DNA of 64,000 nucleotides from Candidatus Krumholzibacteriota bacterium. Its GTDB lineage: Bacteria > Krumholzibacteriota > Krumholzibacteriia > Krumholzibacteriales > Krumholzibacteriaceae. Positions 1-64,000 of this stretch are shown here, one piece after another. The position numbers were made by a program, and so were the translations under genes. Under the pieces are notes generated by a model. That model saw only the letters and a list, made by a program, of their open reading frames with translations, had not been told where the DNA came from and ran no database searches. The DNA is taken from the NCBI GenBank assembly GCA_030609325.1, contig JAUWCL010000018.1, positions 1 through 64,000 of the forward strand, given 5' to 3'. Positions within the stretch are counted from its first letter, which is position 1, and each line of letters opens with the position of its first letter.

Positions 1-3000
1 ACAGACCCTGCCGGGGTGACCGGCACAGACGGCATAGCAACAGGCACGATAGCTTCGACTGTAGCTGAGACGAAGGTCGTAAGGGCGAGGATAGAGGGCT
101 CGCAGGTGACAGACACTCTCTTTGTCGACTGGGTGCCGGGCCCGCCATCGGGGGTCATCTCGATTACTTCGGTCGATCCCGATACGATAACCGCCGACGG
201 TGTCAGCCTGTCGGCGATCACGGCCGGACCGGTCATGGATGTATACGACAACATCGTTCCCGAGAGGACGAGGGTAACAGTCGTTTCGTCGGACGGGACG
301 ATCGCCAGCGATGATTTCGATCCGGGCCTGCCGGGGAGCCAGAGAGAGACGGGCGTGAACGGATTGGTATCGGTATTCGTTCAGTCGAGCACGGACACCG
401 GGAGTATTGACGTCGAATTCCGGAGCGTCGAGGGAACGGCAATCGGCACGGCCGGCCTGACGTTCGCTCCGGGTCCCGACGTTCAATACGCTGACTCGAT
501 CTATCCCGTATTTGTGGCACCGGGCTCCGGCGAACGTTTCAGTGTCCGCGTGACGAACTCGAGTCTCACATGGGTCGATCTTGATCCTTCGAGCACGATC
601 TCGTTCAACGACGGCCTCGGCAACGTATTCACCGCCGCGCTCGGTTCGGTCCAGCGTCTCGAAGGAGTTGCGACGGACAGTCTCATATTCCTGGAAACGG
701 TCGTTCCGTCGTCGTTCGACCCAGGTACGTATTCCCCAAGGGTGTCGCTGACGGGCATAGACCGCTATGGAGCGGAATACGAAACTGAATTCGACGCCGG
801 TATCAACTCTGTCATCGTATCGAGTATAGAGATCACCGGCATACAGCCCAGGAAGACTATTGTGAGCAGAGGCGATACGGCCATCGTCGACGTGACGGTG
901 AGAAACAAGGGCGGGGCTTTCGTCGTGATGGATGATATAAATCTGGACTTTGCGATGGGGAGCTATACGACACTGCCGGATATCGATCCGCCGCTTCCCG
1001 ACACCCTTCATGCCGGGCTCGACGAGACATACGCGTTCATGGTTTATGTGCTGCCCAACTGCCCGCTCGGCGTCGATACCATCGACGCCTGGGCGACGGC
1101 ACATGTAAACGGCGACGATATATCGGATCTTTCCGCTGACGACAACTACGGAATCTGGACAGTCCAGTCCGCCGCGCATATCTCGGACGTACCCGGTTCT
1201 CTTACACCTTCGATCGTCTCGGTGGGACAGACCCATTTCTTCACCGTTGACCTGTCGAACTCGGGCGAGGCGGCCGTTATCCTCGACGCCGCAGATACGA
1301 GGCTGAGCTTCACCGATGGAATGGAGACGTACAGTGTTGCGCTGGGAGCGGAGGGAGCCCTTACCGGCATGTCGGTCTCCGATCTCGTCTTCCCGCCGGC
1401 GGCCGTTCCAGGGGCGATGGCTCCCGGAGCCTGGCCGGTTACCGTGGAACTGATCGGGACGGAGAATGGCGGGGCGTTTGATACGTCGTTCGTGCTGAGC
1501 GACCTCGTGACCGTCGTCGATCCGGCTGCGTTAACGTATATCTCCGCGACACTCATACCCGCGACTGTGAGTAAGAACAGCTCGGTCGCATTCGAGATCG
1601 GGATCAGAAACTCCGGGGGCGCTGACGTCATTCTCGATCAGGCGACCACGACTTTCGAGCTCGACGACGGAACTATCACATATACTGCTTATCTCGACGG
1701 CGCCTGCAACATACTGCTCGCGCCGGGTGACAATACGGTATGGTTCGATGCGGTCACGATCCCGCCCGGATTCCTCTCCGGCAATTACTCGCCCGTCCTG
1801 GACCTGGCCGGCACGGAGAACGGCTTGCCGTTTATCGCGCAGCCTTCAGTTACCGACGTCGTGTCGGTGCAGGATGCTTCCCAGCTCGCGATTAACAGCA
1901 CCGCGATCGTTCCGTCTGACCTCTTCACGGCCGACCAGACCGGAGTCAGGCTTGCAGAGATCAGGGTTGCCAACAACGGAGGAGCAGAGGTCAGGCTCGA
2001 CAGCCTCGACGTGAGATTCTACATAGGCGGTATCGAGGTCACCGGCGAGTACGTGTTGACCGAAGCGCCGATTGTTGCGGGGATCCAGGTGCCCGGCGGT
2101 ACGGACACCCTCGTCAGGATGATGTTTGTGGACGAGGCCGGACTGATGACCACAGGGACCGTCACCGTCGAGTCGACCTTATGGGGGACCGACCTCAACA
2201 GCTTGAATGAGCTCGAGGCTACGACAGAATACGGCGGCAAGGGAAGCTTTACCGTTCAGACACCCGCTGACCTTGTGGTCGAACGTGTCATCGCTTCCGT
2301 GACGGAGGCGACCACGGGACAGACGAGGGACTGGAATGTCGACGTCATCGTGAGCAACGACGGAGAATCGGACCTGGAAATCGATCTGGGTTCGGCCGCC
2401 ACATACCTGACCTTCTCAACCTCGGGAGATTTCACCGTGATACGTCCCACTGAGCTGGCCGGCGGCGGAATCACCCTCGAGGGCGAATCGTCAGATACGC
2501 TCAGGTTCACCGTCGATGTCACCGGCACTGTCGCCGGCGACTGCCATGTGAACATGTTCACCGAAGGAATGGAGATCAACTCGACGAGGGTTCTCGGTAC
2601 CGTAAACGCCGCGACGGCGGACGAGGCGGTAGTCAAGATCCAGGATGTCGCCCAGCTGCAGGTTGTCTCGGTAACGTCGCTTCAGGACCCCGTGACGATC
2701 GGCCAGGCAAACGAGTGGTCTATCGATATGACCGTGACGAACGGCGGAGGATCGGACATTACGCTCGACCTCGGCAATGTCGATTCGACTGCTGTCTCCG
2801 TCGAGGGCGGAACCGGCTTCGTCTTCACGCGTCCGGTTGAGCTTTTCGAGGGAGGCGTAGCGCTGCCTGCCGGCGGAAGCGGAACGCTGAGGTTCGTCGT
2901 CAGCATGACCGGGACAGTGCCTGTCGGAGTCACAGCTCTCTCGGGCAGTGTCGTCGGTACCGAGGACAACAGCGGAACGAGGGTGCACCACTCGATCACC

Positions 3001-6000
3001 GGCCCCGTCGGGGTAAACTCGGTGGTCTTCGAGGAGCATCCTGTTCCCGCATACGCTGCTGCCAGCCTGACGCCGACCGTGGCGAGCAGCGGTACCGATA
3101 TAGATATCCAGTTCGGCATATTCAGCGCCGACTCCGATCATTCGACGCTGATCCTGGACAGGGAAAGAACACAGGCGTGGTTTGGTGACGCGGACGGCGA
3201 CACGTTCAGGACCAACCTCTCGGCTGTATCCGGCGTGACGCTCGAGGGCGGACTTGCAACGACTCTGATCTTCAACAGCGCCGCCGTCTCCGAGGACCTC
3301 GAGAGGACTGGATACACGGTAGGTATTCATCTCGAAGGTACCGAGAACGGGAACCCGTTCTCGGCCGACATCACATCGGCTCCCGACATTCTCACCATAG
3401 AGGAGGCACCGCAGCTCAGCATCATCGCGATAGAGATACCACAGAGTGTCACCTCCTCGCTGCAACCCCCGTGGGATGTCCGGATGGTCCTCCACAACAC
3501 CGGCGAGGCTTCCGTCAGGTTTACACTCGATCCGGACTCGACAGGCGTATCTCTCTCGATCGCCGGGGTGGGGGACAGGACATTCGAATACACAGTAGAA
3601 CCGCCGACCGGGCTCGAGGGCGCGGGCGGGCTCGTGCTCGCCGGCAACCAGATAGACACGCTCGTATTCAACGTCACCGGCACCGGCGCGACCACGGGAA
3701 CGGCGCTTGTGAACGGCGCGGTCACGGCCGTAGACATCAACAGCAGCGAGATCCTCACCGACGACACGTATACCGGCGGCGGAAGCTACATGGCCGTACA
3801 GGATCCGTCGCTACCGGTCGTGCTCGAGGCCGTCGCGAGCCAGGATTCGGTGACCTCGGGCCAGTCCTCGCCGTGGAGAGTAACCCTGCTCGTCAGGAAC
3901 GATGGAGAGGCGGCGATGACACTTCAGCCGGGAAGCATGCTCGTCTATGCAGATTATGTGCTGACAGTGCCCTCGCCTCCCGCGGCGTTCACCGAGGGCG
4001 GGACCGCTCTGGCAGCAGGCGAGGCAGGACACCTCGAATTCGAGATCACGCCTACGCCCGTCATCCCGGCCGGATACGATCTCAGGATAGACGCGATCAC
4101 CGGCTTTATCGAGGACAACCGCGGCAAATACCTCGAATACAACACCGGCGTCGAGGGCAGCGGGTACGGCGGAGTCAGGGTACAGGCGCCGGCCGACATC
4201 AGCATAGTCTCGCTCACAGGCAACGCCCCGAGACAGCCCTTCGTGAACAGGAACCAGGATTTCCCGCTGGCCGTCGAGATTACCAACAGCGGTGAGGCTG
4301 CGGCGGAGTTCGTTACCGCCGGTCTTGCCGGCGACGGGTCGTCGAGTATCCTGAACACTCCTCTCATCGCCGGCACGCTGGCCGGGGGAGAGACGGTGGT
4401 GGATACGTTCAGGGTCACGGCAGCCGACGCGGCCGGGAACGAGGAATTCACTGCCTCGATAATCTCGGTGGTCGATATCAACTCGGGACAGCCGGATCTC
4501 GTTACCGTATCCCCGGGAGCCGACACGACCGAGACGATGACTATACAGGATCCGGCCGACCTTGCGGTAACGGCCGTTCTTACCTCGCAGTCGGAAGTCA
4601 ACGCCGGCCAGACCTCCGACTGGACTGTGCGCGTGGATCTGGTGAACAACGGCGGTGCACCTGCAACGATCGACGTTCCCGATCCGGCTGACATCGAATT
4701 CCTTTCGAGTGGATCGCCTCTCGGCGGTTATCTCATCGTGCCTCCCTCCGCATTTGCGTCGGGCGATGCGGGATGGATGCTCGACGGGGAAGCGGCCGAC
4801 GCGCTGATCTATACCGTTTCGACGACCGGGACCGATACCGGAATGGTGAACATAGACGCGTCCGTCTCGTGGATCGACGACAACAATCCGGGGGCAGCCG
4901 CGTCGACGTCGGGCGGAAGCTCGTCGATATACGTAAAAGAGCCATCCGGCCTGAGGATCACGTTGGTGACGAGCAATGCGCCGAACAACACGCTGCTGCC
5001 CAACACATCGATCGTGAACGAGAACCAGCCATTCCATGTCACCGTCACCGTAGAGAACACTGGCGGTGACGATCTGAGGGACGTCGACGTTTCGCTCACA
5101 TCCAACGGTCCTGCTTCGATAACGGAGATCGCATCGTCACCTGATCTGCCGAGCGGCACCGTGGGATATTTCGTGTACCAGGTGTCTTCCGCCGCCGCGG
5201 GAGTCGAGATACTCACCGCCGCGATCGAAGAGGCATATTCGGTCAATACGGGCGAGCCCGTATTGCCGATACAGGCTGTCGAGTCGGTAGAGAACGTCCA
5301 GGTACAGGTGCCCGCCGCTCTCGTAACGTCGACCTACGTGCTGTCGCCAGTCGGGGCTCTCGATGATACCGTCTCGACGGGGCAGCAGTTCGAGTTTGCC
5401 GCCAACGTAGACAATACGGGCGAGGCGGACATCGACGCCTTCGGGCAGATCACCCTGTCACTGCCCGCCGGATTCACGAGGATATATCCCGACACCGATT
5501 CACTCACGATGTCGTTCGCGGCGGGGGAGGAGATCGTATGGACGCTCCTGGCGCCGGCCGTGCCTTTGGCCTCGCCGCAGCCGGTGACAGTGTCGATAAC
5601 GAGGACTCCGTCAGACATCAATATCGGTTCGGCCGCATTCGTGCAGAAGGACGCCGATACGGTCTCGATCGTGACCGAAGAAGCCGCCGTCATCGCCGGC
5701 TGCGCGTTAGTCGTATCCTCTCCGGAGGGAGCGGGCGACCGTGTGTTCTCGACGTACCAGGATTTCGTCGTCAGCCTCACGGCCGTTCCTTCGGCGAACT
5801 CGCAGTCCAATACGGCGACGATATCGCTGCCGGCGGATTTCACGACGACCGGCGGGGAAACGAGGCAGCTCGGAGCCGGCGACGGAACGGAGAAGACGGT
5901 CGTCTGGACAGTCACCGCTCCGGACGTGAACATTACCGCCGCCGCCATACAGGTATCTACCGCAGGAACGGACGTCAACTCGGGGGTCTCATTCTCCGGA

Positions 6001-7221
6001 TGTACGACCGCGATGGATGTGGATGTTGTGGACAGGGCCGACCTCGACCTGCAGGCGGCGATCTCGAGGCCTCCCGAGGCGATCGGCGGAAACCTTTCGG
6101 TCAACCTGCCGTTCACCATACAGGCAAATGTAATCAATTCTGGCACAGCCGGTATCGACACGAGCGACGCGCGTCTGGAGATAGTTTTACCTGCCAGCGG
6201 GTCCTATACGCTGGATGGGTCCGGCGAGACGCTTCGCAAGCCGTTCTACCCGGGACAGCCAGTCACCTGGGACCTCAGGGCCTCGCTTCCCGACGATCAG
6301 GTGAGCTACATCTGGGTGAGATTCGCATCACCCGCCGCCACCGACGAGAACACGAACGAGGCTGTCGAGTACTTGACGAGCGAGGTCCCGATCGGCGTCA
6401 CGACCAAGGCGGGTACGATAACGATGCAGAACATCTCGCATCTCGAAACGATCCCGCCTGTAGTCGTCCCGAGAGGTGCTGCCGACGTACCGGTCATGAG
6501 GATCGTCTTAAGGAACAACTCCGAATACACGGCGGGCCTCGACACGATGTACGTAAGCGTGGAGGACAGCCGCGGAAACCTCAGGAGCGATCCCTCGAGA
6601 TACGTTTCTGCAGTCACGGTCAGCGCCGGAACGGATAGCTGGATGGAGCCGGTAGGCACGCAGAACCCGGTGCAGGTTATCGTCAGACACAGATTCACCC
6701 TCCTTGCCGGCGCTTCCGACACGGCCCTCGTCTCGATAGACGTATCGCAGGCCGCTCCCGACGGTGAGCTCAGGATCAACCTGGCCGAGAGCAGGGACGT
6801 TGTCTTCTCCATCGGCAGCGACGGCAGCCCGATAGCGGTCGTCCGCAACGCCAACGGCGAGGACATCGCCGGATTCTTCTACAACACACCGCTGTCGATC
6901 ATGAGCGCGAGTTTCGAGGAGTATGTACACAACTATCCCAACCCGTTCAGGGCGGGGAGCGAAGTCACGAAGATAGCCTATTTCCTCACGGAAGATTCTA
7001 GCGTGAGCATAAAGATATACGATTATATGGGAGCGCTCGTCTGGACGAAGGATATCCCGGCCGGCGGCCCCGGCGGCTCAGGAGAGCCGGAAGGCACGTG
7101 GTGGGAGGTGGACTGGGGCGGTCGCAACGGCAGGGGCGAGGTAGTGAGGAACGGAGTATACATCTGCAAGATAACGGCCGGCGGGAAATCAGCGATGTTC
7201 AAGATCGCGGTGGCCAAGTAG
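1..7221 (+). CDS. Giant repetitive cell-surface protein, CARDB-like repeats with FlgD-like C-terminal domain (5' partial)
   Basis: The frame is open from base 1, so the true start lies upstream; a GTG at 16 is probably internal. At least 2401 residues are visible. The N-terminal part resembles a bacterial Ig-like (invasin type) fold. From about base 1160 onward a linker motif (VQTPADL, IQDVAQL, IQDPADL, VQVPAAL and relatives) returns every 350-395 bases, marking about a dozen Ig/CARDB-like modules of roughly 117-131 residues with recurring GQ..W and VxNxG motifs. The last 90 residues carry a NYPNPF motif and end VRNGVYICKI, typical of the FlgD-like domain that acts as sorting tag or barrel anchor in FCB-group secreted proteins. 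Inference: a secreted stalk or adhesin. The following PorV-like gene starts 10 bases later, consistent with a type IX-like secretion pairing. No catalytic domain was seen. Confidence 0.85.
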   Translation, partial: TDPAGVTGTDGIATGTIASTVAETKVVRARIEGSQVTDTLFVDWVPGPPSGVISITSVDPDTITADGVSLSAITAGPVMDVYDNIVPERTRVTVVSSDGTIASDDFDPGLPGSQRETGVNGLVSVFVQSSTDTGSIDVEFRSVEGTAIGTAGLTFAPGPDVQYADSIYPVFVAPGSGERFSVRVTNSSLTWVDLDPSSTISFNDGLGNVFTAALGSVQRLEGVATDSLIFLETVVPSSFDPGTYSPRVSLTGIDRYGAEYETEFDAGINSVIVSSIEITGIQPRKTIVSRGDTAIVDVTVRNKGGAFVVMDDINLDFAMGSYTTLPDIDPPLPDTLHAGLDETYAFMVYVLPNCPLGVDTIDAWATAHVNGDDISDLSADDNYGIWTVQSAAHISDVPGSLTPSIVSVGQTHFFTVDLSNSGEAAVILDAADTRLSFTDGMETYSVALGAEGALTGMSVSDLVFPPAAVPGAMAPGAWPVTVELIGTENGGAFDTSFVLSDLVTVVDPAALTYISATLIPATVSKNSSVAFEIGIRNSGGADVILDQATTTFELDDGTITYTAYLDGACNILLAPGDNTVWFDAVTIPPGFLSGNYSPVLDLAGTENGLPFIAQPSVTDVVSVQDASQLAINSTAIVPSDLFTADQTGVRLAEIRVANNGGAEVRLDSLDVRFYIGGIEVTGEYVLTEAPIVAGIQVPGGTDTLVRMMFVDEAGLMTTGTVTVESTLWGTDLNSLNELEATTEYGGKGSFTVQTPADLVVERVIASVTEATTGQTRDWNVDVIVSNDGESDLEIDLGSAATYLTFSTSGDFTVIRPTELAGGGITLEGESSDTLRFTVDVTGTVAGDCHVNMFTEGMEINSTRVLGTVNAATADEAVVKIQDVAQLQVVSVTSLQDPVTIGQANEWSIDMTVTNGGGSDITLDLGNVDSTAVSVEGGTGFVFTRPVELFEGGVALPAGGSGTLRFVVSMTGTVPVGVTALSGSVVGTEDNSGTRVHHSITGPVGVNSVVFEEHPVPAYAAASLTPTVASSGTDIDIQFGIFSADSDHSTLILDRERTQAWFGDADGDTFRTNLSAVSGVTLEGGLATTLIFNSAAVSEDLERTGYTVGIHLEGTENGNPFSADITSAPDILTIEEAPQLSIIAIEIPQSVTSSLQPPWDVRMVLHNTGEASVRFTLDPDSTGVSLSIAGVGDRTFEYTVEPPTGLEGAGGLVLAGNQIDTLVFNVTGTGATTGTALVNGAVTAVDINSSEILTDDTYTGGGSYMAVQDPSLPVVLEAVASQDSVTSGQSSPWRVTLLVRNDGEAAMTLQPGSMLVYADYVLTVPSPPAAFTEGGTALAAGEAGHLEFEITPTPVIPAGYDLRIDAITGFIEDNRGKYLEYNTGVEGSGYGGVRVQAPADISIVSLTGNAPRQPFVNRNQDFPLAVEITNSGEAAAEFVTAGLAGDGSSSILNTPLIAGTLAGGETVVDTFRVTAADAAGNEEFTASIISVVDINSGQPDLVTVSPGADTTETMTIQDPADLAVTAVLTSQSEVNAGQTSDWTVRVDLVNNGGAPATIDVPDPADIEFLSSGSPLGGYLIVPPSAFASGDAGWMLDGEAADALIYTVSTTGTDTGMVNIDASVSWIDDNNPGAAASTSGGSSSIYVKEPSGLRITLVTSNAPNNTLLPNTSIVNENQPFHVTVTVENTGGDDLRDVDVSLTSNGPASITEIASSPDLPSGTVGYFVYQVSSAAAGVEILTAAIEEAYSVNTGEPVLPIQAVESVENVQVQVPAALVTSTYVLSPVGALDDTVSTGQQFEFAANVDNTGEADIDAFGQITLSLPAGFTRIYPDTDSLTMSFAAGEEIVWTLLAPAVPLASPQPVTVSITRTPSDINIGSAAFVQKDADTVSIVTEEAAVIAGCALVVSSPEGAGDRVFSTYQDFVVSLTAVPSANSQSNTATISLPADFTTTGGETRQLGAGDGTEKTVVWTVTAPDVNITAAAIQVSTAGTDVNSGVSFSGCTTAMDVDVVDRADLDLQAAISRPPEAIGGNLSVNLPFTIQANVINSGTAGIDTSDARLEIVLPASGSYTLDGSGETLRKPFYPGQPVTWDLRASLPDDQVSYIWVRFASPAATDENTNEAVEYLTSEVPIGVTTKAGTITMQNISHLETIPPVVVPRGAADVPVMRIVLRNNSEYTAGLDTMYVSVEDSRGNLRSDPSRYVSAVTVSAGTDSWMEPVGTQNPVQVIVRHRFTLLAGASDTALVSIDVSQAAPDGELRINLAESRDVVFSIGSDGSPIAVVRNANGEDIAGFFYNTPLSIMSASFEEYVHNYPNPFRAGSEVTKIAYFLTEDSSVSIKIYDYMGALVWTKDIPAGGPGGSGEPEGTWWEVDWGGRNGRGEVVRNGVYICKITAGGKSAMFKIAVAK

Positions 7222-7231
7222 GTGGGAACGG

Positions 7232-9121
7232 ATGAAGAGAGTATTTGAAATAACGCTGATCATCGCTCTCGGACTCTGTCCGCTCGGCGCCGCCGCGCAG
7301 GACGGGGGTGGGGGAACGAGGTCGGTTTTTACTCTCGGCGTCGGGTCCCGGGCCATCGCCATGGGCGGGGCCTTCACCGCTGTGGCCGATGACGCCTCGG
7401 CCGTTTTCTACAATCCAGCGGCGATGAAGATCAATGGGGCTCCCACGCTGATGGCGAACCACATCTCGCTCTTCCCCGGATTCACCGATGCTAGCTACGA
7501 CTATCTCGGGCTCGTCTGGCCGACCCTCGGGGCAGGATCGTTCGGAGCCGGAATGCTCACGACGGGAATGGGTGGTATCAGGGGCTTCGATGAGTTCAGC
7601 AGGCCGACCGGGGAACTCTCGTACAGAGAAAGCCTGGGGATCGTCTCGTACGCGTTCGACGTGCCGTGGCGCTTCGCCGGCACATGGTCCGTGGGGACCT
7701 CGATAAAGGTCCTTCACCAGAGGATCGGGGATTACGCCGATACGGGCACCGGCCTCGACCTCGGATTGCTGTACCGCATCAAATATATAGACGGGCTCTC
7801 TTTCGGTATGAACCTCCAGGATATAGTGGGGGCGAAGACGAAGCTCGTCTCGGCCAGTGACGAGGTATACAGAACAATGATGTTCGGTCTCGGGTACAGA
7901 AGGGCGCTCGGGGAGAGCTCGAGACTGACCCTGTCGGTCCAGATGGACATGCCGGAGAAGGCGGACAGCGACCTGAGGTTCGGCGCGGAGTACACGATCC
8001 GTGACATGATCAGCATCAGGATGGGATACGATTCCGAATCGTTCACCGCCGGCATCGGATTCGCGTGGCACGGATACTCCTTCGACTACGGATACTTCAG
8101 CAGGGAAGAGGCAGGGAGCTCTCATCCGATCACGATCACCGTCAGGCTCGGGGAACCGCTCGAGCGGAAGATCGCAGAGAGGGATAAGATACGCAGGGCC
8201 GAGGAGGAGAGAAGGCTCGCCGAACTCTTCGCCGTTCGAGTTGCCTCGCACATCGACGCTGCCGACAGTCTGAAGGGAGCGGGTGAGCTGGAGAGCGCCC
8301 TAGACGAGGTAAAGATCGCCCTCGAATACGATCCGGGCAGCGAACGGGCTGCGATCCTCCGCGACGAGATCGGCGCAGCAATCCTCGCCGCTCTTGAGGA
8401 GCGGACGAGGAACGCCGGGAAGGCGCTCCTTATCAACCAGCATTTCAGCCTCGGATTGAGGCACTACAGCGATAACGAGTATATTCTCGCCAGGGCCGAA
8501 TGGCGCAACGTTCTGGAGATCGATCCGGAGAACGAGCAGGCGCTCGATTATCTGCGCAGGACCGAGGAGAAGCTGAAAGAGCGGCTCCAGTCCCACCTCA
8601 CTGCGGCGGCGGAACATGAAAGAGCCGGCAGGCTACCCGAAGCGCTCGGTGAGTGGAACGTTGTCAGGATGATCGATCCCGAGAACGCAAAGGCTCTGGC
8701 GGCCATTGAACGGATCAAGTGCCGCATGGACAGCATGAGCAGGGGTTACAGGGAGGCCAGCCGCAGGCTCGAGATGATCGACCTCTTCGAGAAGGCAGTG
8801 ACGGCGTTCGGCGAGGGAAAGTATGAGAACGCGATCTCCCTCGCTCGCCAGGTTTTCCGGCTCGACCCGGCCCACGAGGAGGCGAAGGACCTGATCAACA
8901 GGGCGAAGCGAAGGATGAAGCCTCTCAGCGACGACGAGAAGGAACAGATAAGGACTTTCTATATAGAGGGCATGAAACACTTCACGCAGAAGGAATATGT
9001 GAAGGCGATAGATGTCTGGTGGAAGATCCTTGAGATCGATCCTGACAACGAGAGCGTAAGAAAGAACATCGAAGAGGCGAAGCAGCGGCTCAGGAAACTC
9101 GAGTCTCCCGAAGGTGGATAG
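7232..9121 (+). CDS. PorV/UPF0164-like outer-membrane barrel fused to periplasmic TPRs
   Basis: 629 residues. A signal peptide (about residues 1-23, ending GAAAQ) is followed by SRAIAMGGAF and DDASAVFYNPAAM, the hallmark start of the PorV/PorQ/UPF0164 family of barrels. The barrel covers about residues 25-305. A charged helical linker then leads to TPR-like helices (about 330-625) with repeated EYDPGS, EIDPEN, RLDPAH and EIDPDN turns. PorV-family proteins in Bacteroidetes accept the C-terminal domain of type IX substrates, so standing just after a giant protein with such a domain suggests partnership (inference). The TPR half would face the periplasm and could contact the sensor domain of the next gene product. 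The stop codon directly abuts the next start, which implies translational coupling. Confidence 0.82.
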   Translation: MKRVFEITLIIALGLCPLGAAAQDGGGGTRSVFTLGVGSRAIAMGGAFTAVADDASAVFYNPAAMKINGAPTLMANHISLFPGFTDASYDYLGLVWPTLGAGSFGAGMLTTGMGGIRGFDEFSRPTGELSYRESLGIVSYAFDVPWRFAGTWSVGTSIKVLHQRIGDYADTGTGLDLGLLYRIKYIDGLSFGMNLQDIVGAKTKLVSASDEVYRTMMFGLGYRRALGESSRLTLSVQMDMPEKADSDLRFGAEYTIRDMISIRMGYDSESFTAGIGFAWHGYSFDYGYFSREEAGSSHPITITVRLGEPLERKIAERDKIRRAEEERRLAELFAVRVASHIDAADSLKGAGELESALDEVKIALEYDPGSERAAILRDEIGAAILAALEERTRNAGKALLINQHFSLGLRHYSDNEYILARAEWRNVLEIDPENEQALDYLRRTEEKLKERLQSHLTAAAEHERAGRLPEALGEWNVVRMIDPENAKALAAIERIKCRMDSMSRGYREASRRLEMIDLFEKAVTAFGEGKYENAISLARQVFRLDPAHEEAKDLINRAKRRMKPLSDDEKEQIRTFYIEGMKHFTQKEYVKAIDVWWKILEIDPDNESVRKNIEEAKQRLRKLESPEGG

Positions 9122-12100
9122 GTGAAGAGAGAACTCCTGAGGGACAGAGAAACATTTCACCTGGAGATCCCGGCCGACGAGAACAATCTCAGCGAGGTCA
9201 GGGATTTCATCGCAGACGTATGCCTCAAGGCCGGTTTCTCCAAGCGCGAGACGAATAACACGAAGCTCGCGATGGACGAGGCCTGTACCAACATCATCAA
9301 GCATGCCTACCGCGACAAGGTCGGGACGATACGCATCGACGTGCAGGCGGAGCCAGGCAAGGTCGAGATCAACATCTTCGACAGGGGTAAACCCTTTGAC
9401 TGGTCCGGGGTGAAGGCCCCCGACCTGCAGAAATACGTCGAGATCGGTAAAAAGGGCGGGCTCGGGGTCTACCTGATGAACAGGCTGATGGACGACCTGG
9501 ATTACCAGACGTCCGAGAGCGGCAACCGGCTCTACATGGTCAAGGTGGCCGGCTCCGGGGGCGCCGAGCCGCTCTTTTTCTCGATCAAACCGAAATGGAC
9601 ATCGACCCTCAGATTCAAGTTCGCCTTCAGAGCGACCCTCGGGCTCCTTGGTCTGGTCTTCTTCCTCTGGGCCATCCAGTTCATCAACCAGTCTAAGGAT
9701 GTTGCCGCGAGGACCCGTGAGGCATGGTTGTCTATGAACAGCTTTGCCCGCACGGTGGAGGCTAAGAGCGAACCGGCGATGATCAGGGACGACCTGTACG
9801 ATCCAGAGTACAGGGAGCTTACCGATTTTGTGATGGAACGCGTCGTGAAGCACCCCGCGGTCATCTATACGAGGATCGTTAACAACGACGGGACGATAGT
9901 TTCCTCGAGCGACATCGAGGAGTTCATGAATGGTTATCAAATACCCGGGGGTGCGGAGACGCTCGATGCCGAGGGGACGTGGATCACCGTGGAGGGACCG
10001 AAAGGCGACAGGATAAGGGAGCTGCACTTCCCGATATATATCACGCGGGATGACGCCGAAAATGCGGCTTCGCTCGGACGCGTTGTCGTCGGTGTCTCCG
10101 AAAACGTGATAATGAACGGCATCGACGATCCCAGGACAAAGACTACCCTTATCCTCGTAGTGTTGATCGTTGTAGGACTCTCCCTCATATATCTGCTCGT
10201 CTCCGTCCTGGTGAAACCGATCCAGGCCCTGACTGACGGCGTGAGGGCTATAGGCGAAGGTGATTTCAGCGACGAATTGGAGATCGACGGTCCTGAAGAA
10301 ATAGGCGAGATCGCCAGGGCGTTCAACGAGATAACATTCAAGTTCCGTGAAGCCCAGAAGAGTGTAGTAGAACAGGAAAGAATGCAGAAGGAGATGCAGG
10401 TCGCCCAGGAGATCCAGCACTCCCTGCTTCCCGGCAAAGTCCCCGCGGTCAGCGGGTATGACATTGCGAGCCTCTATCGCGCCGCGAAGGAAGTCGGCGG
10501 AGACTATTACGATTTCGTAAGTGTCGACGAGGATACCCTCGGCGTCGTCGTGGCCGACGTTTCCGGAAAGGGCGTTCCCGGATCTCTTGTCATGACGATG
10601 ATCCGTACCGCCCTGCGTATGGAGGCGAGGGGAAGCCACTCGGCCGCAGATGTGATGTCGCGGATGAACGATTTCGTCACCGAGGACATGAAGAAGGGGA
10701 TGTTCGTCACGATCTTCTATCTGATCCTCGATTCGAAGAACAGGGTAATCAGCTACGCCAGTGCAGGCCACAACCCGATGGTCCTCTTCAGGGCCGAGAC
10801 GGACGAGACGTTTTTTCTCAACCCGCGCGGATTCCCCGTGGGCATCAGCCTCCCCGACGAGAGCCTCTTCAGGCGCTCGATCGATGTAGAGAAGATCAAG
10901 CTGAAGAAGGACGACATGCTCGTCATCTACACCGACGGCGTTACCGAGGCGATGAACGCAACGCGCGAACAGTATGGCGAGGACCGCCTCCTTGCCCTGA
11001 TAAAGAAATATGGCAGGAAGTCACCCGATGAGTTCGTGGATGCCCTCAACGAAGATATCAAGGTTTTCACCAGCGGGTTTCCGCAGAACGACGACATCAC
11101 CGTCGTGGCGATGAAGGAAAAGATGATGGCCGACGACGTGCTTTTCGGCATTCGCAAGAAGCTGCTCGATCTTGTGGAGGTAGAGGGCCTCAATGTGGCC
11201 GAGGCGTGTTCGAGCATGAAGGTGTCGCCGTCGACCTATTATAGGTACAAGAAGCGGATGGCCGAGATGGGAGAGCGCGGGCTGAAAAACAAGACCCTGC
11301 GCGAGGAGCACGAGATAAAGCGCGTCAACCTCGAGCAGAGGAAAAAGCTCCTCGAGATAATCAGGCGGCTTCCGAAGTTCGGCGCGAAGAGGATAGCGAC
11401 CGCCTTCAACGACGGCAAGGACGAGAGCGATACCCTGACACCCTCGCTTATATACGACGAGCTGAAGAGGATGCGTCTCAATACGTACGAGAAGAGGCTC
11501 GAATATCTAAGGCGGAACAGGTTCATCTCGGAGGAGCAGTTCCAGGCGATGCTTTCCGGAGATGAAACATCGCCGGCCGCACCGGCTGTCGGTGCCGGAA
11601 ATCTGGACGAAGTATCGGCAGAGGAATTGCCTGCCGCGGATGAGTTCGCCGGGGAGGCAGCCACCTCTGATACGGATCTGTCCGAGTATCAGCCCATGAC
11701 CGTTTCAAGGTATGAAGACAGCGAGGCGGAGGACGATGTCGAGAGGCTGCTTGCTTCCGTTCTCGGCAATGGCACAGGCGAAGGCGGCCTTGTGGAGGTG
11801 CTGACGCAGGATGAGGAGAGAGGGATCATCGTCATCAGGGTCGCCGGCCACCTCGATTCGAGCTCGGCCGGAGAGCTCGAGATCTTCCTCGAGAGCGTCC
11901 ACGAATACGGATTCTCGAAGATAGTCATTGACCTGGCAGGCGTGCCGTACATCAGCAGTGGCGGATGGGGCATATTCACCGGACGTGTGAAGATGCTCAG
12001 GGAGAAAGAGGGAGACGTAGTGCTTGCAGGCATGTCCCCCGAGGTATTCGATATCTACGAGCTGCTTGGTTTCCAGGACATCATCATGAATTTCCGCAAC

Positions 12101-13393
12101 GTCGACGAGGCGGTCGACTTCATCACTCTTCCGTTCGAGGTCAGGCAGGAAAGGCTCGAGCTCGTATCGGGCGCCGCAACGGAAGGGAAACGCCTCGAGC
12201 AGAGGATCAGCGCCGTCTCGGAAGAGAAAGCGGTGAGAGAGGAACAGGAAGGAGCCGTTCCGTGGTCCCCGCTAAGGATCGAGGCGGGTACCGTAGGCGA
12301 GTCGGGCGAGATCACTATTCTCAGCCTCAACGGGGTCATAGATACGGTCAGTTGCATGAAACTCCGCGAGGTAATCGAGAATCTCGTTACGAAGGCCGTG
12401 ACGAAGTTCGTCGTGGACATGTCCATGGTCGAGTATGTCAGCAGCGCGGGATGGGGCGTCTTCGCGTCGAAGATCGACGAGGTCAGGCGTTCCGAGGGCG
12501 ACATTAAAATATTCGGGATGGATCCCGAGGTCGACAGCATCTTCAACATGCTTGGATTCGACGTGATCATGCGTTCGTTCAGCATCCTTTCCGAGGCGAT
12601 AGAGGATTTCGAACACGCGCCTGCGCTTGCCGGCTCGACCGCGGTGATCCCCTCGCTTGTGACAGTTTCCGATGATGATCCTTATGCGGAAGTTCCGTGC
12701 GAAAAGCCTCCGACGGATAACGGGCCGCCGGGCACCGACCTGAGGAAACTGAAATTCGAGGTGGCGGCCAGGCGGTCACCGGACGGTAGATCCATGGTAC
12801 TCGATATCTCCGGTGCGATAGACGCGGCTACATCCGCCGTATTCGAGGACAGGCTCGAGCTGGCCATCGAGGACGGGCCGAAGTTTCTCGTGATCGATCT
12901 CTCCGGCGTCATCTATATAAGCAGCAGCGGCTGGGGCGTCATTGTCAAGTACATGCAGAAGATCGGGGCCGCCGGCGGGAGGATGGCGCTGTCAGGGATG
13001 AACCAGCCGATATTCAAGATATTCAGGGACCTGGGATTCGAGACGCTGATACCGCACTTCATGAACAGCGGGGCGGCTCTGTCCGAGCTCGCCGCGCCGG
13101 TCGCGGAATCGCCGGTAGAAGAACCGGTCCAGAAAAAGGAACGCGAACCCGTCGTCGAAGATGCCGTGAAGGAGGAGTCTGCGCCGCCAGAGCTCGAGAA
13201 AGCCGGTGTCGAACAGATCAAGCCCGCGGCGAGAGAACACGTCGAGACCCTCGACGTCAAACTCGATCTATCGGAGACGACCGGCAAGTCTGAAGGGAAG
13301 GACGGCAGGATCCGCAAGCTGGGATGGGGAGAATACGGAAAGAAACTGTTAAAGCGAAACAGCAGGAGGGACGGGAGGAAGAAGAAGGAATGA
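9122..13393 (+). CDS. All-in-one partner-switching regulator: RsbW-type kinase, membrane sensor-HAMP, SpoIIE phosphatase, transposase-type HTH, three STAS domains
   Basis: 1423 residues, GTG start directly after the previous stop. Domains in order: GHKL ATPase of anti-sigma kinase type (about 10-145; MDEACTNIIKHAY at 51-63, DRGKPFD at 87-93, glycine-rich lid near 111-115); TM about 168-188; extracytoplasmic sensor about 190-338, single-Cache-like; TM about 341-363; HAMP about 364-415; short coiled coil; PP2C/SpoIIE phosphatase (about 425-665; GGDYYDF at 459-465, ADVSGKG at 478-484, TDG at 604-606, NDD at 656-658); two HTH units resembling IS3/IS481 transposase N-termini (about 671-800); STAS 1 (about 890-1000), STAS 2 (1052-1162), STAS 3 (1208-1318); basic tail. 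Family knowledge: the kinase phosphorylates a STAS serine, the phosphatase removes it, and the STAS state controls a target. Having all three plus HTH in one membrane protein is unusual. Target and direction of control are unknown. Confidence 0.9.
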   Translation: MKRELLRDRETFHLEIPADENNLSEVRDFIADVCLKAGFSKRETNNTKLAMDEACTNIIKHAYRDKVGTIRIDVQAEPGKVEINIFDRGKPFDWSGVKAPDLQKYVEIGKKGGLGVYLMNRLMDDLDYQTSESGNRLYMVKVAGSGGAEPLFFSIKPKWTSTLRFKFAFRATLGLLGLVFFLWAIQFINQSKDVAARTREAWLSMNSFARTVEAKSEPAMIRDDLYDPEYRELTDFVMERVVKHPAVIYTRIVNNDGTIVSSSDIEEFMNGYQIPGGAETLDAEGTWITVEGPKGDRIRELHFPIYITRDDAENAASLGRVVVGVSENVIMNGIDDPRTKTTLILVVLIVVGLSLIYLLVSVLVKPIQALTDGVRAIGEGDFSDELEIDGPEEIGEIARAFNEITFKFREAQKSVVEQERMQKEMQVAQEIQHSLLPGKVPAVSGYDIASLYRAAKEVGGDYYDFVSVDEDTLGVVVADVSGKGVPGSLVMTMIRTALRMEARGSHSAADVMSRMNDFVTEDMKKGMFVTIFYLILDSKNRVISYASAGHNPMVLFRAETDETFFLNPRGFPVGISLPDESLFRRSIDVEKIKLKKDDMLVIYTDGVTEAMNATREQYGEDRLLALIKKYGRKSPDEFVDALNEDIKVFTSGFPQNDDITVVAMKEKMMADDVLFGIRKKLLDLVEVEGLNVAEACSSMKVSPSTYYRYKKRMAEMGERGLKNKTLREEHEIKRVNLEQRKKLLEIIRRLPKFGAKRIATAFNDGKDESDTLTPSLIYDELKRMRLNTYEKRLEYLRRNRFISEEQFQAMLSGDETSPAAPAVGAGNLDEVSAEELPAADEFAGEAATSDTDLSEYQPMTVSRYEDSEAEDDVERLLASVLGNGTGEGGLVEVLTQDEERGIIVIRVAGHLDSSSAGELEIFLESVHEYGFSKIVIDLAGVPYISSGGWGIFTGRVKMLREKEGDVVLAGMSPEVFDIYELLGFQDIIMNFRNVDEAVDFITLPFEVRQERLELVSGAATEGKRLEQRISAVSEEKAVREEQEGAVPWSPLRIEAGTVGESGEITILSLNGVIDTVSCMKLREVIENLVTKAVTKFVVDMSMVEYVSSAGWGVFASKIDEVRRSEGDIKIFGMDPEVDSIFNMLGFDVIMRSFSILSEAIEDFEHAPALAGSTAVIPSLVTVSDDDPYAEVPCEKPPTDNGPPGTDLRKLKFEVAARRSPDGRSMVLDISGAIDAATSAVFEDRLELAIEDGPKFLVIDLSGVIYISSSGWGVIVKYMQKIGAAGGRMALSGMNQPIFKIFRDLGFETLIPHFMNSGAALSELAAPVAESPVEEPVQKKEREPVVEDAVKEESAPPELEKAGVEQIKPAAREHVETLDVKLDLSETTGKSEGKDGRIRKLGWGEYGKKLLKRNSRRDGRKKKE

Positions 13394-14136
13394 AGAGTTT
13401 CGCGATAATGACGATGAAGGGGGGTACGGGCAAGACAACGACGGCGGTCAGCCTCGCGCACGGCCTTACCCTTAGCGGGCGGAAGGTCCTTCTCGTCGAC
13501 TGCGATCCACAGCGAAATGTCGCCGTCACTTTCGGCGTCAAGGGAGAAAAGGGGCTCGACGGGCTGCTGATGACCGGCGACGTTGACATTATCCAGGTAA
13601 GGGAAAACTTCTTCATCATAGATTCCGGCGGGCGGAGGCTCGTAGAGGTCGAGCTACAGCTCGGCAGGCAGGAGAGACGGGAAGGAAGGCTCCGGGATGC
13701 CCTGAAGCACCTTAAAGGGTGCGACTATGTCATCTGCGACTGCCCCCCGTCGATGAACCTGATAAACATCAATGCGCTCGCCTACTGCGACGAGGTGATA
13801 GTCCCGGTGGGCATGGACTATCTCTCCGAGGTGGGGGCGCGCCAGACTATGGAGATCATCGAGGAGATCGGATGGATCACGCAAAAGAGCTCGATCGAAT
13901 ACAGGATACTGCCGACGTTCTTCGATTCCCGCACCAGAATATCCAGGATGGTGCTGGACGATCTGAGGGAGCATTTCGGCGAGAGGATGTTCAGCACGGT
14001 GATCAGGATAAATACGGCGATAAGGGAAGCTCCGGGCTCCAACAAGACGATATACGAGCACGCCCCCCTGTCGAGGGGAGCGTACGACTACTACAAGCTG
14101 ACCGAAGAGGTGCTCGCTCTCGAGAGAGAGGTCTGA
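13390..14136 (+). CDS. MinD/ParA-family ATPase (orphan)
   Basis: 248 residues. The ATG overlaps the previous stop (ATGA at 13390-13393), behind an AGGAAGAAGAAGGA purine tract. The deviant Walker A KGGTGKTT sits at residues 10-17 with the signature lysine, followed by LLVDCDPQRN (switch region) and CDCPPSM (Walker B-type). Length matches Soj/MinD-like proteins. No ParB, parS-like repeat or MinE follows, so plasmid-type partitioning is unlikely; orphan ParA/MinD proteins often place protein complexes at the pole or across the nucleoid. Inference: it positions the partner-switching protein or its STAS partners. Target specificity cannot be read from the sequence. Confidence 0.9.
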   Translation: MKSFAIMTMKGGTGKTTTAVSLAHGLTLSGRKVLLVDCDPQRNVAVTFGVKGEKGLDGLLMTGDVDIIQVRENFFIIDSGGRRLVEVELQLGRQERREGRLRDALKHLKGCDYVICDCPPSMNLININALAYCDEVIVPVGMDYLSEVGARQTMEIIEEIGWITQKSSIEYRILPTFFDSRTRISRMVLDDLREHFGERMFSTVIRINTAIREAPGSNKTIYEHAPLSRGAYDYYKLTEEVLALEREV

Positions 14137-14215
14137 AGCGCCCGCCGGAAGACCTGTTTTATTGTATTCCGCGGGGGAGATATGGTAGTATTCCATATTG
14201 TGGGAGGAGTTCCTT

Positions 14216-15334
14216 TTGGAAAGTTTCGAGTTGAGAGAAGAGATACGTCACGACGGGGCGAGCTATTTCCTGCAGACTAGCTACAACTCCGAGAACGAGC
14301 AGATACAGAGCTCGTTTTTCAGGGACGGGGCGGTCTTCGACACGGTGGTCAGAAAGGCCGGTGGGGATACGGAGCCCGAGGAGATCAGGGAACTCACGAA
14401 GGAGATCCATCAGCGGAACAAGCGGAGCTTCCGGTTCATCCTCGATGCGAGGGACAACATCGGCAGGTCAGACGATCCCAATCCGCATCTCAAGCTGGCC
14501 GATACCCTTCTGAGAAAGAACCTTTTCCGCGAGGCGATCGCCGAGGCCGAGATGGCGGTGGAAAAGGGAGCGAACGATTCGAGGGCCTGGATGGTAATCG
14601 GAGAGTCGCTTTACAGGATGGACGAGTTCGACATGGCGCTCGACGCTATCCGCAAAGGGCTCGAGCTCAGTCCTGACTATCCCGACCTGCATAACCTGAT
14701 AGGGAAGATATTCCTCAGGCAGAATATGTGCGGGATGGCGGTCGAGAGCTTCAAGAAGGCGATCGGACTGAACATATATTACGGTGAGCCGTATCTCAAC
14801 CTGATCCGGACCTACCTGACCAACACGATCATCAAGCAGGACTACGAGCTTTCCAGAGGGCTCGAGGAAAAGTTCTCATCAAACCTCAAAAAGGCCGGGC
14901 AGCTCAATCCCAACCTGAGGGACGGGATCCTCGACGATGTAAAGGCCCATTTCAAGAGGGAGGAGTACGAGGAGGCTCTGAAACTACTCGACGGGATCGG
15001 ATCGGTCAGCGCCCGCAGCCTGGTCGACGACATCATCCTTGAGCTCTACCTGATGCTCATCCAGAGCGGAGACGAGATCGAGGAGGGGGATATAGAAAAA
15101 TACCTCGAGAAGGTAGGTGAGATTCTGGACAGGAATCCCACCTTCGCAGACGCCTGGAACTCGCTTGGTATCCTTTATACTGCAAAATGCAAGATATTCA
15201 TGGACAAGGCGAGCGAGGCGTTCGAAAAGGCCCTCGAGATAAATCAGGATTACGAAAAAGCGAGGAAAAACCTGAGGCTTACGGAGAACGATCGACAGGG
15301 GATTTTTATCCTTTTGAAGGCATTATTGGACTGA
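14216..15334 (+). CDS. TPR-repeat scaffold protein of the partner-switching operon
   Basis: About 372 residues from a TTG at 14216, chosen because GGGAGGAG at 14202-14209 sits 6 bases upstream; an in-frame TTG at 14198 has no site. The N-terminal 90 residues form a separate small region (SYFLQTSYNS, FFRDGAVFDTVV). From about 95 on, helical TPR-type repeats are evident (ADTLLRKNLFREAI, IGESLYRMDEFDMAL, LIGKIFLRQNMCGMAV, LGILYTAKCKIFMDKASEAF). No signal peptide, so probably cytoplasmic. It lies between the ParA-like ATPase and two STAS proteins, which suggests a scaffold or adaptor, but that is inference from context only. Confidence 0.8.
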   Translation: MESFELREEIRHDGASYFLQTSYNSENEQIQSSFFRDGAVFDTVVRKAGGDTEPEEIRELTKEIHQRNKRSFRFILDARDNIGRSDDPNPHLKLADTLLRKNLFREAIAEAEMAVEKGANDSRAWMVIGESLYRMDEFDMALDAIRKGLELSPDYPDLHNLIGKIFLRQNMCGMAVESFKKAIGLNIYYGEPYLNLIRTYLTNTIIKQDYELSRGLEEKFSSNLKKAGQLNPNLRDGILDDVKAHFKREEYEEALKLLDGIGSVSARSLVDDIILELYLMLIQSGDEIEEGDIEKYLEKVGEILDRNPTFADAWNSLGILYTAKCKIFMDKASEAFEKALEINQDYEKARKNLRLTENDRQGIFILLKALLD

Positions 15335-15381
15335 AAGTTGCATTAAAAGACCCGAGGAAACCAGAACAGGACAGACAACGT

Positions 15382-15750
15382 ATGGACAAGTTGCTTATTA
15401 ATGAAGAAAAAGTCGAGGACGTCGTAGTCCTGAAGCTCCAGGGGCTGGTCGATTCCGGCACGGCCCAGCTGATGGAAGGGCGGCTCAACGATCTGATATC
15501 TGACGGTAACGTCAAGATCGTCGTGGACCTCGATCTCGTGGATTACATAAGTTCCGCCGGTTGGGGGATATTCGTCGGTGAGATCAAGGGCGTCAGACAG
15601 AGCAACGGTGATATCAAGCTCGCCTCGATGCGTCCCGATGTACGGGAGGTATTCGACCTGCTCGAGTTCAACACCCTGCTTACGCCGTATGATTCCCGGG
15701 GGGATGCTCTGGCAGCGTTCGAGGCGGAAAAAAGAAACGAATTTGCCTGA
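15382..15750 (+). CDS. STAS-domain anti-anti-sigma-type protein 1
   Basis: 122 residues from the ATG at 15382; an upstream in-frame extension overlaps the TPR gene and has no STAS character. One STAS domain fills the protein. The phospho-acceptor loop reads VDYISSAGWGIF, equivalent to the SpoIIAA loop but with serine where SpoIIAA has aspartate. The candidate target is the second serine (family knowledge). The loop is almost identical to those of the three STAS domains in the 1423-residue protein and of the next gene, so it is a likely substrate of the RsbW-type kinase and SpoIIE phosphatase encoded upstream. Confidence 0.88.
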   Translation: MDKLLINEEKVEDVVVLKLQGLVDSGTAQLMEGRLNDLISDGNVKIVVDLDLVDYISSAGWGIFVGEIKGVRQSNGDIKLASMRPDVREVFDLLEFNTLLTPYDSRGDALAAFEAEKRNEFA

Positions 15751-15777
15751 GCCCGGATGCAAAAGGGAGCGAAACCG

Positions 15778-16179
15778 ATGAACGACATCAATATTACCTT
15801 TTCGAAACCCGACGAGAATCCTGATATATCGGTCATATCAGTCAAGGGATATGTCGATACCACGACCTCGACCGAGCTCGAGGAGAGCCTCAAGCGCTTG
15901 TTGGGCGGGGGACGGTACGACATCGTCATCGATCTCGGCAACGTCAACTACATCAGCTCGGCCGGCTGGGGTATATTCATAAGCGAGATAAAGGAGATCA
16001 GGGAAAACGGCGGGGACCTTAAGCTTGCCGCCATGATCGGCGACGTCTACGAGGTCTTCGAACTTCTCGAATTCCAGACGATTCTCGAGAGCTTCGACAC
16101 TGTGGAGGAGGCCGTCGGCAGCTTCGGCGAGGTCTCGCCCGGCGGGAACGGAAACAAGGAAAGCGAGATCAAAGCCTGA
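15778..16179 (+). CDS. STAS-domain anti-anti-sigma-type protein 2
   Basis: 133 residues. The ATG at 15778 is preferred over the one at 15757 because GGGAG at 15765-15769 is 8 bases upstream of the former. One STAS domain with the loop VNYISSAGWGIF; about 20 C-terminal residues are polar and probably disordered. It is the last gene of the unit and a strong hairpin terminator follows within 30 bases. It probably arose by duplication of the preceding gene. With two free STAS proteins and three fused ones, the circuit has five candidate phospho-acceptor domains. Confidence 0.9.
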   Translation: MNDINITFSKPDENPDISVISVKGYVDTTTSTELEESLKRLLGGGRYDIVIDLGNVNYISSAGWGIFISEIKEIRENGGDLKLAAMIGDVYEVFELLEFQTILESFDTVEEAVGSFGEVSPGGNGNKESEIKA

Positions 16180-16208
16180 TCTCGGGCACACCGACAGGAA
16201 AATGAAGG

Positions 16209-16238
16209 GCCTCCGCCAGAGGGCGGAGGCTTTTTTTT
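16209..16238 (+). terminator. Rho-independent terminator of the partner-switching operon
   Basis: A 9-bp perfect stem, GCCTCCGCC (16209-16217) with GGCGGAGGC (16222-16230), closes a 4-base AGAG loop and is followed at once by eight T (16231-16238). It lies 29 bases after the second STAS gene and before the VWA gene, so it ends the long upstream unit. Confidence 0.95.
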
Positions 16239-16297
16239 ATTATCCGATAAAGGCCATGCTCGGTTAAACTCACCCTGTTACTGGTCATGGAGGAATT

Positions 16298-18451
16298 TTG
16301 GAGTCATCAAGCTGGACGATCGTCATCGATCCCGATCCGTGGAGGATCGGGGCCGGCATATTGCTCGCGCTGTATGCGTGCTGGGCGTACAGGCGGACCC
16401 TGCCGCCCCTGTCCCTCTCCAGGCGGGCAGCCCTTGCCGCCCTGAGGATCGCCGGTTTTCTTTTGCTTGCCGTCTTCGCGCTGGATCCTTCAATCGTGGC
16501 AAGGAGCGAGTCGTCGAGATCGCCGGTAGTATCCGTCCTCGTCGACGTCTCCGGAAGCATGAGCATCAAAGACGGCGGGGCTGACCCGAGGATAGATGCT
16601 GCCGTTCGGGCGGCAGGCATGATAGCCGGATCCCTCGGCGAGGCGAGGGTCGAAATCCTGCCCTTCGCCGCCGGGCTCTGCGGCGCGGCGGTATCTCTGG
16701 ACAGCATCCCTCCGGCGGACGGAGAGGGAACGGATATCTACGGGGCGATCGAAGGGGCTGAGAGAAGATACGCTGGCGATAAACTCGCCGCGGTCGTGCT
16801 CGTCTCCGACGGCCGCATTACGAGGGGGATGTCGGGAAGGTACGTTCCCGGCCGAGTGCCGGTCTTCACGGTTGCGGTCGGAGACACTGTCGAGGGAGCG
16901 GACCTGTCGGTCGACAGGGTGGAGTACGAGAGGACCGTTTATACGGGGACAAGGGAGAGCGTCAGGGCAGTCATCAGGTACTCCTCGGTCGATGAGTGGG
17001 CGGCGGTCGTCGAGCTGGCTGATGGTGGAAGGGTCCTCGACAGGTTCAGGACAGGCATCCTCAGAGGCAGCGGCCTCGTCGAGGCAGATCTGAGATATGT
17101 TCCTTCCGAAGAAGGCACCCGCTCCATGGAGGTCCGTGTGGCGCCCCTGGACGGCGAGGTGACGGAAGGGAACAACAGGGAGATGTTCAGGATAAACGCC
17201 CTCAAGGACCGCGTCGAGATCCTGTTCTTCGACGGCAGCCCGGACTGGAACATGACATTCATTCGCAGGTTGTGCGAAGGTTCGAAAAGGCTGCACCTGG
17301 ATGCTGCGGTTCCCGCTCCGGGAGGGGGATACAGGATGCCCGGCGGGGGAAGGTGGGAGTTTCCCGGAGACGTGGACGGGCTCTCGAGGTATGACCTCGT
17401 TATAACGGGCGGAGGAGGGACGTTTCCATCCGCAAGGGAGGCGGAGACGCTGACCGAATACGTCGCCGCTGGCGGAGCGGTTCTCTTTATCGCATCGGAG
17501 AAATCCCCCGTGCTCTTTCCCCGCGCGCTGACGTTGCTCAGGCGGGCGCTGCCGGTCACGGCCGCCGGTGCTCCGCGTATCGCGGCCGGTGATTTCCTTG
17601 TGACTCCGGGGCCGGCCGTGGACGCGCCTTGGCTGCCCGACATGAGCGGCAGCGGAAGAGGGACGCTCCCTCCCCTGTCGGGAGTGGTCGAGGGGCTGTC
17701 CCCGACCGCAGGGGCACAGGTACCCCTTGTCCTGACGGGCAACGGGCCGGAGAGACCGTTTCTCGTCGTCGAGCCGAAAGAGAAGGGGATATCGGCGGTC
17801 CTTCTGGGCTTGCCGGTCTGGAGATGGAGGCTCGCAGGAGAAGAAGGGGCCGATGCGTACGATGGTCTCCTCGGAGGGTTGATACAGTACCTGGCCGAGG
17901 GACGCAAGGTGTCGGCTCTCGACGTCCAGACCGACAGGTCAGCATACAGAACGGGCGAGACGCCGAGGATCACCGTCTTTCCCTCCACCGGGCGCGCCGG
18001 CGAGGGCATCCGCGGCGAGATCATCGCGGCGGGAAGCGACGGCGTTCCCGTCGAAACCTTTATACCGGTGCCCGATCCGGATAGGCCCGGGGTCTACGGG
18101 GCCGTTCTCGGGAACCTTCCCCCGGGAGACTATACGGTCAGGGTAAAGGCGGGACCGGCTGACGGGGCCACGGTGGAGGGCAGTACGACGTTCGCCGTCG
18201 AATCTCTCTCAGTTGAAATGCTGCGCACATCGGGTGACGCCGGGTTACTCGGAAGGATCGCCGCAGACTCGGGCGGTAAGGTCGTCAGGCTGGAGGATGC
18301 AGGGGAGCTTGCCGGCATGATCGACCTCGAAGCTTATACCGTAGTATTGACGTCGGTCCGTAAGATGCGCGGCAAGGCCTGGTTCTTCGCCGCTATCGTC
18401 CTCGTATTCGCGGCTGAATGGCTGCTCCGCAAGATCCTGGGCCTCGTGTAG
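16298..18451 (+). CDS. Membrane-anchored VWA-domain protein with glutamine-amidotransferase-like region
   Basis: 717 residues from a TTG at 16298, with GGAGG about 5 bases upstream. Two N-terminal membrane segments (about 17-31 and 46-63) are followed by a VWA domain with an intact metal-site motif DVSGSM at 83-88, GEGTD further on, and VLVSDGR. The middle part (from VEILFFDGSPDWN) looks like the class I amidotransferase-like fold found in related FCB and planctomycete membrane proteins, with no evident catalytic cysteine. One C-terminal membrane helix (AWFFAAIVLVFAAEWLL) is followed by a short basic tail. The topology puts the large domains outside the cytoplasm. Relatives are usually annotated BatA-like or VWA membrane protein of unknown function. 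No MoxR ATPase or DUF58 partner is nearby, so the usual Bat cluster is not present here. Confidence 0.82.
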   Translation: MESSSWTIVIDPDPWRIGAGILLALYACWAYRRTLPPLSLSRRAALAALRIAGFLLLAVFALDPSIVARSESSRSPVVSVLVDVSGSMSIKDGGADPRIDAAVRAAGMIAGSLGEARVEILPFAAGLCGAAVSLDSIPPADGEGTDIYGAIEGAERRYAGDKLAAVVLVSDGRITRGMSGRYVPGRVPVFTVAVGDTVEGADLSVDRVEYERTVYTGTRESVRAVIRYSSVDEWAAVVELADGGRVLDRFRTGILRGSGLVEADLRYVPSEEGTRSMEVRVAPLDGEVTEGNNREMFRINALKDRVEILFFDGSPDWNMTFIRRLCEGSKRLHLDAAVPAPGGGYRMPGGGRWEFPGDVDGLSRYDLVITGGGGTFPSAREAETLTEYVAAGGAVLFIASEKSPVLFPRALTLLRRALPVTAAGAPRIAAGDFLVTPGPAVDAPWLPDMSGSGRGTLPPLSGVVEGLSPTAGAQVPLVLTGNGPERPFLVVEPKEKGISAVLLGLPVWRWRLAGEEGADAYDGLLGGLIQYLAEGRKVSALDVQTDRSAYRTGETPRITVFPSTGRAGEGIRGEIIAAGSDGVPVETFIPVPDPDRPGVYGAVLGNLPPGDYTVRVKAGPADGATVEGSTTFAVESLSVEMLRTSGDAGLLGRIAADSGGKVVRLEDAGELAGMIDLEAYTVVLTSVRKMRGKAWFFAAIVLVFAAEWLLRKILGLV

Positions 18452-18495
18452 GACTCTCCTCATATAATGCTTGATATTCGGTGCGCCCGGGGGTA

Positions 18496-18513
18496 AGCTT
18501 CCGACCGGAAGCT
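18496..18513 (+). other. Hairpin abutting the ribosome binding site of the LTD lipoprotein gene
   Basis: AGCTTCC (18496-18502) and GGAAGCT (18507-18513) form a 7-bp perfect stem with loop GACC. The very next bases are the ribosome binding site GGGGAGG (18514-18520). There is no T tract, so it is not an intrinsic terminator. It could affect mRNA stability or ribosome access. Confidence 0.5.
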
Positions 18514-18523
18514 GGGGAGGTGG

Positions 18524-20203
18524 ATGATGAAGACGTGGCGCTTCCTTCTTCCGGCCGTTCCTCCGACATTCATGATTCTATGTCTCGCGGGCTGCGTATC
18601 CGGCTCGGTCTCTTCGCCTGTCGTGATAAATGAGGTTTATTACGACCATCCGGGAAGTGACGCGGGATTCGAATTCGTCGAGCTCTATTGTCCCGGAGAG
18701 ATTCGCGTATCTCTGGAAGGATGGGCGATCGCGATGATCGACGGCAGGACGGGAAGGATGCGCGATCTATGGCGGGCTGAACCGGGAACGATCATCGAGA
18801 GCGGTGGCCTCGTCCTGATCGGGGGCGACAGCTGCGCCGTGTCGCCGGCCAACCTCCTGATCGGCTCGATCGAGAACGGGCCGGACGCGGTTGTTCTTCT
18901 GCGCGATGGTGAAGAGATCGACCTGGTCTGCTACGGAGGCGACGGTCCGGGCTGTTCTCCGGGCAGATCCCTCTCCCGTCGTCCGGACGGAACGGATTCC
19001 GGCGACACAGGCACGGACTTCGTCTGCGCTTCACCGACTCCCGGTCTGAGAAACTTCCATGACTGCGATCTGGCAGTCTCGTTCGCGGGGCCTCTCCACG
19101 TTTATTGCCCGTCCGAACGCGCCGATATCCCCATCCTTCTGGAGAATAAGGGCCTGGACGGATTCTCCGGGAGCGCCGTTCTGACCGTATCGAGCGAACA
19201 GACAGGTTCTCGGACGGTAGTCGGGAGCAGGCATCTGAATCCCGTGCTGAAGGCGGGAGAGGAGCTGGCGGTGCAGGTCGGTTGCCCGGGATTGCCTGCA
19301 GGGATCTCGAATCTCGAGATACGGATAGAGGCGGACGGCGACACGAATCGATCGAACGACAGCGGATCGGTCTTCGTGAGTTCCTCTCCGGGAGAGGTCG
19401 TTATCAGTGAGATCATGTACAGGCCGGTCGAGGGCGGCGAATGGATCGAGCTGTTCAACAGGTCTCCGGTAACGGTCGACCTGTCCGGATGGTCTGTTAC
19501 CGACCGGTCGGGCGCCTCGGGATCGATCAGAAGCGGTGTGGAGATCGAGGCTGGATGCTTCGTCGTCCTTGCGCAGGACCCTGACGCCGTAACCGCGATG
19601 TTCCCCGCCTGTGCGGGGATCGTCTCGGCGCTCGAGAGCAGGTGGCCCCGTCTCAATGACGGAGACGGGGACGGTATCGCCGAGGAGATATTCGTCCGGC
19701 TGCACGACGGGACCACGGTCGAGAGCGTCTCATATCGAGGTCTGATCGGAGAGGAGAAGGGACGCTCTATAGAGAGGCTGTCTCCGGAGCTCTGCAGCGC
19801 CGACATGGCAGGGATATGGCTCCGCTGCGGGGCGCCTGGCGGTGGTACTCCCGGTGAGCGGAACTACTGCCATACCGTCGGCATCCCGACGGCGGGTATG
19901 ACCGTCTCGCCCGATCCATTCTGTCCGGAGCTGAACGGCGTGGTGAAGTTCTCCGCGGCTGCCCGTAACGGTGAGGTCTCGTATGGAGCACGCATCTTCG
20001 ATATGGAAGGGAGGGAGATAGCGAGGCTCGCGTCGGGCCCGGTCGGAGCCCCGGCGGTTTCCTTCGACTGGGACGGTCGCGATTCGAGAGGAAGGCCGGC
20101 CGCTACCGGCCTGTATATCTGCGTGGTGGAATTCAACGGCGGCGGAGGTGGTTTATGCAGAAGGGAAAAACGTACAGTAGCGGTCTGGGCCGGACAGCGT
20201 TGA
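18524..20203 (+). CDS. Lamin-tail-domain (LTD) lipoprotein with FlgD-like C-terminus
   Basis: About 559 residues; a second in-frame ATG at 18527 has better spacing from GGGGAGG at 18514-18520. The signal sequence ends in LCLAGC, a lipobox. Two lamin-tail-type domains are visible: about 33-165 (VVINEVYYDHPG, FEFVELYCPG) and about 288-450 (VVISEIMYRP, GEWIELFNRS). The region between them is a beta-rich CARDB-like module. The final 85 residues (ARIFDMEGREIARLASG, DWDGRDSRGRPAATGLYICVV) match the FlgD-like Ig domain. Probably displayed on the cell surface or outer membrane. LTD domains occur in secreted nucleases and adhesins, but no catalytic domain was seen. Confidence 0.85.
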   Translation: MMKTWRFLLPAVPPTFMILCLAGCVSGSVSSPVVINEVYYDHPGSDAGFEFVELYCPGEIRVSLEGWAIAMIDGRTGRMRDLWRAEPGTIIESGGLVLIGGDSCAVSPANLLIGSIENGPDAVVLLRDGEEIDLVCYGGDGPGCSPGRSLSRRPDGTDSGDTGTDFVCASPTPGLRNFHDCDLAVSFAGPLHVYCPSERADIPILLENKGLDGFSGSAVLTVSSEQTGSRTVVGSRHLNPVLKAGEELAVQVGCPGLPAGISNLEIRIEADGDTNRSNDSGSVFVSSSPGEVVISEIMYRPVEGGEWIELFNRSPVTVDLSGWSVTDRSGASGSIRSGVEIEAGCFVVLAQDPDAVTAMFPACAGIVSALESRWPRLNDGDGDGIAEEIFVRLHDGTTVESVSYRGLIGEEKGRSIERLSPELCSADMAGIWLRCGAPGGGTPGERNYCHTVGIPTAGMTVSPDPFCPELNGVVKFSAAARNGEVSYGARIFDMEGREIARLASGPVGAPAVSFDWDGRDSRGRPAATGLYICVVEFNGGGGGLCRREKRTVAVWAGQR

Positions 20204-20931
20204 TCCTGGCGCTCGGCTGTGCGCTGGCGCAGGGACGGGCAAGGGCGGCGGATTCATGGGAAAGAGGGATGGGAGGTGTCATGCTTCCCCGAAGGGACCA
20301 TCCCGCAGCGGACGGGGGGACGGGAGGATATCTGCTCGCAGTGGTATCGGCGGCGAATCCGTTCTCCATACCTGGACTTTACGAGTCGACGGCATTCGTC
20401 TCGGTCGTGCGCAGTCGCTGGTCGACCGGTCTTGATTGGGAACGCACCGGTATATCGGGATACTCCCGGGACCGCCTCGAGATATCGGCCGGACTGGCTC
20501 TCCCGGGAGGCTTTTCCCACCTCACAGTCATCGCGCGGACGGACAGCCGGAGGGTGACCGGTTACGGCAGGGAAATGGTGTTCTCGACCGGGTATTCCGT
20601 GTCGTTCGAGGCATCGTCTGTGGTCGTTGTCGAGATGGAGGCGGGTGCGCGGCCGGACGAGGGATCTGCTCATGCGACCGCCCGGGTGGGGAACAGGGGA
20701 TCTTACCTGGTCCTGACTCTGGGCAGGGGCAGCCGCAGGGAGAATATCGCTCGAGCGGGAGGGATGGTCCGCGTCGCAGGCCGGATGTCGTTTCTTGCCG
20801 GATACGATCTCGAGACCGGCGAGGTCTCGGGAGGGCTCATGTTCCGGGGGCCCGCTCAAACTGCCGTTTCATGGAGCCTGCATCCTGTGCTTGGCGCCAC
20901 ATATTCCATATCCATCGGAGCTGTCCGATGA
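20155..20931 (+). CDS. Predicted exported beta-rich protein of unknown function
   Basis: 258 residues, overlapping the previous gene by 49 bases, with GGAGGTGG just before the ATG. A signal peptide (about 1-32, LILALGCALAQGRARAAD) is followed by alternating hydrophobic strands typical of an outer-membrane barrel (SVSFEASSVVVVEMEAGA; ATYSISIGAV at the very end). No family recognised. The next gene overlaps it by ATGA, so the three genes from 18524 are translationally coupled and may form one envelope complex (inference). Confidence 0.7.
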   Translation: MQKGKTYSSGLGRTALILALGCALAQGRARAADSWERGMGGVMLPRRDHPAADGGTGGYLLAVVSAANPFSIPGLYESTAFVSVVRSRWSTGLDWERTGISGYSRDRLEISAGLALPGGFSHLTVIARTDSRRVTGYGREMVFSTGYSVSFEASSVVVVEMEAGARPDEGSAHATARVGNRGSYLVLTLGRGSRRENIARAGGMVRVAGRMSFLAGYDLETGEVSGGLMFRGPAQTAVSWSLHPVLGATYSISIGAVR

Positions 20932-22418
20932 GGAGGGTGGCGATAGCGGCGGCAATCCCCCTCGTTCTCTCGTGCGCCCCTGCTGGAGGTCCCGGGACCG
21001 CGGGCCGGAACCTGTCAGAGGGGGTCGATCCTTCCAGGGACCGTTATCTTGTCGAGACGTTTCTCGACATCCCGTCATCCGGGCCTGCGCTCGAGACCGG
21101 AGCCGGCCGTCATGTGAGCGCCCATAAAAACAGGGAGACGAGAGATGCCTTCGTGCGTGTTCAGACTCGAGGTATCCGCGGGGTGGGGAGATTGCGGGTC
21201 ACGGGGGAGACATCACGCGAAGCGTTTCATATCGCTGCCGCGCCGATGCGCCGCCTGAGGATCGACCTCGGAGATCTCGTCCCCGATCTGGGAATCGGTC
21301 TCATCTCGAGCTGCAGGAGATTCACCTATCCCTTCTCCTCGAGACACCCGCTCTACCGGCCCAGGGGTATACGGGGATGGACCGGTTTTTACGGCTCCTT
21401 TATTCGTGGAGCGGCAATCCGGGCCGCGGCCGGACCGGTAAGACTGACGCTGGTGTCCGGCAGGCCGGCAAGGCACGGCAAAGACTGCGTTGATTATCGC
21501 GACGGCAGGAATGTATCAGGACTCAGGATCGATGCTGGAGCCGGCGGGATCAGGGCGGGTGTTACGGTGATCGACGCAGGCTCGCGCTCGGGAGACCGGA
21601 TATCTGGCGTCGACCTCACGATCACGTCGCGAGGCCGGACATGTGTGCTCGAGGCTGCTGCCGCCCCGTCAGGGAGTGTCTCCGCGGCATGGGGCCTGAC
21701 GATCGACGGCAGACGCATAGACTGCGGGATCATCGGGTGGTCGGTTCCCGCAGGTTCGGACGGTTTTCTTGCATCGTTTCCGGGGCTTTCCGCCGCGTCC
21801 GGCCGGTTGCGCAGCGGGGCGTCGATCGCGCTGAGGGGTAAATTTCCCGGGAGGACGCATGTGTCGGCGTGGGGAGAGCTGCGGCGAAGCAGCGATGGAG
21901 AAGACAGGGCTCTCGACAGGGCCCTCCGCTTCGAGGCGGGGATCAGATGGAAAAGGGGGAAGGCGAGGTGTTCCTGGTCGTCGCGTGCGAGGGAATCGGA
22001 AGCGCTCGTTCCCTTTCCGCCGGGAGGGGATATCGATACGGACGTCTCTCAGAGACTCGCGCTGTCTGTCTCATGCAGCCCCGCATCCTTCCTGTCCCTG
22101 GTCATGGAGTTGAAGCGCCCGGAAAGTGATAGTGGGGAAGGGATTCTGTACGCTACGAGGGCATCCCTGGCCCTTCGCCGGCTGCATACGAGGCTTTCGG
22201 TATCGGCCGCCGTTTACCGTTCGTACCGCGGAAATGCACGATTTTCCCTCTACGAGCCCTCAGGAGGCGGTAAATTCCCGTGGAAGACCCTATACGGCAG
22301 CGGAAACCGCCTCACATTGGGCCTGGACGCCGGATTGGGCGGAATAAAGGCCTCGCTGTGGCTGCTCTGGAGGCCTGGAGGTTCCGAGGCGGCCATGCGC
22401 CTGGTCGTGGCTATTTAA
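20928..22418 (+). CDS. Predicted lipoprotein or outer-membrane protein of unknown function
   Basis: 496 residues from the ATG at 20928, which overlaps the upstream stop; GGAG lies 7 bases before it. A longer in-frame extension is rejected because it runs through the preceding gene. The N-terminus MRRVAIAAAIPLVLSCAP carries a lipobox (LVLSC). The body is rich in short amphipathic strands and arginine, ends MRLVVAI, and resembles a barrel. The segment LRIDLGDLVPDLGIGLI recalls barrel-type extensions seen with helix-hairpin-helix (ComEA-like) proteins in FCB genomes, but this is a weak resemblance. Function not assigned. Confidence 0.65.
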   Translation: MRRVAIAAAIPLVLSCAPAGGPGTAGRNLSEGVDPSRDRYLVETFLDIPSSGPALETGAGRHVSAHKNRETRDAFVRVQTRGIRGVGRLRVTGETSREAFHIAAAPMRRLRIDLGDLVPDLGIGLISSCRRFTYPFSSRHPLYRPRGIRGWTGFYGSFIRGAAIRAAAGPVRLTLVSGRPARHGKDCVDYRDGRNVSGLRIDAGAGGIRAGVTVIDAGSRSGDRISGVDLTITSRGRTCVLEAAAAPSGSVSAAWGLTIDGRRIDCGIIGWSVPAGSDGFLASFPGLSAASGRLRSGASIALRGKFPGRTHVSAWGELRRSSDGEDRALDRALRFEAGIRWKRGKARCSWSSRARESEALVPFPPGGDIDTDVSQRLALSVSCSPASFLSLVMELKRPESDSGEGILYATRASLALRRLHTRLSVSAAVYRSYRGNARFSLYEPSGGGKFPWKTLYGSGNRLTLGLDAGLGGIKASLWLLWRPGGSEAAMRLVVAI

Positions 22419-22445
22419 CGTATTTAGAGCAATCTGGAACCATTC

Positions 22446-24002
22446 ATGCATATATTTTCGACCGGTATGGAAACTCTGAAGACTATATCTTACGACTATG
22501 AAGCCGCCGGACGAAGGATCATCTCGATCCCGTCCGAACTGCCCTTCTCCGATCATCTTGAGGAACTCCAGAAGATCCGCGACGCGGAGCAGCGGCGCAG
22601 GACGCTTGCCGCGATCGCCGAAAACGGAACCATCTACGAGACTGCCTCCGGACTGTCGTCTCACCTTGTCATAGCGGAATTTCCGCATCTCGATCTCCTG
22701 ACGATCGTCTCGATGGCCGCATCCGGCGATCCGGCAGGGATAAAACTGCTCTATGCCTCGATGCTGGCCGTTCAGCCGGCTGCGGTGATGATCGGCAGGA
22801 TGGCGGATTTCCGCAATATCAATCGGGTGATGAACAGGATCGCGAAGAAGAAGGAATCGCACGCTGCGTTGAGCGAGGCGGAGAAATGGTTCAGTAAAAA
22901 GGTCATGCTGTTGTCGATGTCGAAGAAGCTCCCCGAAACTATCGAGTACGATGCCGAGAGGCCCTGGTGTTCCTGGAGCGAGGGGGTCCGCAGGGCGCTT
23001 GCCGAAGCCGACGACAGGTGGGACGAGGCGGTAGGCGAGAGGGCGAAGGCCGAGATCGAAGCTCTCGATATGAAGATCAGGGACATCGTCGCATCGCTCG
23101 ATCCCGACAGACGGGCCGCGGTAGCGATCTACCTCGGGTCGCTCAGCGAGGAGAACAGCTTCAGGATGCAGGCGATAAGTGAATCGATCGGCGAGAGCCG
23201 GTCGGATCCGCTTATCATGTGGCGCGGACTGGAGAATATCTGGAAGAACGTGATCGATTCACTGCAGGAGAGCGAGGCCGGCTCCCTTCTCGCCGAGATG
23301 TTCGAGGCGCAGGCGAAGCAGACACATACCTGGCCGCAGCTCAAGGCGGGCGCTTCGCTGATCAGGTCGCTCAACATGCATCCCGAGATACGGAAGGCCA
23401 GCGGCGCCGTCGATCTGCCGAGCTGTCTCTACCACTTCATCACATGCGCGGGTGACGGGATGGTCGAGGCGATGGTACCCAAGGGGACCAGGCTCGACGC
23501 GCTCAGGGACTCCTCGGGGTTCGAGCTCGATGGCGAGGTTCTCAGGATAGATCTCGCGAGGATCTCTCGGGGAACATTCGTTGACGAGGAAGGTCTACCG
23601 ATCAATGTCGACTGGACGCTCGCCACGCTCGACAAGGAGCTGAGCTACAAAAGTCTCGTCCTCTGCTACATGGACAACGATAGTTTCCTCGTCGAACTGC
23701 TCAACAATCCCAAGGCGAGCTCGAAGCCGGGCATCGTGGAATTGGTCTCGGTGAGATGCCGTTCACTCAGGGTTCTCTCGCTCGTCGCCACCCGCAGGGA
23801 ACTGTTCACCGGGTACGCGAACAAGAACGTCCCGCTGAACATGCTGATGAATCCGGCGAAGATCCCTCTGACCTTGCTGAGGAAATTCATTCACGTCAGA
23901 TATGTCGACAAGATGACTCTCCAGAGGCTTACCGGCCGCGGCGGTAATATACGCGGAGAGGTGAAGCGGGAGATCCAGCGGTACCTCAACGCGGCTAACT
24001 GA
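22446..24002 (+). CDS. Cytoplasmic protein of unknown function with repeated helical C-terminus
   Basis: 518 residues from ATG 22446; an alternative ATG at 22467 would remove seven residues, and neither has a strong ribosome site. No signal peptide or membrane segment; mostly helical. The C-terminal part (LVATRRELFTGYANKN, NMLMNPAKIPLTLLRKFIHV, MTLQRLTGRGGNIRGEVK) resembles a short C-terminal module seen in uncharacterised deltaproteobacterial and FCB proteins, in which an N-P-K-x-P-L-like segment precedes basic helices. The link is from memory and not certain. It ends the run of genes begun at 16298. Confidence 0.65.
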   Translation: MHIFSTGMETLKTISYDYEAAGRRIISIPSELPFSDHLEELQKIRDAEQRRRTLAAIAENGTIYETASGLSSHLVIAEFPHLDLLTIVSMAASGDPAGIKLLYASMLAVQPAAVMIGRMADFRNINRVMNRIAKKKESHAALSEAEKWFSKKVMLLSMSKKLPETIEYDAERPWCSWSEGVRRALAEADDRWDEAVGERAKAEIEALDMKIRDIVASLDPDRRAAVAIYLGSLSEENSFRMQAISESIGESRSDPLIMWRGLENIWKNVIDSLQESEAGSLLAEMFEAQAKQTHTWPQLKAGASLIRSLNMHPEIRKASGAVDLPSCLYHFITCAGDGMVEAMVPKGTRLDALRDSSGFELDGEVLRIDLARISRGTFVDEEGLPINVDWTLATLDKELSYKSLVLCYMDNDSFLVELLNNPKASSKPGIVELVSVRCRSLRVLSLVATRRELFTGYANKNVPLNMLMNPAKIPLTLLRKFIHVRYVDKMTLQRLTGRGGNIRGEVKREIQRYLNAAN

Positions 24003-24085
24003 CCGATATTACTTCCTGAATCTTTTAAGGACGGTTTCCCAGGAACTTCTCTCCCTCCCGACCGTACCGCAGGCCGAAGTGCTGT

Positions 24086-24116
24086 ACAACAATCTAAAGG
24101 CGAGAAATGTTGTTTT
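24086..24116 (+). terminator. Possible weak intrinsic terminator
   Basis: ACAACA (24086-24091) and TGTTGT (24108-24113) can pair, with partial further pairing inside, and a short T run follows. It lies about 85 bases after the unknown protein gene and just before a strong promoter. The stem is short and AT-rich, so the call is tentative. Confidence 0.3.
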
Positions 24117-24131
24117 TGTTGCCTGCTGCTG

Positions 24132-24160
24132 TTGACAAACGGAACCCCGGTGTCTAATAT
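24132..24160 (+). promoter_or_regulatory. Near-consensus sigma-70-type promoter for the aminotransferase gene
   Basis: TTGACA at 24132-24137, then a 17-base spacer, then TAATAT at 24155-24160. Transcription should start near 24167, giving a leader of about 58 bases before the ATG at 24225, which has GGAGG 5 bases upstream. It is one of the best promoter matches in the window. Confidence 0.75.
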
Positions 24161-24224
24161 CCGATATTCATGTGGGAATAATGCTGTATTCGTGGAGATC
24201 GAACCATTCCATACAGGAGGAATA

Positions 24225-25376
24225 ATGCTTGCTAAAAGGATGAGCAGGTTGGGGACCGAGACGGCTTTTGAGGTCCTTGCCCGCGCCAAGGCGATGGAAG
24301 CCAAGGGCCGTGATATCGTCCATCTCGAGATCGGCGAGCCCGATTTCGATACCCCCGTCAACATTCGCGAGGCGGCGAAGAAGGCCATCGACGACGGATT
24401 CACACACTACGGTCCCTCGCCGGGAATGCCCAATATCCGCAAGGTCTTCGCCGAGTTCCTCACGAAGGACCGCGGCATCGAGGTGAAACCCGAGAACATC
24501 GTCGTCACTCCCGGCGCCAAGCCGATCCTTTTCTTCTCGATCCTCGCCCTGGTCGACGAGGGCGACGAGGTCATCTATCCCAATCCGGGATTCCCGATCT
24601 ATGAATCGGTCATCAATTTCGTTGGAGCGAAGCCGGTGCCGATCCCGCTGAGGGAAAAGAATGCGTTCTCGTTCGATCTCGACGAGATGCGCGAGCTGGT
24701 CAACGACAAGACGAAGCTTATAATCATCAACTCCCCGCAGAATCCGACGGGTGGCGTCCTCACTTCGGAGGACATGAAGGGGATCGCCGAGCTGGCCGAA
24801 AAGCACGACGTGTGGATTCTCAGTGACGAGGTCTACAGCAAGATGGTCTACGATGGCAAGCATGTCAGCATCTATGACTATCCTGAGGTGATGGACAGGG
24901 TGATCCTCCTCGAAGGACACTCGAAGACGTACGCCATGACGGGCTGGAGGCTTGGCTACGCCGCGATGCCGGTCGAGCTCGCTGAGCAGATCTCGAAGCT
25001 CCAGACGAACAGCAACTCGTGCACGGCGTCGTTCACGCAGGTCGCCGGCGTCGAGGCACTCACCGGCCCGCAGGACGAATCGCTCAAGATGATGGCTGAG
25101 TTCAGGGCGAGAAGGGACCTGATAGTCGACGGCCTCAACGAGATCCCCGGCTTCAAGTGCCTCAGGCCCAAGGGCGCCTTCTATGTCTTCCCGAACATTA
25201 CGGGAACGGGGAGGAAGTCGAAGGAGATCGAGGAGTTCCTGCTCGAGGAGGCCGGCGTTGCAGGCCTCAGTGGCACGAGCTTCGGCGAATACGGGGAAGG
25301 GTACCTGAGATTCTCATACGCCAACTCGCAGGAGAACCTCAGGAAAGCCCTTGAAATGATTAAAAAGGTCATCTGA
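24225..25376 (+). CDS. PLP-dependent class I/II aminotransferase (aspartate aminotransferase type)
   Basis: 383 residues from ATG 24225 (GGAGG at 24216-24220). Fold type I signatures: VHLEIGEPDFDTP near the N-terminus, TPGAKPILFFSILAL, NSPQNPTGG, SDEVYSKMVYD and the PLP-lysine motif GHSKTYAMTGWR with lysine at residue 234; an arginine near the C-terminus (RFSYA) fits the substrate carboxylate site. Length and motifs match the thermophile-type aspartate / aromatic aminotransferases (subgroup I-gamma). Substrate cannot be fixed from sequence: aspartate, alanine and prephenate are all possible. It is transcribed from its own promoter; carbamate kinase follows. Confidence 0.9.
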   Translation: MLAKRMSRLGTETAFEVLARAKAMEAKGRDIVHLEIGEPDFDTPVNIREAAKKAIDDGFTHYGPSPGMPNIRKVFAEFLTKDRGIEVKPENIVVTPGAKPILFFSILALVDEGDEVIYPNPGFPIYESVINFVGAKPVPIPLREKNAFSFDLDEMRELVNDKTKLIIINSPQNPTGGVLTSEDMKGIAELAEKHDVWILSDEVYSKMVYDGKHVSIYDYPEVMDRVILLEGHSKTYAMTGWRLGYAAMPVELAEQISKLQTNSNSCTASFTQVAGVEALTGPQDESLKMMAEFRARRDLIVDGLNEIPGFKCLRPKGAFYVFPNITGTGRKSKEIEEFLLEEAGVAGLSGTSFGEYGEGYLRFSYANSQENLRKALEMIKKVI

Positions 25377-25390
25377 CAAATGGATTCACA

Positions 25391-25434
25391 GCGATTCCCC
25401 CCGGCGGAGGTGTTCCTCCGCCGGGGGGAATCGC
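25391..25434 (+). repeat. 20-bp perfect inverted repeat (hairpin) upstream of carbamate kinase
   Basis: Bases 25391-25410 and 25415-25434 are exact reverse complements around a TGTT loop; the stem centre is CCCCCCGGCGGAGG. No T run follows: the next bases are TTCT and then GGAGG, the ribosome site of arcC. It could be a transcript-stabilising or attenuating structure, or a terminator that depends on another factor. Confidence 0.85.
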
Positions 25435-25449
25435 TTCTGGAGGTTGTTC

Positions 25450-26403
25450 TTGGCTGGTGAAATCGATGTGGTGGCCCTCGGCGGAAACGCGATAATCCCG
25501 TCCGACGGTACGGGGACGATAGAGGAGCAGAGAGAAGTCACTGTCGGCTCGATGGAGCACGTGGCCGACCTTATCGAGTCGGGCAGAGAAGTGATAATCA
25601 CACACGGGAACGGCCCGATCGTGGGGAACATACTCGAGCGGAACGAGGCGACCAAGGACAGGATTCCTCCGATGCCGCTCGACGTCTGCGGTGCAGACTC
25701 CCAGGGCGGTATCGGATACATGATCCAGCAGATACTGGGGAATGTACTGCGCCGCAGGGGAATCGACAACCCGGTGGTTTCGATAGTATCGCAAGTCGTT
25801 GTCTCGGAGGAAGACGACGCTTTCAAGAAGCCGACCAAGCCGATCGGACCGTACTATTCCCACGATGAATCGAAAGAGCTCGAGCGGTCGAAGGGCTGGA
25901 TAATGAAGGAAGAAGCCGGCGGCAAGGGATACCGGCGTGTCGTACCGAGCCCTACACCGCGGGAGATCGTAGAGGCCGGGGTCATCTCGAGCCTGCTCTC
26001 GCAGGGAGTGGTGGTGATAGCCGTCGGCGGCGGCGGGATACCTGTAATCAGCAGGGACGGAAAGCTCGAGGGCGTCGAGGCGGTCATCGACAAGGACCGG
26101 GCCGCTTCAGCGCTTGCATCCGGTATCGGCGCGGAGAAGCTGATAATCCTCACGGACGTCGAACAGGTATACGTCGATTTCGGAAAGCCGGAACAGAAGG
26201 GGCTCGGAAAGATCGAAGTCTCCGAGATACGGAAGCTTTACGAGGCATACGAGTTCCCCGCCGGCAGCATGGGGCCGAAGATCAGGGCAGCCATAGATTT
26301 CGTCGAGGCCGGAGGGCAGTCGGCAATCATCACGCACGCCGCAACCCTCAGGCAAGCGGTCGAGGGTAAAGTCGGCACACATATTGTCCCCGACGGCGCC
26401 TGA
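25450..26403 (+). CDS. arcC: Carbamate kinase
   Basis: 317 residues from TTG 25450 (GGAGG at 25439-25443, 6 bases away; the TTG at 25444 is too close). Carries the amino-acid kinase fold: VVALGGNAI at the N-terminus, THGNGPIVGN, GADSQGGIGYMIQQ, AVGGGGIPV, DKDRAASALA, LTDVEQVYVDF and GSMGPKIRAA, all typical of ArcC. The enzyme interconverts carbamoyl phosphate plus ADP with carbamate plus ATP, usually the ATP-yielding end of arginine or agmatine degradation. No arginine deiminase or ornithine transcarbamylase gene is adjacent, so the pathway here is unknown. Confidence 0.95.
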   Translation: MAGEIDVVALGGNAIIPSDGTGTIEEQREVTVGSMEHVADLIESGREVIITHGNGPIVGNILERNEATKDRIPPMPLDVCGADSQGGIGYMIQQILGNVLRRRGIDNPVVSIVSQVVVSEEDDAFKKPTKPIGPYYSHDESKELERSKGWIMKEEAGGKGYRRVVPSPTPREIVEAGVISSLLSQGVVVIAVGGGGIPVISRDGKLEGVEAVIDKDRAASALASGIGAEKLIILTDVEQVYVDFGKPEQKGLGKIEVSEIRKLYEAYEFPAGSMGPKIRAAIDFVEAGGQSAIITHAATLRQAVEGKVGTHIVPDGA

Positions 26404-26421
26404 TCCCGGCGTCACGCGAAC

Positions 26422-26658
26422 ATGGATTCGATCGTACTTCCATACGGAGGCTCGGTGATCGAAGTCCCTCTCCCCATAGGACCCGCGCCGGAAACCGCCG
26501 GCCGTGCATTTCCCGATCCTCTTTCCGATACATCGCTGTCAGTCAAACAGGCGCTCGAGGATCTCGAGGCGATATACGTTCAACTCTCAGGCGGCGATGT
26601 CGATTCACGGGATGAATGGCATAAATTCGAAGGACTGCTTTGCAGGCCTGAGAAATAA
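26422..26658 (+). pseudogene. Probable fragment of a LarA/DUF2088-type protein N-terminus
   Basis: A 78-codon frame beginning MDSIVLPYGGSVIEVPLPIG and continuing with DPLSDTSLSVKQALEDL. This resembles the start of nickel-dependent lactate racemase-like (DUF2088) proteins, which open with a LPYG..xEVxIP strand pair and an alanine/leucine helix; those proteins exceed 400 residues. The remaining residues do not continue the family, and the reading frame ends before a decayed transposase. No strong ribosome site. It may instead be a real small protein; the similarity is short. Confidence 0.4.
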
Positions 26659-26675
26659 ATGTATAATCCGCCCAT

Positions 26676-26894
26676 ATGGGTACAAGGAGTACATATTGGA
26701 CGGGCGCTCATACGAAACACGAGATGAGATACCACATAGTATGGATCCACAAATATAGAGAGCGAGTTTTGATCGGGAAACTCGTAGCGCGGTTGGAGGA
26801 GTTTTTGTGGGGAGACAGTCTTTGGGCGGATGGGTATTTTACTCCGGCGTTCCTCGCCGCGCCGGATTCAATGAGTAACTGTGCATCCGTATGA
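26676..26894 (+). pseudogene. Decayed IS200/IS605-type transposase (TnpA) with internal deletion
   Basis: The frame contains MRYHIVWIHKYRERVLIG, matching the YHIVWxxKYRxxVL start of Y1 transposases, then ARLEEF joined directly to LWGDSLWADGYF, which matches the WGxxFWxxGYF block from near the C-terminus. The segment between, which should hold the HUH metal-binding histidines, is missing, and the catalytic tyrosine helix after the GYF block is also gone. It cannot be active. The coding similarity covers about 26720-26850. Confidence 0.8.
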
Positions 26895-26912
26895 GAGAAG
26901 GAGAATACAGGG

Positions 26913-28181
26913 ATGAAGATTCTTGTGGTCGGCGGAGGAGGCAGGGAACACACGATAGTCTGGAAACTCTCCAGATCCCCTCATGTCGACACCATATACG
27001 CCGCTCCCGGAAATGCAGGCATCGCCGGCCTGGGCGAGTGCGTGCCGATCGGTGCGGAGGACAAGAAGGCGCTGCTAGAATTCGCACGGGAGAAAAAGGT
27101 CGATCTCACGGTAGTCGGCCCCGAGGCTCCCCTTGTTTCGGGGATCGTCGACATGTTCCGTGGGGAGGGCCTTCGGATCTTCGGGTTCGACAGCAAGGGT
27201 GCGCTCCTCGAGGGGAGCAAGGTCTGGGCGAAGCAGTTCATGGAAAAATACAATATTCCGACGGGCGGTTTCGCAGTTTTCGACAATCACTGTGCAGCGC
27301 ACAACGCCATCGATACGGGAAAGCCCCCGTTCGTGATCAAGGCGGATGGGCTCGCCGCAGGCAAGGGAGTTCTGATCTGCCGGACGATAGAGGAAGCCCG
27401 GGACGCGGTCGAGACGGTGATGCAGGAGAGGAAGTTCGGCACGGCCGGAAGCAGGATAGTCTTCGAGGAGTTCCTCGAGGGGTCGGAGCTCTCGGTCCTC
27501 GCCGTCTTCGATGGAAAGGACTACCGGCTGTTCGTCCCGTCGCAGGACCACAAGAGAGCTTTCGACGGCGACAAGGGCCCGAACACGGGCGGCATGGGCG
27601 CCTACGCGCCGGTGCCCGTCCTCGATCACGTACTCGAGGAGAAGATACGGATAGAGATCATCGAGCGCACGCTGAGCGGCATCCAGTCCGAAAAGGTCGA
27701 GGGTGCCGGCGTCGTGTATTTCGGTCTCATGCTCACGCCCGCCGGGCCGAAGGTGCTCGAGTACAACTGCAGGTTCGGCGATCCGGAAACACAGGTGATT
27801 CTCCCGTTGCTGAAGACCGACCTGTTCGAGGTCCTTTACGAGGCGACGGAGAACAATCTCGAGAGCGTCGATTTCGAGAACAGCGATGAGGTCTGCACCT
27901 GCGTAGTGATTGCTTCGGGAGGGTATCCCGGAAAGTACGAGAAGGGACTCGAGATTTTCGGGATTTCCGAGGCGGAGGAGGCGGGGTGTGCCGTCTTCCA
28001 CGCCGGCACGGCGATCGAGAACGGCAGGACCGTCACTTCGGGCGGCCGCGTCCTCGGCGTCACCGCGACAGCGCCTACGCTCAGGGAGGCGATAGACAAG
28101 GCGTACGCCGGTGTAGACAGGATATCATTCGAAAACTGTTTCTCCAGGCGCGACATTGCCTGGAGGGTCCTGGAAAAATAA
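26913..28181 (+). CDS. purD: Phosphoribosylamine--glycine ligase (GAR synthetase)
   Basis: 422 residues, ATG behind GAGAGAAGGAG. An ATP-grasp enzyme of purine synthesis that joins glycine to 5-phosphoribosylamine. Seen: KILVVGGGGREHTI at the N-terminus, APGNAG, TVVGPEAPL, KADGLAAGKGV (ATP-binding strand), FEEFLEGSELSVLA, SQDHKRAFDGDKGPNTGGMGAY (start of the PurD signature) and EYNCRFGDPETQ (metal-binding end of the ATP-grasp). Full length for the family. purE follows after 25 bases. Confidence 0.97.
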   Translation: MKILVVGGGGREHTIVWKLSRSPHVDTIYAAPGNAGIAGLGECVPIGAEDKKALLEFAREKKVDLTVVGPEAPLVSGIVDMFRGEGLRIFGFDSKGALLEGSKVWAKQFMEKYNIPTGGFAVFDNHCAAHNAIDTGKPPFVIKADGLAAGKGVLICRTIEEARDAVETVMQERKFGTAGSRIVFEEFLEGSELSVLAVFDGKDYRLFVPSQDHKRAFDGDKGPNTGGMGAYAPVPVLDHVLEEKIRIEIIERTLSGIQSEKVEGAGVVYFGLMLTPAGPKVLEYNCRFGDPETQVILPLLKTDLFEVLYEATENNLESVDFENSDEVCTCVVIASGGYPGKYEKGLEIFGISEAEEAGCAVFHAGTAIENGRTVTSGGRVLGVTATAPTLREAIDKAYAGVDRISFENCFSRRDIAWRVLEK

Positions 28182-28206
28182 ACGGGGAAATCGAAAGGAG
28201 ATAGTA

Positions 28207-28674
28207 ATGGGCGGAGAACTTCAGGTCGCCGTTATCATGGGGAGCGAATCGGACAGGGAGACGATGGAGGTCTGTCTCGCGCAGCTCGAGAAGCTCGGGG
28301 TGGGAAGCGAGCTCAGGGTATCTTCCGCTCACAGGATGCCCGAGGCGACGAAGGCATATATAGAAGAGGCGGTGGACAGGGGCGCGAAGGTGTTCATAGC
28401 CGGCGCGGGAATGTCGGCGGCGCTGCCCGGTTTCGTGGCGTCGGTTACGACAAGGCCCGTTATCGGAGTACCCATCCCATCCGGCCTGCCCGACGGGATG
28501 GATGCACTGCTCTCGATGGTTCAGATGCCCCCCGGGATCCCCGTCGCGACCGTCGCAGTCGGCAAGGCCGGCGCGAAGAATGCCGCGGTGCTCGCCGCAG
28601 AGATACTGTCGCTCATCGACGACAGGTTCTCGAAGGAGCTGGACAAGATGCGGGACCAATGGAAGAAGCAGTAA
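28207..28674 (+). CDS. purE: N5-carboxyaminoimidazole ribonucleotide mutase
   Basis: 155 residues from ATG 28207 (AAAGGAGA just upstream). Class I PurE motifs: VAVIMGSESDRETM, SSAHRMPEAT (catalytic histidine in the AHR motif), AGAGMSAALPG, GVPIPSG and MPPGIPVATVAVG. It converts N5-CAIR to CAIR. The partner purK is not next to it. The next gene starts inside its last 16 bases. Confidence 0.96.
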   Translation: MGGELQVAVIMGSESDRETMEVCLAQLEKLGVGSELRVSSAHRMPEATKAYIEEAVDRGAKVFIAGAGMSAALPGFVASVTTRPVIGVPIPSGLPDGMDALLSMVQMPPGIPVATVAVGKAGAKNAAVLAAEILSLIDDRFSKELDKMRDQWKKQ

Positions 28675-29279
28675 TAGGGTACCTCGAAGGCCGGAACATC
28701 GATGCGGTCGCAGCGAGGCTCAGGTCGGGCGGCGTAGCGGTGCTTCCCACCGATACGATCTACGGATTTCACTGTATATATTCGAACCGGTCCTCCCTCG
28801 ACAGGATCAGGCGGCTCAAGGGGCGTTCGGAGTCCGCCGGCTTCATCCTGCTGGCTTCGTCGCTCGAAATGGCCGACAGGATCGTCGGGAGCTGGCCGGC
28901 CGGGGCGAGGGATATCCTCGGATCTTTATGGCCGGCCCCCGTTACGGCGATCCTTCCCGCATCGAAGAAGATTCCGGTGGCGCTGAGGCAGAAAGGAAGG
29001 GTGGCAGTCAGGATACCCGCGATGCCTTCCCTGCTCGCGCTGATCGGGAAGACGGGAGAGCCGCTTGTCTCCACGAGCGTCAACCGTTCGGGACAGCCCC
29101 CGGTAAACAGGATAGGCGAGATAGAAAGGACGTTCCCCGGGCTCGACGCCTATGTCTCGAGGAGGGGGGCCGGCAGCCGTACCCCGTCTACTGTTATAGA
29201 TATCACGGGTAAAGAGCCGCGTATGGTCAGGCCGGGGAGATCCGCTCGGTGGGCGGCCGCGGCGTTTGGTATCGACTGA
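28659..29279 (+). CDS. TsaC/Sua5/YrdC-family threonylcarbamoyladenylate synthase
   Basis: 206 residues, starting 16 bases before the purE stop. YrdC-fold motifs: GGVAVLPTDTIYGF, IRRLKGRSES (KxR-type ATP/threonine site), VAVRIPA, STSVNRSGQPPV (SxN motif) and TPSTVIDI. The enzyme makes threonylcarbamoyl-AMP, the precursor for t6A at position 37 of ANN-decoding tRNAs. Length matches the short TsaC form without the Sua5 domain. A YciO-type paralogue is possible, so no symbol is given. Confidence 0.88.
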   Translation: MEEAVIGYLEGRNIDAVAARLRSGGVAVLPTDTIYGFHCIYSNRSSLDRIRRLKGRSESAGFILLASSLEMADRIVGSWPAGARDILGSLWPAPVTAILPASKKIPVALRQKGRVAVRIPAMPSLLALIGKTGEPLVSTSVNRSGQPPVNRIGEIERTFPGLDAYVSRRGAGSRTPSTVIDITGKEPRMVRPGRSARWAAAAFGID

Positions 29280-29295
29280 CAGCGAGGTGGATCTG

Positions 29296-29603
29296 ATGAA
29301 GACAGCGATTGCCGCAAGCATGATCATCGCCGCACTGACGGCCGGCTGCGGGACCGATTACGGAAGCGAAGGTTGCAGGGGTGGGAGACGCTGAACTCGA
29401 TGTATATCGAGACCTGCTCGGGAGAGCAGAGGGGGATCCTCGAGTTCTCCGGCCTCGGGATAAATGTGCTCTCGCCCGAATCGGCCTACGTCCTGGGCGA
29501 CTGGAAGGTCGAGTTGCCCGACACGGTCAAGCAGGGCAAGTTCACCCTGATATGGATGAAGATGGACGAAGGGTGGAGGATCGTTCATGACCACTCGTCC
29601 TGA
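29296..29603 (+). pseudogene. Broken DUF4440/NTF2-like secreted protein (frameshift and internal loss)
   Basis: A good ATG at 29296 opens a lipoprotein-type signal (MKTAIAASMIIAALTAGCG) but that frame stops at about 29394. A second frame (from about 29373) carries the C-terminal half of an NTF2-like DUF4440 domain: WETLNSMYIETC, VLSPESAYVLGDWKVELP, GKFTLIWMKMDEGWRIVHDHSS. About 50-60 residues that normally join signal and this half are missing, and the frames differ. Likely inactive. A sequencing error could explain the frame change but not the missing segment. Confidence 0.75.
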
Positions 29604-29629
29604 ACCCATCTACAAAGAAGGATGACATC

Positions 29630-30733
29630 ATGAGATGGACGATGAAAAGAGCCCGGTTCCAAGTTTCCATTCTTCTCGCGATAGTGTTCCTGATGGCTTC
29701 GCTGCCGGCGTCCGGCGCAGACAGGCCGAAGAACATTATCCTCTTGATAGGCGACGGGATGGGAGTCGCTCATCTCACGTTCAGCCATCTGGCAACGGGC
29801 GGATTGAACGCCGAGAGGATGCCTGTCGGAGGACTCATAAAGACATTTCCGTTCGGCGGGATGGTCACCGATTCTGCGGCATCGGGAACCGCTATGGCGA
29901 CGGGGTACAAGACGAAAAACGGCGTGATCTCGTTATCGCCCGAAGGGGATACACTCCGCACCGTGTTGGAGAGCGCGGAGGCAAGGGGGATGTCCACAGG
30001 GCTCGTGGCGACGAGTTCTATCACACACGCGACCCCGGCTGTCTTCGCAGCGCACGTGACGTCCAGAAGAATGGAGGCCGAGATCGCGCGCCAGATGGCC
30101 CAAAGCGGAGTGGACGTACTGGTCGGCGGCGGCTGGTCGTTCTTTGTCCCGCATGATATCGCGGGCAGCAGGAGGACGGACGATCTCGATCTGATCGAGG
30201 TGCTGAAGAAGCGGATGACCGTAGTAAGGTCGGTGGAAGAGCTCATGAAGCTCGAAGGAGCGACGGCCGTGGCGGCGTTCCTGGCCTCCCGCGAGTGCCC
30301 TTCGGCGAAGGAGAGGGATTACTCTCTTGCGGATCTTGCCGCCAAGGCGATCGAGATACTCGCCGGCGGCAGCGAGGGATTCTTCCTCATGATAGAGGGA
30401 TCGCAGATCGACTGGGCTGCCCATGATAATGACGGCGACGGGATATTGCACGAGATGAAGGATTTTGACGGCGCTGTGGGCGCCGCGCTCGACTTCGCCG
30501 AGAAGAATGGCGCGACGCTGGTTATCATGACTTCCGATCACGAGACGGGGGGATTCGCGCTCCACGAGAGTCCCATGCACTCGAGCAGGATGGTAGAGCC
30601 GGCCTTCACGTCCGACCGTCACACGATGGAGATGGTGCCGATCTTCGCCTATGGTCCGGGTGCCGGGGCGTTCGGCGGAATACACGACAACACCTTCGTC
30701 GGAGCCACGCTGATCGAATACGTCAGGCGGTGA
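29630..30733 (+). CDS. Secreted alkaline phosphatase (PhoA-type)
   Basis: 367 residues with a signal peptide (residues 1-30, ending PASGA). Motifs: NIILLIGDGMG (metal aspartate 42), VTDSAASGTAMATG with nucleophile serine 82, HATPAVFAAHV, MIEGSQIDWAAHDND, MTSDHETGGFAL and a late histidine near DRHTMEM. These are the metal and phosphate ligands of the alkaline phosphatase superfamily. It hydrolyses phosphate monoesters in the periplasm or outside. An alternative ATG at 29642 is possible. Upstream is the broken DUF4440 gene; no Pho-box was recognised. Confidence 0.94.
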   Translation: MRWTMKRARFQVSILLAIVFLMASLPASGADRPKNIILLIGDGMGVAHLTFSHLATGGLNAERMPVGGLIKTFPFGGMVTDSAASGTAMATGYKTKNGVISLSPEGDTLRTVLESAEARGMSTGLVATSSITHATPAVFAAHVTSRRMEAEIARQMAQSGVDVLVGGGWSFFVPHDIAGSRRTDDLDLIEVLKKRMTVVRSVEELMKLEGATAVAAFLASRECPSAKERDYSLADLAAKAIEILAGGSEGFFLMIEGSQIDWAAHDNDGDGILHEMKDFDGAVGAALDFAEKNGATLVIMTSDHETGGFALHESPMHSSRMVEPAFTSDRHTMEMVPIFAYGPGAGAFGGIHDNTFVGATLIEYVRR

Positions 30734-30810
30734 GCGGCGGCATAACATCTGTGTTTATAGACGTATAACAATCGACCCGGAGAACGAAGTGGAAGATAAT
30801 CATATGGAGC

Positions 30811-31113
30811 GTGATCATGGCGGCATTCTTCGTCATGATGGGCGTGACAGGGAAGAAGAGGGGAGGTGGCCTCAACAGGGACGAGCGTGACGAGATGCTC
30901 GAGAGCAGAGCCGGCGGGGTCACGCTCGCGATAATACTCGCATACGTCTACCTGCTCAGTATCGCGCCGTGGGCCTACTTTCAGGATGACGGAAGCGTGC
31001 CCGCGGGATGGATGTGGTTCTTCGCATATTCAACGGTCTTCCTGGGGATGATAGTGCACGGGATCCTGACTCTCCTTCTCGTGGCGGGTAAGGTGGACGA
31101 TGGCGAAGGCTGA
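30811..31113 (+). CDS. Small integral membrane protein paired with an XRE regulator
   Basis: About 100 residues. Two clear membrane helices (TLAIILAYVYLLSIAPWAYF and FAYSTVFLGMIVHGILTLLLV) plus a hydrophobic N-terminus. The frame runs upstream as WKIIIWSV before the chosen GTG, which suggests the true start may be a little earlier or has decayed. Its end overlaps the XRE gene by 14 bases. Small membrane protein plus XRE pairs of this kind are common in bacteria (DUF2178-like), where the membrane protein may control the regulator; function not known. Confidence 0.6.
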   Translation: MIMAAFFVMMGVTGKKRGGGLNRDERDEMLESRAGGVTLAIILAYVYLLSIAPWAYFQDDGSVPAGWMWFFAYSTVFLGMIVHGILTLLLVAGKVDDGEG

Positions 31114-31333
31114 TATAAGGAACAGCGTGAGGCGGCAGCGGTTCGAGCACGGCGAGATGACCCAGCAGGAGCTGGCCGACAGGGCCGGATGTACGAGACA
31201 GACCATCGTTGCCCTGGAGCGGGGAAAGTACGTTCCGTCTCTTGCGCTCGCTTTCAGGATCGCGAGGGTCTTCAGGACCTCTGTCGAGGAGGTCTTCGAA
31301 TTCGTCGGGAAGGATGGAAAAAAAGCTGAATGA
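31100..31333 (+). CDS. Small XRE-family (Cro/CI-type) HTH regulator
   Basis: 77 residues, essentially one HTH domain: VRRQRFEHGEMTQQELADRAG followed by the recognition helix TRQTIVALERGKYVPSL and LALAFRIARVF. No sensor domain. It overlaps the membrane protein gene upstream, implying coupled expression. A close parallel (QTIISIEKDKYVPSL) is found at 35057. Likely represses its own or neighbouring genes (inference). Confidence 0.85.
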   Translation: MAKADIRNSVRRQRFEHGEMTQQELADRAGCTRQTIVALERGKYVPSLALAFRIARVFRTSVEEVFEFVGKDGKKAE

Positions 31334-31393
31334 TGCGGCCGTATGTAGTGTACTCGAAATAACAGCGGTTCACAGAAAGGAAGGAAACCTGGA

Positions 31394-32851
31394 GTGAAAT
31401 TCACACCCCTGAAGATCGTCCGCAAGGCAGCGGCTATTGCCACTGTAATACTGGCGACAGTCTCTGTCCGGACAGCGGCCAGCGAGATCGCGGGCGACTG
31501 GTCCGGAATCCTCAACTTCTCCGGGGTCGAGCTCCGGATCGTATTCCATATAACGGCGGGCGATGATGGAACCCTTGCGGCGACGATGGACAGCCCCGAT
31601 CAGGGAGCGACCGGGATTCCCGTGAGCGGGGTCACCTTCGAAGGCGATAGTCTCGTAATCGAGATCGCCGTCGCCCAGGGAGGCTATTACGGCATATACG
31701 ACCGGGACAGCCTCTTTGTAGATGGGGAGTGGAGGCAGGCCGGATTCAAACTCCCGCTGAGACTCGTAAGGGTTGATGAGATCAAGTCGCTCGAAAGATC
31801 GCTCGAAAGACCGCAGGAGCCTGAGCGGCCGATGCCCTATCCCGAAGAGGAAGTCGAGTTCGAGAACAAGGAGGCCGGCAACACGCTGGCAGGGACGTTA
31901 ACTATGCCGGAAGGGGAGGGGCCGTTCCCCACGGCGGTGCTGATCTCCGGGTCGGGCCCGCAGGACAGGGACGAAACGGTGCTCGGCCACAGGCCGTTCC
32001 TCGTCCTCTCGGACCATCTTACCAGGAACGGGATCGCTGTGCTGAGGTACGACGACAGAGGTTTCGGCAAATCGGGAGGAGTCCACAGTACGGCCACGAC
32101 GGCTGATTTCGCCACCGACGCCCGCGCGGCCTTCGAGTATCTCAAGACGAGGGAAGAGATTGATGCCTCGTTGACCGGGCTCATCGGCCACAGCGAGGGC
32201 GGGATCATAGCGGCGATGGTCGCGGCCGGATCGGAGGAGATCGCGTTCATCGTGATGCTCGCCGGGCCGGGACTCAAGGGATCCGACATACTGCTCGCGC
32301 AGAACGTCGCGCTCCTCGAGCTTCAGGGTGTTCCCGCCGACGTGGTCAGTAAGAGAAGCGAGCAGCTCGAACAGGAATACAGGATCCTCGCAGAACAGCG
32401 GAGCGACGAGGAGACGAGGGAAACGATCGTGAGCGTGTCCACCGCCTTCCTCGAGAGATATTCGCCGGAGGAGAGGGAGCAGTACGGATTCAGCGAGGAA
32501 GGGGTGAAGAAGAGGGCGGAGATACTGACCGGTCCCTGGCTCAGGTTCTTTATGGAGTACGATCCGTCGGCGGCGTTGCGAAAGGTCGAATGCCCCGTAC
32601 TCGCGGTGATCGGAGACAAGGATATCCAGGTCGATGCGGGAAGGAACCTGCCCGCCATAGAAAAGGCTCTGCGTGATGGAGGAAACAAAGAATTCAGAAT
32701 CGTTGAGATGCCCGGCCTCAACCACCTTTTTCAGACGACCGAGACCGGGAATCCTGCGGAATACGCGAAGATAAAGGAAACGATGTCGCCTGCCGCCCTT
32801 GAGATGGTGAGCTGCTGGATACTGTCGCTGCAGACAGAAGGGAAAAGATGA
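31394..32851 (+). CDS. Secreted alpha/beta hydrolase (S33-type), serine nucleophile
   Basis: 485 residues from GTG 31394 (GGAAGG upstream). A signal peptide (about 1-30) is followed by an N-terminal beta domain (about 31-125; DWSGILNFSG) found with this hydrolase family. The alpha/beta hydrolase core follows: LISGSGPQDRDET (oxyanion region), LRYDDRGFGKSGG, LIGHSEGGII with nucleophile serine 267, CPVLAVIGDKDIQVD (acid) and PGLNHLFQ (histidine). Probably periplasmic; esterase or aminopeptidase-like activity, substrate unknown. The next gene's ATG overlaps its stop by four bases. Confidence 0.88.
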   Translation: MKFTPLKIVRKAAAIATVILATVSVRTAASEIAGDWSGILNFSGVELRIVFHITAGDDGTLAATMDSPDQGATGIPVSGVTFEGDSLVIEIAVAQGGYYGIYDRDSLFVDGEWRQAGFKLPLRLVRVDEIKSLERSLERPQEPERPMPYPEEEVEFENKEAGNTLAGTLTMPEGEGPFPTAVLISGSGPQDRDETVLGHRPFLVLSDHLTRNGIAVLRYDDRGFGKSGGVHSTATTADFATDARAAFEYLKTREEIDASLTGLIGHSEGGIIAAMVAAGSEEIAFIVMLAGPGLKGSDILLAQNVALLELQGVPADVVSKRSEQLEQEYRILAEQRSDEETRETIVSVSTAFLERYSPEEREQYGFSEEGVKKRAEILTGPWLRFFMEYDPSAALRKVECPVLAVIGDKDIQVDAGRNLPAIEKALRDGGNKEFRIVEMPGLNHLFQTTETGNPAEYAKIKETMSPAALEMVSCWILSLQTEGKR

Positions 32852-33326
32852 GCGGGATGCTTGAACAGGGCGGTCTCCCCTTTCCCGAGGCGACCGCCGG
32901 GGGGAGCTACGGGCACGGGCTAGCAGCGCTGAAGAAGTACTTTCTCGAGGTACTTCTAATAACGCTGGTCGTCATGGTCCTTTCAGGACCTGTCTGGTGG
33001 GCCGAGGCGGTCGAGGAGAGGGTGGCACAGTTGGATTCCTCTTCCTCATCGTCCCCGGTGTCATATTTGCCTGCAAGCTTGCCTTTGTCCCGCACCTCGT
33101 GACAGACAGGAAGATGGAGGCCACTGAGGCGATCAGGGAAAGCTGGAGGATGACGACCGGTCACAGCGGGAAGATATTCCTGATGGGTCTGTTGGCGATA
33201 CCGGTGTTCATGGCGGGAATGCTGCTGGGAATAGGAATCGTCCTTTCCATCATGTGGATAAGCCTCGCGTTCGCTGCGATCTACGCGGTCGTTGCCGCAA
33301 GGGATACGGTTGCGGAGAAGGTATAG
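32848..33326 (+). pseudogene. Frameshifted membrane protein
   Basis: The first frame (32848 to about 33020) gives GHGLAALKKYFLEVLLITLVVMVLSGPVWW, a membrane helix. The second frame (about 33015-33326) gives GFLFLIVPGVIFACKLAFVP, TEAIRESWRMTTGHSGKIFLMG and more helices. Together they look like one small multi-pass protein resembling the membrane domains of DUF975-like or glycerophosphodiesterase-associated proteins. The frame changes near 33015-33035, and some residues between the two halves appear lost, so translation would yield only a short peptide. Could be sequencing error; then it would be one gene. Confidence 0.7.
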
Positions 33327-33401
33327 ACCGGCCGGTACATCGTCTGATATCATCTGTCTGCAGGTGGGTCATCACTGAGTTTTGCCGGGGGTCGACAAGC
33401 C

Positions 33402-34904
33402 TTGTACGGAATGAGAAAAAGAATCGGGCTCGCTCTCGGTCCGGCCGTATTCATCCTGATTCTCGCCATGCCGTTGTCAGAATGTATGAGCCCCGCTGCG
33501 AGGAAGGTCGCGGCGGTTGCCGCTCTTATGGCGATCTGGTGGATCACCGAGGCGGCGCCGCTGGCAGCCACCGCTCTTCTTCCCGCCGCGCTCTTTCCAG
33601 CGATGGGGGTCATGAAGGCCTCGGAGGCGACGGCGCCTTATGCAAATCACCTGATCTTCCTCTTCCTCGGCGGTTTCTTCATCGCAGTTACGATGGAGAA
33701 ATGGAATCTGCACAAGCGTATCGCCCTTTTCACGATAAGGATCGTCGGCACGGGAACGGACCGGATCATCCTCGGATTCATGATCGCGACGGCCTTCCTG
33801 TCGATGTGGATCAGCAACACCGCCACGGCGATGATGATGGTACCGATAGGCATGGCCGTCATCAAGCAGGTCACATCCCGCGACGAGCACGGCGGTGAGA
33901 ACGGAGTCGCGGGCGCGCCCGCCGCTCCCGGTTTCGGGTTGGCGCTGATGCTGGCGATCGCCTACTCGGCATCGATAGGCGGGGTAGCTACCCTCATCGG
34001 GACGCCGCCGAACGTGATATTCGCCGGGTTCATCGAGAACACTTACGGCAGGTCGGTGAGTTTTCTCTCGTGGATGGCGGTCGGCCTTCCGCTGGCAGTC
34101 GTGATGCTCGCCTTCACCTGGCTCTACCTGACCAGATTCGCGTTCCGTCTCGGCTCGCGAGAGCTGTCCGGCGGAATGACCTGCATCGAGGACGAGTCAC
34201 GCGAGCTCGGGCCGGTTTCGCCGGCCGAGAAGAAGATACTCGCCGTATTTATTCTCGTCGCGGCGGGATGGATACTGCGTGGATTCATCACGATCCCCGG
34301 GGCCGAAACGATAGCCGATTCGACCATAGCCATCGTCGGGGCGCTGCTCCTCTTTCTCATACCCGCCGACCTGAAGAATGGCGAGTTCCTGCTCGACTGG
34401 AAGACCGCCTCGAAGATTCCCTGGGACGTGATCGTACTCTTCGGAGGAGGGTTGTCACTGGCGGCCGGATTCAGGATGTCGGGCCTCGATTATTGGATAG
34501 GAGGGAATATCACGATCCTGCACGGCACGAATTACACCGTCCTGATCTCGGCCGTCGCGCTGCTGACGATTTTCCTTACCGAGGTAACGTCGAACACCGC
34601 GACCTCGGCGATGCTGATTCCCATCATATCTGGAGTGGCGATCTCGATGTCGATCCATCCGTACGGGCCGATCGTGGCCGTATGCATAGCGGCGTCGTAC
34701 GCCTTCATGTTGCCCGTGGCCACACCGCCCAACGCGATCGTATTCGGGAGCAGGCAGGTGACGATCACCCAGATGGTCAGGGCGGGTTTTGTCATGAATA
34801 TTTTCGGCTGGCTGATAATCACGCTCGTGGTTGCACTGCTTCTCCCGCTCGTGTGGGGAATAGATCCCGCGGAGCTTCCTTCGTGGATCGCTCCGCATGG
34901 CTGA
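33402..34904 (+). CDS. SLC13/DASS-family anion (dicarboxylate) transporter
   Basis: About 500 residues with 11 or more hydrophobic segments. Two characteristic SNT motifs, one in each inverted half, are present: WISNTATAMMM and VTSNTATSAML; these form the sodium and substrate site in the family. IWWITEAAPLAATALLP is the usual first-half signature, and LPVATPPNAIVFGS matches the DASS C-terminal signature. Likely a sodium-coupled uptake carrier for C4-dicarboxylates, citrate or sulfate. Start is TTG 33402 or ATG 33411; neither has a good ribosome site. Confidence 0.92.
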   Translation: MYGMRKRIGLALGPAVFILILAMPLSECMSPAARKVAAVAALMAIWWITEAAPLAATALLPAALFPAMGVMKASEATAPYANHLIFLFLGGFFIAVTMEKWNLHKRIALFTIRIVGTGTDRIILGFMIATAFLSMWISNTATAMMMVPIGMAVIKQVTSRDEHGGENGVAGAPAAPGFGLALMLAIAYSASIGGVATLIGTPPNVIFAGFIENTYGRSVSFLSWMAVGLPLAVVMLAFTWLYLTRFAFRLGSRELSGGMTCIEDESRELGPVSPAEKKILAVFILVAAGWILRGFITIPGAETIADSTIAIVGALLLFLIPADLKNGEFLLDWKTASKIPWDVIVLFGGGLSLAAGFRMSGLDYWIGGNITILHGTNYTVLISAVALLTIFLTEVTSNTATSAMLIPIISGVAISMSIHPYGPIVAVCIAASYAFMLPVATPPNAIVFGSRQVTITQMVRAGFVMNIFGWLIITLVVALLLPLVWGIDPAELPSWIAPHG

Positions 34905-34948
34905 CCTCTGAAAAAATCCAGGAAATATATGGGGGGGAGAGCTATCCG

Positions 34949-35053
34949 GTGATCACCCTGCAGATCCTGATTTTCGGCGCCTCGATATCCCTGAACATCA
35001 GTTACATGCTCAAGCTCCGGGCAGAGAGATCCCGGACGGGCGGAAACGGATGA
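34949..35053 (+). CDS. Short membrane-helix ORF, possibly a truncated small membrane protein
   Basis: 34 codons from GTG 34949, with GGGGGGAGAG just upstream. It encodes one hydrophobic helix (ITLQILIFGASISLNISYML) and a basic tail, ending three bases before the XRE gene. Position and character mirror the membrane protein before the XRE gene at 31100, so it may be the remaining C-terminal helix of such a protein. Weak evidence for expression. Confidence 0.35.
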   Translation: MITLQILIFGASISLNISYMLKLRAERSRTGGNG

Positions 35054-35056
35054 GAG

Positions 35057-35266
35057 GTGAAAGAGAGGGTAGTCAACAGGATCAGGGAGTTCAGGAAGAA
35101 GGCGGGCCTGACGCAGGAGGACCTGGCGAAGGTGATGAAGGTATCGCGGCAGACGATCATATCGATCGAGAAGGACAAGTATGTGCCAAGCCTGCCGCTC
35201 GCCCTGAGGATTGCGCGTTATTTCGAGTGCCCGACGGACGAGATGTTCGGCATCGAGGAGAAGTAG
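35057..35266 (+). CDS. Small XRE-family HTH regulator (second copy)
   Basis: 69 residues from a GTG start. Single HTH domain: IREFRKKAGLTQEDLAKVM, recognition helix SRQTIISIEKDKYVPSL, LALRIARYFECPTDEMF. Closely similar to the regulator at 31100. It is flanked by a short membrane ORF and a two-helix membrane protein. Confidence 0.87.
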   Translation: MKERVVNRIREFRKKAGLTQEDLAKVMKVSRQTIISIEKDKYVPSLPLALRIARYFECPTDEMFGIEEK

Positions 35267-35269
35267 AGA

Positions 35270-35683
35270 ATGGACGAGAGGGTTCTGATACATCAGATGA
35301 AGGCGATGAGGATCGCTACCAGGGTAGGGGCTGTGCTCATCGGGGCGCTCCTGCTCTACAGGTTCTGCGTGGAAGGATATTTCGACTGGCAGCTGTTTAC
35401 TGCCGTGGCCGTAATGGCAGTGGTCAAGCTGCTCATCGACTACGGTCTGATAACGAGGGAAACGATTGACGGAACGAGATATTACAGAGTCTACGATTAC
35501 GGTATGATCACCTACGCGCCCGGGACCGACCCCGTTCTGAGCTACGAGCAGATGCTGATAGACGCGACCGTCTCCGACGGCCCGGGATTAGGCGACAACC
35601 GGCTGGAACTGATAGGTGCCGGGAGCTCCGCCCATTTCCGTCCATTTCTTGTTGTAGCGTCGGTATCCGGAAACCTGATATAA
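35270..35683 (+). CDS. Small two-helix membrane protein following XRE regulator
   Basis: 137 residues, ATG 4 bases after the XRE stop, with GGAGAAG upstream. Two membrane helices near the N-terminus (VGAVLIGALLLYRFCV and LFTAVAVMAVVKLLI) are followed by YRVYDYGMITYAPG. The last 50 residues are polar and of a different character, ending in the extended -10 region of the next gene; a frameshift in the tail is possible but not shown. Function unknown; context suggests a regulator/membrane pair. Confidence 0.6.
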   Translation: MDERVLIHQMKAMRIATRVGAVLIGALLLYRFCVEGYFDWQLFTAVAVMAVVKLLIDYGLITRETIDGTRYYRVYDYGMITYAPGTDPVLSYEQMLIDATVSDGPGLGDNRLELIGAGSSAHFRPFLVVASVSGNLI

Positions 35684-35684
35684 T
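35676..35684 (+). promoter_or_regulatory. Extended -10 promoter for the cysteine protease gene
   Basis: TGATATAAT at 35676-35684 is an exact extended -10 (TGn plus TATAAT). No good -35 lies at the standard distance, as is usual for extended -10 promoters. Start of transcription near 35691 would give a leader of about 27 bases containing AAAGGAGA before the ATG at 35718. Confidence 0.6.
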
Positions 35685-35717
35685 ACAGAGAGAAATCAAT
35701 TACCAAAGGAGATTTTT

Positions 35718-38261
35718 ATGGTATTCAACAGATCCTCCATCAAAGCCATACCGTTTCTTGCCGTATTGATCACGATCATGATATTCATTCCTGTCCCGAC
35801 GGAAGCACAGGGAGACCCGGAGATTGAATCTCTCCAGAGAGAGCTCGATTCAAAGGGATACAACTGGACGGCGAAGAGGACCTGGTTGACCAACCTGTCG
35901 AAAGAGGATTTCCGAAGGATGCTCGGCGCGGTTGTCCCTCCAGAGGTCGAAAAGAGGTTCTCCGGGCTGCAGGCACGAACGCTCTCCGGAACCCGTCCCT
36001 ATCCGATGCTTCCCGCCGCTCCTTCGAGATGGGACTGGCGTGACCTGGAGGGAGTCTCGGCGGTGAAGAACCAGGGCAGCTGCGGCAGCTGCGCTATCTT
36101 CGCCGGTACGGCGGCCCTCGAATCGATAGTGATGATAAACGAGGGGATAGAGTACGACCTCTCCGAGCAGCAGATCCTCTCCTGCAGGACGTTCGGATAC
36201 GGCTGCAGTGGGACATGGTATTCCTGGACCTGGGACTATGTCCGCAACAACGGTGCCGCGCGTGAGTGGTGCATGCCCTACATGGCCGACGACGAGATTC
36301 CCTGTGCAGACGACACATGCGAGATTTACGTGACAAATGGAGGATGGATCGATGTCCCGAACGACGTCGAGGCGATCAAGCAGCAGGTGATGATATCGCC
36401 GGTGGCGACGACATTCACCGTCTACGATGATTTCAAATCGTACGGCGGTGGATGCTACGAGCACGAGGGAAGCGAACCGATAAATCACGCCGTCCTGGTA
36501 GTTGGGTGGGAGGACACCCTCTGCGGCGGCGAGGGAGCCTGGCTCTGCAAGAACAGCTGGGGTGAGGGGTGGGGACTCGACGGGTTCTTCTGGATCAAGT
36601 ACGGGACCTGCAACATCGGCTACGCCACCCAGCGGGTGATCTACAACTCCGGCCTCGACGTCTGGTATACCGACCATTCGATCCTCGACGCGGGTGGGGA
36701 CGGCGATAACAGGGCGGATCCCTGCGAGAGCGTTGCGATGGAGGTCACGCTCTGGTGCGACATCCTTTCTCCGGACAGGACCGGCGTCTCGGCCACCCTC
36801 TCGACCACGGGCAGCATCGCTACTGTGACGCAGGCGACGGTGTCGTATGGCACCATTCCGGCAGGGTACAACTCGCCAGGCACCGGTTTCTTCGAGTTCG
36901 ACGTCGACCAGTTCGCCGTACCCGGAGACGGGATCGAATTCGTCCTCACGATAACCGCAGACGGCGGATACATGCACAACGACACCTTCGAGGTCAGTGT
37001 AGGCGACTGTCCGATCCTGCTCGTAGACGACGACGACGGCGCCCAGCTCGAGCAGTACTTCGAGGCCTCATTGCAGAACGACGGATACATTTACGAGGTC
37101 TGGGACGAGATCGCGGACGGCCGCATAGGAGCTGCGGATCTTTCGGGCTATACGGCGGTTATCTGGCTGACCGGCGTGGGCGGCGATATCGAGCCGCAGA
37201 ACATGACGGCGATCGAGTACCTTCTCGACGGCGGCGGAAACCTGCTGATGACCGGGCAGGATGTCGGCTGGCAGCTCAACGCCTACGAGAACCCCGAAGA
37301 TATAGCCTTCTACATGAACTATCTCCATGCCGAATACGTCTACGACGACTCCGGGTTCAGGTCGCTCACCGGGATATCCGGCGATCCGGTCGGGGACGGG
37401 CTGGTGTTCGACATCGGCGGCGGCGACGGGAGCAGGAGCCAGGACTATCCGAGCGAAATAGAGCCCCGCACGGGCGCCGCAGCCGTCCTTGAATACTCGC
37501 CGGGAGTGGAGGGAGCGCTGAGGTACGATACGGGCCACAGGCTCGTCTACCTAGCCTTCGGCTTCGAGGCGGTCAACACTGTCGAAGACAGGGACACCCT
37601 CATGTCGAGATGTCTCGAATGGCTCGCCGCGGGTACCTGGCCCGACACGAACCCTCCGGTCATCATTCACGTATATCCGAACGGCGGCGAAGAGCTGATT
37701 ACGGGAGAGAGTGTCGATGTGATCTGGACGGCGACCGACGATTCCGGGGTAATCTCTATCGACATCCTCCTGTCGACCGACGGCGGCGCTACATGGAGCG
37801 AGACGGTAGCCGAGGGAATCGCAAATTCCGGCACATATCCCTGGACCGTATCGGAGGAGGCAGCGACCGAGTGCAGGATGCGCGTCATCGCCCGCGACGG
37901 CGCCGGGCTAGCCGCATACGACGACTCGGACACCGATTTCTCGAAGGGATCGTCGACCGACGGCCCAGAATCCCCCGACATCAGGGATTACTACCTCGCG
38001 CAGAACGTTCCCAACCCGTTTAATCCCGTAACGAAGATCCGGTTCGGGCTGCTGGAGGCCTCGCCTGTCTCACTTCGGATCTACGATGCTACGGGTCGCC
38101 TGATACGGGTGCTTGTTAACGGACAACGCCCGGCGGGCCGCTACGAGACGATCTGGGAAGGGCTCGACGATGCCGGCCGTCCAGTTGCGAGCGGCGTCTA
38201 TTTCTGCCGGCTTACAGCAAAGACTTTCAGCGAAGAGAGAAAACTGGTATTGTTGAGGTGA
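35718..38261 (+). CDS. Secreted papain-family (C1A) cysteine protease with FlgD-like C-terminus
   Basis: 847 residues. Signal peptide about 1-31. A propeptide-like segment (about 34-75, NWTAKRTWLTNLSKED) is followed by mature papain fold: NQGSCGSC (oxyanion glutamine 119, catalytic cysteine 125), NHAVLVVGW (histidine 257) and KNSWGEGWG (asparagine 279). The usual tryptophan after the catalytic cysteine is replaced (CAIF). Then come beta domains (about 310-430), a flavodoxin-like or ThuA-like region (PILLVDDDDG, GGGNLLMTGQD), an Ig-like domain (PNGGEELITGESVDVIW) and the FlgD-like sorting domain with NVPNPFNPVTKIRF and GVYFCRL. Probably exported and cell-attached or released. Own promoter upstream. 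Confidence 0.94.
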   Translation: MVFNRSSIKAIPFLAVLITIMIFIPVPTEAQGDPEIESLQRELDSKGYNWTAKRTWLTNLSKEDFRRMLGAVVPPEVEKRFSGLQARTLSGTRPYPMLPAAPSRWDWRDLEGVSAVKNQGSCGSCAIFAGTAALESIVMINEGIEYDLSEQQILSCRTFGYGCSGTWYSWTWDYVRNNGAAREWCMPYMADDEIPCADDTCEIYVTNGGWIDVPNDVEAIKQQVMISPVATTFTVYDDFKSYGGGCYEHEGSEPINHAVLVVGWEDTLCGGEGAWLCKNSWGEGWGLDGFFWIKYGTCNIGYATQRVIYNSGLDVWYTDHSILDAGGDGDNRADPCESVAMEVTLWCDILSPDRTGVSATLSTTGSIATVTQATVSYGTIPAGYNSPGTGFFEFDVDQFAVPGDGIEFVLTITADGGYMHNDTFEVSVGDCPILLVDDDDGAQLEQYFEASLQNDGYIYEVWDEIADGRIGAADLSGYTAVIWLTGVGGDIEPQNMTAIEYLLDGGGNLLMTGQDVGWQLNAYENPEDIAFYMNYLHAEYVYDDSGFRSLTGISGDPVGDGLVFDIGGGDGSRSQDYPSEIEPRTGAAAVLEYSPGVEGALRYDTGHRLVYLAFGFEAVNTVEDRDTLMSRCLEWLAAGTWPDTNPPVIIHVYPNGGEELITGESVDVIWTATDDSGVISIDILLSTDGGATWSETVAEGIANSGTYPWTVSEEAATECRMRVIARDGAGLAAYDDSDTDFSKGSSTDGPESPDIRDYYLAQNVPNPFNPVTKIRFGLLEASPVSLRIYDATGRLIRVLVNGQRPAGRYETIWEGLDDAGRPVASGVYFCRLTAKTFSEERKLVLLR

Positions 38262-38353
38262 CAGTGATCCTCCCCTGCCGGGGCCTAGCTCGAGGCCCGG
38301 GAAATTATGCCGATACTGACTGACCCCTGACAGATACAAGGAGGGGTCGTATC

Positions 38354-39058
38354 ATGCAGGACCGATCAGGAGGCTCGACTGCAGTTCGGACAGGGATCAT
38401 CGGTGCGGCGCTCTTCGCGCTTCTCACCCTGCAGGGCTGCCTGACCTATTCTTCCTACCAGTCCGCGCGCATCGTCGAGCGCGGGCATCCCCATGCCACC
38501 CTCGGTATATCCAGAAGCGTCATCCTTGAGGAGGACGCCAGCGACGTGAACTGGTGGACCTTCGACGGGGACATGCGATTCGGCATCGTAAAACGGGTCG
38601 ACGGCTCGGTCCGCATTTCGGTATTTCACAACGTCCCGGAGGGATGGGGAGGAGGACAGGTATCCGTGGATATACGAGGGGGTATAGTCGAAGACCACCT
38701 TGCCGTCGCCCTCCCCGTAAGTATAACCATAGGTGATTTCCACTTTGCCTCGCTGCGAATCCAGCCGGGATTCATCGGCACGATCCCTCTCGGAGAGCGA
38801 TTCGAGATCAACGGTGCGATCCGGGCGCACGTCTACGTGCGCGTTCCCGAGCTGCTGGCGATAGGCTACAATCTCGGCCTGGGAATGACGACACCCTCAG
38901 GCGCGTGGACTATCCGGCCGGAAGTGGGCCGGCTTCAGTTTGTCGGCACAAGCTCCGATGTGGCGTATTTTCAGTACGGAGTCGCGATTGAGCACAACTT
39001 CGTTGCGGAGGAGGATGAAAACGACAGTCTCACAGGATGTCAGTTGTTCCTTTATTGA
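38354..39058 (+). CDS. Predicted lipoprotein with barrel-like body, function unknown
   Basis: 234 residues, ATG 38354 with AAGGAGGG upstream. The N-terminus ends in LTLQGC, a lipobox; an alternative is a plain signal peptide. The rest is beta-rich (SVRISVFHNV, RFEINGAIRAHVYVRV, YFQYGVAIEHNF). No family recognised. A GC-rich hairpin (GGGCCT/AGGCCC, 38281-38298) lies between it and the protease gene. Confidence 0.65.
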   Translation: MQDRSGGSTAVRTGIIGAALFALLTLQGCLTYSSYQSARIVERGHPHATLGISRSVILEEDASDVNWWTFDGDMRFGIVKRVDGSVRISVFHNVPEGWGGGQVSVDIRGGIVEDHLAVALPVSITIGDFHFASLRIQPGFIGTIPLGERFEINGAIRAHVYVRVPELLAIGYNLGLGMTTPSGAWTIRPEVGRLQFVGTSSDVAYFQYGVAIEHNFVAEEDENDSLTGCQLFLY

Positions 39059-39175
39059 TTGAATCTATCCCAAGGCGCTTGTAGAATCACCCACTACGAA
39101 TTGAAATATATGAACGGCTGCGACGTAAGAGAGCAGTACTGTGCGGCCGGTCTCTGACATTGAGGAGGTGTGTTT

Positions 39176-39634
39176 ATGCGCTGGGGATGCTTCTGTCTGA
39201 CTATCATCGCTGCTATGCTTCTGGCAGCCGGGTTCTTATCCCCGTCTCATGCCGGGGAAGAGGAGGCGGCGGTCAGGGAGACGATCGTCAACGCCTACGT
39301 GAAGGGCATCCATATCGACTGGGACATACCGGCGATAAAGAAGGTGTTCCACCAGTCGTTCACGATGTTCATCAAAAACGGCGGCGAAGTAAGGACTCTG
39401 TCGAAAGACGAGTGGATAAAATCCATAGAGAAAAAGAAGAAAGATAACCCTGACGGTCCCGATTACGAGGTGACCTACGATATGCCCATGGTCGACGTGA
39501 CCGGTGACGCCGCGGTGGCAAAGGTCCTGATTTACAGGGACGATAAACTGATCTACAGCGATTACATGTCACTTTACAAATTCGAGGACGGCTGGAAGAT
39601 TGTCGGGAAGATCTACTACAGTCACAAGGATTGA
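39176..39634 (+). CDS. Secreted NTF2-like (lumazine-binding-like) protein
   Basis: 152 residues from ATG 39176 (GAGGAGG 7 bases upstream). Signal peptide about 1-25 (LLAAGFLSPSHAG). The mature part matches the NTF2-like fold of the putative lumazine-binding group: EAAVRETIVNAYVKGIH, IKKVFHQSFTMFI, KDEWIKSIEKKK, AAVAKVLIYRDDKLIYSDY, FEDGWKIVGKIYYSH. Often found as a small secreted binding protein; ligand unknown. The next gene begins 35 bases before its stop. Confidence 0.85.
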   Translation: MRWGCFCLTIIAAMLLAAGFLSPSHAGEEEAAVRETIVNAYVKGIHIDWDIPAIKKVFHQSFTMFIKNGGEVRTLSKDEWIKSIEKKKKDNPDGPDYEVTYDMPMVDVTGDAAVAKVLIYRDDKLIYSDYMSLYKFEDGWKIVGKIYYSHKD

Positions 39635-41201
39635 TGGCATAGTCGGGCTTGTGGTCCTGCTCCTCCTTACGCTCGCATTACCCGCCCAGGTATCGGTTTT
39701 CTATGCTGATGCCGCCGATGACGGGGAGAGGGAATGCGCGAAGGTAAAGCCGCGGGATCTCACGGCGATGGTCGATCTTTCGTCGAGGGAGGTCCACTAC
39801 GGCAGCATGATGATCGCAGCGGACGATACCGTCACCGGCCCTGTCGTCGTGATAAAGGGCTCGCTCGACATTCAGAGCGGGGGCGTTCTGAAGGGCGATG
39901 CCTGGGTGATCAACGGCGATCTGATCCTGACCGGCACTGCCGCCATCGAAGGGAAGGCGATCGTAGTCAACGGCTCCGACTTCCTCTCCCGCGACGCGAG
40001 GGTCGAGAGAGGCATCGAGTACTACCGCTGCGAGTGCCAGCTCGATGACAAGAAATTCGAAGACTCGGGAGAGGTCTCGTTCGTCAAGCAGGAGGATCCA
40101 AGGACGGTCAGGACGAATCTTGCCTTCAGGCCCGGTCGTCCGGCGCGGGTCGACTACGAGATGATTCGCTTTGGATTCACGCGTGAGAACGACAGGCACA
40201 GGAACCCTTATACGAAGGGGCACGCGTTGCTCCACGTGCCGATCTGCAAGGATTCAGGCGGATTCCTAGGATTCGACATAGGCATATCGATACCTCTGGC
40301 CGGCGACGATCTGAGGTTCGAACTGGCAGGATTCAAGAGGACCGAGTCGAATGACACCTGGCAGATCGAGCGGCTCGAGAACGGTTTCATCGCCGTGATG
40401 ACAGCCGATGATTTCCTCGACTACTGGGAGCGCAGGGGATGCGAGATAGGACTGTCGTGGAAGGTCTCCGAGTACGTGACCCTCGCGGGCTTCCTCTCGC
40501 TGCAGGAAGACGTATCGCTCGAGGCGATGAGAATACCGTCACTGCTCAGAAACACCAGGAGTTACCGCGAGAATCCGGCCATCGATGACGGCGAGAGACT
40601 GGCGATCGACCTGAGATTCGAGTACGATTCTCGTGATGACGAGGGATGGCGCAGAAACGCCTGGCGGTTCGACCTCTGGTTCGAGAAGGGATTCGACGCG
40701 GGCGAGGCCGATTTCTCGTACGAGGCGTTCGATATCGATCTTGCGAGATACCAGTATATAGGCCGCTCCTCGCGGATCGATCTGAGGGGGAAACTCTTCT
40801 CGGCCTTCAGTCCGATCCCCGGCCAGCTCACACGGGGTCTGGGCGGATACGCCGGGGTAAGGGGAGCGCGCGACATACCGTTCACGATCGAGCGGGGGGA
40901 CAGGCTGGCGCTCTTCACGATCGAGGCGCGCACGAGGCTTCCCGATGTCTGGGGGATCAGGTCGCTGTTCACGTACTGGGACCTGCTCGTCTTCTCCGAC
41001 ATCGGGTTTCTCGCCGATGCGGAGAACAAGAAGTCGCCGTTCGGGTTCCTCAGCGCGCCGTTCGAGGAGTGGAGAAAAACGGTTGGCATCGGTGTGTCCG
41101 GACAGTCGTTCCTGCCGTATGTCGGGTTCTACATCGCCCAGGACCTCGACAGGGACAAGTTCGAGCCGAGGGCGATATTGAGATTCGAGAAATCGTTCTG
41201 A
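39600..41201 (+). CDS. Exported protein with bactofilin-like strand region and Omp85-like C-terminal barrel
   Basis: 533 residues from TTG 39600, inside the previous gene; a later start is possible. A hydrophobic signal (about 13-38) is followed by a beta-helix-like stretch (about 70-125: GPVVVIKGSLDIQSGG, DAWVINGDLILTG, AIEGKAIVVNG), the repeat style of bactofilins. The rest is barrel-like, with a region resembling the Omp85/surface-antigen end (LTRGLGGYAGVRGARDIPF, LALFTIEARTRLP, FSDIGFLAD) and a terminal phenylalanine (RFEKSF), the usual outer-membrane signal. POTRA domains are not evident. Function unknown; an unusual combination. Confidence 0.7.
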   Translation: MSGRSTTVTRIDGIVGLVVLLLLTLALPAQVSVFYADAADDGERECAKVKPRDLTAMVDLSSREVHYGSMMIAADDTVTGPVVVIKGSLDIQSGGVLKGDAWVINGDLILTGTAAIEGKAIVVNGSDFLSRDARVERGIEYYRCECQLDDKKFEDSGEVSFVKQEDPRTVRTNLAFRPGRPARVDYEMIRFGFTRENDRHRNPYTKGHALLHVPICKDSGGFLGFDIGISIPLAGDDLRFELAGFKRTESNDTWQIERLENGFIAVMTADDFLDYWERRGCEIGLSWKVSEYVTLAGFLSLQEDVSLEAMRIPSLLRNTRSYRENPAIDDGERLAIDLRFEYDSRDDEGWRRNAWRFDLWFEKGFDAGEADFSYEAFDIDLARYQYIGRSSRIDLRGKLFSAFSPIPGQLTRGLGGYAGVRGARDIPFTIERGDRLALFTIEARTRLPDVWGIRSLFTYWDLLVFSDIGFLADAENKKSPFGFLSAPFEEWRKTVGIGVSGQSFLPYVGFYIAQDLDRDKFEPRAILRFEKSF

Positions 41202-41228
41202 CCGTATAGAGAAAAAAGGTCTTCCGGA

Positions 41229-42161
41229 ATGTGTGATAAAAGCACAGCGATTCTGAAAGTCGAGAAGCTCAAGAAGCAATTTGGCCAGGTACACGCGCTC
41301 AAGGGCATCGACATCGTGCTGGACAGGCCCGGCGTGTACGGGTTCCTCGGCCCCAACGGCGCGGGGAAGACGACGACGTTCAAGCTGATCGGCGGGCTTC
41401 TCCGGCCGACGAGCGGCAGGATACTGATTGGCGGTATCGATGTGGGAGCCGAGACGGCAAAGGCCGTATCGATGCTCGGCATACTCTTTGACCAGCCCGC
41501 CTACTATCCCTACCTGACGGGAAGGGAGAACCTGTCCGTTTTCAACAGGTGGATGGGTCGGGAAGACCAGGACCGCGCTGACCGGTTGCTCGACATGGTC
41601 GGCCTCGGCGGAGCGGGCAGCAGAAAGGTAGGAGGCTATTCGTGGGGGATGAAGAGGCGGCTCGGGATCGCCGCCGCGCTGCTCGGCGATCCGGCGATCC
41701 TGCTCCTCGACGAACCGACCAACGGACTCGATCCAGCGGGGATCGCAGACATGAGAAAGCTGCTTCCGCGCCTCGCATGGGAAGAGGGGAAAACGGTGCT
41801 TCTTTCGTCCCACAGGATGGAGGAAGTCTCGCAGATCTGCGACCACGTAACGATAATAAACAAAGGAGAGATCGCGGCGTCCGGTACGCCGTGGGAGCTT
41901 TCCACCGGACAGCCGTGGATAGAGATCGAGTCGGCCGACGCAGACCGGGCGGTGAACCTGCTCGAGGAATCGGGGATGTCCAGCGAGATAAGGCGCAGGA
42001 GCGCGGTGATAATAGATGTGCTGGCGGCGGGAAAAACGGCAGCGGTGATAAATGCATTCCTTGTGGAGAACGGACTCGAGGTGACAGGGGTCCGGGAGAA
42101 GAGAGAATCGCTGGAGGACATATTCTTCCGGCTCACAGGGGCGGGTGACGATGACAGGTGA
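41229..42161 (+). CDS. ABC transporter ATP-binding protein (ABC-2 exporter type)
   Basis: 310 residues. Walker A GPNGAGKTTT, Q-loop region FDQPAYYPYLTGRENL, signature YSWGMKRRLGIA (the usual LSGG is changed to YSWG, common in this bacitracin/DrrA-like group), Walker B AILLLDEPTNGLDP and the switch histidine SSHRMEE. A C-terminal 80-residue domain is typical of the exporters. It overlaps the permease gene by 17 bases. Substrate unknown. Confidence 0.94.
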   Translation: MCDKSTAILKVEKLKKQFGQVHALKGIDIVLDRPGVYGFLGPNGAGKTTTFKLIGGLLRPTSGRILIGGIDVGAETAKAVSMLGILFDQPAYYPYLTGRENLSVFNRWMGREDQDRADRLLDMVGLGGAGSRKVGGYSWGMKRRLGIAAALLGDPAILLLDEPTNGLDPAGIADMRKLLPRLAWEEGKTVLLSSHRMEEVSQICDHVTIINKGEIAASGTPWELSTGQPWIEIESADADRAVNLLEESGMSSEIRRRSAVIIDVLAAGKTAAVINAFLVENGLEVTGVREKRESLEDIFFRLTGAGDDDR

Positions 42162-42960
42162 GATAAGAAAGGTCTTACTCGCAGAGAATGTCAAGCTTCG
42201 CAGGAAACGGACGACATGGTTTGTCCCCGCGGCCGTTGCCGCCATGACGCTGCTCGTCTTCCTGGCGATTGCCTACGCTGCGGCGAGGGACTGGGCCGGT
42301 GTTCCGAGCGGCTTTTACCTTGCCTCCTCCACCGCGGGGTGGATGATAAACGTCACAGGGCTCCTCGCGATGATAATAACCTGTTTCCAGATATCGGGCG
42401 AATTCGCCCTCGGCACGGTAAAGCCGGCATGGGTCAAGGGCCTCTCGAGGCACGGATGGCTGTCGGGAAAGGTTGTCTCCGCCGCCGCGGTGGTCGCAGT
42501 ACTCTTCCTGATAGTAGTGGCCGTCTCGCTGGTCAGCGCGGGAGCGCGCTACGGGTTCACCGACCTCAAGGAGAAGGACTTCGTTGTCCATACCTCGGCG
42601 GCGCTCTGGAAGGGATACATTCTCTGCGCCGCGCTCACGCTCTTTTCCCTCTGGGCGGTGGTCACGGTGACATCGATGCTCGCTGCGTATTTCAACAGGC
42701 CCGGTTCGGCGATGGCCGTAGCGATGCTTCTCGCCGTAGCCATGACAGTGGTGGCCGTATTCAAGCCCGCCAGGCCGTTTCTTCTCACATCCGCGATCAG
42801 CCTGCCGTTCGAACAGATGACGGCGATGTCGAAAGGACTGCCCCTTCCACTCGAATGGGGAGAACTCGCCTGGAAGACTCTCGCCTGCGCGGGAAGCTGG
42901 CTGGCAGCGTCCTGCGCCGTCGGACATGCGATTATCGCAAGAAAGGAGATCACCTTCTAA
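42145..42960 (+). CDS. ABC-2-type permease
   Basis: 271 residues from GTG 42145 or ATG 42151, overlapping the ATPase gene. Six hydrophobic segments are visible (FVPAAVAAMTLLVFLAIAYA, WMINVTGLLAMIITCF, VSAAAVVAVLFLIVVAVS and others). An EFALGTVKPAW segment matches the short motif between the second and third helices of ABC-2 permeases. Forms an exporter with the upstream ATPase. The next gene starts 9 bases after the stop. Confidence 0.88.
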   Translation: MTMTGEIRKVLLAENVKLRRKRTTWFVPAAVAAMTLLVFLAIAYAAARDWAGVPSGFYLASSTAGWMINVTGLLAMIITCFQISGEFALGTVKPAWVKGLSRHGWLSGKVVSAAAVVAVLFLIVVAVSLVSAGARYGFTDLKEKDFVVHTSAALWKGYILCAALTLFSLWAVVTVTSMLAAYFNRPGSAMAVAMLLAVAMTVVAVFKPARPFLLTSAISLPFEQMTAMSKGLPLPLEWGELAWKTLACAGSWLAASCAVGHAIIARKEITF

Positions 42961-42969
42961 CAGGTCATC

Positions 42970-44505
42970 ATGAAGCGCACAAAACGAATAACGGCATCGC
43001 TTGTATTTGCGATCCTCGCGGCGACTGTAATGCCCCGCGGCGCTCTTGCCGGCGAGGAAGCGTTCAAGCTGTCGACCCTCAGCGTCGCCGACAAGCTCCT
43101 ATATCTCGAGGACGCGGACCTGAACGTCGACGGTCTGAAGGATATCCTGATCATCCACCGCAAGGGACTGCGGCCGGCGGAGACGAAGTGGGTGTCGATC
43201 TTCTGGCAGATGGAGAACGGCGGCTTCTCGACGGCGGCCGACCAGTCGTGGGAGATCGACTCTCTCGCTATATCCCTCGACATTGGAAACGTGGCAGGAG
43301 ACGACCGCAAGGAGCTCTGTATCCTCACTCCAACAGGGGTGAGCTACTATCCGATAGATGGAGAAGTATACGAGACCGCACCGTGCATGCTTCTCGAGAC
43401 GGACGACCTCGTCGGGCTCTTCCCGTCGAAGAGGACCGTTCCAATGATAGATTTCGTCAGGGACTGGAACGGCGACGGCCGCGACGAGATCGCCGTCTTC
43501 AAGTTCAAAGGCCTGTCGATATACCATCCCGATTCCACGGGAGCATATACGATCGAGAACGCGCTCGATATGGAGCTGCAGACGGGTGTCGGCAGAGTGA
43601 GGTCTGAAGGGGAGAGGGATCAGACTCCCGGGCTCTGGATGTCGTATTCCTTCCCCGCGATGAAGTTGCTCGACTTCGACGGGGACGGGCTGGAGGACCT
43701 GTGCGCGACCCGCCGCGGGTGGGTAAGGGTCTACAGGCGCGGGAAAGACGGTTTCTTCGAGCCGAAACCGGTCATCGACGAATACTTCGACGTTCTCACG
43801 CAGAAAGAGAAGATCGAGGGTATAGCCAGCGTCCAGACGATCGTCTATGATCTGAACAACGACGGCCACGGCGACGCGATCGTGACGAAACAGACTGCCA
43901 AGGGCCTCTCGAATTTCAGGGGCGTGATCAACATATTCAACGGCAGCTCCGAAGGCTATGCCGAACAGCCCGATCAGGTTATCATATCCGAGGGGACGGC
44001 GTCGGCCCTGTCGTTTATCAGAGACGTAAACGGAGACAAGCGCCTCGACCTGATATTGCCCTCTGTAAAGATCAGCATCAGCGCGATCATCCGTTTCCTC
44101 GTAACGAGGTCGATTCCGATCAACTTCAACATATTTCTCCTCCAGGAGGACAACAGGTTCTCCGATCGCCCCGACTTCACCAAGGAGGTGAAGTTCAAGA
44201 TCGATTTCTCGGGCGATTCCGACACCCAGGCGATGGGTCTCGACGGCGACTACAACGGCGACAGGCGAAAGGACTTCGTGTTCGGGACGGGAGAGACCGA
44301 ACTGTCGATATATCTTGGGGAGTCGGGTCACAAGGACAGGCTCTTCTCGAAGAAGCCGGTGGCGAAGATAGAGACCGAGGCGTACGGGGACTTGCGCAGC
44401 CCCGATCTGAACAAGGACGGATATTCGGACATGATCATCTATTATCCCAACAGCAAGGACAAGAAAGGGATGGTGCAGGTCCTGATGAATCTAGGGAAGC
44501 TCTGA
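42970..44505 (+). CDS. Secreted FG-GAP/VCBS-repeat protein
   Basis: 511 residues with a signal peptide (about 1-27, ending GALAG). Several calcium-type beta-propeller blades are visible: EDADLNVDGLKDILI, RDWNGDGRDEIAVF, LDFDGDGLEDLCA, DLNNDGHGDAIV, RDVNGDKRLDLIL, DGDYNGDRRKDFVF, DLNKDGYSDMI. Each has the DxNxDGxxD metal loop of the integrin-alpha N-terminus type. No enzyme domain. Probably an outer-surface or periplasmic propeller; possibly co-transcribed with the ABC exporter upstream. Confidence 0.9.
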   Translation: MKRTKRITASLVFAILAATVMPRGALAGEEAFKLSTLSVADKLLYLEDADLNVDGLKDILIIHRKGLRPAETKWVSIFWQMENGGFSTAADQSWEIDSLAISLDIGNVAGDDRKELCILTPTGVSYYPIDGEVYETAPCMLLETDDLVGLFPSKRTVPMIDFVRDWNGDGRDEIAVFKFKGLSIYHPDSTGAYTIENALDMELQTGVGRVRSEGERDQTPGLWMSYSFPAMKLLDFDGDGLEDLCATRRGWVRVYRRGKDGFFEPKPVIDEYFDVLTQKEKIEGIASVQTIVYDLNNDGHGDAIVTKQTAKGLSNFRGVINIFNGSSEGYAEQPDQVIISEGTASALSFIRDVNGDKRLDLILPSVKISISAIIRFLVTRSIPINFNIFLLQEDNRFSDRPDFTKEVKFKIDFSGDSDTQAMGLDGDYNGDRRKDFVFGTGETELSIYLGESGHKDRLFSKKPVAKIETEAYGDLRSPDLNKDGYSDMIIYYPNSKDKKGMVQVLMNLGKL

Positions 44506-44521
44506 CGGAGAGGTTCGGGAC

Positions 44522-45713
44522 ATGACGGACGAAAATGAATCTCCGGAAAGCTGTGAGGAAGAGATCGAAATAGACGAGCAGCTCGTTGTCCCCTGCCCGG
44601 TAGCGGGAAAGGAGCGGCTGACCTCGGTCGACACGCTGAGGGGATTCGCCATTCTCGGCATTCTTGTCATGAACATCTACGCCTACGGGCTTCCACACAT
44701 GGCTTATGCCAATCCTGCGGTCATCGGCGGATTCACCGGCCTCGACCGTCTCGCCTGGTGGATCAGCCACCTCTTCTTCAGCTTCAAGATGATGCCGATC
44801 TTCGCGATGCTCTTCGGGGCCGGTCTCGTATTGATGTACGACAGGTTCACGCCGACGGGGCTGTCGTTCAGGAGATTCTGGTACAGGCGGATCCTCTGGC
44901 TAATACTTATCGGGGCTGTTCACGGATACCTTACTTCCCGGGATCGAACGGAAGGTCGGGGCCGGCGAGGAGCTGACCGCCGAGGAGAAGGCGCACAGGG
45001 AGCGCTGGGAGGAGACGAAGAAGCATTACGATCCTTCGCCGGAGGAGCTCGAGGAGAATATCGAGACCTACAGGAACGGGTATATCGGGATTGTCAGGCA
45101 CAGGGCTCCGCTGTATTTCATGTCGACGACTGCAATGCTGATCATCGGTTCGTTCTGGCCGACCATGGGGCTGATGCTCGCCGGCATGGCTTTCATGAAG
45201 CTCGGTGTGTTCTCCGCGTCGCGTTCGAAGAGGTTTTATCTGATCCTCGCGGTGATCGGCTACAGCGTGGGCCTGCCCCTCGCGTGGTTGTCGGCCCGGG
45301 GCATGATCGCGCACGAATTTTCCTTCGTCGAGATGTTCAGGATCGATTCGTCTCTCAATCATCTCGGTGGCCTGCTCGTATCGCTCGGCCACATCGGGCT
45401 CGTGATGCTCGTGTACAGGGCCGGTATTTTCGCCGGCCTGAGGAAGAGGCTTTCCGCTGCGGGAAGGATGGCGCTGAGCAACTATATCAGCCAGACACTG
45501 ATATGCACGCTTATCTTCTACGGGTACGGGCTGTGATTGTACGCCTCGATAGGCAGGGGCAGGCTGATGCTGATAGTCATCGGCGTCTGGATCATCGAGT
45601 TGATCGTAAGTCCTCTCTGGCTGGGAAGATTCAGGTTCGGTCCTCTTGAATGGCTGTGGAGGACGCTAACTTACGGAAGACGTCAGCCGATGTGGAAAAA
45701 GTCCTCTGTTTGA
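44522..45713 (+). pseudogene. Broken DUF418 membrane protein (internal deletion, frameshift, stop)
   Basis: First frame from ATG 44522: ERLTSVDTLRGFAILGILVM, FAMLFGAGLVLMYD, RRILWLILIGAVHGYL, the typical DUF418 start. After about 44935 the frame turns to nonsense. The other frame resumes (from about 44937) with GIERKVGAGEELTAEEKAH and further membrane helices typical of the DUF418 second half, has a TGA at 45534-45536 after FYGYGL, and continues in frame to 45713 (GRLMLIVIGVWIIELI, SPLWLGRFRFGPLEW), the family's C-terminus. The segment after HGYL that normally holds two helices is missing. Three separate lesions make it a pseudogene. Confidence 0.85.
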
Positions 45714-45765
45714 ACTGGCAAATCCACTGAAGGCTGATTGTTTACTGTGTATCAGGGGGTGAACA

Positions 45766-46626
45766 ATGAGAGTCAAGTCACTGCTTGCCGCCCCTCTTGC
45801 CGCCATCCTTGCCGTCGGTTTCGCCTGCAGCGACGAGACGGCAGACCCTGTCGGTCAGGATTCCCCGCGTGGCAGCTTCGTTCCCGATCTGTCGAAAGAC
45901 ATCCTCATTGTCTACGAGCAGACCGTCTTCGTCGAATCCGAGAGTCTCTCAGTCACATTCCGGGAGTTCTCGGAGAGTCGCTGCCCGAGGGGCACGGTGT
46001 GTATCTGGGAGGGGGAGGGGATCGTTGAGCTCGTTCTCGAGAACGCCGATGATGACGTGGTCAGTGCCCTTCCCGTGATCAGGCCCGCACGGGACCCCGG
46101 CAGGTTCACGTGGCTCAAGGCGTATGCCCTGGGCTACCGTATCACCCTGCTCGAGCTCGAGCCCTACCCCGACATTGACGATCCCTCGAAGCCCGAAGAA
46201 TACACGGTGCTTCTCGATATCGAGAAAGTCCCCAATCCGACCGGATGTGATCATGTAATGTTCACTCAGGGCGATCCGGCGGCGATGTGCAAGGACGAGC
46301 TGACCATAAGAGGCGGCTTGATCGACTGCATAGTCCTCGAGATCTATGTCAGCTACATAGGGGGTTGTGGGGATCACGAGTTCATACTTCTCGGCAGGCC
46401 GAACTTCAAGGAATCGTACCCAGTACAGATCGATCTGTACGTACATCACCGCAACATCGACGATTATTGCAAAGCGATTGTTGTCGATACTCTATGTTTC
46501 GATGTACGGAGGGTAGCCGGGCTGTACGAGGGGATCTATCAGTCGTGCGACGATATCCTGATCAACGTGCTTGACTGCAGCATGGTCGATTCGGACGAGA
46601 AATTTCAGGTGCTGATGAAGCCATAG
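45766..46626 (+). CDS. Predicted lipoprotein of unknown function
   Basis: 286 residues, GGGGGTG before the ATG. Signal sequence MRVKSLLAAPLAAILAVGFAC suggests a lipoprotein, though the lipobox (GFAC) is not ideal. The mature N-terminal domain (VFVESESLSVTFREFSESRC, VCIWEGEGIVELVL) resembles small secreted domains with a CP.G..CIW..EG pattern and paired cysteines. A second cysteine-rich part follows. Its end faces the minus-strand radical SAM gene with only 10 bases between stops. Confidence 0.7.
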   Translation: MRVKSLLAAPLAAILAVGFACSDETADPVGQDSPRGSFVPDLSKDILIVYEQTVFVESESLSVTFREFSESRCPRGTVCIWEGEGIVELVLENADDDVVSALPVIRPARDPGRFTWLKAYALGYRITLLELEPYPDIDDPSKPEEYTVLLDIEKVPNPTGCDHVMFTQGDPAAMCKDELTIRGGLIDCIVLEIYVSYIGGCGDHEFILLGRPNFKESYPVQIDLYVHHRNIDDYCKAIVVDTLCFDVRRVAGLYEGIYQSCDDILINVLDCSMVDSDEKFQVLMKP

Positions 46627-46636
46627 GGAAAACCGG

Positions 46637-47497
46637 TCAGTCTTCGAATCCCTCGAAGCTGTGCCCGGCGTAGGCGTCGCATCTCGAACAGAGCTCGATC
46701 TTTTCGCGCTCGCCTCTTGCAAGGTATCCCGCGTATTTCAATCTCTGCGCGCCGTTCCATATATCGAGGACACTCTCCTCGTTGACGTCACCGATGACCG
46801 CCCTGCCGGCGATGTCCCAGCAGCACAGGACGGCGCGTCCGTCGGTGTAGAAAAACATCTCTTCACGCATCTTGATGCATGGCTTGCGGATCATCTCGAC
46901 GCCCTCGGTCCAGGGCCAGTTGTACAGCGGTACGATCAGCGCCCTGTCGACGCGCTCGCTCCAGAACTCGATGTAATCGTGCTGCTCGTGGCGGTTCGAT
47001 TCCATGTCGATCATTCTGACTTCCGTTACGACAGTCTTGTCCGACTCGCGCGCCATGCGGGCGAATCTCTCGATGTTTTCGGCAACCCGGTCGTAGTCGA
47101 GCCCGACCCTGTACTTCTCGTACGTCTCGGCCGAGAAAGCATCGATACTGAATCTTATCAGGTCGATCCCCGCTTCGATGAGCGCGGCCGCCTTTTTCTC
47201 GGTAAGCGCGTTTCCGTTCGTGTTGATCTCGGCGTGCGCCGTGGCGTCCTGCTTTATGTACGCCACTATCTCGGGGAGCCTCGTATCGAGCAGGGCCTCG
47301 TTCTGAAGGAAAGGCCTGTAGGTGATCCCGAGACCGCGGGTGTCGTCTATGATCTTTTTCCACGTCCCGTCGGGCATCCGCCGTGGACTCCTGTCGATAT
47401 CCCTCTGAGGACAGAAGGGGCACTCGGCATCGCATCCTATGATCGATTCGATCTGTATGTATCTCGGTTTCTTCGGGAATCTGTATTTGTCAGTCAC
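46637..47497 (-). CDS. Radical SAM protein with SPASM-type C-terminus
   Basis: 286 residues from GTG; its ribosome site GAAAGG overlaps the end of waaA. The iron-sulfur motif CDAECPFC (cysteines 22, 26, 29) binds the SAM cluster. A later cysteine cluster (KPCIKM, AVLCCWDIAG, CSRCDAY) fits a SPASM auxiliary-cluster domain. Such proteins modify peptides or sugars. Being coupled to Kdo and heptose transferase genes suggests a role in cell-surface polysaccharide or lipid modification (inference). Confidence 0.88.
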   Translation of the reverse strand: MTDKYRFPKKPRYIQIESIIGCDAECPFCPQRDIDRSPRRMPDGTWKKIIDDTRGLGITYRPFLQNEALLDTRLPEIVAYIKQDATAHAEINTNGNALTEKKAAALIEAGIDLIRFSIDAFSAETYEKYRVGLDYDRVAENIERFARMARESDKTVVTEVRMIDMESNRHEQHDYIEFWSERVDRALIVPLYNWPWTEGVEMIRKPCIKMREEMFFYTDGRAVLCCWDIAGRAVIGDVNEESVLDIWNGAQRLKYAGYLARGEREKIELCSRCDAYAGHSFEGFED

Positions 47498-47507
47498 TTC
47501 AAGCCTT

Positions 47508-48812
47508 TCAGGTGTCGATGTACTTCTCTATCAGGTCCAGGCAGCGCGGTGCGGCGCCGCAGCTTCTTCTGATGAATCCCGACGCCTTCTCGCCCAGGGA
47601 ATCGAGAAGGGCGCGGTCGCCCAGCAGCGCTCCTGCATCGCGCGCGAACTCTTCGGGTGAGCTTACTACCTTCCCGGCGCCGAGTCGGACCAGCATATCA
47701 GCTTCCCAGGAATTGTCAATCTTCGGTCCGAAGAAGACGGGCAGGCCGAGGACCGCAGGCTCCATGACGTTGTGCACGCCAGTCGTCCAGCTCCCGCCGA
47801 CGTACGCGATGTCGCCGGCCCTGTAGAGTTCGGCGAGGTAGCCAACCCCGTCGGCCACTACCACCGGCGTTTCCGCGTCCCACTTCTCGAGGGTGGAGAG
47901 CCGGACGGACCGGAGGCCGTTTGCTTCCAGGGATTTATCGATCTCGGCGAGTCTCGTATCGGTAGGCTCGTGCGGCGCGACTATCATCGCCGTGCCGGGC
48001 CGCTCCGCGATGATTTCCGCGAAGCCCGGGATGACTATCGCCTCGTCCTTCGGCCAGCTGCTCCCCGCGATTACGAGGTCGCGTCCGTTGTCTAGGACCG
48101 CCTCGGAGATCTTCACCGTCGAGGTATCTATCCTCTGGCAGACCTGGTCGAACCTCGTATCGCCGGCCGTGACTATTTCCGTTCCCCTGCCGAGATATCT
48201 CGAGAACCTCTCTGCATCCTCGTCCGAGATTGCGGCGATTGCGCTCAGCGTCGAATAAAGCGAGCCGTAGAATCTCTTCGCCGGCCCCGACAGTCTTTTC
48301 GAGGAAGGGGAGAGGGTCCCGGATACGAGTATCTGGGGGACGCCCGCCTTCCCCGACTCGATAATCAGGTTGGGCCAGAGGTCGAATTTCACGTAGACGA
48401 TTATTTCGGGTCTGAGCGTCTTGAGACAGAACCGCACGTTGGAGATCGTATCGAGGGGCAGGTAGTCGACGAATGCGAGGGCGGGATTCCTCGCCGACCT
48501 GTCATGCTTCTCGAAGTAGTTCATTCCGGAGGGGGAGAAGAAGGTCAATGCGATCTGTACCGAATCACCGTGTTTCTCTGCGAGGAGGTCCATGACCGGC
48601 CTTGCCTGCAGGAACTCACCGACTGAGGAAACGTGGAACCATATTGTCTTTTTTCCGGGATCGAGAGCAGCAGCGCTCTCGCGCCACCTATCCCTCAAGC
48701 CTTTCCGTCCCTCTATGCCCTCGGCGATCTTGTCGTTGAACTTCGCCGACAGTTTCGCCAATGCCGCCGCGGTGGGGAGGAGCATGTTGTATATGCCGCG
48801 TTCGAAACTCAT
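47508..48812 (-). CDS. waaA: 3-deoxy-D-manno-octulosonic acid (Kdo) transferase
   Basis: 434 residues from ATG at 48812 (GGAGAAAGGAA upstream); longer in-frame extensions enter the GT9 gene. WaaA motifs: IWFHVSSVGEFLQA with the catalytic-type glutamate, FFSPSGMNYF, YLPLDT, YVKFDLWPNLI, SGTLSPSSKR, VTAGDTRFDQ, APHEPTD and YVGGSWTTGVHNVMEPAVLGLPVFFGP. It adds Kdo to lipid A precursor, so the organism makes LPS-type lipid A. The start overlaps the upstream GT9 stop by ATGA. Confidence 0.94.
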   Translation of the reverse strand: MSFERGIYNMLLPTAAALAKLSAKFNDKIAEGIEGRKGLRDRWRESAAALDPGKKTIWFHVSSVGEFLQARPVMDLLAEKHGDSVQIALTFFSPSGMNYFEKHDRSARNPALAFVDYLPLDTISNVRFCLKTLRPEIIVYVKFDLWPNLIIESGKAGVPQILVSGTLSPSSKRLSGPAKRFYGSLYSTLSAIAAISDEDAERFSRYLGRGTEIVTAGDTRFDQVCQRIDTSTVKISEAVLDNGRDLVIAGSSWPKDEAIVIPGFAEIIAERPGTAMIVAPHEPTDTRLAEIDKSLEANGLRSVRLSTLEKWDAETPVVVADGVGYLAELYRAGDIAYVGGSWTTGVHNVMEPAVLGLPVFFGPKIDNSWEADMLVRLGAGKVVSSPEEFARDAGALLGDRALLDSLGEKASGFIRRSCGAAPRCLDLIEKYIDT

Positions 48813-49846
48813 TTCCTTTCTCCGGTCGATTCGAGGATTTCTTTCAGCGTGGACAGGACCATGAGAGGGAATATCTGTTCGAGGCATATTCTGCTTTCCA
48901 GTCTGCAGGGTCTTGCGCCGTTTCGCGAGCACGGCCTGCAGTCGAGATCTCTTTCCAGGACAACACTCTTATCGAGAAGCGGGAAATATCCGAACTGCCT
49001 TACGGTCGGACCGAAGAGAGCCACGACGGGAGTGCCGACAGCTTCGGCTATGTGAAGCGGCGCCGAGTCGTTAGTTACGAGCACCGATGTCTTGCGAAGC
49101 GCGGCGGCGGTCTCCATCAGGGACAGCCTTCCGCACGTATTGACGGCACCGGTGTCCCCGGCCACGCGTCCGCAGAGATCCCGTTCCGAGTCTCCACCAA
49201 CGACAAGAATGCCGTACCCGCCAGACTCAAGCTCCTGTGACAAGAGTATGAAATTCTCTTCCGGCCATCTCTTCGTCTCCCACCGGGCTCCCGGTGCGAG
49301 TGCGACGACGGTTTTACCATCCAGACCGCCAGCTTCGAAAAGAGCGTCTGCGGCGGCGGCCGCATCGGACGATGGATCGAGCCTGGTCGGAACAGGCCCG
49401 AATTCCACATCGAGTTCCTCTATAAGACCGAGGTACGCGTCCTTTATAGATATCGGATCCGCGTAAAGATCCTGGTTCACGTTTATCAGCGAAAACTTGC
49501 GGATCTGGTCTTTTCTCAGTTGGATCTTGTTCCGCGCACCGAGTGTCCGGTAGAGGATGTTGCTGCGGATCACGTTGTGCGCGTCGATGATGATGTCGTA
49601 TTTCTCGGCTGCCAGTTCCCTCCTCAATCTCATCAGATCGCCGAAGCCGGCGCCGGCCGTCAGGGTGTGTATCTTCGCGACATGACGGTTACTCTCGAAG
49701 AGCTCCCGGTACTGCTCCTTCGTGGCCAGGTGGAGATCGTGTCCGTGGAAAGCCTCGCCGATTGCGTCAACGGCCGCTGTCAGCAACACGAGGTCCCCGA
49801 GGGAACTGAATCTTATCAGGAGTATCCTGGGGCGTTTTTCATTCAT
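48809..49846 (-). CDS. Glycosyltransferase family 9 (LPS heptosyltransferase-like)
   Basis: 345 residues from ATG at 49846; an ATG at 49852 is also possible. GT9 motifs: RILLIRFSSLGDLVLLTAAV at the N-terminus, DIIIDAHNVIRSN, VVALAPGARWETKRWPEENF, LVVGGDSERDLC, LVTNDSAPLHIAEAVGTPVVALFGPT and a cysteine pair RDLDCRPCSRNGARPC. Relatives (WaaF, WaaC, WaaQ) transfer heptose to LPS core. First gene of a three-gene minus-strand operon with waaA and the radical SAM protein. Confidence 0.92.
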   Translation of the reverse strand: MNEKRPRILLIRFSSLGDLVLLTAAVDAIGEAFHGHDLHLATKEQYRELFESNRHVAKIHTLTAGAGFGDLMRLRRELAAEKYDIIIDAHNVIRSNILYRTLGARNKIQLRKDQIRKFSLINVNQDLYADPISIKDAYLGLIEELDVEFGPVPTRLDPSSDAAAAADALFEAGGLDGKTVVALAPGARWETKRWPEENFILLSQELESGGYGILVVGGDSERDLCGRVAGDTGAVNTCGRLSLMETAAALRKTSVLVTNDSAPLHIAEAVGTPVVALFGPTVRQFGYFPLLDKSVVLERDLDCRPCSRNGARPCRLESRICLEQIFPLMVLSTLKEILESTGERK

Positions 49847-50164
49847 AAGCATCTGGCCTGCATGGAGTTCGCTCATGAGAATATACAGGAAGGGTTCAGG
49901 CAAGTCCAGATGCAATACCCACACGTTTACGGTAATCCGAAAAATTTGTTAAATGAGTAAATTGGATATTGAAAAGCCAGCACAATTATTGCATCATTCG
50001 TATGGAAAACGTAATTGCTCGTTTTTTATTTGGTATAAAGTCAGTAATTTGCACTTTAATTGATTGCTTTACGGCAACGACACGCTGGATTAATAATGGG
50101 CGGATGCGCAATCGGTTGTCATTAGATGAAATACAATAATAGCAGGGAACGGGGGAGTGACATT
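49847..50164. other. AT-rich divergent intergenic region
   Basis: About 318 bases between the minus-strand LPS operon and the plus-strand XRE-cupin pair, distinctly AT-rich compared with its surroundings. It must hold both promoters. A possible plus-strand match is TTTACG (50068) with TAATAA (50091), 17 bases apart, and the minus-strand -35/-10 are unclear. No gene or structured RNA recognised. Confidence 0.4.
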
Positions 50165-50725
50165 ATGGAGACCAGGAACGAGATCGGTTCCCGTATAAAG
50201 CAGTTCCGTCTGGCCAAGGGTCTGACACTCAAGGATATAGAGCTCAGGGCGAAGGTCTCGGCCACTCATGTCTCGGAGATCGAGAGGGGCATGACGTCGC
50301 CGACAGTCGGCGCCCTGGCCAAGATCGCCAGGGCGATGGGAACGGACGTAGCCTACTTCGTCGAAAAGAGGAACGTCTCGAATATCTCCGTCGTCCTGAA
50401 GAACGAGCGCAGGACGATGCAGTTCAAGGACTGGGGAGCGACATACTTCTCGCTGACCCAGGACCTTCCGCATCCGAAGATCTCGTTCCTCGAGGTCGAG
50501 CTTGAGCCTGGTATAGCCAGACCGGAAGAGACGAGCACGCATGACGGCGAGGAGTTCGCACTCGTGACCAAGGGAGTGATGGAGATCATCATCGGCGAGG
50601 ACAATTATATCCTCAAGGAAGGCGACAGCATCCATTACAAGGCGAACAAACCACATGCCATGAGAAACATCGGTGATGCCAGATGTCGCGCCATCTGGGT
50701 GACGCTGCCGCCGTATAGTCTGTAA
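50165..50725 (+). CDS. XRE-cupin transcriptional regulator 1
   Basis: 186 residues from ATG 50165 (GGGGGAG upstream; the ATG at 50126 lacks a site). HTH about 10-65: SRIKQFRLAKGLTLKDIE, SATHVSEIERGMTSPTV. A cupin fold follows (about 110-183): HDGEEFALVTKGVMEIIIG, YILKEGDSIHYKANKPHAM. This HTH-plus-cupin architecture is common in regulators of polyamine or amino-acid metabolism (PuuR type); the ligand is unknown. The next gene is a paralogue, 23 bases on. Confidence 0.9.
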   Translation: METRNEIGSRIKQFRLAKGLTLKDIELRAKVSATHVSEIERGMTSPTVGALAKIARAMGTDVAYFVEKRNVSNISVVLKNERRTMQFKDWGATYFSLTQDLPHPKISFLEVELEPGIARPEETSTHDGEEFALVTKGVMEIIIGEDNYILKEGDSIHYKANKPHAMRNIGDARCRAIWVTLPPYSL

Positions 50726-50748
50726 CCGGGAGCGGGGCTGGAGAAAAT

Positions 50749-51318
50749 ATGGAAATGATCACCAAGGAAGAGATCGGTAGAAGGGTAAAAAAGATCAGGG
50801 AGCAGCAGCACCTCACGCTCAAGAACGTCGAGGCGAAGGCCGGAATATCGGCCACTCATATCTCTGAGATAGAGAGAGGCAAGACCTCTCCGACGATCGG
50901 TGCCCTCATCCGTATCGCCGACGCCCTGGGAAAGGATCCGGCGTACTTTATCGAAGACCAGGAACTTAAAGACGTCTCTTTCATCGCCCTCGAAGACCGC
51001 GAGAAGAAGAAGCTCGAGAGGGCTGCAGGCGAGATCGAGGTGCTGACCAACTCCATCCCCAGCGGCAAGATCAATTCACATCTGATAACGCTGTCTCCCG
51101 GCTCGGTGGACGAGATAGAGATGCATGCCCATGACGCCGACGAAGCCGTCCTCGTACTTTCGGGCGAGGTCATGTTCAGGGTGGAGGAAAAAGAGTATAC
51201 CCTCAGTGAGGGCGACAGCATCTACTACGTAGCGAGCCAGGAGCACGGCTACGCGAACGCTTCTGAGAGCGAGGAAGCAAAGATGATCTGGTTTGCCTCC
51301 GGGCGCGGAGTCGACTAA
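50749..51318 (+). CDS. XRE-cupin transcriptional regulator 2
   Basis: 189 residues. HTH: GRRVKKIREQQHLTLKNVE and SATHISEIERGKTSPTIG; cupin: HDADEAVLVLSGEVMFRV, YTLSEGDSIYYVASQEHGY. Same architecture as the gene before it and alike throughout the HTH (SATH.SEIERG.TSPT), so a tandem duplication is likely. Histidines in the cupin (HAHDAD, EHGY) could bind metal or ligand. A terminator follows. Confidence 0.9.
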   Translation: MEMITKEEIGRRVKKIREQQHLTLKNVEAKAGISATHISEIERGKTSPTIGALIRIADALGKDPAYFIEDQELKDVSFIALEDREKKKLERAAGEIEVLTNSIPSGKINSHLITLSPGSVDEIEMHAHDADEAVLVLSGEVMFRVEEKEYTLSEGDSIYYVASQEHGYANASESEEAKMIWFASGRGVD

Positions 51319-51382
51319 GCGGCCAGGAATCATACGAACAGAGGGACGAATTCAAGTCGAAATCAGTCTAACGATAATTATC

Positions 51383-51414
51383 ACCGCCGGTTTCCCCGAA
51401 ATCGGCGGTTTTCT
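51383..51414 (+). terminator. Rho-independent terminator after XRE-cupin pair
   Basis: ACCGCCG (51383-51389) pairs with CGGCGGT (51403-51409), and inside it TTTC pairs with GAAA across a one-base mismatch, leaving a CCC loop. The downstream tail TTTTCT starts inside the last stem base. It ends the XRE-cupin transcript just before a promoter. Confidence 0.8.
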
Positions 51415-51429
51415 ATAAACCGATTTTCG

Positions 51430-51459
51430 TTGACACGTCTTTTTCCCTGAAACTATAGT
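51430..51459 (+). promoter_or_regulatory. Sigma-70-type promoter for DUF1844-ompA
   Basis: TTGACA at 51430-51435 and TATAGT at 51454-51459, separated by 18 bases. Expected start near 51466, just before AGGAGGG (51471-51477), which serves the TTG start at 51485. A very short leader. Confidence 0.7.
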
Positions 51460-51484
51460 CAGAACCTGGAAGGAGGGATTATAA

Positions 51485-51874
51485 TTGGATAACGGCAGCA
51501 ATAACACCGACAAAGCTCGCGAGACCTTTCTATTTCAGCACCTAGTCGTGATGTTTCAGACCCTCGCGATTCAGCAGATGGGAAAGCTCACCAGTCCCAT
51601 AACGGGTAAAGTGGAAAGAGATTTGCATCAGGCGAAGATTACCGTCGATATGCTGGGCATGATCCAGAAGAAGACCGAAGGAAATCTCGACGAAAACGAG
51701 AAGAAGATCCTCGATACGGTCATGATGGAACTCCAGATGAATTACATCGACGAGACCGCCAGGGCGGAGAAAGAAAAAGAGGAAGGCGGGACGGCGGACG
51801 AAGAGGAAAAAAACGAAGTCGAAGAAGATTCCGACGCGGGTGGAGGAGAAGAAGAACCTAACGGCAAAGCCTGA
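51485..51874 (+). CDS. DUF1844 protein
   Basis: 129 residues from TTG 51485, AGGAGGG 7 bases upstream. The core (about 14-85: FLFQHLVVMFQTLAIQQMGK, LHQAKITVDMLGMIQKKTEGNL, MMELQMNYID) is the DUF1844 domain, a small helical protein of unknown role. The C-terminus is a highly acidic tail (glutamate-rich). It is co-transcribed with the OmpA gene 40 bases later. Confidence 0.9.
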   Translation: MDNGSNNTDKARETFLFQHLVVMFQTLAIQQMGKLTSPITGKVERDLHQAKITVDMLGMIQKKTEGNLDENEKKILDTVMMELQMNYIDETARAEKEKEEGGTADEEEKNEVEEDSDAGGGEEEPNGKA

Positions 51875-51913
51875 CCTGCCGCGGGATCCGTCGATGAACC
51901 GAGGAGGTAAAGG

Positions 51914-53797
51914 ATGAGAACGTATGCGCGAGTAGTCGTTGCATCCGTGATTCTCACCATGCTTTTGTCAGCAGGCGCAGCCGCCCACGTTTCATGGGAC
52001 GGCACAGCCGGTATGCTCAGGGTATACGACGCGGGCACGGTCGGAAAGGGAAAGCTGGTCTTCACGCTGGGTACGTCCTACATGAGATGGCCCGACGAGA
52101 TGCTGCTGGATTTCCCGGGCAGCTTCTACGACGGGGCCGGCGGCGAGGATCCGACGGTCACCTACAACTTCTTCACATCACGGGCGGGACTGACTCTTGG
52201 CCTCAGCGATTATGTCGAGATAGCGGCCAACCTCGATATTCGCAACTGGATAATGCAGGTGCCCGATGAATTCGCGACGGATGACTTCGAGACATTCTAC
52301 CGCGGCGGGCTCGGAGACACATGGCTGCTGCTCAAACTCGCTCCTCCGTTACCGACGAAATACTTCAAACTTGGATTTCTCGGTACGGCGAGTTTCCCCA
52401 CGGGTAACAAGGAGAGAAAGTTCACGACCGATTCGATCGATTTCCGGATAGACGGTCTCTTCACCTTCGACCTGACCCATACCGATGATTTTGTTCCCAC
52501 GAAACTGCATTTCAACGTTGGATATGTCTTCAACAGAAACGAAGAGTCCGGTTACGGCATTACCAACACGAGCAACCCGAACCTCAGCGGTTTTTACTCT
52601 CCGGCCTATCCGCGGACGCCGGACGGGGAGAGCGACAACTACAACGACCTTTTCAAGTTCGGAACGGGTATCGAGTTTATGCTCGAGCACACAAAGCTTT
52701 TCGTCGAGTTCAGGTGGGACCAGTTCCCCAACTACACGGGCGAGCCTGATTCCTTCATTATCCGGAACTCGAACAAGAATATGTACACCATCACACCAGG
52801 TCTCTCGATCGAATCGAAGAACGGTGTAGGCTTGCTCCTCGGACTCGACATCAATCTCAACTCGCAGGACAATAATTCGATCATGAATCCGCCCGACTGG
52901 ATGGCGTATTTCGCGCTGACGTTCGGCGGTTTCGTCATGCCCCGGGACGCCGACAAGGACGGCATCGAGGACAAGGTCGACAAGTGCCCCGACAGCCCCG
53001 AGGATTTCGACGGGTACGAGGACGACGACGGCTGCCCCGACCTCGATAACGACGGCGACGGGATCCCCGACGATCAGGACCGGTGCCCCGACCTCGCAGA
53101 GGACTTCGACGGGTACCAGGACGACGATGGCTGTCCTGACCTCGATAACGATGGCGACGGGATCCCCGACGTGGACGACAGGTGCCCCAACGAGCCTGAG
53201 GACTTCGACGGGTTCGAGGACAACGACGGCTGTCCCGACATCCTCCAGGATTCGGATGCCGACGGCGTGCCTGACGACACCGACAAGTGTCCTCTCGAGC
53301 CCGAGGATATCGACGGGTTCCAGGACGAGGATGGATGTCCCGACCTCGATAACGATCTCGACGGAATCCTCGACATAGAGGACCAGTGCCCGAACGAGCC
53401 CGAGACGTTCAACGGGTACATGGACGAGGACGGCTGCCCCGACGAGAGGCCGATCGATCAGAAGTTCATCATCCGAGGGATTAACTTCGAGAGTGGCTCT
53501 GCATCCCTGACACCTGACAGCTACTCGGTACTCGATCAGGTGGTCAAGTCGCTGATGGCCTATCCCGAGGTGAAGGTCGAGATCCGCGGCTACACCGACA
53601 GCGTCGGCAGCTGGGAATTTAACCTCACCCTCTCGCAGCGCAGGGCCGATTCGGTCAAGAGATACCTGATCAACTCAGGTATCCAGGGCGAAAGGCTCCT
53701 AGCGAAGGGTTATGGCGAGGCCGATCCGATTGCCTCGAACAAGACTGCCGGAGGCAGAGCGGAGAACAGGAGGATCGAGTTTCACCGCATGAACTGA
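51914..53797 (+). CDS. OmpA-family outer-membrane protein with thrombospondin type 3 repeats
   Basis: 627 residues; GAGGAGG before the ATG. Signal peptide about 1-24. N-terminal barrel to about 343, then five to six calcium-binding type 3 repeats (DADKDGIEDKVDKCPD, DNDGDGIPDDQDRCP, DSDADGVPDDTDKCP, DNDLDGILDIEDQCP) to about 512, then the OmpA peptidoglycan-binding domain (INFESGSASLTPDS, IRGYTDSVGS, NLTLSQRRADSVKRYL, AENRRIEF). It anchors outer membrane to cell wall; the repeats form a stiff calcium-dependent spacer. A bidirectional terminator follows. Confidence 0.95.
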   Translation: MRTYARVVVASVILTMLLSAGAAAHVSWDGTAGMLRVYDAGTVGKGKLVFTLGTSYMRWPDEMLLDFPGSFYDGAGGEDPTVTYNFFTSRAGLTLGLSDYVEIAANLDIRNWIMQVPDEFATDDFETFYRGGLGDTWLLLKLAPPLPTKYFKLGFLGTASFPTGNKERKFTTDSIDFRIDGLFTFDLTHTDDFVPTKLHFNVGYVFNRNEESGYGITNTSNPNLSGFYSPAYPRTPDGESDNYNDLFKFGTGIEFMLEHTKLFVEFRWDQFPNYTGEPDSFIIRNSNKNMYTITPGLSIESKNGVGLLLGLDINLNSQDNNSIMNPPDWMAYFALTFGGFVMPRDADKDGIEDKVDKCPDSPEDFDGYEDDDGCPDLDNDGDGIPDDQDRCPDLAEDFDGYQDDDGCPDLDNDGDGIPDVDDRCPNEPEDFDGFEDNDGCPDILQDSDADGVPDDTDKCPLEPEDIDGFQDEDGCPDLDNDLDGILDIEDQCPNEPETFNGYMDEDGCPDERPIDQKFIIRGINFESGSASLTPDSYSVLDQVVKSLMAYPEVKVEIRGYTDSVGSWEFNLTLSQRRADSVKRYLINSGIQGERLLAKGYGEADPIASNKTAGGRAENRRIEFHRMN

Positions 53798-53814
53798 CAG
53801 GAAAGTCTGCAGAA

Positions 53815-53854
53815 AAGAAAGGACCGCGGGGCTTCGGCTCGGCGGTCCTTTCTT
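53815..53854. terminator. Bidirectional terminator between ompA-type gene and mazG
   Basis: AAGAAAGGACCGC (53815-53827) and GCGGTCCTTTCTT (53842-53854) form a 13-bp perfect stem. Inside it GC-TTCG-GC gives a stable tetraloop hairpin. Flanking T-rich sequence on the right and A-rich on the left let it serve both converging genes. Confidence 0.9.
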
Positions 53855-53877
53855 CTTTTAGTATGAACGGAATTCCC

Positions 53878-54684
53878 TTATTCAGATTCCTTGCTCTTCT
53901 GCCAGAGCGCTTCCATCTCGTCGAGGCTCATTGATCCGATATCCTCGCCCCGGGCTGCGGCCATCGATTCCATTCTGCCGAACCGCTTCCTGAACTTGTC
54001 GGAGGTCCTCTCGAGGGAGCTTTCGCAGTCGATGTTGAGAACCCTGGCGAGGTTCACGACGGTGAAGAAGAGATCACCGACCTCCTCTTGCACGTGCATT
54101 CGGAAGCCGCTCTCCACCGCATGCCGCAGTTCCTCGATCTCCTCGTGCATCTTATCTATGACGCCTTCGTATCCGGACCAGTCGAAACCGGCGCCGGCCG
54201 CTTTTTTCTGAAGGGCGAACGCTCTGCGCAGCGGAGGCAAGTTCGACGGGACGGACGACAGCAGGCCTCCGCCGCCTGCATCGCCCTTCTCGGCCTTCTT
54301 GATCCTCTCCCATTCGGCGAGGCTCTCGGTCTCGTTGCCGGCGCTCGTGTTACCGAAGACGTGGGGGTGGCGCCGGATTATCTTCTCGTGGGCGCGGGCA
54401 GCGATCTCGGACAGCAGGGTCTTCCTTCTCTCAAGCATCAGCTCGTGTATGAAAACGATGAGGAAGAGGACGTCTCCGAGCTCTTCCTCGAGATGGTCGG
54501 CGTCGCCCGATTTCTCCGCGTGCAGCAGCTCGTATGCTTCGTCTATGAGGAATGAGATCATCTCGTCGAGGGTCCGTTCCCTGTCCCACGGGCAGCCTCC
54601 GGGACTCCTGAGAGTGCGCAGTGTTTCCCTCAGAGAGGCTATCTCGGTGGACAGAGCGTCATCTTTGATTATTTCATCTTTCAT
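53878..54684 (-). CDS. mazG: Nucleoside triphosphate pyrophosphohydrolase
   Basis: 268 residues, full-length two-domain MazG. First domain: RSPGGCPWDRERTLDEM, FLIDEAYELLHA, EEELGDVLFLIVF (EExxED-type metal site with EEELGD). Second: GFDWSGYEGVIDKMHEEIEEL, VQEEVGDLFFTVVNLARVL. Hydrolyses NTPs to NMP and pyrophosphate, removing damaged nucleotides and lowering ppGpp in E. coli. Not part of a mazEF toxin pair here. Its upstream region holds a 16-bp tandem repeat overlapping the leader. Confidence 0.95.
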   Translation of the reverse strand: MKDEIIKDDALSTEIASLRETLRTLRSPGGCPWDRERTLDEMISFLIDEAYELLHAEKSGDADHLEEELGDVLFLIVFIHELMLERRKTLLSEIAARAHEKIIRRHPHVFGNTSAGNETESLAEWERIKKAEKGDAGGGGLLSSVPSNLPPLRRAFALQKKAAGAGFDWSGYEGVIDKMHEEIEELRHAVESGFRMHVQEEVGDLFFTVVNLARVLNIDCESSLERTSDKFRKRFGRMESMAAARGEDIGSMSLDEMEALWQKSKESE

Positions 54685-54686
54685 AT

Positions 54687-54718
54687 TGTCTCAATCATAT
54701 CCTGTCTCAATCATATCC
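54687..54718. repeat. 16-bp perfect tandem duplication in the mazG leader
   Basis: TGTCTCAATCATATCC occurs twice head to tail, at 54687-54702 and 54703-54718, with no spacer. It starts 2 bases from the mazG start codon in the divergent mazG-uvrA region and covers where a ribosome site should be. Could be an operator repeat or slippage product. Confidence 0.85.
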
Positions 54719-54722
54719 GATA

Positions 54723-54751
54723 TTGAACAGCGGCGCAATTCCTGATAGAGT
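54723..54751 (+). promoter_or_regulatory. Probable uvrA promoter
   Basis: TTGAAC (54723-54728), 17-base spacer, TAGAGT (54746-54751). Expected start near 54758, about 36 bases before the uvrA ATG. No LexA or Cheo box could be recognised here, so SOS control is not supported by the sequence. Confidence 0.5.
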
Positions 54752-54793
54752 CAGAGATTACTTTTAAAGGCCCGTTCAGGGAGGCGGACCCGG

Positions 54794-57577
54794 ATGCAGA
54801 AACTCGTCATACGAGGCGCGAGAGAACACAACCTTAATAACATTGATGTCGAGCTCCCGCACAGGAAGATAATCGCCGTCACGGGAGTCTCCGGTTCGGG
54901 CAAATCCTCGCTCGCGTTCGACACGATATACGCCGAGGGTCAGAGAAGGTATATCGAATCGCTTTCCACATACGCCAGGCAGTTTATCGAGAAGCTCGAC
55001 AGGCCGGACCTCGATATGATCGAGGGTATAAGCCCTACCATCGCGATCAGGCAGAAGAATACCGTCACGAGCGCGAGGTCGACCGTCGGCACCGCCACGG
55101 AGATATACGACTATCTGCGGCTTCTCTACGCCAGGGCGGGGAGGATCCACTGTCCCGACTGCGACGTCGAGGTGAGGTCGTGGTCCCCGACGGACGTGGC
55201 GAACGAGACTCTCCGTCTCTTCGAGGGCAGACGAATATACCTGCTCATACCTGGAGACGGCATCGGCGCCGACGACTGGGAAGCGAGGAAGAACTATCTG
55301 CTCGCCCGCGGGTATACGAGGGTGTTTGCCGGCGGCGAGACGGCGAGAGTAGAGGAATTCGATCCGGAGGGATCGGACGCCGTGGATATCGACATACTGT
55401 TAGACAGGGTGAAGGTGTCGGGATCGTCCCGCACAAGGGTGGCCGAGGCGGTAGAGACGGCGTACAGCGAGCACGAGGGGATAGTCGATATACTGGAAAC
55501 GGATAGCGGTGAGAGGATCCGTTACAGCCTGGCGCCGTCGTGCGGGAACTGCGGGCGCTTATTCGCTCAGCCGACGCCGCTTCTCTTCTCATTCAACAGC
55601 CCTTACGGCGCATGCCCCGAATGCAAGGGATTCGGCGACAGGATGGAGTTCGCCGAGGAGATGATTGTACCCGATGGCGGAAAGACACTGATGGAAAGAG
55701 CGCTCGACCCCTGGGCGAGGGAGAGGTTCGAATATTTCCACGCGAGGATGCTCGAGTTCTGCCGAAGGAAGAAGATTCCTATCGACGTTCCCTGGAAGGA
55801 CCTTCCCGAAGAGACGAAACAATTTATTCTCGAGGGCGAGGGGGAATTCAGGGGAGTGATCCCCTTCCTCGAGAGGATGAAGGAGAAGAGCTACAAGAAG
55901 GGCCATAGGTTCTTCACACGCAGGTATATGGGATACACGACGTGCCGTTCATGCCAGGGCTCGCGCCTCAGGGAGGAAGCACGCTTCGTCCTTGTGGGCG
56001 AGCGCTCGATCAGCGACCTCGCGGCGATGGTCCCTGAGGAGATACTCGCGGTCCTGGGGAAGGCCGGGTTCACGAAGAAGGAGAATGCGATAGCGAGTGA
56101 TATTCTTTCCGAGCTCGAATCAAGGCTCGGATTTCTCATCGACATCGGTCTCGGATACCTCACTCTCGACAGGTTGACCCGCACGCTGTCGGGGGGAGAG
56201 GCGCAGAGGATCAACTTGGCCAACTCTCTCGGGGCGAACCTCGTCGATACCCTCTATGTCCTCGACGAACCGTCGGTGGGGCTTCACGCGGCCGACAACA
56301 GCCGGCTGATCGAGGTGATGGAGCGGCTCAGGGACATCGGCAACACCGTCATGGTCGTCGAACACGATCCCGTGATCATCATGTCTGCCGATCATCTCCT
56401 CGACCTCGGTCCCGGGCCGGGAAAAGACGGCGGGAGGATCCTCTACAACGGGTCCATGTCGGATGCCGTCTCTGCGCCGGCGATGACGCCGGAGGGAGAG
56501 TCAGCCACGTTAAAATGGGTGTTCGGCAACGACCGACGAGTCTCGCTGAAGAGTGAGCCCCGGGAAGCGTCCGGATCCGTCACCCTCGTGGGAGTCTCGG
56601 AACACAACATGAAGAAGGCCGACGTGACCTTCCCGCTAGGTAATCTCGTATGCATCACAGGAGTGTCGGGCTCGGGGAAGAGCACCCTGGTTGTCGACGT
56701 TCTTTACAGAGTTCTTGGAAAGAGGGTTCCCGCGCCGGGACACCTCGGTGTCTCGGGATGGAAGCTCGACGGAAATCTCGACAGGGTCCTTCTTGTCGAC
56801 CAGTCGCCGATCGGCGCGACTCCCCGGTCGAATCCAGTAACCTACATCAAGGGGTTCTCGTTCATCAGGGAACTGTTCGCCATGCAGCGGAAATCCCTCG
56901 TCAGGGGCTACAAGCCGGGGAGGTTCAGTTTCAATAAGGCGGGAGGCAGGTGCCCGCGGTGCGACGGGATGGGGTACAGGCGGGTCGAGATGCACTTCAT
57001 GGCAGACGTATTCGTGCCGTGCGACGAATGCGAGGGAAGGAGATACAACCGCGAGACCCTCGAGATCGAATACAGGGGGAAGTCGATCTCCGACGTGCTT
57101 GAGATGACGGTCGACGAGGCGATCCTCTTCTTCGACGAGGTGCCCCAGCTCGGCGAGATGCTCTGGGTCCTCTCGAAGACGGGTCTCGGATACCTTCGTC
57201 TCGGGCAGCCGTCGAACACGCTCTCCGGCGGAGAGGCGCAGAGAATAAAGATAGCCCGTGAATTGGCCGAATCGGGCGGACAGAACAACCTCTACATCAT
57301 GGACGAACCGACGACCGGCCTGCACGTCAGCGATGTCGACAGGCTGCTCTCAGTCCTCGACGACCTCGTCGACGCGGGGCACTCGGTCGTTACGATCGAG
57401 CACAACATGGACGTTATAGCGAGAGCCGATTACGTTATCGATCTCGGCCCCGGCGGCGGCGACGACGGGGGACGAGTTATAGCTTGTGGTGATCCCCGCG
57501 CGATCGTAAAATCGAAAACGTCCGTAACAGGCAGATATCTGGGAGAATACCTTTCGAAGTACGGACGGGAGGCATAG
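54794..57577 (+). CDS. uvrA: Excinuclease ABC subunit A
   Basis: 927 residues, GGGAGG upstream. Two ABC modules: Walker A GVSGSGKSSLAFDT (about 31-44) and GVSGSGKSTLVVDV (about 622-635), signatures LSGGEAQRINLANSLG (about 465) and LSGGEAQRIKIARELA (about 810), Walker B YVLDEPSVGLH and YIMDEPTTGLH. Zinc modules: CGNCG with CPECKGFG, and CPRCDGMG with CDECEGRRY. It is the damage-sensing ATPase of nucleotide excision repair. galE starts at the base after its stop. Confidence 0.98.
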   Translation: MQKLVIRGAREHNLNNIDVELPHRKIIAVTGVSGSGKSSLAFDTIYAEGQRRYIESLSTYARQFIEKLDRPDLDMIEGISPTIAIRQKNTVTSARSTVGTATEIYDYLRLLYARAGRIHCPDCDVEVRSWSPTDVANETLRLFEGRRIYLLIPGDGIGADDWEARKNYLLARGYTRVFAGGETARVEEFDPEGSDAVDIDILLDRVKVSGSSRTRVAEAVETAYSEHEGIVDILETDSGERIRYSLAPSCGNCGRLFAQPTPLLFSFNSPYGACPECKGFGDRMEFAEEMIVPDGGKTLMERALDPWARERFEYFHARMLEFCRRKKIPIDVPWKDLPEETKQFILEGEGEFRGVIPFLERMKEKSYKKGHRFFTRRYMGYTTCRSCQGSRLREEARFVLVGERSISDLAAMVPEEILAVLGKAGFTKKENAIASDILSELESRLGFLIDIGLGYLTLDRLTRTLSGGEAQRINLANSLGANLVDTLYVLDEPSVGLHAADNSRLIEVMERLRDIGNTVMVVEHDPVIIMSADHLLDLGPGPGKDGGRILYNGSMSDAVSAPAMTPEGESATLKWVFGNDRRVSLKSEPREASGSVTLVGVSEHNMKKADVTFPLGNLVCITGVSGSGKSTLVVDVLYRVLGKRVPAPGHLGVSGWKLDGNLDRVLLVDQSPIGATPRSNPVTYIKGFSFIRELFAMQRKSLVRGYKPGRFSFNKAGGRCPRCDGMGYRRVEMHFMADVFVPCDECEGRRYNRETLEIEYRGKSISDVLEMTVDEAILFFDEVPQLGEMLWVLSKTGLGYLRLGQPSNTLSGGEAQRIKIARELAESGGQNNLYIMDEPTTGLHVSDVDRLLSVLDDLVDAGHSVVTIEHNMDVIARADYVIDLGPGGGDDGGRVIACGDPRAIVKSKTSVTGRYLGEYLSKYGREA

Positions 57578-58561
57578 ATGAAAATCCTCGTTACAGGCGG
57601 AGCGGGATATATCGGCAGTGTCGTAACGGAGTTCCTTATCGACTCCGGTCACGGGGTCGTCATAATCGACAACCTGTCGACCGGTCACAGGGGAGCGCTC
57701 AATCCCGGAGCGGCTTTCCACGAGGGTGACTTGCTCGACACTGGTTTCGTGGAGAGGGTGCTTTCCGAAGGAGTCGAGGCGGTCTGCCATTTCGCCGCCT
57801 TCTCGCAGGTGAGCGAGTCTATCGCCGATCCCCTGAAGTACTACACGAACAATGTCTCAGGAGCGATCTCTCTCCTCGGCGCGATGAAAAAGACCGGCAC
57901 GAAGCATTTCCTCTTTTCCTCGACCGCGGCCGTTTACGGCGAACCGGAGAAAGTGCCGATTACAGAGGAATCGGCCCTGATGCCGGTGAACGCCTACGGG
58001 AACACGAAGCTGGCGATAGAGAGGATGCTCGACGATTGCTCGAAAGCATGGGAGTTGAAGACACTGTCACTGAGGTATTTTAACGCAGCCGGCGCGTCGA
58101 AGGACCATGGCGAGGACCACCGGCCCGAGACCCACCTGATCCCCCTGCTGCTCGACGCGGCGATGGGCATGCGCGGCGAACTCGTCGTCTACGGCGACGA
58201 CTATCCCACGAGGGACGGGACATGCATACGCGACTACATCCATGTGAAAGACCTGGCGACCGCCCACGTACTCGGGCTCGAGAAGCTCGTCGAGGGATAC
58301 TCCGGCATTCTCAATCTCGGGAACGGCAAGGGATTCTCCGTCCTCGAGGTGATCGAGGCAGCCGCGTCGGTTACCGGGCTCGAGGTCCCGTACAAGATCG
58401 GCGACCGCAGGCCGGGCGACCCGGCCGCCCTCGTCGCTTCATCGACGAGGGCCGAGGACGTGCTCGGATGGAAGAGGGAGTACCCCGAGGTTGAGCGGAT
58501 TATCGCCGACGCCTACAAGTGGAGAAAGTCGTTTCCCGAGGGATATCCGGACCTTCCATAA
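57578..58561 (+). CDS. galE: UDP-glucose 4-epimerase
   Basis: 327 residues, directly after the uvrA stop. NAD-binding GGAGYIGS at residues 7-14, SSTAAVYG (serine 114/115 and threonine 116), catalytic pair Y140 and K144 in YGNTK, SLRYFNAAGA, THLIPLLL, DYPTRDGTCIRDYIHVKDLA, all typical of GalE rather than of other short-chain epimerases. Supplies UDP-galactose for surface sugars. Residual doubt is only whether it acts on N-acetyl forms. Confidence 0.94.
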   Translation: MKILVTGGAGYIGSVVTEFLIDSGHGVVIIDNLSTGHRGALNPGAAFHEGDLLDTGFVERVLSEGVEAVCHFAAFSQVSESIADPLKYYTNNVSGAISLLGAMKKTGTKHFLFSSTAAVYGEPEKVPITEESALMPVNAYGNTKLAIERMLDDCSKAWELKTLSLRYFNAAGASKDHGEDHRPETHLIPLLLDAAMGMRGELVVYGDDYPTRDGTCIRDYIHVKDLATAHVLGLEKLVEGYSGILNLGNGKGFSVLEVIEAAASVTGLEVPYKIGDRRPGDPAALVASSTRAEDVLGWKREYPEVERIIADAYKWRKSFPEGYPDLP

Positions 58562-58584
58562 CCAGTTGAAAAGATTACGGCTTA

Positions 58585-58628
58585 TGACCGGAATTTTACC
58601 ATCGGCCCTGCCGCGGGGCTTCCGGTCA
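58585..58628. other. Inverted repeat between galE and the histidine kinase gene
   Basis: TGACCGGAA (58585-58593) and TTCCGGTCA (58620-58628) are exact reverse complements around 26 bases, inside which GCCC and GGGC can pair again. No T run follows directly. May be a weak terminator or operator. The rest of this intergenic region (to 58817) becomes AT-rich near 58670-58700 and may hold the kinase promoter. Confidence 0.4.
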
Positions 58629-58817
58629 CGGAAAGCGCCTGAATACTCCGCCACTGACAATCGACCTCCAATTGTATTAAATGTAATAAAATATATAGCT
58701 TGAAAGGGATGCCTCGAGGCTTTTCCAGTCTTCTCGATGCGGAACCCGTATCAGATGCCCATGGCATATCAATTGCCCTCTCGATAAGTGAGACAGTGCG
58801 TTTTCCGAGAGGGAGAT

Positions 58818-61316
58818 ATGAGAACCAGGCAACTGACAGACCTGCTCAGGACGGTAAGGGACAGGAGTCCGTCCACGATCCGGTCGCTCGTGCAGGCGAT
58901 CGACGGACCGCTGGACAGGACGTTCGGAACGGCAGCATGCGCAATCGAGGTATACCGTTCCGGGGCACTCTATCTCTCACACAGGATCGCCGGCATCGAC
59001 GATAACGGACTGGCCGCCCTTTTCGGAATACGGCCGGTAAAGATAGAGGACTGGACCGTCATCGATCCCGATGGCGAGTGCCGCATAGGCCCCGCGTCGG
59101 GTATCGTTGTTGCGAGCCTGCCGTTCTATTACGACGGCGCTGAGGCCGGCAGACTCTATCTGATCAACGGGCCGGGTCAGGTCGATCCGCTCGACGACGA
59201 GTCGGCAGCTCTGCTGTCCGAGGTCATTTCCACGATGATTCATCCGTGTATGAAACATGGAGGCATCGAGGGCAGCTCGACAGGCGAGTCGCTCAGGGCC
59301 GAGCTCATCGAGGCGGCCGGCGAAAACGGGATGATGCGCGGCCTGCTCGGTGGGATGATGGAACACTCCGGAGCCGAGTTCTGCGCATACCTGACAGGGA
59401 CGGGTGGAGGCACGCTCCATCTGTTGACGCAGAGCAGAGAATATTCTGGGCTGCTACCCGAGATAAGGGAGAAGTTGAAGACCTCGCTCCGCATGTTCAC
59501 GAATGGCGAAACGGGTGAATGGATAGAGAGGGAAAAGATCTACTACGCGGCAAGTGAAACGGGCATCCCGCTTCCGGCCGGGGATTTGGAGATCGAGAGC
59601 TATTTCCTTGTTCCGGTTACATCGGGAGCGATCGTCGAAGGGGTTCTTTTCTTCGGCAGCGTGCGAAGGGACGCGTTCGTGAGGGAGACGCTCTCCCGCT
59701 TCCGCGTGCTGGCAGGCAACACCGCCCAGGACGGATCGAAAGAGTGCGTCGGCGACGACGCGGGAGGTATGCTCGAGCAACTCCTTCTCTCGATTCCCTA
59801 CGGTGCTGCGATCGTCGACTCGGAAGGGACGATCACCAGGGCCAACGAGCCACTGCATGCCATTTTCGGAGGGATCGTCTTCAGCCGTATCGAGGAGATC
59901 GGCGAGCGGTCGGCTTTCGATATCAGGTCAGCGTGGGACGAGTTCAGCAGGTTTGGCCGGAACATAACGGACAGGCAGATAGATTCGTCGGCCGGCGACG
60001 GCAGGAGCATCTCGCTGTCGATGATCCGGATGGAGAGCATACCCGGTGAGGCCAGGTCGGTAATCGTCGTCAGGGATACGACAGAACTGACCGAGATGGA
60101 GCAGAAGAGGGAAGAGGCGATGGCGGTTGTTGCTCACGAGATAAGAACCCCGATGACGGCACTGAAGAACTCGCTGAGCATCCTCAGCGACGCCGGATCA
60201 GTGGGGAGCGAAGGGATGGAGAAAAGTAACGGTCCCGGAAGGCGATTCTTCGAGACGGCGCTGCGCACGGTGGACAGGTTGTCTGTCCTTGTCGACGGGC
60301 TGCTCGACGCCTCGATGGTCAGGCGCAGCGGAGGCGATCCGAAGATAGAGAGGGTGGACGTGAAGTCCTTCCTTGAGGATTCGTCGCTCCTCTTCTCGAA
60401 TTCGATGACGAAGAAGGAGATCTCGTTCGGTATAGACATCGATGAGCAGGCGAGGGATGCTTTCGTGGACCGCGGGATGATGGAGCAGGTGATACAGAAC
60501 CTCCTGTCCAACAGCCTCAAGCACGTACCGGCAGGGGGAGAGATCGGCATCACCGTGCGGGCGATGGAGAGTGCGCCGGATTGGATCTCGGGCGTCCTGC
60601 CCCTCGACCATACGGAGAAGCCGGGATACATGGTGATCACGATATCGGACTCGGGACAGGGTATCCCCGACGAGGTCGCTCGCTCGATAAACGTACCGTT
60701 CACTGCGCCATCCGCTTCGATCAAGCCGGCGAGCGGAATCGGCCTTTATGTCGCGGCGCGGCTCGTGAAGCTGCACGGAGGCAGGCTGATCATAGAGACG
60801 GGGGATAACGGCTCATTGATTGACATTTATCTGCCCTCCGACATCAAGACGAGCGAGACGATGAGGGCGGTCATATCGATCCAGTCCTCTGTCGAATCGC
60901 TCGTATCGATCGGAGCCTCTCCGATCCTCTACGTGCTCACGAGAGACAGCGGGCCCTGCTGGCTCGACGTTGCCGGGACGATGCGCGAAAAACCAGCGAT
61001 CAATCCGACCTCTGCCGAAACGGGCAGGTCGGGGATCTGCTTCTGGCCGATGGGCGAGAGACTGGCTTTCGTAATGACCGCCGAAAGGAAGTACAGGGAA
61101 AGCCCCATGTCGCTCTTCGAGAAAGGTAGGGGTGGACTGAGGATGATAGAAGGGAACCCCGGAGAAAACCCGGACGCCGGCTGGGCCGCCTGTCCGGACG
61201 CCGGCAGGGACTACGCGTCCCTGCTCAACGCGGCTTTGGAAAGAATGAGAAGTGGAGCGGGCGAACCGCTCCGGAAAGGAGTTACGGAATGGACCGCTAC
61301 AGGATTCTCATCGTAG
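58818..61316 (+). CDS. Sensor histidine kinase with N-terminal sensory regions and extra C-terminal domain
   Basis: 832 residues from ATG 58818 (GAGGGAG upstream); no membrane helix, so cytoplasmic. Two GAF-like sensory regions (about 1-150 and 150-300), a PAS-like domain (about 315-430; IPYGAAIVDSEGTITRANEP), HisKA with VVAHEIRTPMTAL (histidine 440) and the ATPase: QVIQNLLSNSLKH, ISDSGQGIPDE, GIGLYVAARLVKLHGGRL. About 150 unassigned residues follow the ATPase. The response regulator gene starts inside its end. The signal sensed is unknown. Confidence 0.92.
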   Translation: MRTRQLTDLLRTVRDRSPSTIRSLVQAIDGPLDRTFGTAACAIEVYRSGALYLSHRIAGIDDNGLAALFGIRPVKIEDWTVIDPDGECRIGPASGIVVASLPFYYDGAEAGRLYLINGPGQVDPLDDESAALLSEVISTMIHPCMKHGGIEGSSTGESLRAELIEAAGENGMMRGLLGGMMEHSGAEFCAYLTGTGGGTLHLLTQSREYSGLLPEIREKLKTSLRMFTNGETGEWIEREKIYYAASETGIPLPAGDLEIESYFLVPVTSGAIVEGVLFFGSVRRDAFVRETLSRFRVLAGNTAQDGSKECVGDDAGGMLEQLLLSIPYGAAIVDSEGTITRANEPLHAIFGGIVFSRIEEIGERSAFDIRSAWDEFSRFGRNITDRQIDSSAGDGRSISLSMIRMESIPGEARSVIVVRDTTELTEMEQKREEAMAVVAHEIRTPMTALKNSLSILSDAGSVGSEGMEKSNGPGRRFFETALRTVDRLSVLVDGLLDASMVRRSGGDPKIERVDVKSFLEDSSLLFSNSMTKKEISFGIDIDEQARDAFVDRGMMEQVIQNLLSNSLKHVPAGGEIGITVRAMESAPDWISGVLPLDHTEKPGYMVITISDSGQGIPDEVARSINVPFTAPSASIKPASGIGLYVAARLVKLHGGRLIIETGDNGSLIDIYLPSDIKTSETMRAVISIQSSVESLVSIGASPILYVLTRDSGPCWLDVAGTMREKPAINPTSAETGRSGICFWPMGERLAFVMTAERKYRESPMSLFEKGRGGLRMIEGNPGENPDAGWAACPDAGRDYASLLNAALERMRSGAGEPLRKGVTEWTATGFSS

Positions 61317-61696
61317 AGGATGATGAGGATATCGTCGAAACGGTCAAGTACGCCCTCGAGCTCAGAGGATTCGAGGTCGATGTGGCGTACGACGGGCTTC
61401 ACGCGCTGCGCAAGGCGAGAAAGAACGCGTATGACCTGATGCTTCTTGACATCATGCTCCCGGGCAAGAACGGGTACGAGGTATCCCGAATGCTCAAGAA
61501 AGACATGGAAGAGGGACGCATCGATCCGTTCAAGATCCTCGTCCTGACGGCGAGGAAAGTCGACAGCCCCGAGCGCGAGGATTTCCTCGCCACGTGGTCG
61601 AACGCCGACGAGTACATGTACAAGCCGTTCGAGCTCGACGATTTGATCAACAGGATCAACATGCATCTGGCCGCCGAGACGGCTGAGGTGAACTGA
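61289..61696 (+). CDS. Single-domain response regulator
   Basis: 135 residues, overlapping the kinase gene by 28 bases. Receiver fold: ILIVEDDEDIV (acidic pocket), phospho-acceptor D54 in LLDIMLPG, ILVLTARK, YKPFELDDL (conserved lysine). No output domain, so it must act through protein contacts or phosphorelay. With the upstream kinase and downstream PAS-HisKA protein it could form a multistep relay. Confidence 0.95.
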   Translation: MDRYRILIVEDDEDIVETVKYALELRGFEVDVAYDGLHALRKARKNAYDLMLLDIMLPGKNGYEVSRMLKKDMEEGRIDPFKILVLTARKVDSPEREDFLATWSNADEYMYKPFELDDLINRINMHLAAETAEVN

Positions 61697-61766
61697 AGGA
61701 ACCCCGGAGGTGAGGCAGGCCGGGTGGCGGCGCGCTCCGCCGGGACCGGACTGCCCGGAGACATCA

Positions 61767-62459
61767 ATGGCAAGCGATACGGTAATAAGCATCGGCAGCG
61801 GGAGCGAATACATGGCGAGCATCATCGACAGCTCGCCAGTGCCCCTGATTGCGCTCGATATGAGCTTGCGGATCATCATGTTCAACAGGGCGGCTCGTGA
61901 GCTGACCGGATTCGAGATGGCGGACGTGACGGGGTGCAGGATAAGCACGCTGGTCGGGTTCGAGGACACGCGCCGTATCATCCGTGATTTGAGGGACGGT
62001 GGAAAGTCGTCTGACGATCATATGGCGAAGTTCAGGAAGAGTGGTGGTGGGGAGGTGCCGGTGAGGCTCAAGGTGAACCCGGTGATGAGCAGGGGAGGGG
62101 AGCTCGCCGGAGCTATCATACTCGCCATGGACCTGACAGAGCTGAGGGAGCTTCAGTCGAAGCTGCTCGAGGCGGAAAGGGTGGCGGCGATCACCGAGAC
62201 GGCGATCAGCGTCAACCACGAGATCAACAATCCGCTCTGCTCGATACTCGGGTACACCCAGTTGATACTGATGGACAAGGATTCGCTCGACCCGGATGTC
62301 GTCAGAAAACTCGAGGGCATCGAGAAGCAGATCATAAGGATCCAGGAGATCGCCGAGAGGCTCGGGCGTATCAACCGGCCAGTCCTCAAGGAGTACGTAG
62401 GGGGAAGCAGGATGCTCGACATGGAGCATTCCTGCGTTGAGGAAGCGGCTGACGAATAA
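61767..62459 (+). CDS. PAS-HisKA protein lacking the ATPase domain
   Basis: 230 residues from ATG 61767 (GGAG 6 bases upstream). PAS domain about 10-130 (IDSSPVPLIALDMSLRIIMFNRAARELTG); then a HisKA-like dimerisation region with VNHEINNPLCSILGYTQLIL, candidate histidine 151. The protein then ends with about 45 residues and has no N, G1 or G2 boxes. Could be a phosphotransfer partner of the adjacent receiver or kinase, or a truncated kinase. Confidence 0.85.
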   Translation: MASDTVISIGSGSEYMASIIDSSPVPLIALDMSLRIIMFNRAARELTGFEMADVTGCRISTLVGFEDTRRIIRDLRDGGKSSDDHMAKFRKSGGGEVPVRLKVNPVMSRGGELAGAIILAMDLTELRELQSKLLEAERVAAITETAISVNHEINNPLCSILGYTQLILMDKDSLDPDVVRKLEGIEKQIIRIQEIAERLGRINRPVLKEYVGGSRMLDMEHSCVEEAADE

Positions 62460-62463
62460 ATCG

Positions 62464-62491
62464 TTGACAACAGCCGATAATTTAATAACAT
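62464..62491 (+). promoter_or_regulatory. Promoter for tRNA-Phe
   Basis: TTGACA at 62464-62469 and TAACAT at 62486-62491 with a 16-base spacer, ending 10 bases before the mature tRNA start at 62502. Confidence 0.55.
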
Positions 62492-62501
62492 TACCGTCCG
62501 T

Positions 62502-62577
62502 GGGAAGGTAGCTCAGTCGGTAGAGCAACGGATTGAAAATCCGTGTGTCGGGGGTTCAATTCCCTCCCTTCCCACCA
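62502..62577 (+). tRNA. tRNA-Phe (GAA)
   Basis: A 76-base cloverleaf: acceptor GGGAAGG with CCTTCCC, D arm GCTC/GAGC, anticodon stem ACGGA/TCCGT with loop TTGAAAA (anticodon GAA), T stem GGGGG/CCCTC with TTCAATT loop, and an encoded ACCA 3' end. Decodes UUU/UUC. Its 3' end is a likely integration site for the element that follows. Confidence 0.97.
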
Positions 62578-62587
62578 TAGAATCAAG

Positions 62588-62616
62588 GGGTTAGCTTTTC
62601 GGCTAACCCTCTTTTT
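62588..62616 (+). terminator. Intrinsic terminator after tRNA-Phe
   Basis: GGGTTAGC (62588-62595) pairs with GCTAACCC (62602-62609) around a TTTTCG loop, followed by TCTTTTT. Confidence 0.9.
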
Positions 62617-62622
62617 ATGCCG

Positions 62623-62643
62623 ATTGTAGTCAAATTGTAGTCA
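62623..62643. repeat. Direct repeats at 11-bp spacing downstream of tRNA-Phe
   Basis: ATTGTAGTCA occurs at 62623-62632 and 62634-62643, an 11-bp period (one helix turn), with a partial third ATTGTAG at 62676-62682. The position between tRNA and the element's first gene fits integrase or excisionase binding sites (inference). Confidence 0.6.
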
Positions 62644-62730
62644 TTTGCCTACCTGGATCACTCGCTACTCGTAATATTGTAGCCCTCAATAGCGCGCTAG
62701 AAAAAAAATCATCCTGCCACAAGATTTCCC

Positions 62731-62760
62731 TTGCATTGTATTACCGACTCCTATTAATAT
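62731..62760 (+). promoter_or_regulatory. Probable promoter of the element's first gene
   Basis: TTGCAT at 62731-62736 and TAATAT at 62755-62760, an 18-base spacer. Leads to the ATG at 62812, preceded by GAGAGGTG. Confidence 0.45.
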
Positions 62761-62811
62761 CACTGATGGGGGTATTATGAAACGAAGCCGGTAATACTGA
62801 GAGGTGCTAGA

Positions 62812-63216
62812 ATGAACGTTTTGACTTTCAAGGCTGACGACAGACACAAGAAGCGTCTGGCCAAACTTCAGAAGAAGCTCAAAATCGACAGGTCGAAGGT
62901 GATCCGCCTGGCCATTGATGGTTTGTATAATAAAATCATGGATCCCGAAAAAACCCCCGGAGATCTCGTTGTTGTGGATGGCGCTTCTTATCGGCTCATA
63001 AAACAGAGTTCTAAAAACCAGGAAAAGATGCTGGCGTTATTCAATGAGATGCTGGGCAACATGATCGCCTTGTACTCTGAAGCACAAGAAACATGGAAAA
63101 AGTCTTCTAAAAGGTTTCGCTCGGATCTCGGGGAAATTAAAAAGATGGCAAGCAAAAGCATTGAGCTTCTTGATGAAGGTTCCGGGGAAAATGACGCTCC
63201 GAGGCGGAGGGGGTGA
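62812..63216 (+). CDS. Ribbon-helix-helix-like small protein with helical tail
   Basis: 134 residues. The first 45 residues (LTFKADDRHKKRLAKLQ, KIDRSKVIRLAIDGLYNKI) fit a ribbon-helix-helix DNA-binding pattern, the sort seen in plasmid and phage regulators. The remainder is helical and probably coiled (QEKMLALFNEMLGNMI, FRSDLGEIKKMASKSI), ending in charged residues. No specific family recognised. First gene of the putative element. Confidence 0.65.
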   Translation: MNVLTFKADDRHKKRLAKLQKKLKIDRSKVIRLAIDGLYNKIMDPEKTPGDLVVVDGASYRLIKQSSKNQEKMLALFNEMLGNMIALYSEAQETWKKSSKRFRSDLGEIKKMASKSIELLDEGSGENDAPRRRG

Positions 63217-63333
63217 TGCGAGCGAAAATCAGCCGTAAAGGAATGGGCTATTTGAAAAATGATTTTGGATTTGATCGCTCTGCGTGTGGAAGGTAAAAGC
63301 GGAGAGGGGCGCGGGGAGGAAGGGAAGAGGATC

Positions 63334-63555
63334 ATGAAATCCACCACAGATTCGGCGCAGTCGCGCCTGCTTACCTTGAAGCAAGCCGCACAGTATCTTA
63401 ATTGCTCACAGTTCAGCATCCGCCAGCTCGTCTGGAGCGGCGCCCTGTCGTCAGTGCGATTCACGCGCCGGGGTAAGCTGTGGATCGATCGCCAGGACCT
63501 CGAGGCGTACATCGAGAATTCCAAAGTAATTAATGCACCTCCGGTTCGGGGTTGA
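63334..63555 (+). CDS. Excisionase-type (MerR-like HTH_17) DNA-binding protein
   Basis: 73 residues from ATG 63334, GGGAAGAGG upstream; the in-frame ATG at 63259 has no site. Core: LTLKQAAQYLNCSQFSIRQLVWSGALSSVRFTRRGKLWIDRQDLEAYI (split here for reading: the LTLKQAAQYLNCS helix pair and the RRGKLWI wing). This is the standard small excisionase/AlpA-like HTH. Supports integrated mobile DNA. Confidence 0.85.
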   Translation: MKSTTDSAQSRLLTLKQAAQYLNCSQFSIRQLVWSGALSSVRFTRRGKLWIDRQDLEAYIENSKVINAPPVRG

Positions 63556-63563
63556 GGTGCGGC

Positions 63564-64000
63564 ATGGAAAAATCAAACGTCGATTACGGCGCCTTGCGTG
63601 AAAAGTGGGATCGTCAATCAGAGTCTCAGGAATGGGTGGAATGGAGGATCTCGAAAGATATCCCGCGTCAGGCCCGCCGGCACCTCCAAGCGATTGAGCC
63701 ATACCTTAAAAAGTTGGCCGACTGTCGGACATGTCCTAGTAGGAAAAACTGTGGGCAGACTTGTCCCGCTGTCGAAATGTACTTGCTTGTCTCCGGCCAA
63801 AGCCCTGAGACAATTATCAAGGATCAGATAATCCCCGCCGAGTCATTCTCCAATTACTCAGACGAGTCTCCTCGGCTGGGGGATGTCCAGGCCGGCCCGG
63901 GGAGCGTCGACGGTGAGATCGTGGCGGCCCTAGTCGACGGGAAGCTGTTCGTCGATCAGATAGCCGCCGAGAATTGCGTCACGGCCGACTACGTGAAGGG
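63564..64000 (+). CDS. Unknown protein with CxxC-x5-CxxxC motif (3' partial)
   Basis: At least 145 residues; the frame is open to the window end. ATG 63564 with GAGG upstream. Residues about 56-68 hold four cysteines (DCRTCPSRKNCGQTC), a likely metal or iron-sulfur site. Near the end VDGEIVAALVDGKLFVDQIA may start another domain. No family recognised; part of the putative element. Confidence 0.7.
   Translation, partial: MEKSNVDYGALREKWDRQSESQEWVEWRISKDIPRQARRHLQAIEPYLKKLADCRTCPSRKNCGQTCPAVEMYLLVSGQSPETIIKDQIIPAESFSNYSDESPRLGDVQAGPGSVDGEIVAALVDGKLFVDQIAAENCVTADYVK

Follow-up and report, generated by a model that had tools for sequence, protein, structure and literature searches.

This locus raises the question of what a bacterial protein that holds a kinase, a phosphatase and their putative substrate domains in one chain responds to, and which process it serves. 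The window, meaning the whole stretch of DNA analysed (64,000 nucleotides), opens a 64-kb contig from a MAG of 2.63 Mb that is 95% complete and whose relatives are Candidatus Krumholzibacteriota. The original prediction described a 1423-residue protein with kinase, sensor, HAMP, SpoIIE, helix-turn-helix (HTH) and three STAS domains, followed by ParA, TPR and two STAS genes, and connected it to a surface or secretion process. Profile searches confirm the protein and, with Pfam, the four genes downstream of it. The unit also includes two genes upstream, and its order is giant surface protein, PorV/TPR protein, hub, ParA, TPR, STAS, STAS:

16–7221, + strand: giant surface protein of at least 2406 aa, with CARDB/Ig-like repeats and a putative C-terminal T9SS type A sorting domain (TIGR04183)
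7232–9121, + strand: PorV/PorQ-family outer-membrane barrel (residues 28–310) with C-terminal TPR (NF033709, TPR_2)
9122–13393, + strand: switch hub, 1423 aa (profile matches, alignment, hydropathy, structure model)
9167–9544, + strand: RsbW/SpoIIAB-type serine kinase domain of the hub (HATPase_c_2 1.1e-28, above cut-off)
9689–10141, + strand: putative periplasmic sensor of the hub, sCache/DcuS-like (weak sCache_3_2, DcuS profile match, model strands, hydropathy)
10529–11116, + strand: SpoIIE/PP2C phosphatase domain of the hub (Pfam 2e-50; motifs GGDYYD, ADVSGKG, YTDG, NDD)
11135–11521, + strand: IS481-transposase-type HTH of the hub, lacking the transposase catalytic part (NF033577 9.1e-15)
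11801–12118, + strand: STAS domain 1 of the hub, phosphoacceptor Ser946 by alignment
12290–12616, + strand: STAS domain 2 of the hub, phosphoacceptor Ser1108 by alignment
12785–13090, + strand: STAS domain 3 of the hub, phosphoacceptor Ser1268 by alignment
13390–14136, + strand: ParA/BcsQ-type ATPase (AAA_31 4.6e-35)
14216–15334, + strand: cytoplasmic TPR protein with an N-terminal four-strand domain (TPR_1 5.8e-17, conserved start)
15382–15750, + strand: free STAS protein a (STAS 3.3e-16)
15778–16179, + strand: free STAS protein b (STAS 5.4e-19)
16204–16235, + strand: terminator-like hairpin of 14 pairs, 8 of them G-C, followed by a T run, TTTATTATCC

The hub begins with the kinase (HATPase_c_2, residues 16–141), a membrane helix, the sensor, a second membrane helix, HAMP (residues 359–403, 2.1e-10) and SpoIIE (residues 470–665), and the three STAS domains are matched by Pfam with 1.2e-55 taken together. 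Hydropathy places the membrane helices at about residues 167–189 and 341–364, on both sides of the sensor, and by this anatomy the kinase and phosphatase are predicted on the cytoplasmic side and the sensor on the periplasmic side. The sensor is divergent. Its sCache_3_2 match (residues 207–331) is weak and below the Pfam cut-off, its best match among solved structures is DcuS (3by8) with a value of 0.027, and the AlphaFold model contains the long helix and strands expected of sCache. Behind SpoIIE, Pfam gives weak HTH matches at residues 678–776, and the NCBIfam profile NF033577 assigns residues 678–791 to the N-terminal region of IS481 transposases. This match is confined to profile positions 2–112 of 284, which is the HTH front only; a complete IS481 transposase was rejected because the catalytic DDE domain is absent. 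Comparison of the HTH with solved structures returned weak matches only.

The AlphaFold model of hub residues 1–830 has a mean pLDDT of 78. Its best PDB matches in Foldseek include RsbU/RsbW of Rv1364c, which is the top match, SiaA PP2C and B. subtilis RsbW, and RsbW/SpoIIAB chains are also present among the matches. The two folds on which the original prediction depended, kinase and phosphatase, are thus both present in the model. A frame-fusion artefact is ruled out by full-length orthologues at 52–91% identity. Almost every genome of the window's family and order has a full-length hub, and the gene order of the prediction recurs with it, so the hub is not due to chance.

The residues needed for partner switching were followed in an alignment of 28 hub orthologues from three phyla. 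The N-box, G1 and G2 of the kinase are conserved in all orthologues that span the region, and the N-box reads DEACTNIIKH in most. The phosphatase motifs GGDYYDF, ADVSGKG, YTDG and NDDIT are retained in nearly all, and the exceptions are one or two shortened or masked rows and single conservative changes. Each of the three fused STAS domains has an SS-x-GWG motif, as do the translations of both free STAS proteins. The second serine of this motif aligns with Ser56 in solved RsbV, and in an alignment with RsbV and SpoIIAA the free STAS protein b has a serine at the RsbV acceptor site. In some relatives (loci L063 and L066) the third fused STAS domain lacks the motif. All catalytic motifs are kept, and all five STAS domains of the window keep the phosphoacceptor serine. 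The hub and STAS genes fit partner switching of the RsbUVW type, with a GHKL kinase, a PP2C phosphatase with metal-binding aspartates and the predicted STAS acceptor serine. The genes read at the locus include no recognised sigma factor or other target of the STAS proteins.

The genes are closely packed. The gap between the giant and PorV/TPR genes is 10 bases, and that between PorV/TPR and the hub is 0 bases. The listed ParA reading frame begins at 13324, its orthologues align from residue 23, and the start is very probably the ATG at 13390, which overlaps the hub stop codon by 4 bases. With the starts taken from relatives (for STAS a, residue 66 of the listed frame), the later gaps are roughly 79, 47 and 27 bases, so that a unit without gaps, as first described, holds for the ParA junction and not for the genes behind it. 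The hairpin at 16204–16235 is strong, and it is the predicted end of the transcription unit. The kinase, the phosphatase and five STAS domains, their motifs intact, thus probably lie on one transcript, as had been proposed. The VWA gene at 16298–18451 is syntenic yet beyond the hairpin, and it was rejected as a member. Together with a Lamin-tail/FlgD_ig protein (window 16298–20203), it keeps its position behind the operon in relatives despite the terminator. The cytoplasmic TPR protein is modelled with a pLDDT of 88; its fold search returned generic TPR matches only, with no match for the N-terminal domain.

The upstream genes point to type IX secretion. The giant gene is open at the contig end, its 5′ end lying outside the contig, and TIGR04183 matches residues 2307–2398 with 24.3 bits, narrowly above the cut-off of 23; the domain scores 32.6 bits with in-frame neighbours. 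Complete relatives of the giant have a hydrophobic leader, as judged by eye, in the part that the contig end removes from the window copy. The host genome encodes the SprA translocon (482 bits, a single frame of 2163 aa), about 37 sorting-domain proteins and six PorV-family proteins above cut-off. With a sorting domain narrowly above cut-off and SprA in the host, the giant is a predicted T9SS type A cargo. The window also encodes, at 35718–38261, another protein whose T9SS sorting domain scores 31 bits. The PorV/TPR protein matches NF033709 with 118.2 bits, where the cut-off is 90, and TPR_2 with 2.3e-14, and its family profile matches solved PorV (6h3i, 6e-15). A putative T9SS cargo and a PorV-family gene directly upstream of the hub thus bear out the proposed connection with a surface or secretion process.

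The hub is found outside the phylum of the window as well. Two other phyla have its core of about 800 residues, from kinase to HTH: that of L048 (a Calditrichota MAG), in 75 of 82 genomes, and that of L050 (FCPU426), to which L052 also belongs, in 28 of 45. Contigs labelled 'Latescibacterota' were discarded as a separate phylum, as whole-genome comparison places their genomes in the window's own order. The IS481-type HTH is conserved in the hubs of all three phyla, and the fused STAS domains are absent from those of the L048 and FCPU426 phyla. Hubs of the L048 phylum have an acidic linker and TPR at the C-terminus, and one free STAS gene comes next. The FCPU426 phylum has STAS and TPR genes behind the hub, except in one subgroup. 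Among the loci read, ParA is confined to Krumholzibacteriota. It was rejected as a core part, since it is missing in the other two phyla while the rest of the unit stays, and ParA and the fused STAS domains are best described as local additions. Some free STAS proteins carry a C-terminal HTH_21/HTH_32-like segment that resembles the second half of the hub HTH (L132:7050–7709, with PF13276 in L132; L143, L145, L172, L173). In one genome the operon lies in two places: PorV/TPR and the N-terminal part of the hub in one, and the STAS part, ParA, TPR, STAS, STAS and VWA in the other (L074 and L075; L074 is partly N).

The closest partner of the hub is PorV/TPR, its neighbour in almost every readable locus of the three phyla. 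A PorV-family gene lies immediately upstream of 54 of the 58 hub-type reading frames in the loci read, and the remaining four are a truncated PorV found by BLAST (L064), a PorV in the same reading frame (L144) and two paralogues without HTH. The giant gene lies directly 5′ of PorV/TPR in most loci; for distant loci the sorting-domain profile was built from these giants and is not independent there. Eight loci of the FCPU426 phylum have no giant gene, and PorV/TPR and the hub are still adjacent in them, for which reason PorV/TPR is considered the closest partner. It lies outside the stretch covered by the original prediction (9122–16179). The circuit was there called self-contained, which is doubtful, since the most conserved partner was not included. 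Three variants of this arrangement were also observed. In L144:1–5361, PorV/TPR and hub form one unbroken reading frame of 1786 aa at a contig edge, which is either a fusion or a missing stop codon. The two hub paralogues without HTH, of about 1900 aa, have long TPR C-termini and another gene upstream (L150:1058–6778, L151:8203–14175). In the giant-less FCPU426 subgroup (L174–L181), RNase R precedes PorV/TPR and histidinol dehydrogenase follows the hub (L178); the RNase R identity comes from a single Pfam-scanned case, L178.

A search with the PorV/TPR family, which reached Krumholzibacteriota including families without the fused hub, gave loci with other outputs. These keep the order of giant cargo, PorV/TPR and sCache-HAMP membrane protein, and their PorV/TPR proteins, like those of another phylum, are also above the NF033709 cut-off. 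The 78 cases in which PorV/TPR and the sensor are neighbours consist of 53 hubs, 16 sensor-SpoIIE proteins, 8 HD-GYP proteins and 1 that is cut off. Kinase and/or STAS genes come next, as a rule, in the 16 sensor-SpoIIE cases: L184 has a lone SpoIIE output followed by a kinase-STAS protein, and L185 and L187 have SpoIIE with a C-terminal kinase domain, followed by STAS. A short RsbW-type kinase-STAS fusion behind sensor-SpoIIE makes up a second circuit layout (L184:11700–12806, L182:3585–4823, L190:6483–7598). The HD-GYP outputs (L195, L196 and others) have intact HD and HHExxDGxGYP motifs. Such a c-di-GMP phosphodiesterase after giant, PorV/TPR and sCache-HAMP was noted at L195:6254–7684, L196:10347–11795 and L198–L206.

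The trees of PorV/TPR and of the sensor have the same main split, hub-type versus the rest, with support of 0.999 and 0.911, and in both the HD-GYP cases cluster with the SpoIIE-only cases. The PorV/TPR–sensor distance correlation of 0.64 partly reflects shared species history. The loci were selected through PorV/TPR and sensor proteins, and the hub-first and PorV-first selections agree. As both trees share the main split, the input parts stayed together and the output changed. Cargo, PorV/TPR and sensor thus form a conserved input to which different outputs are joined. That the inputs stay together while the output changes is the main argument for a sensor that serves the pair of PorV/TPR and cargo.

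The domains, the intact catalytic and acceptor residues, the operon order, the linkage in three phyla and the output exchange, all as read from sequence, are consistent with the giant, PorV/TPR and hub as a trans-envelope relay, which is the probable role of this trio. That the operon reports the status of the surface protein or its shuttle to the partner switch is held with slightly better than even confidence. In this relay the giant would leave the cell through the type IX system, and the PorV-family barrel, with a TPR part predicted to face the periplasm, would hold or shuttle it. The sCache-like domain of the hub would sense, either directly or via a ligand, whether the giant and PorV/TPR are loaded or unloaded, or whether the displayed protein is under stress. 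We infer both this signal and its direction, from the surface inward. HAMP would relay the state to the SpoIIE phosphatase, and loading or stress would shift the balance of kinase and phosphatase, which together would set serine phosphorylation in the STAS domains, three of them tethered and two free. The free STAS proteins, when unphosphorylated, would then bind a cytoplasmic target. The likeliest output sites are the conserved cytoplasmic TPR protein, since hubs of the L048 phylum carry a fused TPR, and the hub HTH, since an HTH-like segment is found at the end of some free STAS proteins. The HTH may act on DNA, perhaps that of its own operon.

A classical regulator, in which the sensor binds a periplasmic small molecule, the switch sets the amount of surface protein and PorV/TPR is a carrier only, is unlikely, at about one chance in four. 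Small ligands are the usual binding partners of sCache/DcuS-like domains, the sensor here matches DcuS, and it is the least conserved part of the hub (18–46% identity in most pairs), a variability that is also compatible with small-ligand sensing. Co-regulation in operons is common, and genes in an operon can be regulated together although their products do not touch. However, no neighbour of the sensor is as constant as PorV/TPR, which stays next to it in loci that lack the giant or have another output enzyme, and simple co-regulation does not predict this.

A membrane-tethered transcription factor, with the IS481-type HTH as main output on its own promoter and STAS phosphorylation governing HTH access, has perhaps one chance in five. 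It agrees with the conservation of the HTH in the hubs of three phyla and with the HTH-like ends of some free STAS proteins. In contrast, the SpoIIE-only and HD-GYP variants have no HTH, the PDB relatives of the HTH are weak, and it could bind protein instead. Inside-out control with a logic like that of LapD and LapA is improbable. Here a cytoplasmic signal on the kinase, phosphatase or STAS domains would alter the periplasmic domain, and PorV/TPR would retain or release the surface protein. HAMP can signal in both directions, the giant cargo is adhesin-like, and the tethered STAS domains could act as a cytoplasmic gate on the hub. LapD operates with degenerate enzyme domains, whereas the PP2C, HD-GYP and kinase domains of these loci keep their catalytic residues, as expected of outputs and not of receptors. 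The placement of a self-contained switch in the cell by the ParA-like ATPase, as originally predicted, is very improbable: the ParA gene overlaps the hub gene and is retained throughout the window's family and in some other Krumholzibacteriota, but it is absent from the read loci of two phyla that keep hub, PorV/TPR, STAS and TPR, and no ParB-like gene was found among the annotated neighbours.

Compared with known systems, the hub is a variant of partner switching. M. tuberculosis Rv1364c has a PAS sensor, PP2C phosphatase, kinase and STAS in a single polypeptide (PMC9138534). It fuses all four parts, contrary to the original statement that known systems split or fuse only some of them. Like the hub, it has sensor, PP2C, RsbW-type kinase and STAS in one chain; unlike the hub, its PAS sensor is soluble, it has one STAS, acts on sigma F, and lacks HTH, T9SS cargo and PorV linkage. 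The domain order also differs: sensor-PP2C-kinase-STAS in the soluble Rv1364c type, kinase-sensor-HAMP-PP2C-HTH-STAS in the transmembrane hub. Vibrio fischeri SypE has an N-terminal serine kinase and a C-terminal PP2C that act on the free STAS protein SypA in biofilm control (PMC3610818). It also combines kinase and phosphatase in one protein with a free STAS, and Syp controls a surface trait, but SypE has a central receiver domain in place of a transmembrane sensor and no fused STAS, HTH or secretion genes. As Rv1364c and SypE have such fusions, a kinase-phosphatase-STAS fusion as such is not new. SiaABC controls biofilm formation in Pseudomonas aeruginosa (PMC7647112). SiaA is a membrane sensor-HAMP-PP2C protein like the hub, which has a partial NF038263 match and the SiaA PP2C fold match, whereas in SiaABC the kinase and substrate are separate proteins and HTH, TPR and T9SS linkage are absent.

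On the secretion side, Flavobacterium SprB-SprF and Fjoh_3952-Fjoh_3951 have a cargo gene immediately followed by an outer-membrane shuttle gene (PMC12618676), which is a precedent for the adjacency seen here. Those pairs have type B domains and PorP/SprF, in contrast to the type A-like domain, the PorV/PorQ barrel-TPR fusion and the sensor enzyme as third gene of the present loci. PorXY-SigP is a signalling pathway that regulates the T9SS in Porphyromonas gingivalis (PMC4800418). It likewise ties signalling to the T9SS, but it comprises a histidine kinase, a response regulator and an ECF sigma factor encoded apart, and no partner switch. A literature search with limited terms found no description of the giant, PorV/TPR and hub trio. 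As far as these searches show, the transmembrane hub with an IS481-type HTH, its constant linkage to T9SS cargo and PorV/TPR, and the exchange of outputs are new.

The findings suggest that these cells monitor or control surface display through the hub switch. In one phylum 75 of 82 genomes have the hub, which indicates a core function, and the swapping of output enzymes behind a single input shows which part is the receptor. Tentatively, at somewhat less than even odds, the loci would represent a hitherto undescribed class of trans-envelope receptors that read the cell's own surface layer or adhesin, with the displayed giant and PorV/TPR as outer half and sCache-HAMP as inner half. Their interchangeable outputs, proposed with the same reserve, would be a partner switch with HTH, a plain PP2C with separate kinase-STAS, and a c-di-GMP phosphodiesterase. 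If so, a signalling partner dedicated to type IX secretion would couple surface display to serine phosphorylation or c-di-GMP, in phyla for which metagenomes are almost the only source of knowledge.

Follow-up and report, generated by a model that had tools for sequence, protein, structure and literature searches.

Many bacteria hold several pairs of a kinase and a STAS protein in one cytoplasm. The closest described systems are the SpoIIAA/SpoIIAB/SpoIIE and RsbV/RsbW/RsbU switches of Bacillus, the SypE/SypA pair of Vibrio fischeri, and the SiaABCD and HsbR/HsbA/HsbD systems of Pseudomonas; in SiaABCD, the diguanylate cyclase SiaD goes with SiaC. A report on SypA (PMC4517449) places Asp55 before Ser56 and describes a D55A protein that was undetectable, as well as K67A and R68A proteins that were stable yet inactive, the helix after the phospho-serine being needed for output. 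A further study (PMC10120452) puts Phe53 of SypA in the core of a modelled SypA-SypE interface. According to PMC5085249, the phosphorylatable anti-anti-sigma factor of HsbR/HsbA/HsbD in Pseudomonas aeruginosa interacts with a diguanylate cyclase. A recent paper (EMBO J 2026, PMC13373217) describes a direct transcription switch in which CapK, an RsbW-like, ssDNA-activated kinase of HTH-STAS-GHKL architecture, acts on CapS, a STAS protein fused to a MarR/ArsR-like wHTH as DNA-binding domain. Phosphatase specificity for STAS substrates has recently been mapped, in a study (PMC11418112) which notes that the specificities of kinases and of phosphatases may each have evolved on their own.

The window, by which we mean the whole stretch of 64,000 nucleotides analysed, contains a locus with the following features:

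9122-13393, + strand: fusion of kinase, sensor, HAMP, PP2C, HTH and STAS1-3, 1423 aa (ORF, Pfam, NCBIfam)
9167-9544, + strand: RsbW/SpoIIAB-type kinase domain, HATPase_c_2 (PF13581, 100.2-105.4 bits, cut-off 27.4)
9740-10114, + strand: probable sensor, Cache-like, with a hydrophobic stretch on either side, both judged by eye (PF17203, 21.4 bits, below the cut-off of 28.4)
10196-10330, + strand: HAMP domain (PF00672, 41.2 bits)
10529-11116, + strand: SpoIIE-type PP2C phosphatase domain (PF07228, 171.9-177 bits, cut-off 25)
11135-11533, + strand: probable two-part helix-turn-helix, transposase/paired-domain-like (HTH_Tnp_1, 24.7 bits, cut-off 24.1)
11813-12112, + strand: STAS1, loop YISSGGWG at 11948 (STAS profile)
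12299-12595, + strand: STAS2, loop YVSSAGWG at 12434 (STAS profile)
12791-13075, + strand: STAS3, loop YISSSGWG at 12914 (STAS profile)
13390-14136, + strand: ParA/BcsQ-like ATPase (PF13614, 121.6 bits; TIGR03371, 82.4 bits, below the cut-off of 157.85), whose ATG, picked by eye, overlaps the fusion gene's stop codon
14198-15334, + strand: TPR protein (Pfam; relatives in other module loci found via an N-terminus profile)
15382-15750, + strand: free STAS4, loop YISSAGWG at 15544 (STAS profile)
15778-16179, + strand: free STAS5, loop YISSAGWG at 15949 (STAS profile)
16298-18451, + strand: gene of a VWA-like protein, syntenic with STAS5 (PF13519, 24 bits, below the cut-off of 27; synteny)
18524-20203, + strand: gene of a lamin-tail-domain (LTD) protein, syntenic with STAS5 (PF00932, 104.9 bits; synteny)

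For the comparison of loci, domain profiles were derived from the window's own proteins and refined over the very loci they were used to search, so that matches of the PAR and TPRN profiles in other phyla need not be orthologs. Kinase residues E53, N57, D87, G89 and G112-G115 and phosphatase residues D461, D479, D605, D657 and D658 are invariant among the ten rows of alignment A2. The RsbW equivalog model NF003144 is not reached (87.9 bits, cut-off 145).

The earlier note had read a common loop in the five STAS domains, and this observation is confirmed by the translations, the STAS profile and the DNA cores. Between 11813 and 16113, the five Y[IV]SSxGWG loops read, with the preceding residue, PYISSGGWG in STAS1 (core 11948-11970), EYVSSAGWG in STAS2 (12434-12456), IYISSSGWG in STAS3 (12914-12936), DYISSAGWG in STAS4 (15544-15566) and NYISSAGWG in STAS5 (15949-15971), the first three lying within the 1423-aa ORF and the last two in free genes. 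All five domains match PF01740 at 58.1 to 72.7 bits, above the curated cut-off of 22.6. The anti-sigma factor antagonist superfamily model TIGR00377 (cut-off 53.45) is passed by STAS4 (64.1 bits) and STAS5 (60.7 bits), and scores 165.6 bits on the fusion protein, over three stretches. The SpoIIAA equivalog model TIGR02886 (cut-off 114.75) is reached neither by STAS4 (51.7 bits) nor by STAS5 (40.1 bits), and its 122.9 bits on the fusion is a whole-protein score spanning three domains. Three STAS proteins of solved structure carry Asp and Leu at the aligned positions (FMDSSGLG in SpoIIAA, YMDSAGLG in TM1442, YMDSTGLG in RsbV), and in both respects, with Ser in place of Asp and Trp in place of Leu, the window loops genuinely differ from them. 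A chance origin of the loop was rejected, as a degenerate DNA pattern gave 125 matches in 80 genomes of the window's phylum and the reversed-pattern control gave 7. Among 156 Trp loops, a set biased by the preselection of at least one loop per locus with the loop pattern (L056-L134 and the window), the first loop Ser is Ser in 153 and Asn in 3, and the second Ser, the Tyr at -3 and the G-W-G are each present in 156/156. The residue at +1 is slot-specific in the fused copies, with Gly in STAS1 of 22/22 triple fusions and mostly Ser in STAS3, and STAS3 sits on long branches in both STAS trees. These two traits would fit fused copies that act as pseudo-substrates or scaffold while STAS4 and STAS5 alone signal, a proposition that we find unlikely, given that neither the GWG core nor the Ser that would accept the phosphate has been lost from any of STAS1-3.

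The two substitutions differ in their distribution. Asp before the phospho-Ser is found in 0/10 STAS proteins of the window's own genome, one of which, C19, reads KWISSTGLG, with Ser in the place of Asp and Leu kept. Ser likewise replaces Asp at L186, L187, L204 and L205. The STAS proteins compared from outside the module were a non-random sample (32/35, chosen among the best-scoring matches listed; the missing three are in G011, G050 and G028). YISSAGLG adjoins other kinases at L326, L327 and in 15/15 readable loci of L359-L378. The Asp-to-Ser change as a private mark of this kinase, as had been suggested earlier, was therefore rejected on the strength of KWISSTGLG and of YISSAGLG beside paralogous kinases: the ISS loop is common in STAS proteins unrelated to this kinase, which the earlier note had named as a refutation, and for Trp this holds in part, in the five genomes that keep the loop without the kinase. 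Ser before the phospho-Ser is an older, widespread alternative to Asp.

The Trp, for its part, marks a single lineage of STAS domains that goes with a single lineage of kinases across several bacterial phyla. The kinase is RsbW-type and fused to a sensor, HAMP and PP2C, to which a transposase-like HTH is usually added. When loci were sought by kinase in two other GTDB phyla, Trp was found in 31/31 readable adjoining loops; 48 loci were read among the 114 matches listed (95 + 19), 35 of them with any STAS, 13 without STAS in a short flank and 4 with cut loops. In the window's own phylum (80 genomes), the loop is present in 30/30 genomes with a kinase ortholog, 43 have neither and 7 have the loop only; the latter include G011 and G027 (61-62% complete), with loops and no full kinase ortholog, and G052 (YISTSGWG) and G056 (YVSWAGWG), which match the DNA pattern, were scored loop-negative. 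When loci were sought by loop (80, 79 distinct, of 364 confirmed), kinase and PP2C lay within 9 kb in 53 of the 79 and PP2C alone in 9. For the remaining 17, the search of 16 whole genomes recovered an ortholog at at least 479 bits in 13, and none in G091 and G095, which may be incomplete, being MAGs like nearly all genomes compared. A kinase-profile match of at least 154 bits occurs in 71/79 genomes sampled from G091's phylum, and an A2 ortholog in 94/132 genomes of the phylum of G092. Among the titles and abstract openings surveyed, of largely open-access journal papers, no description of the loop or module was found.

We consider it likely that the five loops share their signature by inheritance within a single STAS family, which belongs to one cross-phylum partner-switch module. 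As read from the encoded proteins, this module consists of a predicted kinase, sensor region, HAMP, PP2C and usually a probable two-part HTH in one protein, together with one or more Y[IV][SN]SxGWG STAS partners; the window, like its relatives, has three STAS domains fused and two free. With the loop columns blanked, 57/57 Trp rows fall on one side of one branch of the STAS tree (SH-aLRT 98). With YISSAGLG relatives added (86 columns), the best tree places the Trp rows at a cost of 2 changes, 1 of them forced; this second STAS tree and the kinase tree have many open forks and long branches, and a single origin is compatible with both but demonstrated by neither, and the rows of all three trees were hand-chosen from the loci examined. 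Because the loop-free trees group the Trp copies with 1 or 2 changes, descent explains the sharing and repeated adaptation is unneeded. The same clustering would suit a Trp that is simply a frozen structural feature of the STAS lineage, devoid of any role in recognition. This we regard as improbable, for Trp recurs in 31/31 and 19/19 loops found by way of the kinase, although outside the loop the window's other copies have no more than 31-43% identity with STAS1.

The earlier note had further proposed co-evolution of the loop with one kinase, as an insulating element against cross-talk. With the Trp as its chief component, this is an account that we entertain tentatively, and it is favoured by how closely the loop type follows the kinase lineage. 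On the kinase tree, pairing with Trp takes 2 changes (1 forced) against a shuffled mean of 13.9, with the L328 kinase, paired with a KYMDSSGVA loop, sitting inside the Trp-paired kinases. Phe53 of SypA, placed in the modelled interface by the study cited above (PMC10120452), corresponds to the -3 aromatic of the loop. Paralogs within one phylum offer the closest comparison: the STAS of the module carries Trp in 19/19 cases and the STAS beside a free paralogous kinase Leu in 15/15, both loops being read in 11 of the same genomes (20 paralogous-kinase loci chosen among the matches listed, 5 without STAS; L398, 233 bp, was empty). Of ten loop columns, the groups differ at +3 (Trp or Leu) and +5 (Ile 19/19, Val 15/15) only. 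However, Trp/Leu is 1 of 32 columns at which the paralogous STAS groups are distinct (in 12 of the 32, each group has one fixed residue), so that Trp cannot be singled out as the cause of specificity, and the statement that Trp alone sets specificity was rejected as an over-reading. Among the kinases, none of the 17 separating columns is fixed on both sides, and descent in the STAS trees suffices to account for the shared loop.

Genomes that lack the kinase also count against strict co-evolution, and the interpretation in the earlier note is partly supported: the lineage pairing (31/31, 30/30) stands, and five genomes (G001, G002, G007, G008, G009) keep an unchanged Y[IV]SSAGWG loop with no module kinase, their best kinase-profile scores (52-67 bits) being at the level of paralogs. 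Since loss of the kinase has not entailed loss of the loop, the partner that recognises Trp is probably not the kinase alone. In each of these five genomes, STAS5 keeps both its loop and its VWA and LTD neighbours, which favours a Trp that serves a downstream target or STAS self-association in place of the kinase, the partner being possibly VWA/LTD-linked for STAS5, and the diguanylate cyclase or the HTH elsewhere. The stable, inactive K67A and R68A variants past the phospho-Ser of SypA (PMC4517449) are consistent with such a role. Nevertheless, the neighbours vary by phylum (ParA/TPR, GGDEF, HTH) while the Trp is constant, and STAS1-3 have no known external target; this reading, too, we entertain tentatively.

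The output can be approached through the neighbouring genes. In 18 loci of relatives, the gene after the STAS encodes a GGDEF domain, and gene clusters nearby are represented by Poly_export, by Wzz and by a polysaccharide deacetylase with DUF3473, Pfam confirmation of these and of GGDEF resting on one representative per gene cluster. In such Zixibacteria-like genomes, the output is probably control of surface polysaccharide or c-di-GMP. The window's own genome has four GGDEF domains, none of them on the window's contig, and a neighbouring diguanylate cyclase is accordingly unsupported here; the output is probably some ParA/TPR/VWA-linked function. The HTH of the fusion has HTH_29 and HTH_32 below cut-off and NF033577 at 54.9 bits (cut-off 224, not reached). 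Its AF2 model (pLDDT 88, pTM 0.52) gave VIA alignments with Pax5 (Z 7.7 at rmsd 10.3, 109 aligned residues), Pax6 (Z 7.5 at rmsd 10.9, 112 aligned residues) and TnsB, IstA and Tc3 (Z 6.1-6.5 at rmsd 9-13), with no VIA match at Z >= 8 and no Foldseek match at E < 0.001. The free STAS4 and STAS5 of the window match STAS and STAS_2 only in Pfam, no DNA-binding domain being fused, and an HTH is present on the Trp-loop STAS of relatives (L379-L397, 42-73 bits). It is conceivable, yet in our judgement rather unlikely, that a membrane-spanning kinase-phosphatase family and many Trp-loop STAS proteins carry a putative transposase-derived, paired-type DNA-binding domain, such that a signal from outside would be passed across the membrane directly to DNA (or c-di-GMP), no sigma factor being involved, and the loop Trp would be the insulating mark.

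By analogy with SpoIIAA/SpoIIAB, RsbV/RsbW and SypA/SypE, we propose that the kinase would phosphorylate the invariant second Ser of each loop, that the fused phosphatase would strip the phosphate once the sensor is triggered, and that the STAS would bind its target in one of two phosphorylation states. The Trp at +3, just past the phospho-Ser, probably aids partner recognition of the Trp-loop STAS family. Eleven genomes provide natural matched pairs, with Trp beside the module and Leu beside a free kinase, and others have lost the kinase and kept the loop; since both kinds exist, the information encoded in the loop is testable by residue swaps. With the Trp-marked module, which is common in uncultured phyla, it can thus be asked in a simple way what keeps similar signalling pathways apart within the same cell.

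In comparison with the known systems, the Bacillus switches share the kinase, STAS and PP2C families, the position of the phospho-Ser and the logic, whereas here the kinase, sensor, phosphatase and three STAS domains form one protein, Asp and Leu of the loop are replaced by Ser and Trp, and an HTH is added. SypE/SypA, which acts in biofilm formation, is similar in that kinase and phosphatase lie in one protein and a STAS controls polysaccharide; the place of SypA Asp55 is taken by Ser in the window loops. Between its kinase and PP2C, SypE carries a receiver domain, whereas the fusion has a sensor region and HAMP: no receiver family is among the 13 Pfam matches (E 0.001), and HAMP and a weak Cache are found instead. 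With SiaABCD, the likeness lies in region 343-665 of the fusion, which is SiaA-like (NF038263, 79.2 bits, far below the cut-off of 700), and in the cyclase gene that follows the STAS in related loci; unlike in SiaABCD, one protein holds both kinase and phosphatase, a PF01740 STAS carrying a Ser site serves as the partner, and a cyclase is absent beside the window genes. HsbR/HsbA/HsbD differs in that its sensor, kinase and STAS are not fused. CapK/CapS likewise pairs an RsbW-like kinase with a STAS; compared with it, the window has a sensor region, a PP2C and an HTH that may be transposase/paired-like.

The draft genome holding the window is 2.63 Mb, and the gene cluster carrying the STAS domains is built around a fusion protein with, in order, an RsbW-type kinase, a sensor-like region (it matches Cache weakly and has two hydrophobic stretches), HAMP, a SpoIIE-type PP2C, a two-part HTH and three STAS domains. 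Downstream lie genes for a ParA/BcsQ-like ATPase and a TPR protein, followed by two free STAS and then by VWA-like and lamin-tail (LTD) genes.

9122-13393: ORF of the fusion protein, 1423 aa; kinase to STAS order from ORF, Pfam and NCBIfam profiles
11135-11533: two-part transposase-like HTH, after PP2C and before the STAS domains of the fusion protein
15382-15750: free STAS gene (STAS4), profile match
15778-16179: free STAS gene (STAS5), profile match

Among the best 80 of 364 confirmed loci, the closest named match of the first fused STAS is that of a Candidatus Krumholzibacteriota MAG (L056, 99%). The protein immediately 5' of the kinase (7232-9121) has a PorP/SprF match and TPR repeats, and its relatives lie directly upstream of the kinase in 30 of the 43 loci with more than 2 kb upstream of that gene. 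A very large protein matching CARDB is encoded at 1-7218 and truncated where the window begins; the BLAST cluster it belongs to comprises 41 loci, window included.

The five Y[IV]SSxGWG-type loops are confirmed, as the earlier note had read them, by translation and STAS profile. The private change from Asp to Ser proposed there is mistaken: none of the ten STAS domains found in this genome at the search threshold has Asp before the phospho-Ser, and Ser also occurs outside the module, whose five non-members here read KWISSTGLG, KWINSTGVG, QWSNSTGIG, KWLNSLGAG and SELTSLGGG. In 32 further non-module STAS of the phylum, drawn from the best-scoring rows among the matches listed, this residue is Asp in 16, Asn in 10, Ser in four and Ala in two, and Trp at +3 occurs in none. 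Ser is one alternative among several, and the distinctive feature is the Trp. All 156 Trp loops keep the Tyr at -3, the second Ser and GWG, and three have Asn in place of the first Ser; homology predicts that the phosphate goes to the second Ser. The preceding position is not neutral in every STAS, since in SypA, whose Asp55 precedes the phospho-Ser, changing this Asp to Ala left no detectable protein (PMC4517449).

The earlier note had also tied the loop to one kinase, and as an association this stands. The loop pattern gave 125 matches in 39 of 80 genomes of the phylum (control, 7 matches), or 37 genomes once two reading YISTSGWG and YVSWAGWG were set aside; the kinase-PP2C-HTH ortholog (alignment A2, at least 598 bits) was found in 30, all with the loop, leaving seven with the loop only and 43 with neither. 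A scan of the species-genome collection returned 375 stretches Y[IV]SS[AGS]GWG[IV], 364 of them STAS, and the best 80 of the 364 (79 loci) carry the record names Krumholzibacteriota, UBP1, Latescibacterota, Zixiibacteriota, GN15, KSB1, Calditrichaeota/Caldithrix, FCPU426, Spirochaetes/Spirochaetota, Eisenbacteria, CSSED10-310, Bacteroidetes/Bacteroidota and plain 'bacterium'. Within 9 kb of the Trp-loop STAS, 53 of these loci have kinase and PP2C and nine PP2C alone. Of the other 17, one (L066) has three fused STAS and lies at the edge of its contig, and whole-genome searches for the remaining 16 recovered the ortholog in 13 (at least 479 bits) and only a kinase-sensor fragment of 189 bits in G093; it was not found in G091 and G095. 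With A2 as query and the loop not preselected, matches occurred in 94 of 132 genomes of the phylum that includes the Calditrichaeota MAG G092 (E 1e-140), and in 15 of 198 of the phylum that includes the spirochaete MAG G094. Among 48 of the 114 listed matches that were read, the short flank contained a STAS in 35, with a loop that could be read in 31; Trp was present in 31/31 (20 and 11, respectively).

The sharing itself is explained mainly by descent. In a 93-row STAS tree built with loop columns blanked, a single branch sets 57/57 Trp rows apart (SH-aLRT 98; 28.6 changes on average after shuffling); their nearest rows are four STAS with SS but no Trp and one with NS. Adding YISSAGLG rows, whose clade is near kin, gives two changes, one forced, and the kinase tree likewise two, one forced (shuffled mean 13.9). 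The common loop thus comes mainly by descent inside a co-inherited gene set. Ser is probably older than Trp, because near kin carry SS in both STAS trees.

Matched paralogs occur in the phylum of G091, where 71 of 79 genomes drawn have a kinase-profile match of at least 154 bits, mostly in frames above 1000 aa, and many also carry a free kinase of about 120-150 bits. Fifteen of 20 free-kinase loci have an adjacent STAS, reading YISSAGLGV in 15/15; readable module STAS loci read Y[IV]SSAGWGI in 19/19, and both types were read in 11 genomes. Thirty-two columns tell the paralogous STAS groups (19 vs 15 sequences) apart; 12 of these are fixed in both groups, and among the ten loop columns only +3 and +5 do so. 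For the kinase groups (30 vs 20) there are 17 separating columns, none of them fixed in both. Because the groups separate at so many columns, Trp/Leu at +3 is a good candidate determinant, one among 32, rather than an established one. Other kinase types pair with other loops: F[IV]SS[AC]G[IV]G in kinase-STAS fusions, WINSTGVG for the kinase at C36 of this genome, FVASSGLG in a PP2C-kinase fusion (L320) and YMDSSGVA at L328. In a related system (L314-L316), a sensor-PP2C gene adjoins one in which kinase and STAS are naturally fused into 377-381 aa, a convenient single chain for the structure of the kinase-STAS interface.

The strongest result against the earlier note's proposal of co-evolution with one kinase, and of a private specificity that would prevent cross-talk, comes from five genomes, 86-99% complete (G001 and G002 of family f3; G007, G008 and G009 of f5), which keep one free STAS with Y[IV]SSAGWG. 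The module kinase was not found in them, the best kinase-profile scores being 52-67 bits (module kinases, 187-205; paralogs in the window's own genome, 54-56). The orphan STAS adjoins VWA and LTD genes in 5/5, as STAS5 does in the window, where the STAS5-VWA-LTD order shared with these genomes spans 15778-20203. Since a loop serving the kinase alone should have drifted there, its retention points to a second partner, and the neighbourhood hints that STAS5 may function with the VWA/LTD proteins. Next to the orphan STAS5 of L176, an ORF (6686-9388) appears by eye to be interrupted by an intein-like insert.

Concerning the output, the HTH region matches HTH_Tnp_1 just above the Pfam cut-off, HTH_29 and HTH_32 below theirs, and scores 54.9 bits against IS481, whose cut-off is 224. 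Modelled with AF2 on 49 sequences (pLDDT 88, pTM 0.52), it comes closest to the paired domains of Pax proteins (Z 7.7 and 7.5, rmsd 10-11), then to the DNA-binding domains of TnsB, IstA and Tc3 (Z 6.1-6.5), matches that the tool grades at such Z as possibly a mere common arrangement. In KSB1-type and spirochaete loci (including L379-L397), a related HTH half is fused to a single STAS. A partner switch with direct DNA output, through putative DNA binding by the HTH, is plausible given the precedent of CapK/CapS, where a STAS-wHTH repressor is under the control of an RsbW-like kinase (PMC13373217). In 18 Zixibacteria- or Calditrichaeota-like loci (L081, L083, L084, L086, L087, L089-L092, L098, L100, L102-L104, L106, L115, L120 and L132), a GGDEF (diguanylate cyclase) cluster gene comes after the Trp-loop STAS, and several also hold polysaccharide export, chain-length (Wzz) or deacetylase genes, as called by Pfam on one representative per gene cluster; TPR and P-loop ATPase genes are likewise present in several. 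This company of GGDEF and polysaccharide genes suggests a SiaABCD/HsbA-like role in these loci. The Trp-loop module belongs to the known STAS partner-switch kind, as a variant of that kind.
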